A stretch of 64,000 nt of DNA. Source: Eretmocerus hayati (taxonomy: Eukaryota; Arthropoda; Insecta; Hymenoptera; Aphelinidae). Where the stretch lies: positions 71,170,172-71,234,171 of the forward strand of contig CM056744.1 of assembly GCA_029851415.1 (NCBI GenBank), read 5' to 3'. The notes under the pieces are model-generated. The model searched no databases. It was given only the letters and a program-made list of their open reading frames with translations, and had not been told where the DNA came from. Positions 1-64,000 of the stretch are shown here, piece after piece. A program made the translations under genes and the position numbers. Numbering within the stretch: the stretch's first letter is position 1; every line of letters begins with the position of its first letter.

Positions 1-1169
1 TGAAATTCAGTGAGTTTGCTATATGACTTGAATTGTTATAAACTTGGCGGTGGTCACCTTGATTCAATGTTATGGATTAGACTCATCGCTCCAGTGAATG
101 TAATTATGTACGCTGGAATTTGCGAGGAAAAGACAACTAGCACAAAAATGTTCCATCGCTCAGCGAAAATGAGACCGTGGGGCGGCAAATACAAGCGCGA
201 ATTTGAGTAGAACACAATTTTGACAGCGAGTCACAACTAGAAGAGAGAGATAGAGAGCGCACGGAAATATTCTGTTGGTTCCGTGTTCAATAAGAAGACA
301 CGGCGCACACCGATACTATAGCGAGCGACACCATGAGGGCATATATGTGCACGGACTCCACTTGAAAAGTTTACGGCAAGAACGCGGGAGAGAAAACGAG
401 CGAGCTGATACACGATGCGCTGCAGAGAGTGAGACACTGCGATATCTCATGGCATGCGCAGTTGCCATGAGAGTGGAAGGGAAGAGAATAAGATATAGAT
501 AGAGAGCGCTCCTTAGTCCGACCGGCACGGCAACGGTCAGCGAGCAAGGGAGAGACAACTGGATACGACCTGAACATGCGTGAATTGGCTCGCACATACC
601 ATCAGGGCCACGTGCTATTGCCAGATGCATCCGGCACTTGTAAATGTCTTTTATATTACCGGATTCCTCTCTTGGCTTTCGACATTTTTACTAATTCTGA
701 TACAGATGCGAACGCTCTCGAAGACCTCCGTTTCCGCCATCTAACTTGTTTTCGTCAATGCAAGTGCCTAATTTTACGTTAATTGTGGTTTGATGAGAAA
801 AATAGTTCACCAAGCAATAAACCTAAACGCGATCATTGATTTGGGGCGACTCGCTGATCATCAGTCGTTATCGCAAAAATACAAATTCAATCGCGCATAA
901 GTGGTTATTTTGTTAATTAGCAATACTAGCTCTATCGTCTCGATTGCACTCTTATCACTGTTCTAACACATCATCATGCACAACATGACTTACTTGGTAA
1001 AAGTATCATTATCGCCCCAAAACTGGTTCCGGGGCCAGGTCACTAGCAGCGATGACCCCGTTCTTTTGGAGATTGTTGACACTCGACTCGGTGAACGTAT
1101 CCCTTTTGACGAATTATAATTTCGTGCTAAATCTGGTTAATCTGGTGTTGATGGCTAATTCACTGGTAT

Positions 1170-1622
1170 TCAATCATATGAGTGTTGAGAGAAATTGAGA
1201 AGTGGTGTTGCCCTTGTCAGCGATCCGCACAGACTGATGTTCGCACCCGTCGTGCTCCTACGCCGCTTCTCTGCCACCTGCTTGCGGCGGCAGCTCACCG
1301 TGACCGCCACTCCTTCAAGGTTTAGCATGTGTGTTTGAAAGCCCCCGTTTCTTTCTTGATGTTGCTCATACTTGTATTTCCCTTTTTTTGTATTCAATGC
1401 GTATTCGTCGTGTTTGGAATCTAACCTATGCACAATTTTTTCCATTTTCCCATCAAATTCATCAACTCTGACCCGTGGTCTAGATTTTATGACGGTGGGA
1501 ATATATTCATCGATGTTGTTCGCAAGCAATACTTGCTGGACATGTATTTCAAGATTCTTGTAAACCCTTGCATTCATCACCCTTCCGGGTGAAAATAATG
1601 AATGCTCAAGGTCACATCCCAA
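1170..1622 (-). CDS. Weak hypothetical frame, 150 codons, unrecognised
   Basis: This is an uninterrupted 150-codon frame on the minus strand. I do not recognise the product. Its first two thirds look protein-like, with mixed hydrophobic and charged residues and a lysine-rich stretch (motif TKKGKYKYEQ). The last third is rich in Arg, Ser and Thr without pattern. There is no signal peptide, membrane segment or zinc motif. It could be a chance frame or the relic of an old mobile element. Nothing on either side supports a gene model, and no splice structure is evident. Confidence 0.12.
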   Translation of the reverse strand: MGCDLEHSLFSPGRVMNARVYKNLEIHVQQVLLANNIDEYIPTVIKSRPRVRVDEFDGKMEKIVHRLDSKHDEYALNTKKGKYKYEQHQERNGGFQTHMLNLEGVAVTVSCRRKQVAEKRRRSTTGANISLCGSLTRATPLLNFSQHSYD

Positions 1623-3512
1623 TAGAATCGTAGATATGAAAAAATTTAGCTAGTACTGAATCTGGAATTGAGTCAGCTCAAGTTTGTTCTGAGTTTTCCT
1701 CAATATACGCGCCCTCAAGTGGCTCTTCTAACTCTGATTCATACCGCTATTATCTAATCGAAGCAACTCCAACATCTGAACGCATGGTTGATTCAAATTA
1801 TGGTGAATTTGGATCCCGGCAAATTTTGGGACTCTTAAAATTTCGGTTGTCAGTTGGCAGGTCAGAATCTGAATAGAATTTATGTCCAATACGGAATGGA
1901 GTAAGAAAACTCAACCACTAAGGGTGGGATTAGAGTGGTATATCATCTAAACCTTAGAAATTTCATTCTCGATGTTTCTACGTCATCGCGAATTACATAG
2001 AGGATTTTGGTATCATGAGATACACCAACGTCACACTTGGTCCGCTCAGATATATGTACATGCAGAAGTGAACCTAGACGGCAACACAGCTGCTTCCGCC
2101 AGCTCCTTGACGGTTCCACGAAAGCTCCAATGTGGCGGTTAGTTATTCACTCCCCAAAAATATTATTCCCGCGAAATTATGGTGTTAACATATTACTTAA
2201 GCAATTCCATCGCATGGAATTATTTAAAAGTGGAAAACTATCCAGCTGCAAACCAAGAACGGCAGATAGTATGCTGATAAACAATGCGGAAAATTTGCTC
2301 TATATGTTCGTTACAATGTGTGCGGATTTTAACCTATTTGAATGAAATCAAGGCCGTTAACTGATCCGATGGCACATTTCTCTCATAACCCTTGTTACAT
2401 TGTTCTGTTTTGACGAAAAATTTCTTTTATACGATCCGCACTTGCAGTAAATCAGCCAAAGGCGGATGACACCTGATGATCTCAAAAATTTCTGTTTACT
2501 TGACCAAGATTATCTCAAACATTTTCGCGAGCTAGGATCAGAGCAGGATTCTTGGGGAAACCATTATGACCCTGTTTGCAAGAAATCAGTTGTAAGGCAC
2601 GATATGGTGGAAACACATTTCGGCAAATCTCACGAAGTACTCGTTTTGGCCGAACAGGCCTATTTTCACGTTGTCAAAATAACAGTCGCGTTTATTCCGC
2701 CACTCGATCAGTTCTGCATCACTCAGGAATCTACTCTTTGCTTCAGAAAAGTACTGGGAGACGCTTTTTCATGACAAATCGCAATTTCCGATCGAACAGG
2801 ACCACAATTCCCTCACGCCTTAGCTCGAGACAGGCGGGGCGGTTGACCGATCGGTATGAAACCTGGACACATGATGGATGATGATGTAAAGAGACGCACA
2901 CTTCGCTCGGAGCTGTGCTTATCAATGCGTCGGAGTTACGACGATTTGTCGGAGCGAACTCTGACCTTACCCCCTCTTTTTTATTTTTTTGTATTGCTCT
3001 CCTAATAGAAATGACACCTTCTTTTACTCCTAAGAATCTACAAACCTAGCTCAAGAATGATAGTGTGCTCAATCCCGCATAACGACGTGGCCTAGAATGA
3101 GAAAGTTTTTTTTTTCTTCTTCCGTTGGGATTGAACTCAAATGTTAACTAATTTTCATGCCTCAAGAGAATGGTTATGAGAATCACCCCTACTCTAAACT
3201 TGACCCGGTCGTGATGCGAGTCCTGAGAGAAACTGACAAATCACGAAAAATGAGCGTCTCGGTGGCTGAGACATATCTCCATGTACCACAGACTCACAGA
3301 AGACACTGTTAATTATTGAACTCATTCTTTTTTCTCTATTCCAAAACCGAGGATGCTATGTATTCACACGCACACATTAGCCATCTACGGAAATGAGGCT
3401 CCCATCCAAACATATGGGGAAGTCTCCTGTTCCTGCACAATTCCACGGCGGGGCTCCAAGGTGATTCACGCAATCACCATGTTGAGTATTACTTGACCAA
3501 GGAAAGGTTCAC

Positions 3513-3527
3513 GGGGGGGGGGGGGGG
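3513..3527 (+). repeat. Homopolymer run of 15 G
   Basis: Fifteen consecutive G residues, preceded by AC and followed by TGC. It is an isolated tract in otherwise mixed sequence. Its exact length is likely to be unreliable in the assembly. Confidence 0.9.
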
Positions 3528-5013
3528 TGCTGAACGACGTTAGCATTCCACAATGGTAATCGCCAGAAGAGTAAAACAATGCATGAAGCATGGACGTGGG
3601 TTTGTGAGATCTTGAAACTTCGTCCAAGGTTGATGGAATCCCAATTTTGATGCAGAGAGCGCGAGCCCATTATTTTCATAGTTCAAAGTACGAAACTATC
3701 GGACTACGTCTTGTGGGTGGTTAGAATAGATGAGAATTCTGATGAATTTATTGGATTAACGAAATTTGGTCAGGAATTACGCGTATGAGTGTCCACGTGA
3801 TAATAGAGCGTCTCGGCAGCGAGGAAGCATCGAATGAGGAGGGCCTTTTCTTCATTGACTTGCAGTTAAGAAAAGACATTACATTATGGGAGTAGCAACG
3901 TTGGTGATTTCACCCCGAAGAATTCCTGAGTTCATTGTGGGAGGAGAGCAGCTGAAATCCGACCTTAAACATTGCCCAGACAAGATTACTGGAACTGACA
4001 AATTCAAGGCACAACCGAAAAGATGTCCGGGGTTTAATACACGGCGAGGCTGTGGGAAATTATGCAAGTATCGTCGTTAGAAATCATTCTCCACTGAAAA
4101 TCTGACGGTCACTCAATCATGAATCGATACCCGACGGAAGTCAATCAAACCCTGGGGGTCATTGATGCTTCAGTATAGTGTCAGTTACGCTGTAGTTCGG
4201 AGTGCTTGTGCGTGTCTAGGTGTCAGTGTTACCGCTGGAAGCTCATGGCGTTCCGTGTGAGCCTCGTTAAAGGAAAGGTAGTCCTAGAGTTAAAGTGTTT
4301 CTCTTTTCCGCGCGATTTCGAATATATCAGTTTTGAGCTATAGAGGAGCCAAGGAATTAATTTATTTTTCGGTTATCCTATGAATGGACGCTCGACGGAA
4401 GTCATCTTACTTGGAAAATATTAGTCGATATATGAGAGTATCCCCTCCCCAGAACCCTTTGCAACCCTATTATCCTTGTGTCAAATCAGAGGAAGAGAGG
4501 GGTGGAGATGTGGAGCTCCCACCTCAACGCTCCACATTGTAGGCCACTTCCTAAATCTCGCTTCAATAAAACATTCTCGTCATTCTCAGACCTCCTGGTT
4601 CATCGTAGCTCTGTTTAGCCTCCCGTTACTCGACGACCTCAATTTCTCCTTTTATTGACAACAAACAGACATGTGGTTACATAATCTTATGACACTGATA
4701 GACTGATACATAAGTGATATAAATTGCTCGCGTGAATATACTGTAATGGATTTCATACACACAAATAGTAACTATGGTAAGAATACAGAACCTTAATAAT
4801 AAGAGAATCTGATGTTAACTGATAATCCAATCAAAAATTTAGGAAGGTATACACGTATAAGGACCTAAAAATACTGCAAACATTCTGATAGACTCGAAAT
4901 ATCGAAAAAAAAATCGAATATAGATTTCCTTATTTATCAGTTCTGGATGCGACTCGAACATTAAACCTATGATGATATCATTTTCACCCTATATATTCCT
5001 TCTCCCCTCGTCT

Positions 5014-5123
5014 TCAATCGGGCCTCGTAAAGGCATGCTTCAGCTTGTCTAAATTCACCACCTGAGTTATCTTATTCCCCAAATCAATAACAGCATTTTT
5101 GTCCCCTACTAACAAGGGAGGAC
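5014..5123 (-). pseudogene. Relic of a retroelement Pol C-terminus (Ty3/gypsy-like)
   Basis: Read on the minus strand, about 35 codons end at a TGA at 5014-5016 and encode a stretch containing GDKNAVIDLGNKI and VVNLDKLKHAF. Short beta-rich tails like this are typical of the end of Ty3/gypsy-type integrases, where a GPY/F-like module precedes the stop. Further upstream on the minus strand the frame is lost, and the matching coding similarity shifts frame near 5110-5150, so this is a broken relic. The same element continues to at least 5262. A diverged inverted copy of its 5112-5262 part lies at 9547-9693. The assignment rests on motif appearance only. Confidence 0.35.
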
Positions 5124-5262
5124 CACAGTGTTTGGGTCACCAATTTAGACCAGAATTTTTCTACAGTCTCGTATTACCTAGAAATTGGAGATTCCAGAAT
5201 ATTCAGGCCCAATGGGCCTTTTGTTCAAAACTACAGCCTATGACATTAGCATCGCCCATATA
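5112..5262 (-). repeat. Left copy of a ~150-bp inverted repeat flanking the LINE
   Basis: The reverse complement of 9547-9693 matches this segment at very roughly 75-80% by eye, with small indels. Shared blocks include AAGGCCCATTGG, CTACAGTCTCGTA and ACCACAGTG. Both copies appear to derive from the same older retroelement, in opposite orientations. The match stops on the right side exactly where the LINE 3' tail ends. Confidence 0.7.
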
Positions 5263-5656
5263 GGCCCATGTAAGAAGTTGATGTATACAGATATACTCGT
5301 ACAATCGTGCCTTCAGCTGCGAATTCACGAGCGAATTGACCACGAGTCGCCCATTCAAGTTTGTTGTATTGAGAACTATAATATTCGTTTAAATAATCAA
5401 ATCTGAAGCATCATGTTTGGCATCGTTCAAAGTATACTCTGCTTGTTATTTCATTGTTATAAAGTTGATCTAAAAGTTATTGAATATAAACCAGTTTCTG
5501 AGTTATAATAATCTACAGCCAAACCTTTAGGTCGTATACTGGTGTCAAGCTCAGAAAGAATCTGCATAAAATTACTGGATTATACGTCCTAACCTATACA
5601 CTACAAGGCTCTATAATCAGCTGTGGGTCTCTAGTGCACACTATTCAGGTGTCACA

Positions 5657-6508
5657 ATGTCTGTATGTGGTTTCTGCAATAAGAAATTGACCCTTGGATC
5701 TGGGCATATAATTGCTTGTATAGTATGCCGAAATTTTTTTCATGCAACCCAAGAATGTACTGCTCTCACAGCATCTGAGGTGAGAGTAGCTGAAATGAAA
5801 TCCAAGTCTCTGCTGTATAAGTGTGTGGATTGCACTAATGAAAAAAAGACCTGTTGCTCTGAGACACTGCTTGGTATCAAAGATGACATAAGTATTATCA
5901 AAGAATCTTGCTCAGCAATTGATGCCATGGCTAAAGATATCAAGGATTTGCAAGTCAGTGTCAGCTCTATACCAGATATGAAGAAAGATATAGATGACTT
6001 AAAAAAGGATCTATCTAATGTGAAAACTAACAATGCAAACAATGAAGAGATTATAAATGAGCTGCAAGATAGAATCCAAAGGTCTAGAAATATTATACTC
6101 TTTAATGTTCTAGAAGTTGAAGCGCATGTTGACTCTGAGCTGGCTAAACGCATACTAAAAGATATACCTGTGTCAACATCAAATATTACCACTAAAAGAA
6201 TTGGCCAATCCAAGGAAGGTGCAGTAAGACCACTCATCATCACTATGAACAGTACATCTGATGCTCACCTAGTGATCAAGAATAAAAATAAGCTGGACAA
6301 GAAAATTAAGGTGTCTTTAGATAAGACTAGATCACAGAGAGAACAATATACTGCAGCAGTCAATGAACTAAAGAAGAAGCTGGATGAAGGAGAAAGTGAT
6401 CTTGTAGTACGCTACATAAACAATAAGCCAACAGTAACAAAAAGATCTGCTTCTGCACACTCTACTGAAGTAATTGTTAATTCCCAGGTCTCAAAAAACG
6501 GCAACTAG
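5657..6508 (+). CDS. LINE ORF1 protein: PHD finger, coiled coil, RNA-binding-type C-terminus
   Basis: A 283-aa protein starting at an ATG. The N-terminus carries a C4HC3 PHD-like zinc finger: C4, C7, C21, C24, H29, C34, C56, C59. Residues about 75-150 are rich in heptad-like Ile/Leu/Lys/Asp and predict a coiled coil, which in LINE ORF1 proteins mediates oligomerisation. The region after RSRNIILFNV (about 150 on) resembles the RRM-like/C-terminal part of LINE ORF1 proteins that bind element RNA. PHD fingers in ORF1 are known from CR1-group elements; I see no esterase domain here. The stop TAG at 6506-6508 overlaps the start region of ORF2 by one base, so ORF2 is probably translated by coupling. 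The product would form the ribonucleoprotein used in target-primed reverse transcription. Confidence 0.85.
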   Translation: MSVCGFCNKKLTLGSGHIIACIVCRNFFHATQECTALTASEVRVAEMKSKSLLYKCVDCTNEKKTCCSETLLGIKDDISIIKESCSAIDAMAKDIKDLQVSVSSIPDMKKDIDDLKKDLSNVKTNNANNEEIINELQDRIQRSRNIILFNVLEVEAHVDSELAKRILKDIPVSTSNITTKRIGQSKEGAVRPLIITMNSTSDAHLVIKNKNKLDKKIKVSLDKTRSQREQYTAAVNELKKKLDEGESDLVVRYINNKPTVTKRSASAHSTEVIVNSQVSKNGN

Positions 6509-9375
6509 TGATATATTATCAAAATACAAGAGGTATACGTAGGAAATTGGACCTGCTTTACTGCAATCTTTCTCAACTTCTAGTGAAACCCAATATAATA
6601 ATATTCACTGAAACCTGGCTGCATCCTAAGATACACAACACTGAATTACGTCTAAATGGGTATAATGTCTACAGACAAGACAGATCTGGTGATATTGATT
6701 CAGATGTACTGGGTGGTGGTGTTCTCATTGCCATTGACAGTAATATCACATCAACACTGTGCCATTCAAGTAATAATCAAGGCTGTGAACAAGTATACGT
6801 TAAGATAAATCTAAATGGAAAACAGCTTCTGATTGGCAGTGCTTATCATCCACCAACAGCACTCCCCTTAAGCTATGAGACACATATGAGATCATTACAT
6901 ATGATCACTGAAACACTTCCTGGATGTGATTTGTTATTGTTTGGAGACTTCAACCTAAGGAATATTATTTGGCTGCATGATCCTGATCTCCGGTATGAAA
7001 TCACCAAATATGTTGAACCAAGAATCTTAACCAGTGCTGATATATTACTCAATGCTATGTCTTTCCTCAATCTGAGGCAAAGTTTTCCAAACAACACATG
7101 TAAAGGGTATACTCTTGACTTGCTATTCTCTAATATATCTCCAATATCATGTCTTGATGTGGATGATCTATTATTACCAATAGATATGCATCACCTTCCG
7201 CAGTATTTTTCTGTCTTAATAGATACTAAAATTAATCCTTCTTGTACTTCCAAGGCTCCATTTCATGATTATAAACATGCTGATTTTGATAACATTATGA
7301 CTGACTTGAGTCAAATAGATTGGTTGGAACTACTTGCCTCAGATGACCTTGATGTCAACCTAGATGTATTTTATGAATCAGTTCTAAGTGTTATTAGTAG
7401 TAATGTTCCTTATTGCACACCAAATATAACTCCAGATAATTTTCCTTCATGGTACAAATCTGATTTAAAAGCTCTTATACTTGAAAAGAAAATAGCACAT
7501 ACAAATTGGAAATCCTCTGGTACTGATAAATCATCTGACCTTTACATCAATTTCAAAAAACTCAGGGCAACCTGCATCCGACTTTCTAGGGTCCAGTATA
7601 AAAACTATATCTCTAATGTGGAGAATAATCTCTGTGTAAATATCAAATCTTTCTGGTCATATGTTAACAATACTCGTAACTCCTATAAACTCCCTGATTA
7701 TATGAAACTAAATGATAAGGTAGCTCATAACGAGCAAGATATTTCTAATCTATTAGCTTCCTATTTTGCATCAGTATACTCTGATGAATCTATTGCGTCC
7801 TCCAGGGATAATGTAGACCCAGTTGATATTGATACTGAGATCACTGAAAGTGATATTATTACCACTATTAGCAATATGAAATGCTCATATAGTCCAGGCC
7901 CTGATCAAATTCCATCTGTCTTGATCAAAGAATGTGCCAGTTGCTTAATTATTCCATTGAAAATCTTATTCAACAAATCTCTACAGTTAGGTTATTTCCC
8001 AAAAATGTGGAAAAGCTCCTTCATCACTCCAATCCATAAGGATGGGAGTGTGAATGATGTTAAGAACTTTAGACCTATTTCTAAAATCAGTGCCATTCCT
8101 AAAATATTAGATTCTATAGTAGCAGATAAACTTGTAAATGCATTGATAGGCAGGCTCATCAAACAACAGCATGGTTTCACCAAAGGTAAATCAACAATGA
8201 CCAATCTATTAAGCTTCTGTGATAGTATCTTTAAAAATCTAGAGAAGTCATATCAGACAGATACAGTATATTTGGATTTTTCTAAGGCTTTTGATAAGGT
8301 GGTACACACAAAACTTTTGGACAAACTTCACAACCTTGGTATCCAAGGCCTACTACTAAAATGGATAAAATCTTATCTATTTGACAGGACTCAAATAGTC
8401 AGTTTCAAAGGATTTCTGTCTGAACCTATCAAAGTTCCCTCAGGAGTACCACAAGGGTCACATTTAGGCCCAATTCTATTCAATGTTTATATAAATGATA
8501 TAGTGAATGTGCTGAAATATACTGAATGCCTATTATATGCAGATGATGTTAAACTATTCACTGCGATTAGAACCTTTGATGACTGTAAAAAGCTCCAAGA
8601 TGATCTTTGCGCTGTCCAATCATGGGCGACATCAAATGGACTGATGTTGAATATAAAGAAATGCAAAGTTATGACATATAGTAGAAGATTTGATAGAATT
8701 ATCTTATTTAAGTATATCTTAGACACTATTGAACTTGAATTACTTGATAATTTCAAAGACCTAGGCGTGGTCTTCAACACAACAATGTCATTCAGTAGCC
8801 ATATCGATTATATTGTCCCTAAAGCTATGAGGATGCTGGGATTCATTTGTAGACAAACAAATGACTTTAAACGTCCACAATCCTTAGCATATCTTTTCAA
8901 AACCTTAGTTACCCCATTGTTGACCTATGGATCAATGATATGGTCACCTCATGAGCAATTACATATTGACAGATTAGAATCGGTGAATCGCAGATTTTTG
9001 CGCAGATTATCTTGGAAAACCCCACAACCAATGTCTTTTGATAACCACGATTACTCACAAATGTCAACTAATTTTAACATTGTCACAGTCAAGTCCCTAC
9101 ATGTATATAATGATCTGTCCTTTATCTGGAACTTGATCAATGGCAATATAGATTGTCCAACTGTATCACAAAAACTGAGATTCAGAGATAATGTTTATAA
9201 CATAAGATCTTTTAGAATTTTGTCAGAGGAGTTTCATAGAATTAATACATTCCACTTTGCTCCACTTGCTAGATTGAAACGTCTATGGAACCGTCTTCCT
9301 GACAATATACAATCAATAACTTCTATCAGTGAATTTAAGTCTGAATGCAGATTGGAATACTTTGAATACTACTGA
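6508..9375 (+). CDS. LINE ORF2: AP endonuclease and reverse transcriptase
   Basis: A frame of about 955 codons. N-terminal third: AP-like endonuclease with the motifs NTRG, TETWL, GGGVLIAI and FGDFNL, ending in a DMHHLP motif that corresponds to the usual S-D-H block. Centre: reverse transcriptase with FRPIS, QHGF, YLDFSKAFD (catalytic D590), PSGVPQGS and YADD (residues 677-680, nt 8536-8547). The C-terminal region has WNRLPDNI, common in CR1/Jockey-group elements. All key catalytic motifs are present and there is no internal stop. No ATG lies at the beginning: the frame opens with GTG directly at the ORF1 stop (TAGTG). Related LINEs use TAATG for stop-restart, so an A-to-G change may have removed the normal start. 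Its activity is therefore uncertain despite the intact frame. Confidence 0.92.
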   Translation: MIYYQNTRGIRRKLDLLYCNLSQLLVKPNIIIFTETWLHPKIHNTELRLNGYNVYRQDRSGDIDSDVLGGGVLIAIDSNITSTLCHSSNNQGCEQVYVKINLNGKQLLIGSAYHPPTALPLSYETHMRSLHMITETLPGCDLLLFGDFNLRNIIWLHDPDLRYEITKYVEPRILTSADILLNAMSFLNLRQSFPNNTCKGYTLDLLFSNISPISCLDVDDLLLPIDMHHLPQYFSVLIDTKINPSCTSKAPFHDYKHADFDNIMTDLSQIDWLELLASDDLDVNLDVFYESVLSVISSNVPYCTPNITPDNFPSWYKSDLKALILEKKIAHTNWKSSGTDKSSDLYINFKKLRATCIRLSRVQYKNYISNVENNLCVNIKSFWSYVNNTRNSYKLPDYMKLNDKVAHNEQDISNLLASYFASVYSDESIASSRDNVDPVDIDTEITESDIITTISNMKCSYSPGPDQIPSVLIKECASCLIIPLKILFNKSLQLGYFPKMWKSSFITPIHKDGSVNDVKNFRPISKISAIPKILDSIVADKLVNALIGRLIKQQHGFTKGKSTMTNLLSFCDSIFKNLEKSYQTDTVYLDFSKAFDKVVHTKLLDKLHNLGIQGLLLKWIKSYLFDRTQIVSFKGFLSEPIKVPSGVPQGSHLGPILFNVYINDIVNVLKYTECLLYADDVKLFTAIRTFDDCKKLQDDLCAVQSWATSNGLMLNIKKCKVMTYSRRFDRIILFKYILDTIELELLDNFKDLGVVFNTTMSFSSHIDYIVPKAMRMLGFICRQTNDFKRPQSLAYLFKTLVTPLLTYGSMIWSPHEQLHIDRLESVNRRFLRRLSWKTPQPMSFDNHDYSQMSTNFNIVTVKSLHVYNDLSFIWNLINGNIDCPTVSQKLRFRDNVYNIRSFRILSEEFHRINTFHFAPLARLKRLWNRLPDNIQSITSISEFKSECRLEYFEYY

Positions 9376-9487
9376 TTCTAGTATCGTTTGTGAAATTTTA
9401 TTTTATAATATGCATCTCTTATCACTCTACGAATATTCTCTCAAATTTAATAATATTGTTCTCACTAGTGAATTGATAATATATCGT

Positions 9488-9546
9488 GATCGCTGTAAAA
9501 GGGCTCTTTAGCCCGTATATGTTTGGAATAAATAAATAAATAAATA
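9488..9546 (+). repeat. LINE 3' hairpin and TAAA microsatellite tail
   Basis: After the ORF2 stop and a short AT-rich 3' UTR lies a stem GGGCT-ctttA-GCCC-type hairpin near 9501-9513. It is followed by about five TAAA repeats ending at about 9546. A 3' stem-loop plus short tandem repeats in place of poly(A) is the usual recognition end for several LINE clades, where the reverse transcriptase binds its template. Confidence 0.75.
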
Positions 9547-9693
9547 CTCGCAATGCTAACGTTTATGCTCGTAACTCCAAACAAAAGGCCCATTGGTCCT
9601 CAATATTTCGGATTTTCCGATTTCTGGGTGGTACGAGACTGTAGAAAAATTTCGGTCGGAATCGGTGATTCAAACACTGTGGTCCCTCCTTGT
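9547..9693 (+). repeat. Right copy of the ~150-bp inverted repeat flanking the LINE
   Basis: This segment is the diverged reverse complement of 5112-5262. It begins immediately after the LINE tail and contains AAGGCCCATTGG, ACGAGACTGTAG and CACTGTGGTCC. In this copy the coding similarity of the older retroelement is degraded by stops. Confidence 0.7.
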
Positions 9694-9719
9694 AAGTTCA
9701 AAATTTTGTAGCTACCCAC

Positions 9720-10280
9720 GTATTCCCTGCTGCAAAAAATCGATTGGGATAGATTGGAAACCAATCGAATCCTATCGGGATCGATACATTTCAATCAGTT
9801 CTATCATTCAACCGGCGAGAGCAGTATTGAGAATCAATGCAGATCAATCGAACATAGACCCAATCTAGCTGAATCCTGAATTGTAGATTTGAGATCACAA
9901 CTGCCAATCGCATTCTATACTGTTGATGAGGATTGATGTGAACGAATATAATACAATACTAGTATTCAGCATAGGATAGGATCCGGATGGATGGATGAAC
10001 GATCTTCGCTGGTTCAATATGTTTGAATGAACCGATATAGTATTGGAATCGATCTCATTGAATGATGGATCCCGTCTCCCACTGCTCTGACGAGATCAAT
10101 GCTTCAGGAACTGATTCAATTTGCGGAACGATACTAATTGTCTATGCTAACCAATCCCGAATGACAGGATTGAGTTCCACCTTTTGAACACTATTGTTGC
10201 GACATTCCTCAATCAAACCTGATACTTCTCTGCAGTACTGGTGTATAATAGCCTTGCTCATTCCTATCAGTCTCAATCAT
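9720..10280 (+). repeat. Degenerate edge of satellite array A
   Basis: Satellite-like words (GATTGG, CAATCGAAT, AATCGAT, CAATCAGT) occur out of register and mixed with unrelated sequence. From about 10281 the ~248-bp periodicity becomes clear. This looks like the eroded margin of the array; it has no gene. Confidence 0.55.
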
Positions 10281-10980
10281 GGATGGAGAGATTCGAGTCA
10301 TTAGCGCTGGATCGATTCCAATCATCCCCCAATCACCTATTGCGTGATTGACCAATGGAGATGAATACTAGAGAATTGAATTGAAATGGTGGGTACATGG
10401 TTATTCTATCCCTCTCAATACTCACGATCAGTATTGAACTCCTCTAGATTTCATATATTTCAATCGAATTCAATACTGTTGAGCTGGATTGGAACGGCCT
10501 GAAGATGAGTTTTGCTATCGGTCTGAATCCTGCCAGGGAGCATTCAGTCGACAGCGTCAATCGATTCCAATGATGACCCAATCACTCAGTGCCTGATAGA
10601 CCAATGGAGCTGGATACTATAGGATGGGATACAGATCGTGGAAGCATGGTCTCTATGCTCCTCAATACTTACAATCGGTATTGAACTTCTCTGAATTCGA
10701 TGTATTTCAATCAAATCCAATACTGCTGAGCGGGATTGGTACGCTCTGAGAATGAGTTTCGCTATCAGTCTGAATCCTGCCAGGCAGCATTGAGTCGACT
10801 GCGTCAATCGATTTCAATGATGACCCAATCAGTCATTCCGTGATTGACCGATCGAGATGAATACTACAGAATCGGATTGGAATCGCGGGTGCATGGTTAT
10901 TCTATCTTTCTCAATACTCACAATCAGTATTCAACTGCTCAAAGTTTCGTAGATTGCAATCGAACTCAAAACTGCTGAGC

Positions 10981-13710
10981 AGGATTGGAACGGCCTGAAG
11001 ATGAGTTATGCTATCGAAGTGAATCCCGCCAGGAGGCTATGGATTGACGGTGTTAATCTATTTCAATGATAACCCAATCACTCGTTGCGTCATTGACCAA
11101 TCGAGCTGAATACTGTAGGATGGAATTCGGATCGTGGGAGCATGTTCTCTATCCTCCTCAATCCTCACAATCAGTATTGAACTCCTCTAGATTTCATATA
11201 TTCCAATCGAATTCAATACTGCTGAGCAGGATTAGAACGGCCTGAAGATGAGTTTTGCTATCGGTCTGAATCCTGCCAGGCAGAATTCAGCCGACTCCGT
11301 CAATCGATTTCAATGATGACCCAAGCACTCATTGCGTGATTGACAAATCGAGATGAATACCACAGGATTGGATTGGAATCGTGGGTGCATGGTCATTCTA
11401 TACTCCTCGATACTCACAATCAGTATTGAACTCCCTCTAGGTTTCGTATGATCCAATCGAATTAAATACTGCTGAGCAGGATTGCAACGGCCTGAAGATG
11501 AGTTTTGCCATCAGTCTGAATCCTGCCAGGCAGCGTTGGATTGACGGTGTGGAACGATTTCAATGATGACCCAATCACTCGTTGCGTCATTGACCAATCG
11601 AGATGAATACTACAGGATCGGATTGGGATCGTGGGTGCATGGTCTCTGACCTCCTCAATACTCACAATCAGGATTGAACTCCTCCAGGTTTCATATATTC
11701 CAATCGGATTCAATACTGCTGAGCAGGATTGGAACGGCCTGAAGATGCGTTCTGCTATCGGTCTGAATCCTGCTAGGCAGCATTGAATTGACTGCGTTAA
11801 TCGATGTCAATGTTGAACCAATCACTCCTTGCGTCATTGACTAATCGAGATAATACTACAGAATCAAATTGGAATCGTGAGTGCATGGTCATTCCATCCT
11901 CCTCAATACTCACAATCAGTATTGAACTCCTCTAGGTTTCTTATATTCCAATCGAATTCGATACTGCTGAGCAGGATTGGAACGGCCTGAAGATGAGTTT
12001 TGCTATCGGTCTCTATCCTGCCAGGTGGGCATTGAGTTGACTGCGTCAATCGATTTCGATGATGACCCAAGCACTCATTGCGTGATTGACCAATCGATAT
12101 GAATACCACAGGATTGGATTGGAATCGTGGGTGCATGGTCAGTCTATACTGCTCGATACTCACAATCAGTATTGAACTCCCTTTAGGTTTCGTATAATCC
12201 AATCGAATTAAATACTGCTGAATAGGATTGGAACGGCCTGAAGATGAGTTTTGCTTTCAGTCTGAATCCTGCCAGGCAGCGTTGGATTGACGGTGTGGAA
12301 CGATTTCAATGATGACGCAATCACTCGTTGCGTCATTGACCAATCGAGACGAATACTACAGGATCGGATTGGAATCGTGGAAGCATGGTCTCTATGCTCC
12401 TCAATACTTACAATTGGTATTGAACTTCTCTGAATTCGATGTATTCCAATCAAATCCGATACTGCAGAGAAGGATTGGTACGCTCTGAGAATGAGATTCG
12501 CTATCAGTCTGAATCCTGCCAGGCAGCATTGAGTCGACTGCGTCAATCGATTTCAATGATGACCCAATCAGTCATTCCGTGATTGACCGATCGAGATGAA
12601 TACTACAGAATCGGATTGGAATCGCGGGTGCATGGTTATTCTATCCTTCTCACTACTCACAATCAGTATTCAACTGCTCAAAGTTTCGTATATTGCAATC
12701 GAACTCGAAACTGCTGAGCAGGATTGGAACGACCTGAAGATGAGTTATGCTATCGAAGTGAATCCCGCCAGGAGGCTATGGATTGACGGTGTTGATCTAT
12801 TTCAATGATAACCCAATCACTCGTTGCGTCATTGACCAATCGAGCTGAATACTGTAGGATGGAATTCGGATCGTGGGACCATGTTCTCTATCCTCCTCAA
12901 TCCTCACAATCAGTATTGAACTCCTCTAGATTTCATATATTCCAATCGAATCGAATACTGCTGAGCAGGATTGGAACGGCCTGAAGATGAGTTTTGCTAT
13001 CGGTCTGAATCCTGCCAGGCAGCATTCAGCCGACTCCGTCAATCGCTTCAATGATGACCCAAGCACTCATTGCGTGATTGACCAATCGAGATGAATACCA
13101 CAGGATTGGATTGGAATCGTGGGTGCATGGTCATTCTATACTCCTCGATACTCACAATCAGTATTGAACTCCCTCTAGGTTTCGTATAATCCAATCGAAT
13201 TAAATACTGCTGAGCAGAATTGGAACGGCCTGAAGATGAGTTTTGCTATCAGTCTGAATCCTGCCAGGCAGCGTTGGATTGACGCTGTGGAACGATTTCA
13301 ATGATGACCCAATCACTCGTTGCGTCATTGACCAATCGAGATGAATACTACAGGATCGGATTGGAATCGTGGGTGCATGGTCTCTGACCTCCTCAATACT
13401 CACAATCAGGATTGAACTCCTCCAGGTTTCATATATTCCAATCGAATTCAATACTGCTGAGCAGGATTGGAACGGCCTGAAGATGCGTTCTGCTATCGGT
13501 CTGAATCCTGCTAGGCAGCATTGAATTGACTGCGTTAATCGATGTCAATGTTGAACCAATCACTCCTTGCGTCATTGACTAATCGAGATAATACTACAGA
13601 ATCAAATTGGAATCGTGAGTGCATGGTCATTCCATCCTCCTCAATACTCACAATCAGTATTGAACTCCTCTAGGTTTCTTATATTCCAATCGGATTGAAT
13701 ACTGCTGAGC
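10981..13710 (+). repeat. Higher-order repeat copy 1 (2730 bp, 11 monomers)
   Basis: Position 10981 aligns with 13711 and 16441. Copy 1 and copy 2 are the same length (offset 2730) with a handful of substitutions, mostly in the first ~600 bp. From about 11520 onward I saw no difference in the places I compared. Confidence 0.9.
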
Positions 13711-16440
13711 AGGATTGGAACGGCCTGAAGATGAGTTATGCTATCGAAGTGAATCCCGCCAGGAGGCTATGGATTGACGGTGTTGATCTATTTCAATGAT
13801 AACCCAATCACTCGTTGCGTCATTGACCAATCGAGCTGAATACTGTAGGATGGAATTCGGATCGTGGGACCATGTTCTCTATCCTCCTCAATCCTCACAA
13901 TCAGTATTGAACTCCTCTAGATTTCATATATTCCAATCGAATCCAATACTGCTGAGCAGGATTGGAACGGCCTGAAGATGAGTTTTGCTATCGGTCTGAA
14001 TCCTGCCAGGCAGCATTCAGCCGACTCCGTCAATCGATTTCAATGATGACCCAAGCACTCATTGCGTGATTGACCAATCGAGATGAATACCACAGGATTG
14101 GATTGGAATCGTGGGTGCATGGTCATTCTATACTCCTCGATACTCACAATCAGTATTGAACTCCCTCTAGGTTTCGTATAATCCAATCGAATTAAATACT
14201 GCTGAGCAGAATTGGAACGGCCTGAAGATGAGTTTTGCCATCAGTCTGAATCCTGCCAGGCAGCGTTGGATTGACGGTGTGGAACGATTTCAATGATGAC
14301 CCAATCACTCGTTGCGTCATTGACCAATCGAGATGAATACTACAGGATCGGATTGGGATCGTGGGTGCATGGTCTCTGACCTCCTCAATACTCACAATCA
14401 GGATTGAACTCCTCCAGGTTTCATATATTCCAATCGGATTCAATACTGCTGAGCAGGATTGGAACGGCCTGAAGATGCGTTCTGCTATCGGTCTGAATCC
14501 TGCTAGGCAGCATTGAATTGACTGCGTTAATCGATGTCAATGTTGAACCAATCACTCCTTGCGTCATTGACTAATCGAGATAATACTACAGAATCAAATT
14601 GGAATCGTGAGTGCATGGTCATTCCATCCTCCTCAATACTCACAATCAGTATTGAACTCCTCTAGGTTTCTTATATTCCAATCGAATTCGATACTGCTGA
14701 GCAGGATTGGAACGGCCTGAAGATGAGTTTTGCTATCGGTCTCTATCCTGCCAGGTGGGCATTGAGTTGACTGCGTCAATCGATTTCGATGATGACCCAA
14801 GCACTCATTGCGTGATTGACCAATCGATATGAATACCACAGGATTGGATTGGAATCGTGGGTGCATGGTCAGTCTATACTGCTCGATACTCACAATCAGT
14901 ATTGAACTCCCTTTAGGTTTCGTATAATCCAATCGAATTAAATACTGCTGAATAGGATTGGAACGGCCTGAAGATGAGTTTTGCTTTCAGTCTGAATCCT
15001 GCCAGGCAGCGTTGGATTGACGGTGTGGAACGATTTCAATGATGACGCAATCACTCGTTGCGTCATTGACCAATCGAGACGAATACTACAGGATCGGATT
15101 GGAATCGTGGAAGCATGGTCTCTATGCTCCTCAATACTTACAATTGGTATTGAACTTCTCTGAATTCGATGTATTCCAATCAAATCCGATACTGCAGAGA
15201 AGGATTGGTACGCTCTGAGAATGAGATTCGCTATCAGTCTGAATCCTGCCAGGCAGCATTGAGTCGACTGCGTCAATCGATTTCAATGATGACCCAATCA
15301 GTCATTCCGTGATTGACCGATCGAGATGAATACTACAGAATCGGATTGGAATCGCGGGTGCATGGTTATTCTATCCTTCTCACTACTCACAATCAGTATT
15401 CAACTGCTCAAAGTTTCGTATATTGCAATCGAACTCGAAACTGCTGAGCAGGATTGGAACGACCTGAAGATGAGTTATGCTATCGAAGTGAATCCCGCCA
15501 GGAGGCTATGGATTGACGGTGTTGATCTATTTCAATGATAACCCAATCACTCGTTGCGTCATTGACCAATCGAGCTGAATACTGTAGGATGGAATTCGGA
15601 TCGTGGGACCATGTTCTCTATCCTCCTCAATCCTCACAATCAGTATTGAACTCCTCTAGATTTCATATATTCCAATCGAATCGAATACTGCTGAGCAGGA
15701 TTGGAACGGCCTGAAGATGAGTTTTGCTATCGGTCTGAATCCTGCCAGGCAGCATTCAGCCGACTCCGTCAATCGCTTCAATGATGACCCAAGCACTCAT
15801 TGCGTGATTGACCAATCGAGATGAATACCACAGGATTGGATTGGAATCGTGGGTGCATGGTCATTCTATACTCCTCGATACTCACAATCAGTATTGAACT
15901 CCCTCTAGGTTTCGTATAATCCAATCGAATTAAATACTGCTGAGCAGAATTGGAACGGCCTGAAGATGAGTTTTGCTATCAGTCTGAATCCTGCCAGGCA
16001 GCGTTGGATTGACGCTGTGGAACGATTTCAATGATGACCCAATCACTCGTTGCGTCATTGACCAATCGAGATGAATACTACAGGATCGGATTGGAATCGT
16101 GGGTGCATGGTCTCTGACCTCCTCAATACTCACAATCAGGATTGAACTCCTCCAGGTTTCATATATTCCAATCGAATTCAATACTGCTGAGCAGGATTGG
16201 AACGGCCTGAAGATGCGTTCTGCTATCGGTCTGAATCCTGCTAGGCAGCATTGAATTGACTGCGTTAATCGATGTCAATGTTGAACCAATCACTCCTTGC
16301 GTCATTGACTAATCGAGATAATACTACAGAATCAAATTGGAATCGTGAGTGCATGGTCATTCCATCCTCCTCAATACTCACAATCAGTATTGAACTCCTC
16401 TAGGTTTCTTATATTCCAATCGGATTGAATACTGCTGAGC
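13711..16440 (+). repeat. Higher-order repeat copy 2 (2730 bp)
   Basis: Second full copy of the 11-monomer unit, nearly identical to copy 1 at a constant offset of 2730 bp. The unit also contains a related block at an internal offset of about 1741 bp (7 monomers). Confidence 0.9.
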
Positions 16441-17150
16441 AGGATTGGAACGGCCTGAAGATGAGTTATGCTATCGAAGTGAATCCCGCCAGGAGGCTAT
16501 GGATTGACGGTGTTGATCTATTTCAATGATAACCCAATCACTCGTTGCGTCATTGACCAATCGAGCTGAATACTGTAGGATGGAATTCGGATCGTGGGAC
16601 CATGTTCTCTATCCTCCTCAATCCTCACAATCAGTATTGAACTCCTCTAGATTTCATATATTCCAATCGAATCCAATACTGCTGAGCAGGATTGGAACGG
16701 CCTGAAGATGAGTTTTGCTATCGGTCTGAATCCTGCCAGGCAGCATTCAGCCGACTCCGTCAATCGATTTCAATGATGACCCAAGCACTCATTGCGTGAT
16801 TGACCAATCGAGATGAATACCACAGGATTGGATTGGAATCGTGGGTGCATGGTCATTCTATACTCCTCGATACTCACAATCAGTATTGAACTCCCTCTAG
16901 GTTTCGTATAATCCAATCGAATTAAATACTGCTGAGCAGAATTGGAACGGCCTGAAGATGAGTTTTGCTATCAGTCTGAATCCTGCCAGGCAGCGTTGGA
17001 TTGATGCTGTGGAACGATTTCAATGATGACCCAATCACTCGTTGCGTCATTGACCAATCGAGATGAATACTACAGGATCGGATTGGAATCGTGGGTGCAT
17101 GGTCTCTGACCTCCTCAATACTCACAATCAGGATTGAACTCCTCCAGGTT
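16441..17150 (+). repeat. Higher-order repeat copy 3, partial (~710 bp)
   Basis: This segment follows copy 2 in the same register for about 710 bp. It then changes at about 17150 into monomers of another type, where TTCTTATATTC replaces TTCATATATTC and the following monomer differs. Confidence 0.85.
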
Positions 17151-20100
17151 TCTTATATTCCAATCGGATTTAATACTGCTGAGCAGGATTGGAACGGCCT
17201 GAAGATGAGTTTTGCTATCGGTCTCTATCCTGCCAGGCAGCATTGAGTTGACTGCGTCAATCGATTTCGATGATGACCGAATCTCTCATTACGTGATTGA
17301 CCGATCGAGATGAATACTGCAGAATCAGACTGGAATCGCGGGTGCATGGATATTCTATCCCTCTCAATACTCACGATCAGTATTCAACTTCTCTAAATTC
17401 CATATATGTCAATCAAATTCAATACTGCTGAGCAGAATTGGAATGGCCTGGAGCTGAGTTTTGCTATCGGTCTGAATCCTGCCAGGCAGCATTGAGTTGA
17501 CTGCGGCAATCGATTTCGATGATGACCCAATCTCTCATTACGTGATCGACCGATCGAGATGAATGCTACAGAATCGGATTGGAATCGCGGGGGCATGGTC
17601 TCTATCCTCCTCAATCCTCACAATCAGTATTGAACTCCTCTAGATTTCATATATTCCAATCGAATTCAATACTGCTCAGCAGGATTGGAACGGCCTGAAG
17701 ATGAGTTTTGCTATCGGTCTCTCTCCTGCCAGGCAGCATTGAGTTGACTGCGTCAATCGATTTCGATGATGACCCAAGCACCCATTGCGTGATTGACCAA
17801 TCGAGATGAATACCACAGGATTGGATTGGAATCGTGGGTGCATGGTCATTCTATACTGCTCGATACTCACAATCAGTATTGAACTCCCTCTAGGTATCGT
17901 ATAATCCAATCGAATTAAATACTGCTGAACAGGATTGGAACGGCCTGAAGATGAGTTTTGCTTTCAGTCTGAATCCTGCCAGGCAGCGTTGGATTGACGG
18001 TGTGGGACGATTTCAATGATTACGCAATCACTCGTTGCGTCATTGACCAATCAAGATGAATACTCCAGGATCGGATTGGAATCGTGGAAGCATGGTCTCT
18101 ATGCTCCTCAATACTTACAATCGGTATTGAACTTCTCTGAATTCGATGTATTTCAATCAAATACAATACTGCTGAGCAGGATTGGTACGCTCTGAAAATG
18201 AGTTTCGCTATCAGTGTGAATCCTGCCAGGCAGCATTTAGTCGACTGCGTCAATCGATTTCAATGATGACCCAATCAGTCATTCCGTGATTGACCGATCG
18301 AGATGAATACTACAGAATCGGATTGGAATCGCGTGTGCATGGTTATTCTATCCTTCTCAATACTCACAATCAGTATTCAACTGCTCAAAGTTTCGTATAT
18401 TCCAATCGAATTCAATACTGCTGAGCAGGATTGGAACGGCCTGAAGATGAGTTTTGCTATCGGTCTGAATCCTGCCAGGCAGCATTCAGCCGACTCCGTC
18501 AATCGATTTCAATGATGACCCAAGCACTCATTGCATGATTGACCAATCGAGATGAAAACCACAGGATTGGATTGGAATCGTGGGTGCATGGTCGTTCTAT
18601 ACTCCTCGATACTCACAATCAGTATTGATTTCCCTCTAGGTTTCGTATAATCCAATCGAATTAAATACTGCTGAGCAGGATTGGAACGGCCTGAAGATGA
18701 GTTTTGCTATCAGTCTGAATCCTGCCAGGCAGCGTTGGATTGACGGTGTGGAACGATTCCAATGATGACCCAATCACTCGTTGCGTCATTGACCAATCGA
18801 GATGAATACTACAGGATCGGATTGGAATCGTGGGTTTATGGTCTCTGACCTCCTCAATACTCACAATAAGGATTGAACTCCTCCAGGTTTCATATATTCC
18901 AATTGAATTCAATACTGCTGAGCAAGATTGGAACGGCCTGAAGATGCGTTCTGCTATCGGTCTGGATCCTGCTAGGCAGCATTGAGTTGACTGCGTCAAT
19001 CGATTTCGATGATGACCCAATCTCTCATTACGTGATAGACCGATCGAGATGAATACTGCAGAATCAGACTGGAATCGCGGGTGCATGGATATTCTATCCC
19101 TCTCAATACTCACGATCAGTATTCAACTTCTCTAGATTCCATATATGTCAATCAAATTCAATACTGCTGAGCAGGATTGGAATGGCCTGGAGCTGAGTTT
19201 CGCTTTCGGTCTGAATCCTGCCAGGCAGCATTGAGTTGACTGCGTCAATCGATTTCGATGATGACCCAATCTCTCATTACGTGATTGACCGATCGAGATG
19301 AATACTGCAGAATCAGACTGGAATCGCGGGTGCATGGATATTCTATCCCTCTCAATACTCACGATCAGTATTCAACTTCTCTAGATTCCATATATGTCAA
19401 TCAAATTCAATACTGCTGAGCAGCATTGGAATGGCCCGGAGCTGAGTTTCGCTATCGGTCTGAATCCTGCCAGGCAGCATTGAGTTGACTGCGGCAATCG
19501 ATTTCAATGATGACCCAATCTCTCATTACGTGGTCGACCGATCGAGATGAATGCTACAGAATCGGATTGGAATCGCGGGGGCATGGTCTCTATCCTCCTC
19601 AATCCTCACAATCAGTATTGAACTCTTCTAGATTTCATATATTCCAATCGAATTCAATACTGCTGAGCAGGATTGGAACGGCCTGAAGATGAGTTTTGCT
19701 ATCGGTCTGAATCCTGCCAGGCAGCATTCAGCCGACTCCGTCAATCGATTTCAATGGTGACCCAAGCACTCGTTGCGTCATTGACCAATCGAGATGAATA
19801 CTACAGGATCGGATTGGAATCGTGGGTGCATGCTCTCTGACCTCCTCAATACTCACAATCAGGATTGAACTCCTCCAGGTTTCATATATTCCAATTGAAT
19901 TCAATACTGCTGAGCAGGATTGGAACGGCCTGAAGATGCGTTCTGCTATCGGTCTGAATCCTGCTAGGCAGCATTGAGTTGACTGCGTCAATCGATTTCG
20001 ATGATGACCCAATCTCTCATTACGTGATTGACCGATCGAGATGAATACTGCAGAATCAGACTGGAATCGCGGGTGCATGGATATTCTATCCCTCTCAATA

Positions 20101-22815
20101 CTCACGATCAGTATTCAACTTCTCTAGATTCCATATATGTCAATCAAATTCAATACTGCTGAGCAGGATTGGAATGGCCTGGAGCTGAGTTTCGCTATCG
20201 GTCTGAATCCTGCCAGGCAGCATTGAGTTGACTGCGGCAATCGATTTCGATGATGACCCAATCTCTCATTACGTGATCGACCGATCGAGATGAATGCTAC
20301 AGAATCGGATTGGAATCGCGGGGGCATGGTCTCTATCCTCCTCAATCCTCACAATCAGGATTGAACTCCTCCAGGTTTCATATATTCCAACCGAATTCAA
20401 TACTGCTGAGCAGGATTGGAACGGCCTGAAGATGCGTTCTGCTATCGGTCTGAATCCTGCTAGGCAGCATTGAATTGACTGCGTTAATCGATGTCAATGT
20501 TTAACCAATAACTTCTTGCGTCATTGATGAATCGAGATAATACTACAGAATCAAATTGGAATCGTGAGTGCATGGTCATTCCATCCTCCTCAATACTCAC
20601 GATCAGTATTGAATTCCTCAAGGTATCATATATGTGACTCAAATCCAATACTGCTAAGCAGGATTGGAACGGCCTGAAGATGAGTTTTGCCATCGGTCTG
20701 AATCCTGCCAGGAACCATTCAGCCGACTCCGTCAATCGATTCCAACGATGACCCAATCTCTCATCACGTGATTGACCGATCGAGATAATACTACGGAATC
20801 GGATCGGAATCGCGGGTGCATGGATATTCTATCCCTCTCAATACTCACAATCAGTAACAACATCTTTAGATTCCATATATGTCAATCGAGTCCAATACTG
20901 CTGAGCGGGATTGGAACGGCCCGGAGATGAGTTTTGCTATCGGTCTGGATCCTCCCCGGAGGCATTGAATCGACGGTTTGAATCGTTTCCAATGATGTCC
21001 TAAGCACTCGTTGCGTCATTGACCAATCGAGATGAATATTACAGGATCGGATTGGAATCGTGGTTGCATGGTCTCTATCCTCCTTAATACTCACAAACAG
21101 TATTGAACTCCTCTGGCTTTCATATATGTCGATCAAATCCAATACTGCTGAGCAGGATTGGGACGGCCTGAAGATGCGGTTCGCTATCGGTCTGAATCCA
21201 CCCAGGCATTATTGAATTGACTGCGTCAATCAATGTCAATGTTGAACCAATCACTCCTTGCGTCATTGACTGATCAAGATGAATGCTACAGAATCGAATC
21301 GGAATCGTGAATGCATGGTCATTCTATCCTCCTGAATACTCACAATCACTATTGAATTCCTCTAGGTTTCTTGTTTTCCAATCGACTTCAATACTGCTGA
21401 GCAGGATTGGTACGGCCTGAAGATGAGTTTTGACATCGTTCTGAATCCTGCCAGGCAGCATTAATTGACGATGTCGATCGATTCCAATGATGAACCAATC
21501 ACTCGTTGCGTCATTGACCAATCGAGATGAATACTACAGGATCGGATTGGGATCAAGGGTGCATGGTCTCTATCCTTCTCAATACTCACAGTCAGTATTG
21601 AACTCCTCTGGGATCCGTATATCCCAACCGAATTCAATACTGCTGAGCAGGATTGGAACGGCCTGAAGATAAGTTTTGCTCTCTGTCTGAATCCTGCCAG
21701 GCAGCATTCAGTCAACTCCGTCAATCGATTACAATGATGACCGAATCACTCATTGAGTGATCGACTAATCGAGATGAATACTACAGGATCCGATTGGGCT
21801 CGTGGGTGCATAGATATTCTATCCCTGTGAATACTCACAATCAGTATTCATCTCCTCTAGAATCCATATATGTCGATCAAATCAAATATTGCTGAGCAGG
21901 GTTAGAACGGCCTGAAGATGAGTTTTGCTATCGGTCTGAATCCTGCCTAGCAGCATTGAATTGACGGTGTGGATCAATTTCAATGATGACCCAATGACTC
22001 GTTGCGTGATTGACCGATCGAGATGAATACTACACGATCGGATTGGGATCGTGGGTGCATGGTCTCTATCCTCCTCGATACTCACAATCAGTATTGAACT
22101 CCTCTAGGTTTCATATATTCCAATTGGATTCAATACTGCTGAGCAAGATCGGAACGGCCTGGAGATGAGTTTCGCTATCGGTCTGAATCCTGCCAGGCAG
22201 CATTGAGGTGACTGCGTCAATCGATTTCGATGATGACCTCATCACTCATCGCGTGATTGACCAATCGAGATGAATGCTACAGAACCGGATTGGAAACGCG
22301 GGTGCAAGGATATTCACTCACTCTCAATACTCGCAATCAGTAAGAACTCCTCTAGATTCCATATATGTCAATCAAATCAAATACTTCCGAGCAGGATTGG
22401 AACGGCCTGAGGGTGAGTTTTGCTATCGGTCTGAATCCTGACAGGAGGCATTGAATTGACGGTGTGAATAGAATTCAATGATGACCCAAGCACTCGTTGC
22501 GTCATTGACCAATCGAGATGAATACTACAGGATCGGATTGGAATAGTGGGTGCATGGTTTCTATCTTCCTCAATACTCACAATCAGTATCGAACTCCTCT
22601 AGGTTTCATATATGTCATCAAATTCAATACTGCTGAGCAGGATTGGAACGGCCTGAAGATGCGTTTTGCTATCGGTCTGAATCCTGCCAGGCAGCATTGA
22701 ATTGACTGCGTCAATCGATGTCAATGTTGAACCAATCACTCCTTGCACGATTGACCAATCGAGATGAATAATTCAGAATCGAATTGGAATCGTGTGAGCG
22801 TGGTCATCCTATCCT

Positions 22816-22819
22816 CCTT
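22816..22819 (+). repeat. Left target-site duplication of the LTR element (CCTT)
   Basis: CCTT directly precedes the 5' LTR, and CCTT at 47858-47861 directly follows the 3' LTR. One more T could belong to either the duplication or the LTR start. The same satellite sequence without the insert is found at about 51575-51590. Confidence 0.85.
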
Positions 22820-24243
22820 TGCAACGTGGACGTTGCAGCATGCTTTTCGTCTCCTCTCGTTAAACCCTCGTGGTCACCTCGGGCAAAGTGAATCAAGGTC
22901 TGATTTTCGTGTGTTATACTTTTTTGTTGAGGTGCCCGAGGTGACGAGAAGAAGACGACAACGACGTTTCAAACGGGCTGATGGCTCCCGCCACCAGCGT
23001 GGTGGCAGCACCTCCCAGCCCACCAAGCCGGGCGGCGCAGCGCTTGCGCGGGCTAGAGGAAGCCGCGCCGCGCATCGCCGGCCGGCAATCTTGGGATGGC
23101 TCCCGGCCTAGATAGACCTCCCTGTAGATCGTGCCCTTAAATTCGCCGCGTGCTCCAGGAGTAGCGACCTAGGACGGGTCCAGTGATCGCGCCGCGGGTG
23201 CACAAGACGTTTCGTGTGTGTGTGGGTGAACCCAGTGCTAGTGCCAAGACTTGCGTTAGCGTGTGCTGACGCGTGGCCACCACACACGACCACATCTCGC
23301 CCAGGGTACACAGCTTTTGGAGGGTGACCCGGACTGGGCTAGAGAGAGAGAGAGAGCTGCAGCAGCAGCGAAATCAAGCAGCCCCAGCAGCAGAGCAGCA
23401 ACAGCGCAGCAGTAGCGCCATCGCAGTGAGCTTCCGGACGATCGACATAGACCTACGCGGTGAGTGGCATTACGTCTTCCCCAGGGTGCATCCGCCCTCA
23501 TCGTGAACCTCCCCGGGCGGAGAGTCGTGTCCAGGGCTACCGGGTGGCCTATTTCCCAGCTCGCGACGCGGTGTGTCCTTCTTGTCCGCCGACCCATTGC
23601 GTCGTAACCGTGTCCCTCCAACCCCCCGCGCCAATATTAGCATGCACGTTTTGGCCATGCTGGGCCACGCGGGTCGATGTAGCGGCCATTTTGCGTAATA
23701 ATTCTGACTTCCGGAGACGAAGGCGCGGAGAGTTGGAGAGGGACGGGCCCGCCGGCTGGGGAAATAGCTCCCCCCCCCCCTCGCGTTAGCTCCGCCCACA
23801 ATGTATATGGGTGATTCCGCCGAAACAGTGCAGTGAGTAATTTCGAGTCAATGTACGGGGGTGTTTCCGCTGTAAAGTGACTTTTTGATATTGTGATTTT
23901 CTGTGAATTATTGGACAAATGAACGATTTGATGACAGTTTTCGCCTTAGATGGCGTTGTGAGTAGGTTTATCGACCTGCGAGTCGGGAAATGCGATTTCT
24001 GAAAGCAATAAATCCGTTTATATTTTTCTGAACGACGAGAGTGATTATTTGTGTCGATCGAATTCTACCATCGTCCGCAGAATACATTCGCGTTTTTCAG
24101 GTGCTCCCAAGATGCCCCACTGTCCCGCCCCTCGTGGCGCGGGGTGCCTGGCCCTAACCCGATCCGGCCCAAATAAATGAGTCGGCGTTGGGTGGGTTTA
24201 TCTTTTCAGGAAATTTCCCCCTGCTGATGCCCGCCACGTTACA
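22820..24243 (+). repeat. 5' long terminal repeat (1424 bp)
   Basis: It begins with the 18-bp palindrome TGCAACGTGGACGTTGCA and ends CCACGTTACA, so the outermost ten bases form a short inverted repeat. An inverted pair, GTCACCTCGGGCA (22873-22885) and TGCCCGAGGTGAC (22933-22945), could fold around a 47-base loop. Other content: an AG microsatellite near 23341-23354, a CAG-rich stretch (23355-23415), a C run near 23769, and AATAAA signals at 24007-24012 and 24172-24177. Comparison with the 3' LTR shows roughly 20-25 substitutions or small indels. Short frames inside are not supported as genes. Confidence 0.93.
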
Positions 24244-24260
24244 TGGCGATCCTGCCAGGA
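24244..24260 (+). other. Primer binding site, complementary to tRNA-Arg 3' end
   Basis: TGGCGATCCTGCCAGGA starts immediately after the LTR. Its reverse complement TCCTGGCAGGATCGCCA fits the T-arm, acceptor stem and CCA end of an insect arginine tRNA (ACG type, as I remember it). It would prime minus-strand DNA synthesis. Confidence 0.75.
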
Positions 24261-24980
24261 TTTCGATGCAAGCCTATAACCTTCTGCAGCCTCTCGAATC
24301 CATACGCGATTTATTGTTATTCATCTATATATAATTGTAAATAGCTGAAAATCTTCGAATGAAATCGCACTGATTTTTCGCCGATTACGTGACTGAACCA
24401 CGCGATTCGATTTCTGCTAATTTGCTCGTTGCGATAAGCGTTGCGATTCATTTGTTCTATCGATTAAACCGGTAGAGGGCGTCTCCGAAATTCCGATTTC
24501 GTCTTGGGGGCAAAATGCTTCGGAGCTTCTGGGTTTTCGGACTATTTTCTGTAGAATCTGCACAACTCTCATCGGATAGATCAGCGGAACATGCTCTCAC
24601 ATCGCGAAGCAAGTGCGAGCAATGCATGAAATCGTAGGGCACTGTTCGACTCGCGCGGGATAACTCGAGGAGCTGAAGCGTTCCCATACCAAATGCGGAC
24701 ACCTGCGAAGGATACACGACTCTCCGTCCCCATCTGATTACATTGCATGCCATTTCAAGAATAGTAGTGTGAATAGAGGAGGAAGGGGACTCGCACATCC
24801 TTATCCTTGCCCAATTTCCCAGAATTTTCCGTCGAGGATTCAAAACCTCAACAAGGAGTCCGCCGAGACAATCGTCTCATCAGGGTCCGCCAGTGGGTTT
24901 GGGGGTCCGCCTATCTCATCGAGAGAGTAACTACCCTAATTATCCCGTGGCAAGTTGAACGTCACCGCGTAGGCATCAAG
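24261..24980 (+). other. Untranslated leader of the LTR element
   Basis: About 720 bp without a convincing gene between the primer site and the first ATG of the long frame. The frame is open from about 24807 but without an ATG until 24981. A minus-strand frame at 24457-24843 shows no recognisable motif. Packaging signals are usually found in such leaders, but I see no definite structure. Confidence 0.5.
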
Positions 24981-26693
24981 ATGTTCGGTAGAAAACCAAC
25001 AACGTCGATCCCATCGGGAGATCGACATGAGAGAATGACGATTACGCCGGATGTTGCTGGAATACTCGGCAAGGATCCGCGATATGTAGAGGCAGCCAAG
25101 CTGGTTGCGAGTCACGATTATAAAGAGGTTATGGTTCGATTGAATGAGGCTGGTCTCAGTCTAGGCGGCACACGTAATGCTCTACGCGTACGTTTGCTCC
25201 GCAACAATCTTTTGACCATAAACCCAAAGGAAGATGTACGATGGAACCCAGAGATTGACGAGCGTTCGAAGGAACACCCACCCCTCTCACCAGCTGCTTT
25301 ACAGGTAATGGCAGATATAGAGGGCGTGGAGATCGGGAGTGAAAATGGATCCGAAGTCGAGTACGAGTATGTTGTGGATGATCCGCCGGTGGTGACTTCG
25401 TCAACCAGGGTAACACAGAGTGGAATTGTGACCACTGTGGCCAACCCGTGCTCAATGATAACCGTCACGAGCTTGCATGGACCCATAGCAACTCGAGATC
25501 CCGTTCTGCTATCTGGCTATACGAATTTGCCTACCGCAGCTGAGTCTTTCCGCCAGATAGGCCACAATGCAACTTTCGCCGGGTGGGCCAACACCATGTT
25601 GCCTAACCCAGCCGATGCAGTTATCGGTCCGCCTCAGACTGATGCTACTAGGCGAATAGGTGGAAGAGGTTTGAGTTTCGAAGAAACTTGGTCTCGGTTG
25701 CAAGATCGACTGATCAGTTGCGAGATTGGAAACAAGAACAGCGATGAGCAAGTACTATTGAATTGTTGTGATAGTCCGAAGTCTGTTGAATTGACTGAAT
25801 CGGGAGTACGATCTACGCCTGTTAGCCGAAGCTGGGAAGATGAAAGCCAGATTGAAAACGCTAGAACATTGAACCCATCACGAGGAATTAATGAGATAGA
25901 GGTCCACCAAAGGAACGCCGAGAAGACTCATCATGATGGCCGAGGACAACCACAGACGATCCTGCTGCAGAAACAGCATGCACAACTGCTGTCTCGTATT
26001 GGCAAAGAAAGGTCTGTAGATGTTCCCACGCGTCTCACGAGTCGCTGCCAGTCGCACCATTCGTCGCATCAGGCGAGTGATTGGCTCTCGGAATCGCCAA
26101 GCCGTGACGAGACGAAGCCAAGGGTGTTAGATACACACCTCCCTGCTCTGAACGCCTCATCACAGCCCGCATCAGAGAAGAGACAGGTGGAACATGGAGA
26201 ATCAGTCGACAACCTCAAACTGAGTCAACCCATGGCTGAGTTGGTATCGAGGAATTATAGGTATTTGGAGTTGGCGGAGCGAGTATGCCGCTTACCCTTC
26301 AACGAAGTAAAACGCCTCCTGTGCCACCGTAAACTCAACACTATGGGAAGTATCAGTACATTGAGAAGCAGACTGATTCGAGCGGATATATTGTGGATGA
26401 ATCCGAATGAAGAAGTCCCGTGGAATGCGAAGATGGATGGACCCTTGCAAAAGTGCTCATCTTGGTTCTCTATGAAACAAAGCCAGCCATTTTTTGTGGA
26501 CGAGCCACGCCAGAGAACGGAGATTATCTCGCCAACCGTCCGAGTTTCCATCACCGCGGTAATGCAAACTACGCCAACGGTGGCAACTGCGGTAATAGGT
26601 CCTGTGACAGTTGAGACTTTCAGTATCTCCCAAGCTGTGGTATCTCCGGTAGAGGTGTCCAGTCTCGAGAGATTGATGAGAGTCCTAATGTGA
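24981..26693 (+). CDS. Putative Gag-like protein with two SAP-like modules
   Basis: The first ATG of an open frame is at 24981 and gives 570 aa; the frame itself is open from 24807 (residue numbers below count from there, so Met59 is the start). Two copies of a ~60-residue module occur. Residues 91-151 start RYVEAAKLV and end DVRWNPEID. Residues 485-544 start RYLELAERV and end EVPWNAKMD. Each contains a helix-turn-helix stretch like GLSLGGTRNALRVRLLR, resembling a SAP DNA/RNA-binding motif, followed by a conserved NPxEDV/NPNEEV-W-N tail. The linker is polar and low in complexity, and the C-terminus is rich in Thr, Val and Ser. There is no CCHC knuckle, protease or polymerase motif. By position after the primer site it should be Gag or a Gag replacement, but sequence alone does not prove this. 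Confidence 0.6.
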   Translation: MFGRKPTTSIPSGDRHERMTITPDVAGILGKDPRYVEAAKLVASHDYKEVMVRLNEAGLSLGGTRNALRVRLLRNNLLTINPKEDVRWNPEIDERSKEHPPLSPAALQVMADIEGVEIGSENGSEVEYEYVVDDPPVVTSSTRVTQSGIVTTVANPCSMITVTSLHGPIATRDPVLLSGYTNLPTAAESFRQIGHNATFAGWANTMLPNPADAVIGPPQTDATRRIGGRGLSFEETWSRLQDRLISCEIGNKNSDEQVLLNCCDSPKSVELTESGVRSTPVSRSWEDESQIENARTLNPSRGINEIEVHQRNAEKTHHDGRGQPQTILLQKQHAQLLSRIGKERSVDVPTRLTSRCQSHHSSHQASDWLSESPSRDETKPRVLDTHLPALNASSQPASEKRQVEHGESVDNLKLSQPMAELVSRNYRYLELAERVCRLPFNEVKRLLCHRKLNTMGSISTLRSRLIRADILWMNPNEEVPWNAKMDGPLQKCSSWFSMKQSQPFFVDEPRQRTEIISPTVRVSITAVMQTTPTVATAVIGPVTVETFSISQAVVSPVEVSSLERLMRVLM

Positions 26694-29600
26694 AGTCGAA
26701 AGAGAACGACGAGGGTCCGGGACGGATGCCTCTCCTCAGAAATCCGCCGCTGAGTGAAGCGAAGTTGGGAAAACCTGTGTATTTTATGAGTTGTGTGAGT
26801 GGAGCAAATGCAATTGATGTCGGCTAACTCATCGAGCACCTATCAGGAGTGAGGATCCCGGGATCTACTCTTAGACCACGCTGCAGATGAGGTTAGCTAA
26901 GAAGTCTTGAGATGAAAATGATGTGTGATTAGCCTTTGAAAGAAAAGAGAAGAAAGATAGCGAAAATTCATAGAGTTGTTGATGCGAAGAATGCTTGAAA
27001 CCGACAGTTCGTAGCCGTTGGAATTGGAAGATTGTATGATTCGCCAAGTGGTCTGAGATTATTTGATCATGGCGTTTTGTCTTGTCTATCCGCCAAATGA
27101 GGGTCGTAGGGACCTACCCTCATTCCAATCCGCCACGAAATGTTTGCCCAGGGTTGCTGACAGGGCAGATCTGGTCTGCATCGAGGCTAAGCCCAAAGGT
27201 GGGCAGCGAGTGCAGGGGTCTGACTTCGCGCCATGCTGTTGCAAGCAAAACCATAGGGCGAGGACCATGCAGATCTGCCCTTCAAAAAAAAAAAAAAAAA
27301 CTTCCTTCGGGGAAGAATAGCCATTGATCAATGGTCATATGGACTTCTCCGGTTGTCGGAGCGGGTAAGAGCGAGGATCGCATGATCTACTTTTACATCT
27401 CGCTGCCAAAATAAAACGGAATCACCAAGGAGCAGGAGTCAAGTGGTTTCCGCCCGTTATGGTTGTATTCTGATGAGGTGGGGGTGAGGATCCTGATGAT
27501 CTGCCCTCGACCTTTGTTGTGCGAAAGAGAAGAGAAATTCGTGAATCTGTCTGAGGAACGATCTGCTCTCCAGTCGCGATAGAAACTGGCAAGGAGTGAG
27601 GATCACGTGATCCACTCCCGAACAATTTCCCGCGATGAAATGGATGACTCGTGGCTTGAAAGCCGAGAGCTAGCCAACGCCGGGGTAGATCCGCAATTGA
27701 GCAGAACGTGTTCGTAACGGAGCAAGCAATCAGGAGCTGAGTCGCCCGGAGGCTTGACCAAGACTGAAAGACGAGAGAAAGAGGATCGTGGACATCCTCA
27801 CTCGAGTCCTTGCTCCAGTAACGAACTTCATGAGTTATAAGAGATCTGCTCTCTAGTCGCGATTGAAACTTGAAAAGAGTGAGGATCATGTGATCTGCTC
27901 TGGTTTCAACCGATGAAGCGAATGACCAGAAGCTAAGGGGGCCGAAGGCTGCCCGGTCTTGTGTCAAGTAGCACGTGAGCAGAACGTTTCGTTGCTGAGC
28001 AGAAAAATCAGGAGCTGAGTCACATGGCGGTGACCAAGACTGAGAGATGAGAGGGCGAAGATGGTGCACACTTCCTCTCAAATCCTTGTGCCAGTATCGA
28101 ATATTTTTGTCGAGTGATTGTGTCGTAGAGACTCAGGAGCTGAGGCACCTAGAGAGGCCAGCCCAAGCCTGAGGATGAGCGTCGTGAGAGAGATAGCGAA
28201 ATCGAACTGGAGGATCGCGAGAGGAAATGCTGCCTTGGCTTGCGCAGGCCAAAGAGCACTAAAGTTGCCGATGAGAACCGGGCCAGAAGTTGTCTCCCGG
28301 AATCTCATCCATGCCACTGCCTCCACCGCACGTCTTCCATTTCCGAAGGGAACGGAGGTTTCTACGCCTGAACTCCGCCGCCATGATGAGGGACGCCTTA
28401 AAGGATGTCGAGTGGGCCCGTGAGATGCCTTCCGTCGACTGAAAGAAACTGAAATCGAGGTTGGTGGTCGTGCGGACCTCACCTAGTTGTTGTGGATTAC
28501 ATTAGAAGTCAGGAGGGTGAGGATCAGATGATCTACCCGAATGGCTTCCCAAGTCGCGAAGAGAGGTTAAGATCGTCAAATCTACCTTCTGGAGCGTTGA
28601 CACGATGCACCAGGGGCGAGGATCATCCGATCTGCCTCGCATCGTGTCAGAAAAAGTGAATTGAGGAGGCATAGATCGAACGATCTGCTTTCTATTTTAT
28701 TTCAAATCGCAGACTTGAGGTTGAGGATCGAGTAGATCTGACCTCAGCTGTAAAAAAAAAAAAAAAAGAGAGAAAGAGTCGTGAGCGAAGTTGTTGAAGG
28801 AGACCACAGAGATTTGTCGTGGATTTCTGTTGAGTATTGATGAGTTAGTGAAATGAATGCTGAGATGAAGAGAGAGTAAATGCAAACGGGAGCGAATGAG
28901 TGCGAAAATCTGAAGGATCCGCCAAGAATAAATCCGCCACCAGGGAGACTAGTCCTCTGAATTGACGCCGGGATATCCGAAAAACTGGAGACGAGATCGC
29001 TGGTTTGGTAGATTTTTGTCGGGTATGCCTGAGAAGGATTGACTCTAGATTGGTCGTGTGAGTGAATTGTGTGAGTTGTAGTTGTATGAAGTTGTTGAAA
29101 TTTAAATAATTGAGTCCGAAGTGAATCACAAATGCGAGCTAATACACCTACAGAGGAGAAGATTCGCCTTCGAAAATGACCTAGGATTGTGAATCAGGAG
29201 AGAGTGCGCCTATGTGTTTGGAGTCAAACAATGGGGTTGAATGAGTCATCCCCTATCCGCCGAGTGCCGATGAAGACAGATGTGGAGAGTCGGATGTGTG
29301 GTATACAGCCGATGTGTGTTGATGTAACGCCAGAATGTTAAAAAGAAGTCGAAAATAAGAGTTTTGGGATACAAATGGCACGTTTCAAGATAAGTATCCA
29401 GCCGAGTGAAATGTCTGAAGGATTAGTCGAGTTAGAGGAATCCATACGCAAGAAGTGTTGCTGGCGGAAGAATAATTCGAGTGTAGATTATCGAGTATTG
29501 GGAAGAAAAATTGGAAAAACAGCCGTGGCGGTGATATGAGAAGCAGATCTAATGGGTAGAGCACCAAGTTGCGTCCGTTTGAACAACAGAGCTACGACGA

Positions 29601-30182
29601 AAGAACTCAGTGTCCGATTGAACGACGGTAAAATGAAATGTCGTCGAGAAGTCAGGGAATGCCGGTCACATTAGACGTTTCTGCGTGGCGTGTGAAACGC
29701 ATAGCGAGTTGAGATTTCCGCCAGTCCGCCGAGATAGTATCGCTCGTGAAGAAATGATTCTTCAGAATTGCACAGAGAGGCTGTGCAAAACCGAAGACGA
29801 ACGTGAGCAGGAATGGAAGGATGCGAAAAAATGTGCGTCGATCGAAGAGTTTGAAGCACAATTCGTAGAAATGTTGACCTAGATTTTGGTCGGGAAAGTT
29901 GTTGGAATCACGAGCGGTGACCATGACTAGATGAACGATGTCTTGACTGAGTTGATTGGGGTGTCCGAGTTGACGCCAGATGGTCGATTGTGTATATCTT
30001 AGCGACTCAGAGTAAGAGTGCTAGTTCCGAATCAGAGACTGTCGTGACGAAGAGTAAATCACGTTACCGATGACAGGAAGTGTTTCGATTACAAATTTTC
30101 TTGTTGTTTTCAAAGGCCTATGGCATCGGACTCCATGGAGTCGAGGAATTTCCGCCAGGGCTCGAGTATTCACTCAAACATC
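26694..30182 (+). other. Non-coding internal region of the LTR element, 5' of the Transib
   Basis: About 3.5 kb with no frame showing polymerase or integrase motifs. Minus-strand frames at 27422-28081 and 28078-28482 look like chance frames. The first 2 kb holds the hairpin series (separate entry). A(17) at 27284-27300 is followed by a CTTCC-TTCG-GGGAAG-type hairpin, and a second A run lies near 28753-28766. The remainder to 30182 contains repeated TCCGCC words but no gene that I can support. Confidence 0.6.
26847..28745 (+). other. Series of about 11 GA-bulged hairpins with covarying lower stems
   Basis: Each unit has a lower stem of variable sequence (3-7 bp), an unpaired GA on the 5' side, an upper stem GGATC/GATCT (or GATCC), and a loop of 4-5 bases. 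Positions: 26847-26870, 27255-27281, 27365-27396, 27482-27506, 27593-27618, 27876-27901, 28515-28538, 28564-28587, 28599-28648, 28664-28693, 28717-28745. Eight have the exact GA bulge plus GGATC. The unit at 27255 has GGACC, and those at 28564 and 28664 have TA or AT bulges with AGAT(C). Lower stems differ yet pair, for example GGAGT/ACTCC, GGGT/ACCC, AGGGC/GCCCT and GAGGTT/GACCTC. The unit at 28599 has an added 10-bp outer stem GACACGATGC/GCATCGTGTC, and the one at 27876 an outer TTGAAAC/GTTTCAA. A related hairpin (AATGAGGG/CCCTCATT) is at 27096-27124. Confidence 0.75.
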
Positions 30183-30187
30183 CGCCG
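30183..30187 (+). repeat. Left target-site duplication of the Transib (CGCCG)
   Basis: CGCCG precedes the left terminus, and an identical CGCCG follows the right terminus at 46040-46044. Five-base GC-rich duplications are characteristic of Transib insertions. Confidence 0.95.
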
Positions 30188-30226
30188 CACAGTGGGGCGA
30201 AACATGCATTTTGCGGCACAAATCGT
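30188..30226 (+). other. Left terminus, RSS-like heptamer and nonamer position
   Basis: The heptamer CACAGTG is at 30188-30194. Exactly 23 bases later, ACAAATCGT (30218-30226) shares its first five bases with the V(D)J nonamer ACAAAAACC. The same sequence is mirrored at the right end. The heptamer match is perfect; the nonamer similarity is partial. Confidence 0.7.
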
Positions 30227-30605
30227 ATCCACGCGAATTTTTGACCGATTGGATCGATCCAAAACGGATTTTCTTCGTTTTTTCATTCTCCACCTCAAGG
30301 CACTGCAACAATTTTGGAAATAATCGTTCTTGGATCTATAGAGCGTATGGGATGTTGAACTCGATCCGAGAGGAGAATACTACACATTCCTACTTACTAG
30401 GCATATGATTTTTGGCTCAAAACCATCCGAACTGACCTATATGGTCTTCGGGATGTGTATACAACCCTTTACCACTTTCCTGGGTTATTTATTCGTCTAT
30501 GATACGTTGCAAACGCCCAAAATTGGTCAGACTTGCAACTCACTCGGGATAGATGCTTTCTCGACCTCTTTGTTGGACAATTGGTGACTTCGAGACTGCA
30601 GAACG
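30188..30605 (+). repeat. Outer single-copy part of the left Transib arm
   Basis: These 418 bp are mirrored by 45622-46039, with the same spacing and no difference in the parts I compared. An in-frame stretch (30405-30587) and its mirror are identical at protein level, but there is no recognisable domain and it is probably not a gene. Confidence 0.9.
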
Positions 30606-33600
30606 ACTTGCGGAAGCTAGAGAGCACTGCAAGGACCATCTAGAACGTTCTACCAACCAAATGCCACGTTGCGCGAGTCAAGAAATTGACGCTGGAACTT
30701 TTTACGATACTTTTTCGCTCGGAATCACTCGCGAATGGTGGAAAACTTCACGAAATCAGGAAATCCCGGTGTGTATTTGAACTTGCGGAAGCTCAGAAAT
30801 ACTGCGAGGACCATCTCATATGTCCTAGTTATCGAATGCCTCAAACTAGAGGTGAAAAAAATGCCGCTGGAATGATTTAAGACTCTGAATCCGACGAGAT
30901 TCGCTCGCGAATGGGGGGAGAACCCCTGAAACCATGTATTCTAGGTGCCCATACAAACTTGCGGAAACTGAAAAGCACTGCGAATATCATCTACAATGAT
31001 CCATCAATCGAATGCCCAAAGGTAGGGGTTATGAAATTGACGCTGGGATTTTTTATGAACCCTCTTTTGCAGGGGATCACTCACAAATGGTCGAAAAATC
31101 CTCAAAAACACGAATCCAGGCGTCTAAACAGACTTGCGGAAGCTAGAAAGCATTGCGAGGACCATCTAGAACGATCCACCAACCAAATGCCACGTTGCGC
31201 GAGTCAAGAAATTGACGCTGGAACTTTTTACGATACTTTTTCGCTCGGAATCACTCGCGAATGGTAGAAAACTTCACGAAATCAGGAAATCCCGGTGTGT
31301 ATTTGAACTTGCGGAAGCTCAGAAATACTGCGAGGACCATCTCATATGTCCTAGTTATCGAATGCCTCAAACTAGAGGTGAAAAAAATGCCGCTGGAATG
31401 ATTTAAGACTCTGAATCCGACGAGATTCGCTCGCGAATGGGGGGAGAACCCCTGAAACCATGTATTCTAGGTGCCCATACAAACTTGCGGAAACTGAAAA
31501 GCACTGCGAATATCATCTACAATGATCCATCAATCGAATGCCCAAAGGTAGGGGTTATGAAATTGACGCTGGGATTTTTTATGAACCCTCTTTTGCAGGG
31601 GATCACTCACAAATGGTCGAAAAATCCTCAAAAACACGAATCCAGGCGTCTAAACAGACTTGCGGAAGCTAGAAAGCATTGCGAGGACCATCTAGAACGA
31701 TCCACCAACCAAATGCCACGTTGCGCGAGTCAAGAAATTGACGCTGGAACTTTTCACGATACTTTTTCGCTCGGAATCACTCGCGGATGGTCGAGAACCT
31801 CAGTGAATCATGAAATCCCAGTGTGTATTTGAACTTGCGGAAGCTCGGAAATACCGCGAGGACCATCTCATATGTCCTAGTTATCGAATGCCTCAAACTA
31901 GAGGTGAAAAAAATGCCGCTGGAATGATTTAAGACTCTGAATCCGACGAGATTCGCTCGCGAATGGGGGGAGAACCCCTGAAACCATGTATTCTAGGTGC
32001 CCATACAAACTTGCGGAAACTGAAAAGCACTGCGAATATCATCTACAATGATCCATCAATCGAATGCCCAAAGGTAGGGGTTATGAAATTGACGCTGGGA
32101 TTTTTTATGAACCCTCTTTTGCAGGGGATCACTCACAAATGGTCGAAAAATCCTCAAAAACACGAATCCAGGCGTCTAAACAGACTTGCGGAAGCTAGAA
32201 AGCATTGCGAGGACCATCTAGAACGATCCACCAACCAAATGCCACGTTGCGCGAGTCAAGAAATTGACGCTGGAACTTTTTACGATACTTTTTCGCTCGG
32301 AATCACTCGCGGATGGTCGAGAACCTCAGTGAATCATGAAATCCCAGTGTGTATTTGAACTTGCGGAAGCTCGGAAATACCGCGAGGACCATCTCATATG
32401 TCCTAGTTATCAAATGCCTCAAACTAGAGGTGGAAAAAATGCCGCTGGAATGATTTAAGACTCTGAATCCGACGAGATTCGCTCGCGAATGGGGGGAGAA
32501 CCCCTGAAACCATGTATTCTAGGTGCCCATACAAACTTGCGGAAACTGAAAAGCACTGCGAATATCATCTTTAATGATCCATCAATCGAATGCCCAAAGG
32601 TAGGGGTTATGAAATTGACGCTGGGATTTTTTATGAACCCTCTTTTGCAGGGGATCACTCACAAATGGTCGAAAAATCCTCAAAAACACGAATCCAGGCG
32701 TCTCAACAGACTTGCGGAAGCTAGAAAGCATTGCGAGGACCATCTAGAACGATCCACCAACCAAATGCCACGTTGCGCGAGTCAAGAAATTGACGCTGGA
32801 ACTTTTTACGATACTTTTTCGCTCGGAATCACTCGCGGATGGTCGAGAACCTCAGTGAATCATGAAATCCCAGTGTGTATTTGAACTTGCGGAAGCTCGG
32901 AAATACCGCGAGGACCATCTCATATGTCCTAGTTATCAAATGCCTCAAACTAGAGGTGGAAAAAATGCCGCTGGAATGATTTAACACTCTGAATCCGACG
33001 AGATTCGCTCGCGAATGGGGGGAGAACCCCTGAAACCATGTATTCTAGGTGCCCATACAAACTTGCGGAAACTGAAAAGCACTGCGAATATCATCTACAA
33101 TGATCCATCAATCGAATGCCCAAAGGTAGGGGTTATGAAATTGACGCTGGGATTTTTTATGAACCCTCTTTTGCAGGGGATCACTCACAAATGGTCGAAA
33201 AATCCTCAAAAACACGAATCCAGGCGTCTCAACAGACTTGCGGAAGCTAGAAAGCATTGCGAGGACCATCTAGAACGATCCGGCAACCAAATGCCACGTT
33301 GCGCGAGTCAAGAAATTGACGCTGGAACTTTTTACGATACTTTTTCGCTCGGAATCTCTCGCGGATGGTCGAGAACCTCAGTGAATCATGAAATCCCAGT
33401 GTGTATTTGAACTTGCGGAAGCTCGGAAATACCGCGAGGACCATCTCATATGTCCTAGTTATCAAATGCCTCAAACTAGAGGTGGAAAAAATGCCGCTGG
33501 AATGATTTAAGACTCTGAATCCGACGAGATTCGCTCGCGGATGGGGGGAGAACCCCTGAAACCATGTATTCTAGGTGCCCATACAAACTTGCGGAAACTG

Positions 33601-35770
33601 AGAAGCACTGCGAATATCATCTACAATGATCCATCAATCGAATGCCCAAAGGTAGGGGTTATGAAATTGACGCTGGGATTTTTTATGAACCCTCTTTTGC
33701 AGGGGATCACTTACAAATGGTCGAAAAATCCTCAAAAACACGAATCCAGGCGTCTCAACAGACTTGCGGAAGCTAGAAAGCATTGCGAGGACCATCTAGA
33801 ACGATCCACCAACCAAATGCCACGTTGCGCGAGTCAAGAAATTGACGCTGGAACTTTTTACGATACTTTTTCGCTCGGAATCACTCGCGGATGGTCGAGA
33901 ACCTCAGTGAATCATGAAATCCCAGTGTGTATTTGAACTTGCGGAAGCTCGGAAATACCGCGAGGACCATCTCATATGTCCTAGTTATCAAATGCCTCAA
34001 ACTAGAGGTGGAAAAAATGCCGCTGGAATGATTTAACACTCTGAATCCGACGAGATTCGCTCGCGAATGGGGGGAGAACCCCTGAAACCATGTATTCTAG
34101 GTGCCCATACAAACTTGCGGAAACTGAAAAGCACTGCGAATATCATCTACAATGATCCATCAATCGAATGCCCAAAGGTAGGGGTTATGAAATTGACGCT
34201 GGGATTTTTTATGAACCCTCTTTTGCAGGGGATCACTCACAAATGGTCGAAAAATCCTCAAAAACACGAATCCAGGCGTCTCAACAGACTTGCGGAAGCT
34301 AGAAAGCATTGCGAGGACCATCTAGAACGATCCACCAACCAAATGCCACGTTGCGCGAGTCAAGAAATTGACGCTGGAACTTTTTACGATACTTTTTCGC
34401 TCGGAATCACTCGCGGATGGTCGAGAACCTCAGTGAATCATGAAATCCCAGTGTGTATTTGAACTTGCGGAAGCTCGGAAATACCGCGAGGACCATCTCA
34501 TATGTCCTAGTTATCAAATGCCTCGAACTAGAGGTGGAAAAAATGCCGCTGGAATGATTTAACACTCTGAATCCGACGAGATTCGCTCGCGAATGGGGGG
34601 AGAACCCCTGAAACCATGTATTCTAGGTGCCCATACAAACTTGCGGAAACTGAAAAGCACTGCGAATATCATCTACAATGATCCATCAATCGAATGCCCA
34701 AAGGTAGGGGTTATGAAATTGACGCTGGGATTTTTTATGAACCCTCTTTTGCAGGGGATCACTCACAAATGGTCGAAAAATCCTCAAAAACACGAATCCA
34801 GGCGTCTCAACAGACTTGCGGAAGCTAGAAAGCATTGCGAGGACCATCTAGAACGATCCACCAACCAAATGCCACGTTGCGCGAGTCAAGAAATTGACGC
34901 TGGAACTTTTTACGATACTTTTTCGCTCGGAATCACTCGCGGATGGTCGAGAACCTCAGTGAATCATGAAATCCCAGTGTGTATTTGAACTTGCGGAAGC
35001 TCGGAAATACCGCGAGGACCATCTCATATGTCCTAGTTATCAAATGCCTCAAACTAGAGGTGGAAAAAATGCCGCTGGAATGATTTAAGACTCTGAATCC
35101 GACGAGATTCGCTCGCGAATGGGGGGAGAACCCCTGAAACCATGTATTCTAGGTGCCCATACAAACTTGCGGAAACTGAAAAGCACTGCGAATATCATCT
35201 ACAATGATCCATCAATCGAATGCCCAAAGGTAGGGGTTATGAAATTGACGCTGGGATTCTTTATGAACCCTCTTTTGCAGGGGATCACTCACAAATGGTC
35301 GAAAAATCCTCAAAAACACGAATCCAGGCGTCTCAACAGACTTGCGGAAGCTAGAAAGCATTGCGAGGACCATCTAGAACGATCCACCAACCAAATGCCA
35401 CGTTGCGCGAGTCAAGAAATTGACGCTGGAACTTTTTACGATACTTTTTCGCTCGGAATCACTCGCGGATGGTCGAGAACCTCAGTGAATCATGAAATCC
35501 CAGTGTGTATTTGAACTTGCGGAAGCTCGGAAATACCGCGAGGACCATCTCATATGTCCTAGTTATCAAATGCCCCAAACTAGAGGTGGAAAAAATGCCG
35601 CTGGAATGATTTAAGACTCTGAATCCGACGAGATTCGCTCGCGAATGGGGGGAGAACCCCTGAAACCATGTATTCTAGGTGCCCATACAAACTTCCGGAA
35701 ACTGAAAAGCACTGCGAATATCATCTACAATGATCCATCAATCGAATGCCCAAAGGTAGGGGTTATGAAA
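30606..35770 (+). repeat. Left tandem array, 526-bp unit, about 9.8 copies
   Basis: The period is exactly 526 bp (for example 30911, 31437, 31963 ... 35119 mark the same point). Each unit is a trimer of diverged subrepeats of 175, 176 and 175 bp, each beginning near ACTTGCGGAA (31132, 31307, 31483, 31658). Copies differ by single bases. A 131-codon frame is open in most units with an identical or near-identical product. The same frame is cut short at 31267 by TAG in place of TCG, and no domain is recognisable, so I treat it as a by-product of the repeat. The array is cut at 35770 within the third subrepeat, where the transposase fragment begins. Confidence 0.95.
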
Positions 35771-35771
35771 T

Positions 35772-36887
35772 GTCTCGAAGCAGCCCCTTGATTCATCGCT
35801 GTTCATGATCAGTATGGTGCCGTTGATGTTAGTTGCAGAAGACGATGAGATCGTATGGGAGAATCCGACGCCATCGTCCGTGAAATTTTGCCGACCAATA
35901 CAGTTCGAATTCGTGAAGGAAACTGCTGCAAACACAACAAAAGAATACGAATATTATAAGTCCAAAATTGACAATTTGCAGCCATGTATAATGGAAAAAC
36001 TCGGATCGGAGTTTAGAATCTACTACGAATGTCAATGCACCATGATCGATGGCAAGACTTGTAATGTCCTCACAGGACAAAAATGCTGCAACAATTGCAA
36101 TCTATGCAATGCCAAGCCGAGTCAGTCGAACAATGCGAATTTTGTGCCAGATATCCCAGTGAATGAGGAGTTTTATGCTTTTGGCATGTCTCCGTTGCAT
36201 TGCAGGATAAGGTTCTTGGAGCACTTGTTCCACGTGGCATGCAATATGGACTTCCAGCAGCACAAGGCCCAAGGTGAAGTATTGCAAGTCGTAAGAACCG
36301 CTCGGAAGTATATGCTACAGTCAAGTATCAAGAAACATCTCAAAGGTTTGACAATCGATGTCGTGAAAACCGGATACGGCACCTCTAACGATGGTAACAC
36401 TTCTCGGAGATTCTTTGAGAACCCACAAGAAACTGCAAGGGTACTTGGAATCAATGAGCGTTTGGTGGAAATGTACAAGGTATTCCTTGAGGCAATCAAT
36501 TGCACGAAACAGATTGATCCGGTCAAGATGAAGAAATTCTCTGAGGAAGTAATGGCTTTGTACGTATCGGAATATAGTTGGTACCCGATGCCTCCATCTG
36601 TTCACAAAGCTTTCATGCATGGATGCCAGATTGTCGAAAGAACCTCGGTACCAGTGGGAACTCTGAGCGAAGAGGCACAAGAAGCCACTAATAAAGTGGT
36701 GAAACGGGCTCGTTTGGAAAACAGTAGATGCTGTGACAGGCAATCTTCTAACGAAGACGTGCTCCACTATCTACTGTTCGCTTCGGATCCATTGATCTCG
36801 AGTCTGAGGGTAGGAGGAGAAAAGACCACCAAAGAGCTCTCACCTGAAGCACAAAGTCTCATGGTAGATTTCCAGGAGGCTGCGTGA
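35772..36887 (+). pseudogene. Transib/RAG1-like transposase, N-terminally truncated
   Basis: The frame is open from 35769; its first ATG, at 35805, gives 360 aa. It aligns by motif with the second half of the RAG1 core and Transib transposases. D82 in MIDGK is a candidate for the second catalytic Asp (RAG1 D708). C98-x2-C101 and H267-x4-H272 match the RAG1 zinc ligands, and LHC (131-133) and GNTSRRFF (197-204) match RAG1 LHC and GNFARKLM. E293 in SEEAQEATNK matches catalytic E962 in SEGNESGNK. The end, LSPEAQSLM, looks like the natural C-terminus. The N-terminal half, including the first catalytic Asp, is missing: coding starts abruptly at the edge of the tandem array. This copy should be inactive as a nuclease, although the domain fragment is uninterrupted. 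It could be one exon of a larger gene, but no other transposase exon is visible in the element. Confidence 0.85.
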
Positions 36888-39110
36888 GAAGTACAAGCTG
36901 AACTTGTGAGTTTAGATCTATCGAAGTTTGGAATGGGTTATTTCAATTTTCCTTGACGATCATATTTTTGTTGTAGCAGTTATGAAGACTTTTCTTCTCC
37001 TCACTATGATCTAATATTCCTCACAAAGATTGTGCCGGAGAAGTTCCCTCTGTTTTTCTGTTTGATAGAACAGCTCGAGTTTCCTTCACAGGTTCACATG
37101 GTGCAGATAGTTCATTTCTGTCAGTTTCCATCGATCACTTGTACGTTCATGCGTTGCATGATATTTTGTACGCCTTTTGTGTGATAATCTTCTTTTTTGC
37201 GATTTCGTGCTCAGCGTTGTGCGCAAATCCAACTTCTCTTCATTGTCAGCAGTGTGTGAAGAAAAACGGAAAAAACTTCACGCTCAGTTTTACATTGACG
37301 CACCGATAAACTGTGCGTGAAATTGATTTCTGACACAGATTCCAATGCGTAAATGTAAAATCACGCACAAGTCACTCGGCATATCTGTGAGATGTGTGAC
37401 GATCTTGAAAATGTTTCTCAAATCATGAGACTAAACGTTCCAAAATGTCCCACGCACGCGTGGGTGAGCATACAGTCGAACCTATACATGTATACCTGCT
37501 CGTATGGGATTAACTATCTTTTGGGTAATCATTTGATGATCCAGGATTAATTTCTCTCTTGTTGACAGGAATTAATAATTCATCCACATTGAATGAGTAT
37601 AACTATACTTAATTTGGTTGTAACATTCTTGAATTTCACTATCTAGTCCAGAAATTGTTGTATTTTCCAAAGAATATTTTGATTTTTTTGTAAATATTAT
37701 GTGGAATCATACAAAATACTGTATTAACACGCCGTCTGGGCGAGTTCAACAGAGACAATGTTAGTAACAGTCGTGGATTTCGTTCTATATTGAGTTAGTT
37801 AGTCATTCTGATTAGTTCTCATCACCGTCTGATCACATTCTTTTCATAAGAATGTTCATGATAAAGATGACTGATGAGTTGATACTCCATTTGAATGTTC
37901 AACAAGATTCTCAGTTTTGTGAAACCGAGGAAAAACTCTGAATCTATTTTCGAATAATCGGTTATTGGTTTAATAAGCCAAGCTCTAATCTTGTTTACAG
38001 TCATTTGAATCTTGTAAATAAATCATTGAACTTACCAAAAATCTGGCTTATCTGTATCCGAGACTTGTTATTTGATAAATCACCGAAAACTATTAATTAT
38101 TGGGAATGATCTTATTTCAAATATCTAATTGATCTGTACAACCTTAAATTTTTGATTATTCAGAAATCAACAATAGTTAGAATTTTGCAGAGACTACAAA
38201 AATTTTATGAGAAGAGAACTTTTTTGAAACATTTCGAGAATTTATTATCGCTTCGCTTCCCGTGCGTAAATGTGTACTTTTGGGCGTGCGTGAAATTCAA
38301 TAGCTGTACGTGGATTTCACTCCTCATACTCGATCGGCAACTTGTGCGGAAATCACCCTTCTTGCACCCGTTGTGTAATGTACTATTTTCTCGTTCGGAA
38401 GGTGATCACAATGATGTCACTCAACGATTTGATAACATAATCATAGGGAGAACCGTCGATTAATATCGTGAATAAATCGAATTTTTGAACGTCCGAACGT
38501 TTCGACTGAACAATTGTCACGGACAATATCGATGTTGCTTGAGCAGACTCTTGGTTTGTTAATCGCGGGATACTTAATCATCCTTGTATAGTCCTGCTCT
38601 ATGCTGATTCTGGAATATTGAATCCTTAGCCGAGTGTATGAAGTTGTTCAACGGGAGAGGAGTTTCTCGGGAATTCCAGTTAAAAGTTTGATGAGAGATA
38701 TTTTTTGTACTGTAATCGTTGTATGAAATGTGTCCATACGGAGACTCTGTACAAATGGAGTCGATAGAAGATGGGTTTTCCTCAGCCATTCCTGAAGGAG
38801 AATCTCGTCCTCAGGCGAGGAAAAAATTGATTTCAACGAATTTGTTTGAACATTCATTTTTGTATTAAATTGATTATTCCGATGTTAAGGATGTCTTGTG
38901 GCTCTTTTAAATGAACACGATCACATTCTTCTCATCGAATCAGGATATGTAAATTAACGTTGCGCGACTCTTTCATCCGGAGAGCGGATTTTGGTCCCCT
39001 GGCCAATTTCGATCTAGGAGTCATGTCGGAGTCGAATGATAGTTATTCATCACTTCATGTACGATATTCCGACCCGAGAATCGGCCAACGAGATGATGCG
39101 CTGGTCAACG
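36888..39110 (+). other. Non-coding core of the Transib, 3' of the transposase
   Basis: About 2.2 kb of AT-rich DNA without a supported gene. Short frames (60-103 codons) on both strands show no motifs. Two stretches with related words (GCGTGAAATT, TGCGTAAATGT) occur near 37310-37375 and 38262-38300, hinting at an old diverged duplication. The right arm begins at about 39111, where CGTGGTATTTCCGAGC joins the repeat. Confidence 0.55.
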
Positions 39111-42100
39111 TGGTATTTCCGAGCTTCCGCAAGTTCAAATACACACTGGGATTTCATGATTCACTGAGGTTCTCGACCATCCGCGAGTGATTCCGAGCGA
39201 AAAAGTATCGTAAAAAGTTCCAGCGTCAATTTCTTGACTCGCGCAACGTGGCATTTGGTTGGTGGATCGTTCTAGATGGTCCTCGCAATGCTTTCTAGCT
39301 TCCGCAAGTCTGTTGAGACGCCTGGATTCGTGTTTTTGAGGATTTTTCGACCATTTGTGAGTGATCCCCTGCAAAAGAGGGTTCATAAAAAATCCCAGCG
39401 TCAATTTCATAACCCCTACCTTTGGGCATTCGATTGATGGATCATTGTAGATGATATTTGCAGTGCTTTTCAGTTTCCGCAAGTTTGTATGGGCACCTAG
39501 AATACATGGTTTCAGGGGTTCTCCCCCCATTCGCGAGCGAATCTCGTCGGATTCAGAGTGTTAAATCATTCCAGCGGCATTTTTTCCACCTCTAGTTTGA
39601 GGCATTTGATAACTAGGACATATGAGATGGTCCTCGCGGTATTTCCGAGCTTCCGCAAGTTCAAATACACACTGGGATTTCATGATTCACTGAGGTTCTC
39701 GACCATCCGCGAGTGATTCCGAGCGAAAAAGTATCGTAAAAAGTTCCAGCGTCAATTTCTTGACTCGCGCAACGTGGCATTTGGTTGGTGGATCGTTCTA
39801 GATGGTCCTCGCAATGCTTTCTAGCTTCCGCAAGTCTGTTGAGACGCCTGGATTCGTGTTTTTGAGGATTTTTCGACCATTTGTGAGTGATCCCCTGCAA
39901 AAGAGGGTTCATAAAAAATCCCAGCGTCAATTTCATAACCCCTACCTTTGGGCATTCGATTGATGGATCATTGTAGATGATATTCGCAGTGCTTTTCAGT
40001 TTCCGCAAGTTTGTATGGGCACCTAGAATACATGGTTTCAGGGGTTCTCCCCCCATTCGCGAGCGAATCTCGTCGGATTCAGAGTGTTAAATCATTCCAG
40101 CGGCATTTTTTCCACCTCTAGTTTGAGGCATTTGATAACTAGGACATATGAGATGGTCCTCGCGGTATTTCCGAGCTTCCGCAAGTTCAAATACACACTG
40201 GGATTTCATGATTCACTGAGGTTCTCGACCATCCGCGAGTGATTCCGAGCGAAAAAGTATCGTAAAAAGTTCCAGCGTCAATTTCTTGACTCGCGCAACG
40301 TGGCATTTGGTTGGTGGATCGTTCTAGATGGTCCTCGCAATGCTTTCTAGCTTCCGCAAGTCTGTTGAGACGCCTGGATTCGTGTTTTTGAGGATTTTTC
40401 GACCATTTGTGAGTGATCCCCTGCAAAAGAGGGTTCATAAAAAATCCCAGCGTCAATTTCATAACCCCTACCTTTGGGCATTCGATTGATGGATCATTGT
40501 AGATGATATTCGCAGTGCTTCTCAGTTTCCGCAAGTTTGTATGGGCACCTAGAATACATGGTTTCAGGGGTTCTCCCCCCATCCGCGAGCGAATCTCGTC
40601 GGATTCAGAGTCTTAAATCATTCCAGCGGCATTTTTTCCACCTCTAGTTTGAGGCATTTGATAACTAGGACATATGAGATGGTCCTCGCGGTATTTCCGA
40701 GCTTCCGCAAGTTCAAATACACACTGGGATTTCATGATTCACTGAGGTTCTCGACCATCCGCGAGTGATTCCGAGCGAAAAAGTATCGTAAAAAGTTCCA
40801 GCGTCAATTTCTTGACTCGCGCAACGTGGCATTTGGTTGGTGGATCGTTCTAGATGGTCCTCGCAGTGCTTTCTAGCTTCCGCAAGTCTGTTTAGACGCC
40901 TGGATTCGTGTTTTTGAGGATTTTTCGACCATTTGTGAGTGATCCCCTGCAAAAGAGGGTTCATAAAAAATCCCAGCGTCAATTTCATAACCCCTACCTT
41001 TGGGCATTCGATTGATGGATCATTGTAGATGATATTCGCAGTGCTTTTCAGTTTCCGCAAGTTTGTATGGGCACCTAGAATACATGGTTTCAGGGGTTCT
41101 CCCCCCATTCGCGAGCGAATCTCGTCGGATTCAGAGTCTTAAATCATTCCAGCGGCATTTTTTCCACCTCTAGTTTGAGGCATTTGATAACTAGGACATA
41201 TGAGATGGTCCTCGCGGTATTTCCGAGCTTCCGCAAGTTCAAATACACACTGGGATTTCATGATTCACTGAGGTTCTCGACCATCCGCGAGTGATTCCGA
41301 GCGAAAAAGTATCGTGAAAAGTTCCAGCGTCAATTTCTTGACTCGCGCAACGTGGCATTTGGTTGGTGGATCGTTCTAGATGGTCCTCGCAATGCTTTCT
41401 AGCTTCCGCAAGTCTGTTTAGACGCCTGGATTCGTGTTTTTGAGGATTTTTCGACCATTTGTGAGTGATCCCCTGCAAAAGAGGGTTCATAAAAAATCCC
41501 AGCGTCAATTTCATAACCCCTACCTTTGGGCATTCGATTGATGGATCATTGTAGATGATATTCGCAGTGCTTTTCAGTTTCCGCAAGTTTGTATGGGCAC
41601 CTAGAATACATGGTTTCAGGGGTTCTCCCCCCATTCGCGAGCGAATCTCGTCGGATTCAGAGTCTTAAATCATTCCAGCGGCATTTTTTTCACCTCTAGT
41701 TTGAGGCATTCGATAACTAGGACATATGAGATGGTCCTCGCAGTATTTCTGAGCTTCCGCAAGTTCAAATACACACCGGGATTTCCTGATTTCGTGAAGT
41801 TTTCTACCATTCGCGAGTGATTCCGAGCGAAAAAGTATCGTAAAAAGTTCCAGCGTCAATTTCTTGACTCGCGCAACGTGGCATTTGGTTGGTGGATCGT
41901 TCTAGATGGTCCTCGCAATGCTTTCTAGCTTCCGCAAGTCTGTTTAGACGCCTGGATTCGTGTTTTTGAGGATTTTTCGACCATTTGTGAGTGATCCCCT
42001 GCAAAAGAGGGTTCATAAAAAATCCCAGCGTCAATTTCATAACCCGTACCTTTGGGCATTCGATTGATGGATCATTGTAGATGATATTCGCAGTGCTTTT

Positions 42101-45100
42101 CAGTTTCCGCAAGTTTGTATGGGCACCTAGAATACATGGTTTCAGCGGTTCTCCCCCCATTCGCGAGCGAATCTCGTCGGATTCAGAGTCTTAAATCATT
42201 CCAGCGGCATTTTTTCCACCTCTAGTTTGAGGCATTTGATAACTAGGACATATGAGATGGTCCTCGCGGTATTTCCGAGCTTCCGCAAGTTCAAATACAC
42301 ACTGGGATTTCATGATTCACTGAGGTTCTCGACCATCCGCGAGTGATTCCGAGCGAAAAAGTATCGTAAAAAGTTCCAGCGTCAATTTCTTGACTCGCGC
42401 AACGTGGCATTTGGTTGGTGGATCGTTCTAGATGGTCCTCGCAGTGCTTTCTAGCTTCCGCAAGTCTGTTTAGACGCCTGGATTCGTGTTTTTGAGGATT
42501 TTTCGACCATTTGTGAGTGATCCCCTGCAAAAGAGGGTTCATAAAAAATCCCAGCGTCAATTTCATAACCCCTACCTTTGGGCATTCGATTGATGGATCA
42601 TTGTAGATGATATTCGCAGTGCTTTTCAGTTTCCGCAAGTTTGTATGGGCACCTAGAATACATGGTTTCAGGGGTTCTCCCCCCATTCGCGAGCGAATCT
42701 CGTCGGATTCAGAGTCTTAAATCATTCCAGCGGCATTTTTTCCACCTCTAGTTTGAGGCATTTGATAACTAGGACATATGAGATGGTCCTCGCGGTATTT
42801 CCGAGCTTCCGCAAGTTCAAATACACACTGGGATTTCATGATTCACTGAGGTTCTCGACCATCCGCGAGTGATTCCGAGCGAAAAAGTATCGTGAAAAGT
42901 TCCAGCGTCAATTTCTTGACTCGCGCAACGTGGCATTTGGTTGGTGGATCGTTCTAGATGGTCCTCGCAGTGCTTTCTAGCTTCCGCAAGTCTGTTTAGA
43001 CGCCTGGATTCGTGTTTTTGAGGATTTTTCGACCATTTGTGAGTGATCCCCTGCAAAAGAGGGTTCATAAAAAATCCCAGCGTCAATTTCATAACCCCTA
43101 CCTTTGGGCATTCGATTGATGGATCATTGTAGATGATATTCGCAGTGCTTTTCAGTTTCCGCAAGTTTGTATGGGCACCTAGAATACATGGTTTCAGGGG
43201 TTCTCCCCCCATTCGCGAGCGAATCTCGTCGGATTCAGAGTGTTAAATCATTCCAGCGGCATTTTTTCCACCTCTAGTTTGAGGCATTTGATAACTAGGA
43301 CATATGAGATGGTCCTCGCGGTATTTCCGAGCTTCCGCAAGTTCAAATACACACTGGGATTTCATGATTCACTGAGGTTCTCGACCATCCGCGAGTGATT
43401 CCGAGCGAAAAAGTATCGTAAAAAGTTCCAGCGTCAATTTCTTGACTCGCGCAACGTGGCATTTGGTTGGTGGATCGTTCTAGATGGTCCTCGCAATGCT
43501 TTCTAGCTTCCGCAAGTCTGTTGAGACGCCTGGATTCGTGTTTTTGAGGATTTTTCGACCATTTGTGAGTGATCCCCTGCAAAAGAGGGTTCATAAAAAA
43601 TCCCAGCGTCAATTTCATAACCCCTACCTTTGGGCATTCGATTGATGGATCATTGTAGATGATATTCGCAGTGCTTCTCAGTTTCCGCAAGTTTGTATGG
43701 GCACCTAGAATACATGGTTTCAGGGGTTCTCCCCCCATCCGCGAGCGAATCTCGTCGGATTCAGAGTCTTAAATCATTCCAGCGGCATTTTTTCCACCTC
43801 TAGTTTGAGGCATTTGATAACTAGGACATATGAGATGGTCCTCGCGGTATTTCCGAGCTTCCGCAAGTTCAAATACACACTGGGATTTCATGATTCACTG
43901 AGGTTCTCGACCATCCGCGAGTGATTCCGAGCGAAAAAGTATCGTAAAAAGTTCCAGCGTCAATTTCTTGACTCGCGCAACGTGGCATTTGGTTGGTGGA
44001 TCGTTCTAGATGGTCCTCGCAGTGCTTTCTAGCTTCCGCAAGTCTGTTTAGACGCCTGGATTCGTGTTTTTGAGGATTTTTCGACCATTTGTGAGTGATC
44101 CCCTGCAAAAGAGGGTTCATAAAAAATCCCAGCGTCAATTTCATAACCCCTACCTTTGGGCATTCGATTGATGGATCATTGTAGATGATATTCGCAGTGC
44201 TTTTCAGTTTCCGCAAGTTTGTATGGGCACCTAGAATACATGGTTTCAGGGGTTCTCCCCCCATTCGCGAGCGAATCTCGTCGGATTCAGAGTCTTAAAT
44301 CATTCCAGCGGCATTTTTTCCACCTCTAGTTTGAGGCATTTGATAACTAGGACATATGAGATGGTCCTCGCGGTATTTCCGAGCTTCCGCAAGTTCAAAT
44401 ACACACTGGGATTTCATGATTCACTGAGGTTCTCGACCATCCGCGAGTGATTCCGAGCGAAAAAGTATCGTGAAAAGTTCCAGCGTCAATTTCTTGACTC
44501 GCGCAACGTGGCATTTGGTTGGTGGATCGTTCTAGATGGTCCTCGCAATGCTTTCTAGCTTCCGCAAGTCTGTTTAGACGCCTGGATTCGTGTTTTTGAG
44601 GATTTTTCGACCATTTGTGAGTGATCCCCTGCAAAAGAGGGTTCATAAAAAATCCCAGCGTCAATTTCATAACCCCTACCTTTGGGCATTCGATTGATGG
44701 ATCATTGTAGATGATATTCGCAGTGCTTTTCAGTTTCCGCAAGTTTGTATGGGCACCTAGAATACATGGTTTCAGGGGTTCTCCCCCCATTCGCGAGCGA
44801 ATCTCGTCGGATTCAGAGTCTTAAATCATTCCAGCGGCATTTTTTTCACCTCTAGTTTGAGGCATTCGATAACTAGGACATATGAGATGGTCCTCGCAGT
44901 ATTTCTGAGCTTCCGCAAGTTCAAATACACACCGGGATTTCCTGATTTCGTGAAGTTTTCTACCATTCGCGAGTGATTCCGAGCGAAAAAGTATCGTAAA
45001 AAGTTCCAGCGTCAATTTCTTGACTCGCGCAACGTGGCATTTGGTTGGTGGATCGTTCTAGATGGTCCTCGCAATGCTTTCTAGCTTCCGCAAGTCTGTT

Positions 45101-45621
45101 TAGACGCCTGGATTCGTGTTTTTGAGGATTTTTCGACCATTTGTGAGTGATCCCCTGCAAAAGAGGGTTCATAAAAAATCCCAGCGTCAATTTCATAACC
45201 CGTACCTTTGGGCATTCGATTGATGGATCATTGTAGATGATATTCGCAGTGCTTTTCAGTTTCCGCAAGTTTGTATGGGCACCTAGAATACATGGTTTCA
45301 GCGGTTCTCCCCCCATTCGCGAGCGAATCTCGTCGGATTCAGAGTCTTAAATCATTCCAGCGGCATTTTTTCCACCTCTAGTTTGAGGCATTCGATAACT
45401 AGGACATATGAGATGGTCCTCGCAGTATTTCTGAGCTTCCGCAAGTTCAAATACACACCGGGATTTCCTGATTTCGTGAAGTTTTCCACCATTCGCGAGT
45501 GATTCCGAGCGAAAAAGTATCGTAAAAAGTTCCAGCGTCAATTTCTTGACTCGCGCAACGTGGCATTTGGTTGGTAGAACGTTCTAGATGGTCCTTGCAG
45601 TGCTCTCTAGCTTCCGCAAGT
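39111..45621 (-). repeat. Right tandem array, inverted 526-bp unit, about 12.4 copies
   Basis: This is the same 526-bp trimeric unit as the left arm in opposite orientation, in mirror register with it (31437 pairs with 44790, 31963 with 44264). Diagnostic variants show a second-level duplication. The order of variant units counted from the outer end (39530 is the innermost marker) repeats after six units: 45316, 44790, 44264 and 43738 correspond to 42160, 41634, 41108 and 40582, a 3156-bp shift. This may account for the greater length of this arm. Confidence 0.95.
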
Positions 45622-46039
45622 CGTTCTGCAGTCTCGAAGTCACCAATTGTCCAACAAAGAGGTCGAGAAAGCATCTATCCCGAGTGAGTTGCAAGTCTGA
45701 CCAATTTTGGGCGTTTGCAACGTATCATAGACGAATAAATAACCCAGGAAAGTGGTAAAGGGTTGTATACACATCCCGAAGACCATATAGGTCAGTTCGG
45801 ATGGTTTTGAGCCAAAAATCATATGCCTAGTAAGTAGGAATGTGTAGTATTCTCCTCTCGGATCGAGTTCAACATCCCATACGCTCTATAGATCCAAGAA
45901 CGATTATTTCCAAAATTGTTGCAGTGCCTTGAGGTGGAGAATGAAAAAACGAAGAAAATCCGTTTTGGATCGATCCAATCGGTCAAAAATTCGCGTGGAT
46001 ACGATTTGTGCCGCAAAATGCATGTTTCGCCCCACTGTG
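45622..46039 (-). repeat. Outer single-copy part of the right Transib arm with RSS-like end
   Basis: Inverted copy of 30188-30605. It ends in CACTGTG at 46033-46039, and the mirror of the ACAAATCGT nonamer-position sequence lies at 46001-46009. Confidence 0.92.
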
Positions 46040-46044
46040 CGCCG
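46040..46044 (+). repeat. Right target-site duplication of the Transib (CGCCG)
   Basis: Identical to 30183-30187. Rejoining the flanks across one copy restores LTR-element sequence containing TCCGCCG. Confidence 0.95.
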
Positions 46045-46436
46045 GGGGTCAAGAAGACCTCCCCAAATGGTCCGCCAAATGAGAGTATACCCATTCTCCT
46101 CCACCCCTTCCCCGAAACCCAGAGTCCGCTTCCTTGTGCGCTTTGAATTTTAGATAGCGTTGTAGTTGGGAATCCTTCCCTAGTAGTTGATTGTTCAGAG
46201 GATTTCTTTGAAAATGATCATTTTTTTTGATGAGTTGATTTGAATTTTGAATGTGGATTATTGTTGGATTTCGAATGATGAATATATTTGTTATGATTTG
46301 AATTTTGATTTCTGTAGCAATGTATTATGATGATTAGAATCCGCCGAGGTAACGATGAGGGTGGGCGCAGGGGAGACCAAGGCCACTTCGGTTCTGCTTC
46401 TCACCCAGGAGGGTGGGGGGGAGGAGCCGGGGGTAA
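46045..46436 (+). other. 3' end of the LTR-element interior, with purine tract
   Basis: A stretch of about 390 bp without a gene. It is T-rich (46200-46320) and then G-rich. The purine tract at 46407-46426 (AGGAGGG and GGGGGGGAGGAG with a single T) is followed by CCGGGGGTAA and the 3' LTR; it is the likely plus-strand primer. Two TCCGCC words lie at about 46073 and 46335. Confidence 0.7.
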
Positions 46437-47857
46437 TGCAACGTGGACGTTGCAGCACGCTTTTCGTCTCCTCTCGTTAAACCCTCGTCGTCACCTCGGG
46501 CAAAGTGAATCAAGGTCTGATTTTCGTGTGTTATACTTTTTTGTTGAGGTGCCCGAGGTGACGAGAAGAAGATGACAACGACGTTTCAAACGGGCTGATG
46601 GCTCCCGCCACCAGCGTGGTGGCAGCACCTTCCAGCCCACCAAGCCGGGCGGCGCAGCGCTTGCGCGGGCTAGAGGAAGCCGCGCCGCGCATCGCCGGCC
46701 GGCAATCTTGGGATGGCTGCCGGCCTAGATAGACCTCCCTGTAGATCGTGCCCTTAAATTCGCCGCGTGCTCCAGGAGTAGCGACCTAGGACGGGTCCAG
46801 TGATCACGCCGCGGGTGCACAAGACGTTTCGTGTGTGTGTGGGTGAACCCAATGCTGGTGCCAAGACTTGCGTTAGCGTGTGCTGACGCGTGGCCACCAC
46901 ACACGACCACATCTCGCCCAGGGTACACAGCTTTTGGAGGGTGACCCGGACTGGGCTAGAGAGAGAGAGAGAGCTGCAGCAGCAGCGAAATCAAGCAGCC
47001 CCAGCAGCAGAGCAGCAACAGCGCAGCAGAAGCGCCATCGCAGTGAGCTTCCGGACGATCGACATAGACCTACGCGGTGAGTGGCATTACGTCTTCCCCA
47101 GGGTGCATCCGCCCTCATCGTGAACCTCCCCGGGCGGAGAGTCGTGTCCAGGGCTACCGGGTGGCCTATTTCCCAGCTCGCGACGCGGTGTGTCCTTCTT
47201 GTCCGCCGACCCATCGCGTCGTAACCGTGTCCCTCCAACCCCCCGCGCCAATATTAGCATGCACGTTTTGGCCATGCTGGGCCACGCGGGTCGATGTAGC
47301 GGCCATTTTGCGTAATAATTCTGACTTCCGGAGACGAAGGCGCGGAGAGTTGGAGAGGGACGGGCCCGCCGGCTGGGGAAATAGCTCCCCCCCCTCGCGT
47401 AAGCTCCGCCCTCAATGTATATGGGTGATTCCGCCGAAACAGTGCAGTGAGTAATTTCGAGTCAATGTACGGGGGTGTTTCCGCTGTAAAGTGACTTTTT
47501 GATATTCTGATTTTCTGTGAATTATTGGACAAATGAACGATTTGATGACAGTTTTTGCCACAGATGGCGTTGTGAGTAGGTTTATCGACCTGCGAGTCGG
47601 AAAATGCGATTTCTGAAAGCAATAAATCCGTTTATATTTTTGAGAACGACGAGAGTGATTATTTGTGTCGATCGAATTCTACCAGTGTCCGCAGAATACA
47701 TTCGCGTTTTTCAGGTGCTCCCAAGATGCCCCACTGTCCCGCCCCTCGTGGCGCGGGGTGCCTGGCCCTAACCCGATCCGGCCCAAATAAATGAGGTGGC
47801 GTTGGGTGGGTTTATCTTTTCAGGAAATTTCCCCCTGCTGATGCCCGCCACGTTACA
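46437..47857 (+). repeat. 3' long terminal repeat (1421 bp)
   Basis: Direct repeat of 22820-24243 with the same TG...CA ends and the same opening palindrome. Differences from the 5' LTR are scattered substitutions, a shorter C run near 47388 and clustered changes near 47558, 47642 and 47684. AATAAA signals are at 47621-47626 and 47786-47791. It is followed by CCTT and resumed satellite. Confidence 0.93.
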
Positions 47858-47861
47858 CCTT
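47858..47861 (+). repeat. Right target-site duplication of the LTR element (CCTT)
   Basis: Second copy of CCTT. The sequence that follows (TATACTCAAAATC) continues the satellite monomer that was interrupted at 22819. Confidence 0.85.
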
Positions 47862-50800
47862 TATACTCAAAATCATTATTGAACTCCTCTAGGTTTCTCA
47901 TATTCCAATCAAATCCAATACTGCTGAGCAGGATTGGAACGGCCTGAAGATGAGTTTTGCTCTCAGTCTGAAACCTGGGAGGCTGCATTCAGTCAACTTC
48001 GTCAATCGATTACAATGATGACCGAATCACTTATTGCGTGATCGACCAATCGAGATGAATACTACAGGATCGGATGGGGATCGCGGTTGCATGGATATTC
48101 TATCCCTTTCAATACTCACAATCAGTATCCAACTCCTCTAGAATCCATATATGTCAATCGAATCAAATATTGCTGAGCAGGGTTGGAACGGCCTGGAGAT
48201 GAGTTTTGCTATCGGTCTAAATCCTGTCAGGCAGCATTGAATTGAAGGTGTGAATCGATTTCAATGATGACCCAATCACTCGTTGCGTGATTGACCAATC
48301 GAGATGAATCCTACAGGATCGGATTGGGTTCGTGGGTGCATGGTCTCTATCCTCCTCAATACTCACGATCATTATTGATTTCCTCTGGGATCCGTATATC
48401 CCAACCGAATTCAATACTGATGAGCAGGATTGGAACGGCCTGAAGATAAGTTTTGCTCTCAGTCTGAATCCTGCCAGGCAGCATTCAGTCAACTCCGTCA
48501 ATCGATTACAATGATGACCGAATCACTCATTGCGTGATCGACTAATCGAGATGAATACTACAGGATCCGATTGGGCTCGTGGGTGCATGGATAATCTATC
48601 CCTGTGAATACTCACAATCAGTATTCATCTCCTCTAGAATCCATATATGTCAATCAAATCCAATATTGCTGAGCAGGGTTAGAACGGCCTGGAGATGAGT
48701 TTTGCTATCGGTCTGAATCCTGCCTAGCAGCATTGAATTGACGGTGTGGATCGATTTCAATGATGACCCAATCACTCGTTGCGTGATTGACTAATCGAGA
48801 TGAATACTACAGGATCGCATTGGGATCGTGGGTGCACGGTCTCTATCCTCCTCAATACTCACAATCAGTATTGAACTCCTCTAGGTTTCATATATTCCAA
48901 TTGGATTCAATACTGCTGAGCAGCATTGGAACGGCCTGGAGATGAGTTTCGCTATCGGTCTGAATCCTGCCAGGCAGCATTGAGGTGACTGCGTCAATCG
49001 ATTTCGATGATGACCTCATCACTCATCGCGTGATTGACCAATCGAGATGAATGCTACAGAATCGGATTGGAATCGCGGGTGCAAGGATATTCTGTCACTC
49101 TGAATACTCACAATCAGTAAGAACTCCTCTAGATTCCATATATGTCAATCAAATCAAATACTTCTGAGCAGGATTGGAACGACCTGAGGGTGAGTTTTGC
49201 TATCGGTCTGAATCCTGCGAGGAGGCATCGAATCGACGGTGTGGATCGAATTCAATGATGACCCAAGCACTCGTTGCGTCATTGACCAATCGAGATGAAT
49301 ACTACAGGATCGGATTGGAATAGTGGGTGCATGGTCTCTATCCTCCTCAATACTCACAAACAGTATTGAACTCCTCTGACTTTCATATATGTCAATCAAA
49401 TCCAATACTGCTGAGCAGGATTGGGACGGCCTCATGATGCGGTTCGCTATCGGTCTGAATCCACCCAGGCATTATTGAATTGACTGCGTCAATCAATGTT
49501 AATGTTGAACCAATCACTCCTTGCGTCATTGACTGATCGAGATGAATACTACAGAATCGAATCGGAATCGTGATTGCATGGTCATTCTATCCTCCTGAAT
49601 ACTCACAATCAGTATTGGATTCCTCTAGGTTTCTTGTTTTCCAATCGACTTCAATACTGCTGAGCAGGATTGGAACGGCCTGAAGATGAGTTTTGGTATC
49701 GTTCTGGATCCTGCCAGCCAGCATTAATTGACGATGTGGATCGATTCCAATGATGAACCAATCACTCGTTACGTCATTGACCAATCGAGATGAATACTAC
49801 AGGATCGGATTGGGATCGTGGGTGCATGGTTTCTATCTTCCTCAATACTCACAATCAGTATTGAACTCCTCTGGGATCCGTATATTCCAATTAAATTTAA
49901 TACTGCTGAGCAGGATTGGAATGGCCTGAAGATGAGTTTCGCTCTCAGTCTGAATCCTGCAAGGCTGCATTCAGTCAACTTCGTCAATCGATTACAATGA
50001 TGACCGAATCACTCATTGCGTGATCGACCAATCGAGATGAATACTACAGGATCGGATAGGGATCGTGGTTGCATGGATATTCTGGCCCTTTCAATACTCA
50101 CAATCAGTATCCAACTCCTCTAGAATCCATATATGTCAATCAAATCAAATATTGCTGAGCAGGGTTTGAACGGCCTGAAGATGAGTTCTGCTATCGGTCT
50201 AAATCCTGTCAGGCAGCATTGAATTGAAGGTGTGGATCGATTTCATTGATGACCCAATCACTCGTTGCGTGATTGACCAATCGAGTTGAATACTACAGGA
50301 TCGGATTGGGTTCGTGGGTGCATGATCTCTATCCTACTCAATACTCACAATCATTATTGATTTCCTCTGGGATCCGTATATCCCAACCGAATTCAATACT
50401 GCTGAGCAGGATTGGAACGGCCTGAAGATAAGTTTTGCTCTCAGTCTGAATCCTGCCAGGCAGCATTCAGTCAACTCCGTCAATCGATTACAATGATGAC
50501 CGAATCACTCATTGCGTGATCGACTAATCGAGATGAATACTACAGGATCCGATTGGGCTCGGGGGGCATGGATATTCTATCCCTGTGAATACTCACAATC
50601 AGTATTCATCTCCTCTAGAATCCATATATGTCAATCAAATCCAATATTGCTGAGCAGGGTTAGAACGGCCTGAAGATGAGTTTTGCTATCGGTCTGAATC
50701 CTGCCTAGCAGCATTGAATTGACGGTGTGGATCAATTTCAATGATGACCCAATGACTCGTTGCGTGATTGACCAATCGAGATGAATACTACAGGATCGGA

Positions 50801-53800
50801 TTGGGATCGTGGGTGCATGGTCTCTATCCTCCTCAATACTCATAATCAGTATTGAACTCCTCTAGGTTTCATATATTCCAATTGGATTCAATACTGCTGA
50901 GCAGGATTGGAACCGCCTGGAGCTGAGTTTCGCTATCGGTCTGAATCCTGCCAGGCAGCATTGAGGTGACTGCGTCAATCGATTTCGATGATGACCACAT
51001 CACTCATCGCGTGATTGACCAATCGAGTTGAATACTACAGAATCGGATTGGAAACGCGGGTGCAAGGATATTCACTCACTCTCAATACTCGCAATCAGTA
51101 AGAACTCCTCTAGATTCCATATATGTCAATCAAATCAAATACTCCCGAGCAGGATTGGAACGGCCTGAGGGTGAGTTTTGCTATCGGTCTGAATCCTGCG
51201 AGGAGGCATTGAATTGACGGTGTGAATCGAATTCAATGATAACCCAAGCACTCGTTGCGTCATTGACCAATCGAGATGAATACTACAGGGTCGGATTGGA
51301 ATAGTGGGTGCATGGTTTCTATCTTCCTCAATACTCACAATCAGTATCGAACTCCTCTAGGTTTCATATATGTCAATCAAATCCAATACTGCTGAGTAGG
51401 ATTGGAACGGCCTGAAGATGCGTTTTGCTATCGGTCTGAATCCTGCCAGGCAGCATTGAATTGACTGCGTCAATCGATATCAATGTTGAACCAATCACTC
51501 CTTGCACGATTGACCAATCGAGATGAATAATTCAGAATCGAATTGGAATCGTGTGAGCGTGGTCATCCTATCCTCCTCAATACTCAAAATCATTATTGAA
51601 CTCCTCTAGGGTCCTCATATTTCAATCAAATCCAGTACTGCTGAGCAGGATTGGAACGGCCTGAAGATGAGTTCTGCTCTCAGTCTGAATCCTGTGAGGC
51701 TGCATTCAGTCAACTTCATCAATCGATTACAATGATGACCGAATCACTCATTGCGTGATCGACCGATCGAGAAGAATACTACAGGATCGGATAGGGATCG
51801 TGGTTGCATGGATATTCTATCCCTTTCAATACTCACAATCAGTATCCAACTCCTCTAGAATCCATATATGTCAATCGAATCAAATATTGCTGAGCAGGGT
51901 TGGGACGGCCTGAAGATGAGTTTTGCTATCGGTCTGAATCCTGCCTAGCAGCATTGAATTGACGGTGTGGATCAATTTCAATGATGACCCAATGACTCGT
52001 TGCGTGATTGACCAATCGAGATGAATACTACAGGATCGGATTGGGATCGTGGGTGCATGGTCTCTATCCTCCTCAATACTCACAATCAGTATTGAACTCC
52101 TCTAGGTTTCATATATTCCAATCGGATTCAATACTGCTGAGCAGGATTGGAACGGCCTGGAGATGAGTTTCGCTATCGGTCTGAATCCTGCCAGGCAGCA
52201 TTGAGGTGACTGCGTCAATCGATTTCGATGATGACCTCATCACTCATCGCGTGATTGACCAATCGAGATGAATGCTACGGAATCGGATTGGAAACGCGGG
52301 TGCAAGGATATTCACTCACTCTCAATACTCGCGATCACTAAGAACTCCTCTAGATTCCATATATGTCAATCAAATCAAATACTTCCGAGCAGGATTGGAA
52401 CGGCCTGAGGGTGAGTTTTGCTATCGGTCTGAATCCTGCCAGGAGGCATTGAATTGACGGTGTGAATTGAATTCAATGATAACCAAAGCACTCGTTGCGT
52501 CATTGACCAATCGAGATGAATACTACAGGATCGAATTGGAATCGTGATTGCATGGTCTCTATCCTCCTCAATACTCACAATCAGTATTGAACTCTTCTAG
52601 GTTTCATATATGTCAATCAAATCGAATACTGCTGAGCAGGATTGGAACGGCCTGGAGATGAGTTTTGCTATCGGTCTGAATCCTGCCAGGCTGCATTGAA
52701 TTGACTGTGTCAATCGATGTCAATGTTGAAACAATCACTCCTTGCGTCATTGGATAATCGAGATGAATACTACAGAATGGAAATGGAATCGTTGGTGCAT
52801 GGTCTCTATCCTCCTCGATACTCACTATCAGTATTGAACTCCTCTAGGTTTCTGATATCCCAATCGAATCAGATACTGCTAAGCAGGATTGGAACGGCCT
52901 GAAGATGAGTTTTGCTCTCAGTTTAATCCTGCCAGGCAGCATTCAGCCAATTTCGTCAATCAATCCCAATGTCGACGCAATGACTCATTGCGTGATCGAT
53001 CAATCGAGATGAATACTACAGGATCGGATTGGGATCGTGGGTTCATGGTCCCTATCCTCCTCAATACTCACAATCAGTGTTGAACCCCTCTAGGTTTCAT
53101 ATATGTCAATCAAATCCAATACTGCTGAGCAGGATTGGAACGGCCTGAAGATGAGTTTTGCTATCGGTCTGAATCCTGCCATGCAGCATTCAGACGTTTC
53201 CGTCCCTCGATTTCAATGATGACCCAATCACTCATTGCGTGATTGACCAATCGAGATGGATACCACAGGATCGGATTGGAATCGTGGTTGCATGGATATT
53301 CTATCCCCCTCAATACTCACAATCAGTAACAACTTTTCTAGATACCATATATGTCAATCAAATCCAATACTGCTGAGCAGGATTGGAACGGCCTGAGGAT
53401 GCGTTTTGCTATCGGTCTGAATCCTGCCAGGCAGCATTGAATTGACTGCGTCAATCGATGTCAATGTTGAGAGAATCGATCCTTGCGTCATTGACTGAAC
53501 GAGATGAATACTACAGAATCGAATTGGAATCGTGAGAGCATGGATATTCCATCCCTCTCAATACTCACATTCAGTATTTCAACTCCTCTAGAATCCATAT
53601 ATGTCAATCAAATTCAATACTGCTGAGCAGGATTGGAACGGCCTGAAGATGAGTTTTGCTATCGTTCTGAATCCCGCCAGGCAGCATTGAATTGACTGCG
53701 TCAATTGATTTCGATGATGACCTAAACACTCGTCGCGTGATTGACCAATCGAGATGAATACTACAGGACCGGAATGGAATCGTTGGTGCATGGTCTCTAT

Positions 53801-56800
53801 CCTCCTCAATACTCACAATCAGTATTGATCTCCTCTAGGTTTCATATATGTCAATCGGATTCAATACTGCTGAGCAGGTTCAGAACCACCCGAAGATGAG
53901 CTTTGCTTTCGGTCTGAATCCTGGCAGGCAGCATTGGGTTGACTGTGGCAATCGATTTCGATGGGGACCTGATCACTCATCGCGTGATTGACCGATCGAG
54001 ATGAAGACTACAGGATCGGAATAGAATCGTTGGTACATGGTCTCTATCCTCCTCGATACTCACAATCAGTATTGAACTCCTCTAGGTTTCATATATGTCA
54101 ATCAAATTCAAAATTGTTGAGCAGGATTGGAACGACCTGAGGACGAGATTCGCTAACGGTCTGAATCCTGCCAGACAGCATTGAGTTGACTGCGTCAATC
54201 GATTTCGATGATGACCCAATCTCTCATTACGTGATAGACTGATCGAGGAAAATACTACAGAATCGGGATGGAATCGCGGGTGCATGTATATTCTATCCCT
54301 CTCAATACTCACAATCAGTATTCAACTCCTCTAGATTCCATATATGTCAATCAAATCCAATACTGCTGAGCAGGATTGGAACGGCCTGAAGATGAGTTTT
54401 GCTATCGGTCTGGATCCTGCCAGGAGGCATTGGAATGACAGTGTGAATCGATTTCAATGATGACCCAAGCACTCATCGCGTGATTGACCAATCGAGATGA
54501 ATACTACAGGATCGGATTGGCATCGTGGGTGCATGGTCCCTATCCTCCTCAATACTCACAATCAGTATTGAACTCCTCTACATTTCATATATGTCAATCG
54601 AGCCAATACTGCTGAGCAGGATTGGAACGGCCTAAAGATGAGTTTCGCTATCGGTCTAGATCCTGACAGGAGGCATTGGAATGACAGTGTGAATCGATTC
54701 CAATGATGACCCAAGCACTCGTAGCGTTATTGACCAATCGAGATGAATACTACAGGATCGGATTGGCATCGTGGGTGCATGGTCCCTATCCTCCTCAATA
54801 CTCACAATCAGTATTGAACTCCTCTACGTTTCATATATGTCAATCAAATCCAATACTGCTGAGCAGGATCGGAACGGCCCGAAGATGAGTTTTGCTATCG
54901 GTCTGAATCCTGCCAGGCAGCATTGAGTTGACTGCGTCGATCGATTTTAATGGCGACCTAATCACTCATCGCGTGATTGACCAATCGAGATGAATACTAC
55001 AGGATCGGATTGGCATCGTGGGTGCATGGTCCCTATCCTCCTCAATACTCACAATCAGTATTGAACTCCTCTACGTTTCATATATGTCAATCGACCCAAT
55101 ACTGCTGAGCAGGCTTGGAACGGCCTGAAGATGAGTTTTGCTATCGGTCTAGATCCTGACAGGAGGCATTGGAATGACAGTGTGAATCGATTTCAATGAT
55201 GACCCAAGCACTCTTTGCGTTATTGACCAATCGAGATGAATACTACAGGATCGGATTGGCATCGTGGGTGCATGGTCCCTATCCTCCTCCATACTAACGA
55301 TCAGTATTGAACTCCTCTAGGTTACATATATGTCAATCGAATGCAATACTGCTGAGCAGGATTGGAACGACTGGAAGATGAGCTTCGCTATCAGTTTGGA
55401 TCCTGCCAGGCAGCATTGAGTCGACTGCGTCAATCAGCTTCATTGATCATCCAATCACTCATTGCGTGATTGACCGATGGAGATGACGACTACAAATTCA
55501 AATTGAAATCGCGGGTGCATGGTTATTCTCTCCCTCTCAAGACTCACAATCAGTATTCAACTCTCCAAGATTCCATATATGTCAATCAAATCCAATACTG
55601 CTGAGCAGGATTGGAACGGTCTGAAGATGAGTTTTGCTATCGGTCTCTATCCTGCCAGGCAGCATTGAACTGACGGTGTGGATCGATTTCAATGATGACC
55701 CAATCTCTCATTACGTGATACACTAATCGGGATGAATACAACAGGATCGGGTTGGAATGAAGGGAACATGGTTTCTATCCTTCTCGATACTCACAATCAG
55801 TATCGAATTCTTGTCGGTTCCATATATTCTAATCAGATTCGATACTGCTGAGCAGGATTGGATCGGCCTGGAGATAAGTTTTGCTCTCGGTCTGAATCCG
55901 GTCAGGCAGTATTGAGCCGACTCCGTCAATCGATTTCTATGATGACCCAATCGTTCATTCCGTGATTTACCAATCGAGATGAATACTACAGGATCGGTGG
56001 GAATTGTGTGTGCATCGTCATTCTATCCCCCTCAATTCTCACGATCAGTATCGAACTCCCTCTAGGTTTCGTATAATCCAATCGAATTCAATACTACTGC
56101 GCAGGATTGGAACGGCCTGAAGATGAGTTTTGCTATCGATCCGAATCCTGCCAGGCAGCATTGAGTTGACTGCGTCAATCGATTTCGATGATGACCCAAT
56201 CTCTCATCACGTGATAGACCGATGGAGATAAATACTACAGAATCGGATTGGAATCGCGGGTGCATAGATATTTTCTCCCTCTCAATACACACAATCAGTA
56301 TTCAACTCCTCTAGATTCCATATATGTCAATCAAATCAAATACTGCTTAGCAGGATTGGAACGGCCTGAAGATGCGTTTTGCTTCCGGTCTGAATCCTGC
56401 CAGGCAGCATTGAGTTGACTGCATCAATCGATTCCGATGGTGACCTAATCACTCATCGCGTCATTGACTAACCGAGAAGAATCCTACAGAATCAAAAATG
56501 GGATCGTGTGTGCATGGTCATTCCATCCTCCTGAATACTCACAATCAGTATTGAACTCCTCTAGGTTCCTTATATTCCAATCGAATCCGATATTGCTCAG
56601 CATGATTGGAACGGCCTGGAGATGAGTTTTGCTATCGGTCTGAATCCTCCCAGGCAGCATGCAGCCGACTCCGTCAATCGATTCCAATGATGACCCAATC
56701 ACTCATTGCGTGATTGAGCAATCGAGATGAGAACTACAGAATCGGGTTGGAATCTTGGGTGCTTGGTGATTCTATCCTCCTCCATACTCACGATCAGTAT

Positions 56801-59800
56801 TGAACTCCTCTAGGTTTCGTATATTCCAAACGGTATCGACACTCCTGAGCAGGATAGGAACGACTTGGAAATGGGCTTTTCTATCGGTCAGAATCCTGCC
56901 AGGCCGCATTGAGTTGACTGCGTCAATCGATTCCGATGGTGACCCGATCACTCATTGCGTGATTGAGCAATCAAGATGAATACTACAGAATCGGGTTGGA
57001 ACCGTGGGTGCACGGTCTCTATCCTTCTCAAGAGTCACAATCAGTATTGAACTCCTCTAGGATTTATATATGTCAATCAAATCAAATATTGCTGAGCAGG
57101 ATTGGAACGGCCTGGAGTTGCGTTTTGCTATCGGTCTGATCCCTGCCAGGCAGCATTGAGTTGACTGCGTCAATCGATTTCGATGATGACCCAACCTCTT
57201 ATTACGTGATAGTACGATCGAGATGAATACTACAGGATCGGATTGGGATCGTGGGTGCAAGGATATTCTATCCCTTTCAATACTCTCAATCAGTATTCAA
57301 CTCCTCTAGGATCCATATATGTCAATCAAATCCAATATTGCTGAGCAGGGTTGGAACGGCCTGAAGATGGGTTTTGCTATCGGTCTAAATCCTGCCAAGC
57401 ATTATTGAATTAACTGCGTCAATCGATGTCAATGTTGATTCAATCACTCCTTGCGTCGTCGACTAGATGAGATGAATACTACAGAATCGGATCGGAATCG
57501 TGAGTGCATGGTCATTCTATCCTCCTGGATACTCACCATCATTATTGAACTCCTCTAGGTTTCTTGTTCTCCAATCGAATTCAATACTGCTGAGCAGGAT
57601 TGGGACGGTCTGACGATGAGGTTTGCTATTGGTCAGGTTCTTGCCAGGCAGCATTGAATTGACGGTGTGGATCGATTTCATGATGACCCAAGCACTCGTT
57701 GTGTCATTCACCAATCGAGATGAATACGACAGGATTGGATTGGAATCGTGGGTGCATGGTCTCTATCTTCCTCAATACTCACTATCAATTCTGAACTCCT
57801 CTAGGTTTCGTATGATCCAATCGAATTCGATACGGCTGAGCAGGATTGTAATGGCCTGAAGACGAGTTCCGCTAACGGTCTGAATCCTGCCAGGCAGCAT
57901 TGAGTTGACTGCGTCAATCGATTTCGATGATGACCCAATCTCTCATTACGTGATTGAGCATTCAAGATGAATACCACAGAATCGGGTTGGAATCGTGGGT
58001 GCACGGTCATTCTATCCTCCTCCATACTCACAATCAGTATTGAACTCCTCTAGGTCACATATATGTCAATCAAATTCAATACTGCTGAGCAGGATTGGAA
58101 CGACTGGAAGATGAGCTTCGCTATCAGTTTGAATCCTGCCAGGCAGCATTGAGTTGACGGCGTCAATCGATTTCGATGGTGACCCAAACACTCATTGCGT
58201 GATTGAGCATTCAAGATGAATACCACAGAATCGGGTTGGAATCATGGGTGCACGGTCATTCTATCCTCTTCCATACTCACAATCAGTATTGAACTCCTCT
58301 AGGTCACATATATGTCAATCGAATTCAATACTGCTCAGCAGGATTGGAACGACTGGAAGATGAGCTTCGCTATCAGTTTGAATCCTGCCAGGCAGCATTG
58401 ATTCGACTGCGTCGATCAGCTTCATTGATGATGCAATCCCTCATTGCGTGATTGATCGATGGAGATGAATACTACAGATTCGAATTGGAATCGCGGTTGC
58501 ATGGTTATTCTCTCCTTCTCAAGACTCACAATCAGTATTCAACTTTTCTAGATTCCATATATGTCAATCAAATCCAATACTGCTGAGCAGGATTGAAACG
58601 GTCCGAAGATGAGTTTTGCTATCCGTCTTTATCCTGCCAGGCAGCATCGAATTGACGGTGTCGATCGATTTCTATGATGACCCAATCGTTCATTGCGTGA
58701 TCGACCAATCGAGATGAATGCTACAGGATCGGATTGAAACCGTGTGTGCATGGTCATTCTATCCCCCTCAATTCTCACGATCAGTATCGAACTCCCTCTA
58801 GGTTTCGTATAATCCAATCGAATTCAATACTGCTGAGCAGGATTGGAACGGCCTGAAGATGCGTTTCGCTTTCGGTCTGAATCCTGCCAGGCAGCATTGA
58901 GTTGACTGCGTCAATCGATTCCAATGGTGACCTAATCACTCATCGCGTCATTGATCAACCGAGATGAATCCTACAGAATCAAATTAGAATCGTGTGTGCA
59001 TGGTCATTCCATCCTCCTGAATACTCACAAACAGTATTGAACTCCGCTAGGTTTCTTATATTCCAATCGGATCCAATACCGCTGAGCATGATTGAAACGG
59101 CCTGAAGATGAGTTCTGTTATCGGTCTGAATCCTCTTAGGCAGCATGCAGCCGACTCCGTCAATCGATTCCAATGATGACCCAATCACTCTTTGCGTGAT
59201 TGAGCAATCGAGATGAATACTACAGAATCGGGTTGGAATCGTGGGTTCATGGTGATTCTGACCTCCTCCATACTCACGATCAGTATTGAACTCCTCTAGG
59301 TTTCGTATATTCCAATCGGATTCGATACACCTGAGCAGGATTGGAACGACCTGGAAATGAGCTTTCCTATCGGTCTGGATCCTGCCAGGCAGTTTTGAGC
59401 CGACTCCGTCAATTGATTCCTATGATGACCCAATCGTTCATTGCGTGATTGACCAATCGAGATGAATGCTACAGGATCGGATTGGAATCGTGTGTGCATG
59501 GTCATTCTATCCCCTTTCAATTCTCACGATCAGTATCGAACTCTCTCTAGGTTTCGTATAATCCAATCGAAATCAATACTGCTGCGCAGGATTCGAACGG
59601 CCTCAAGATGAGTTCTGCTATCGGTTTGCATCCTGCCAGGCAGCATTGAGTTGACTGCGTCAATCGATTTCAATGGCGACCTAACACTCATCGCGTGATT
59701 GACCAATGGAGATGATACAACAGATTCGGAATAGAATCGTGGGTGCATGGTCATTCTATCTTCCTCCATACTCACGATCAGTATTGATCTCCTCTAGGTT

Positions 59801-62800
59801 TCGTATATTCCAATCGGATTCGATACTCCTGAGCAGGATTCGAACGACCTGAAGATGAGCTTTTCTATCGGTCTGAATCCTGGCAGGCGGCATTGAGTTG
59901 ACGTTGTCAATCGATTCCGATGGTGACCCGAACACTCATCGCGTGATTGAGCAATCGAGATGAATACTACAGGATCGGGTTGGAATCGTGGGTGCACGGT
60001 CATTCTATCCTCCTCCATACTCACAATCGGTATTGAACTCCTCTAGGTCACATATATGTCAATCGAATTCAATACTGCTGAGCAGAATTGGAACGGCCTG
60101 AAGTAGAGCTTCGCTATCGGTCTGGATCCTGCCAGGCATCATTGAGTCGACTGCGTCAATCAGCCCCATTGATGATCCAATCACTCATTGCGTGATTGAC
60201 CGATGGAGATGAATACTGCAGAATCGACGGAATCGCGGGTGCATGGTTATTCTATCCCCCCCAATACTCACAGTCAGTATTCAACTCCTCTACTTCCATA
60301 TATGTCAATGAAATCCAATACTGCTGAGCAGGATTGGAACGGCCCGAAGATGAGTTTCGCTATCGGTCTGAATCCCGCCAGGAGGCATTGAATCAACGGT
60401 GTGAATCGATTTCAATGATGACCCAAGCACTCGTTGCGGCATTGACACATCGAGATGAATACTACAGAATCGAATTGAAATCGTGGGTGCATGGTCATTC
60501 TATCCTCCCCAATACTCACAATCAGTATTGAATTTTCTAGGTTTCTTATATTCCAATCGAATTCAATACTGCTGAGCAGGATTGGAACGGCCTGGAGATG
60601 AGTTTTGCTATCGGTCTGAATCCTGCCAGGCAGCATTCAGCTGACTCCGTCAATCGATTGCAATGATGACCCAATCACTCATTGCGTGATTGACCAATCG
60701 AGATGAAAACTACAGAATCGGATTGGAATCGTGAGTGCATGGTCATTTCAACCTCCTCCATGTTCATAGTCAGTATTGAACTCATCTAGGTTTCGTATAT
60801 TTCAATCGGATTCAATACTGCTGAGCGGGATTGGAACGACCTGAAGATGAGCTTCGCTATGGTTCCGAATCCTGCCAGGCATCATTGAGTGGACTGCGTC
60901 AATCGATTTCAATGATGACCCAATCACTCATTGTGTGATTGACCGATCGAGATGAATACTACAGAATCGGATTGGAATCGCGGTTGCATGGTTATTCTAT
61001 CCCTCTCGATACTCACAATCAGTATTCAACTCCTCGAGAGTTCATATATGTCAATCAAATCCAATACTGCTGAGCACGAGTGGACCGGACTGACGATGAG
61101 TTTTGCTAGCATTCTGAATCCTGCCAGGCAGCATTCAATTGACGGTGTGGATCGATTTAGATGATGACCCAAGCACTCGTTGCGTCATTGACCAATCGAG
61201 ATGAATACTACAGGATCGGATTGGAATCGTGGGTGCATGGTCTTGATCCTCCTCAATACTCACAAACAGTATTGAACTCCTCTAGGTATCATATATGTCA
61301 ATCGAATTCAATACTGCTGAGCAGGATTGGAACGGCCTGGAGATGAGTTTTGCTATCGGTCTTAATCCTGCCAGGCTGCATTGAATTGACTGTGTCAATC
61401 GATGTCAATGTTGAAACAATCACTCCTTGCGTCATTGGATAATCGAGATGAATACTACAGAATGGAAATGGAATCGTTGGTGCATGGTCTCTATCCTCCT
61501 CGATACTCACTATCAGTATTGAACTCCTCTAGGTTCCTTATATTCCAATCGAATCCGATACTGCTCAGCATGATTGGAACGGCCTGGTGATGAGTTTTGC
61601 TATCGGTCTGAATCCTCCCAGGCAGCATGCAGCCGACTCCGTCAATCGATTCCAATGATGACCCAATCACTCATTGCGTGATTGAGCAATCGAGATGAGA
61701 ACTACAGAATCGGGTTGGAATCTTGGGTGCTTGGTGATTCTATCCTCCTCCATACTCACGATCAGTATTGAACTCCTCTAGGTTTCGTATATTCCAAACG
61801 GTATCGACACTCCTGAGCAGGATAGGAACGACTTGGAAATGAGCTTTTCTATCGGTCAGAATCCTGCCAGGCCGCATTGAGTTGACTGCGTCAATCGATC
61901 CCGATGGTGACCCGATCACTCATTGCGTGATTGAGCAATCAAGATGAATACTACAGAATCGGGTTGGAACCGTAGGTGCACGGTCTCTATCCTTCTCAAT
62001 AGTCACAATCAGTATTGAACTCCTCTAGCATTCATATATGTCAATCAAATCAAATATTGCTGAGCAGGATTGGAACGGCCTGGAGTTGCGTTTTGCTATC
62101 GGTCTGATCCCTGCCAGGCAGCATTGAGTTGACTGCGTCAATCGATTTCGATGATGACCCAACCTCTCATTACGTGATAGTACGATCGAGATGAATACTA
62201 CAGGATCGGATTGGGATCGTGGGTGCAAGGATATTCTATCCCTTTCAATACTCTCAATCAGTATCCAACTCCTCTAGAATCCATATATGTCAATCAAATC
62301 CAATATTGCTGAGCAGGGTTGGAACGGCCTGAAGATGGGTTTTGCTATCGGTTTGCATCCCGCCAGGCAGCATTGAGTTGACTGCGTCAATCGATTTCAA
62401 TGGCGACCTAACACTCATCGCGTGATTGACCAATGGAGATGATACAACAGATTCGGAATAGAATCGTGGGTGCATGGTCATTCTATCTTCCTCCATACTC
62501 ACGATCAGTATTGATCTCCTCTAGGTTTCGTATATTCCAATCGGATTCGATACTCCTGAGCAGGATTCGAACGACCTGAAGATGAGCTTTTCTATCGGTC
62601 TGAATCCTGGCAGGCGGCATTGAGTTGACGTTGTCAATCGATTCCAATGGTGACCCGAACACTCATCGCGTGATTGAGCAATCGAGATGAATACTACAGA
62701 ATCGGGTTGGAATCGTGTGTGCATGGTCATCCCATCCTCCTGAATACTCACAATCAGTATTGAACTCCTCTAGGTTTCTCGTATTCCAATCGAATCCAAT

Positions 62801-64000
62801 ACTGCTGAGCATGATTGAAACTGCCTGAAGATGAGTTTTGCTATCGGTCTGGATCCTGCCATGAGGCATTGGAATGACAGTGTGAATCGATTTCAATGAT
62901 GCCCCAAGCACTCGTTGCGTTATTGACCAATCGAGATGAATACTACAAGATCGGATTGGCATCGTGGGTGCATGGTCATCCCATCCTCCTGAATACTCAC
63001 AATCAGTATTGAACTCCTGTAGATTCCATATATGTCAATCAAATCCAGTACTGCTGAGCAGGATTGGAACGGCCTGAAGATGAGTTTTGCTATCGGTCTG
63101 GATCCTGCCATGAGGCATTGGAATGACAGTGTGAATCGATTTCAATGATGCCCCAAGCACTCGTTGCGTTATTGACCAATCGAGATGAATACTACAAGAT
63201 CGGATTGGCATCGTGGGTGCATGGTCATCCCATCCTCCTGAATACTCACAATCAGTATTGAACTCCTCTAGGTTTCTCGTATTCCAATCGAATCCAATAC
63301 TGCTGAGCATGATTGAAACTGCCTGAAGATGAGTTTTGCTATCGGTCTGAATCCTCCCAGGCAGCATGCAGCCGACTCCGTCAATCGATTCCAATGATGA
63401 CCCAATCACTCATTGCGTGATCGAGCAATCGAGATGAATACTACAGGATCGGATTGGAATCGTGTGTGCATGGTCATCCCATCCTCCTGAATACTCACAA
63501 TCAGTATTGAACTCCTCTAGGTTTCTCGTATTCCAATCGAATCCAATACTGCTGAGCATGATTGAAACTGCCTGAAGATGAGTTTTGCTATCGGTCTGAA
63601 CCCTCCCAGGCAGCATGCAGCCGACTCCGTCAATCGATTCCAATGATGACCCAATCACTCATTGCGTGATCGAGCAATCGAGATGAATACTACAGAATCG
63701 GGTTAGAATCGTGGTTGCATGGATATTCTATCCCCCTCAATACTCACAATCAGTAACAATTTTTCTAGATACCATATATGTCAATCAAATCCAATACTGC
63801 TGAGCAGGATTGGAACGGCCTGAGGATGCGTTTTGCTATCGGTCTGAATCCTGCCAGGCAGCATTGAATTGACTGCGTCAATCGATGTCAATGTTGAGAG
63901 AATCGATCCTTGCGTCATTGACTGAACGAGATGAATACTACAGAATCGAATTGGAATCGTGAGAGCATGGATATTCCATCAATCTCAATACTCACATTCA
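47858..64000 (+). repeat. Satellite array B, ~248-bp monomer, about 65 copies, open at window end
   Basis: Same monomer family, orientation and dyads as array A, and the direct continuation of it in phase. No gene is present. It is a mosaic of duplicated blocks. Examples are offsets of 1240 bp (5 monomers: 50843 to 52083), 2727 bp (11 monomers: 59775 to 62502), about 4968 bp (20 monomers: 57260 to 62228) and 8685 bp (35 monomers: 52825 to 61510). Between about 62760 and 63700 adjacent monomers are nearly identical at 248-249 bp spacing. Confidence 0.95.

Follow-up and report, generated by a model that had tools for sequence, protein, structure and literature searches.

To our knowledge, how LTR elements choose RNA for their particles, and how parasitic elements gain entry, is known for only a few elements outside retroviruses and yeast. 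Plant TR-GAG elements have LTRs and a single gag-like open reading frame (ORF) and no pol. Structured RNA lies in the 3' non-coding part of simple retroviruses, as the constitutive transport element (CTE, for example in type D retroviruses), and of IAP elements, as the RTE, while gypsy carries Su(Hw) sites as an insulator or enhancer array. The use of a relative's particles by non-autonomous LTR elements is already known from BARE2 of barley, which, in the part of the source used here, is a Copia element dependent on BARE1 and packaged in the particles of this autonomous relative; BARE2 cannot make particle protein and is described there as keeping its dimerization and packaging signals (PMC3735527). 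Single-stranded RNA viruses such as MS2 and STNV carry multi-site packaging-signal hairpins (excerpts of PMC4751978 and PMC3593212), and the packaging motif of such viruses is usually located where the stem-loop is unpaired (excerpt of PMC9065705).

We analysed a window of 64,000 nucleotides from the parasitoid Eretmocerus hayati (GCA_029851415.1, contig CM056744.1, positions 71,170,172 to 71,234,171, forward strand), which holds a non-autonomous Ty3/Gypsy derivative of about 9 kb by its sequence features (family F1) with a series of small hairpins. Like BARE2, F1 is a defective retroelement with an autonomous relative (F3), by which it would be packaged; it differs in that the part of the helper that was read yielded no such hairpins and in that F1 encodes a protein resembling the N-terminal part of Gag (Gag-N). 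As in TR-GAG elements, there are LTRs and a single gag-like ORF and no pol, but the F1 ORF matches the N-terminal part of Gag only, in duplicate, and no hairpin arrays in TR-GAG elements were met in a listing-level look-up of the literature. Several similar stem-loops along one RNA recall MS2 and STNV; in F1, however, the loops vary and hold no constant motif, the bulge and upper stem being constant instead, and there is a candidate binder only. The array would likewise be structured RNA in a 3' non-coding part, as CTE and RTE are, but it consists of many small repeated units, and no family in Rfam, whichever CTE families that collection includes, matched at the gathering score. We found no account in the open-access literature of a series of covarying hairpins carried by a non-autonomous LTR element and not found in the stretch read of its helper.

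The element spans 22820-47857 of the window and is embedded in a 248-bp satellite, with the following features:

22816-22819 (5' side) and 47858-47861 (3' side): 4-bp target duplication CCTT
22820..24243, plus strand: 5' LTR, ends TGCAACGTGG...CCACGTTACA, 98.2% identity with 46437-47857 over 1424 bp
24244..24261, plus strand: primer binding site (PBS) TGGCGATCCTGCCAGGAT; same 18 bp in F3, equivalent position in F2
24981..26693, plus strand: only long ORF, 570 aa
46408..46436, plus strand: purine-rich tract adjoining the 3' LTR, from its sequence a putative polypurine tract
46437..47857, plus strand: 3' LTR

A first-pass annotation had proposed a non-autonomous LTR element, and this assignment is supported by the paired LTRs with their CCTT duplication, the PBS and purine tract, and the absence of pol (the next longest ORF in the element without its Transib insert is 219 aa). 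The 3' LTR of the window copy sits past a 15.9-kb Transib-type block (30188-46039), which is a separate transposon: its 526-bp repeat was unmatched in all 11 other copies for which about 10 kb downstream was read, and two of these (L048 and L053) show the empty site. Without this block, the element of about 9 kb runs in the order LTR, PBS, 737-base leader, long ORF, hairpin region, tail of about 1.4 kb, about 0.4 kb with the terminal purine tract, and LTR. The tail was continuous to the 3' LTR in nine of the 11 downstream stretches, with an insertion of about 80 bases in four of these. Among the downstream stretches, L055 shows a rearrangement, and a gap of 5 kb interrupts L056.

Relatives were sought in the 692 Mb (17 contigs) of the genome. 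The DNA of 26694-28800 found at least 50 matches including the window (40 of 61 candidates scored), and 39 stretches, given L numbers below, cover matches other than the window copy. With the ORF as a protein query, at least 79 matches fell into three groups (76 of 337 candidates scored): F1, the window's own family, with many open-frame copies among the matches listed; F2, with at least seven matches to ORF residues ~290-570 at 50-53% identity; and F3, with at least 26 matches to residues 1-211 at 55-58% identity, 14 of them in 849-aa frames and one in a frame of 1135 aa. For one F3 copy, 11.8 kb were read (L065 and L073); this copy is an autonomous Ty3/Gypsy element encoding Gag, a protease-like region, RT, RNase H and integrase in that order (Pfam matches to Ty3_capsid, zf-CCHC, RVT_1, RT_RNaseH, Integrase_H2C2 and rve; the aspartyl protease match fell below the Pfam cut-off), followed by a third frame, 694 aa or longer, that has no Pfam match and runs off the stretch. 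F3 resembles F1 in the LTR (86.8% over the full 1424 bp), PBS (18/18), leader (86.3% over 591 bp) and Gag N-terminus (67% nucleotide identity). On these alignments F1 and F3 are related, as derivative or partner, and F1 may use F3 proteins. The F2 body is about 70% identical to F1. In the F2 copy L064, the PBS is as in F1 (seen in its upstream stretch, L066), two segments of the LTR can be aligned with the F1 LTR (180 bases at 73% and 288 bases at 68%), and the Gag N-terminus had no counterpart in the 2.8 kb of upstream stretch.

Between the ORF and the tail, the first-pass annotation had noted about eleven hairpins of one architecture, and all eleven are present at 26845-28745. They share a variable lower stem, a two-base bulge on the 5' side, an upper stem of GGATC/GATCT type and a varying loop of four or five bases. 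A GA bulge had been claimed throughout; this holds for nine of the 11 units of the window copy and fails for U8 and U10. The units, with their covariance-model scores, are:

26845..26872, plus strand: hairpin U1, 35.1 bits
27254..27282, plus strand: hairpin U2, 33.6 bits; GGACC here, pair kept in other rows
27367..27394, plus strand: hairpin U3, 28.0 bits; private C/A mismatch in the window copy
27480..27508, plus strand: hairpin U4, 36.9 bits
27592..27619, plus strand: hairpin U5, 32.9 bits; duplicate of U6
27875..27902, plus strand: hairpin U6, 38.9 bits
28513..28540, plus strand: hairpin U7, 33.1 bits
28562..28589, plus strand: hairpin U8, 28.3 bits; bulge TA
28612..28639, plus strand: hairpin U9, 32.6 bits; outer stem 28598-28608 / 28639-28649
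28665..28692, plus strand: hairpin U10, 26.3 bits; bulge AT
28717..28745, plus strand: hairpin U11, 34.2 bits

The faults of U2 (GGACC in place of GGATC) and U3 (C/A beneath the bulge, T-A in 35 of 36 rows) are private to the window copy; 34 of 35 rows have C.A next to the loop of U8. In the predicted fold of the window copy, U2 pairs elsewhere, and U8 and U10 form at a probability of ~0.2-0.3. The kink-turn motif has tandem G.A on its 3' strand; the hairpins lack this by eye, and the motif was rejected. U5 and U6 arose from a 283-bp duplication, and since L038-L043 and L045 carry only one of the pair, ten units are older and one is a recent duplicate. Spacing is about 110 bases within U2-U5 and about 50 bases within U7-U11, a near-regularity implying that the series probably arose by repetition.

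We compared the hairpins with chance expectation by a mechanical scan tolerating at most one mismatch per stem. In 26694-28800 there were 14 GA-bulged hairpins, including nine from the series, whereas 500 dinucleotide shuffles averaged 2.2 and never exceeded 8; shuffled controls, which the first-pass annotation had named as a means of refutation, thus yield far fewer. Hairpins with any two-base bulge were not in significant excess in the same region (27 versus a shuffle mean of 20.2 and maximum of 37), so the excess is peculiar to the GA-type series and does not extend to hairpins generally. From 28 unit sequences, which themselves match by construction, we built a covariance model; run on both strands of the 64 kb, it recovered all eleven units (E 1.1e-8 to 5.2e-5), and the next match there was the reverse strand of U5 (E 0.55). 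When the model was run on 10 hairpin-region and 11 downstream stretches of family copies, the downstream stretches gave no match up to E 5 (default filters). Folding energy in 200-base tiles singled out tile 28500 in the hairpin region (z -4.0 on the plus strand, -2.2 on the minus strand); tile 29700, outside this region, reached z -4.1 on the minus strand, and tile energy is therefore a poor test here.

The lower stems had been said to differ between units yet to stay complementary, and this is borne out: in modal stems drawn from the main family (26 of 40 rows, with L032 and L035-L047 omitted), 54 of 55 lower-stem positions pair, 46 of them by Watson-Crick pairs. When whole 3' arms were permuted among the same units, this level of pairing was reached in 0 of 20000 permutations, or in 1 of 20000 without the duplicate U5. 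In an alignment of 39 units from F1, F2 and L072 (A3), 92.5% of cells pair versus 86.5% in shuffles, and the covariation score was 0.368 versus 0.242 (reached by 0 of 500 shuffles), with structures slid along the alignment scoring at most 0.148. Two of five covariation measures, those counting pairs or types, were weaker (matched or exceeded in 27 and 73 of the 500 shuffles). The unit sequences indicate that the GGATC/GATCT core is common by descent and that covariation sits in the lower stem; the upper stem hardly varies and is thus little informative. Copies of F1 also vary little, in a tally omitting L044, L046 and L047 for U1-U7 and L044, L032 and L035 for U7-U11: double changes with pairing preserved occur at five pairs, of which four are changed in a single row each and the fifth, 27366-27395, is A-T in 24 rows, T-A in 11 and G-T in one.

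Further double changes were found between the orthologous units of F1 and F2, where pairing is kept in U1 (TA>CG and AT>GC) and U11 (TA>CG) and lost in one change in U11 (GC>TT), while single changes in U7 create pairs. The covariation anticipated by the first-pass annotation is therefore seen across units, between F1 and F2, and sparsely among F1 copies. The model placed U1, U7 and U11 at the same position in all seven F2 copies read (L063, L064 and L067-L071), with scores of 21.7-39.0, 31.3-41.8 and 19.0-30.6 bits, respectively; U1 shows partial decay in L067, L068 and L069, and the seven copies, being 90-96% identical to L064, are not independent. F2 also has an altered U8 orthologue and a U5/U6 orthologue with a six-base loop, while U2-U4, U9 and U10 were absent or unrecognisable in the F2 copies read, implying that unit number is not conserved. 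An F1-like stretch whose match ends halfway (L072) keeps U2, U3 and U5 (at least 28 bits), with U4 weak and U1 interrupted. Divergence from the window copy was lower in hairpins than in spacers in 13 of the 14 copies compared (out of 39; no formal significance test), for example 13.3% versus 18.0% in L045 and 4.2% versus 7.0% in L038, with L013 the exception (hairpins 5.2%, spacers 4.8%). Shuffles and covariation thus support the proposal of selection for structure, and the hairpins very probably are a functional RNA structure.

The ORF product bears on what might bind this structure. Residues 1-211 are homologous to the F3 Gag N-terminus, and a diverged second copy of the N-terminal domain lies at residues ~405-490, to which residues 13-93 align (31% identity, E 3e-13). 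The C-terminal domain copy falls inside the part of the ORF common to F2 (residues ~290-570), and this C-terminal half is the coding part that accompanies hairpins in both F1 and F2. No Pfam family matched the ORF at the cut-off, with no capsid or zinc-knuckle match; PF00696 (AA_kinase) was rejected, being below cut-off over only ~50 residues. A search of 5.8 billion proteins gave none at E 0.01 or better among 7998 scored candidates, and a search of PDB gave a single match at E 0.24. An AlphaFold structure made without an alignment was unusable (pLDDT 33). dN/dS was 0.47-0.96 in eight informative comparisons (three with stops), indicating weak purifying selection on the ORF; L059 (0.78) was left out because only 77 ORF bases match. 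Two comparisons with almost no synonymous change gave a dN/dS of 3.35.

A second repeated signal was found along the plus strand. In the F1 internal region, the word TCCGCC occurs at:

26743..26748, plus strand: TCCGCC, one of 20 in the internal region (word count)
24859, 24886, 24906, 25382, 25549, 25628, 27089, 27129, 27449, 28374, plus strand: other TCCGCC starts
28918, 28933, 29256, 29717, 29725, 30151, 30181, 46071, 46340, plus strand: further TCCGCC starts

These 20 forward words (2 reverse) compare with a mean of 1.24 and a maximum of 5 in 200 shuffles, and an 8.3-kb stretch of F3 holds 28 forward and 1 reverse (shuffle mean 3.1, maximum 8). TCCGCC is the top six-base word in F1 after A-runs and the top word in the F3 stretch, where it falls in all three codon frames (12, 9 and 5 of 26 tallied); of 30 words composed of the same bases, no other exceeded 3 in F1 or 9 in F3, and each of these counts was reached. 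The hairpin region of the 40 rows, which are related, holds 199 forward and none reverse. Controls gave forward/reverse counts of 5/3 in 21 kb of flanks of nine copies (all five forward in L054), 3/1 in window positions 1-10259, 0/0 in the Transib insert, 0/0 in the 248-bp satellite and 4/1 in the LTR. The F2 copies L063 and L064 have no forward TCCGCC. ACGCCAG occurs 11:0 (forward:reverse) in each of them, 3:0 in F1 and 0:0 in F3; it is absent from the F2 leader stretch L066, which has 22 forward and 1 reverse of the shorter ACGCC, partly via tandem repeats, and ACGCC is also plus-biased in F1 (12:2) and F3 (22:4). Of 12 F1 TCCGCC sites aligned to L064, three (26743, 27449 and 28933) face TACGC, and most sites are unaligned between the two, which suggests turnover. 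No clear excess of unpaired bases distinguished TCCGCC from other words with its composition (F1, p 0.08; F3, p 0.12; for ACGCC in F2, p 0.49).

Taken on sequence grounds, the hairpins are most likely a repeated cis-acting plus-strand RNA structure of the non-autonomous Ty3/Gypsy lineage formed by F1 and F2. The two-base bulge and GATC stem would be recognised by a protein, about ten copies allowing multivalent binding, and this protein would most likely be the element's own ORF product, which would mark the element RNA and carry it into particles made by an autonomous helper (for instance F3), joining them via its Gag-like domain. We propose this adaptor role because the ORF holds two Gag-N-type copies, the C-terminal one in the F2-shared part; weak constraint on the ORF counts against it, and we place the full model, with the ORF product bound to the hairpins, at somewhat less than an even chance. 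The dispersed UCCGCC could be a second, helper-matched signal. A more elaborate and doubtful extension is a two-part address, in which a Gag-N-duplicated adaptor would read its own hairpins alongside the UCCGCC hexamer shared with the helper, the hexamer having switched to ACGCCAG in F2 as this family exploited another helper, and the hairpin-adaptor body having passed from one helper to another as LTR, 5' end and code were swapped. A helper carrying the ACGCCAG word (F4) is predicted.

The simplest form of the Gag-binding packaging signal suggested by the first-pass annotation is a helper signal retained by a deletion derivative, in keeping with the close relationship of F1 to an autonomous Gypsy element and with the description of the parasite BARE2 as keeping packaging signals (in the part of PMC3735527 used here). 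However, the model detected none of these hairpins at the one F3 copy examined, of which 11.8 kb were read (best E 0.083; the 3' end lies outside the stretch), so the hairpins do not look like a helper signal merely kept by F1, and we consider this improbable. The other suggestion, a DNA-level palindrome series, can be widened to protein sites comparable to the Su(Hw) insulator or enhancer array of gypsy; it gains from the near-palindromic GATC...GATC cores and from opposite-strand model matches of ~8-20 bits, but the units reach 19-42 bits when the plus strand of the element is read, and a duplex site would need no paired arms with a one-sided bulge. Modal stems have 91 Watson-Crick, 17 G.U, 1 A.C and 1 other pair, and the modal G.U to A.C ratio of 17:1 favours plus-strand RNA because the minus strand would show G.U as A.C. 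The ratio remains 8:1 (p 0.04) without the first upper pair, which is common by descent, although stem pairs are not independent, as units are related; lower ratios hold for the window copy (18:3), L045 (17:3), L041-43 (17:3) and L038-40 (15:2). A role at the DNA level is accordingly given little credence.

An old repeat with a palindromic core, alike by descent, with arms matched through gene conversion or slow decay and no present function, would account for the near-regular spacing of ~110 and ~50 bases, the one duplicated unit, the common GGATC/GATCT core and the absence or decay of several units in F2. It would fit less well with lower stems that are unlike between units and matched within them, with the F1-F2 double changes, or with hairpins less diverged than spacers in 13 of 14 copies (no formal test), and we regard it as quite unlikely. 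A host factor might instead bind the array as an element for RNA export, stability or translation, as with the CTE of simple retroviruses or the IAP RTE; this is also unlikely, if worth keeping in view: the array sits between the only long ORF and the 3' LTR and its structure is on the plus strand, yet no Rfam family reached the gathering score in the window (best weak match E 0.69), and the array region is where F3 has the remaining gag and pol, a position that may only reflect how the element was constructed.

In the reading of the array as a cis-acting RNA structure, a defective element may exploit a fully equipped relative through an RNA signal. One genome holds an autonomous element, its defective relative and a sister of that relative, with two separable candidate cis signals. 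Because the hairpin array and the shared hexamer are separable, packaging specificity and its evolution are directly testable in these families.

The LTR element of the non-autonomous Ty3/Gypsy-derived family F1 is interrupted in the window by a second mobile element:

30188-46039, transposon of 15.9 kb inserted in the LTR element; its ends are CACAGTG, and the duplicated target site is CGCCG (5 bp)

The open reading frame at 35772-36884 of this transposon matched the DNA-mediated transposase of solved structure 6pqn, which we take to be HzTransib (E 3.6e-81), and weakly matched RAG1. The inverted repeats of the transposon (30182-35771 versus 46045-40456) are 99.1% identical, and within them a 526-bp (3 x 175) unit is repeated in tandem arrays. 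The 15.9-kb insert is a Transib-type element with satellite-like terminal repeats. Elsewhere in the window, upstream of a 248-bp satellite, a LINE-like unit with two putative frames, recognized by eye, lies at 5640-9380.

Further stem-loops were observed in F1 and its sister family F2. A second hairpin type, in which GAGGGT and ACCCTC enclose a large loop, occurs once in F1 (27099-27121) and twice in the F2 copy L064 (1356-1382 and 1460-1487). Another pair of stem-loop-like segments, V1 and V2 (27765-27812 and 28043-28085), arose from the 283-bp duplication behind hairpins U5/U6 and has a counterpart in F2.

In F3, the autonomous partner of F1, the integrase is followed by a third frame that is 694 aa or more in length (L065:3-2084, minus strand); it had no Pfam match, and cysteine-histidine stretches were visible within it by eye. 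The F2 leader carries tandem repeats of about 121 bases each (L066:1563-2131), to which sequence in the F3 leader (L073) is similar.

Short words are also dispersed with a plus-strand bias, namely TCCGCC in F1 (24244-30187 and 46040-46436) and F3 (L065 and L073), and ACGCCAG in F2 (L064). In L054, another genomic copy of F1, TCCGCC occurs five times in forward orientation in the last 2.3 kb past the 3' LTR, where these words perhaps belong to another element of the same system.
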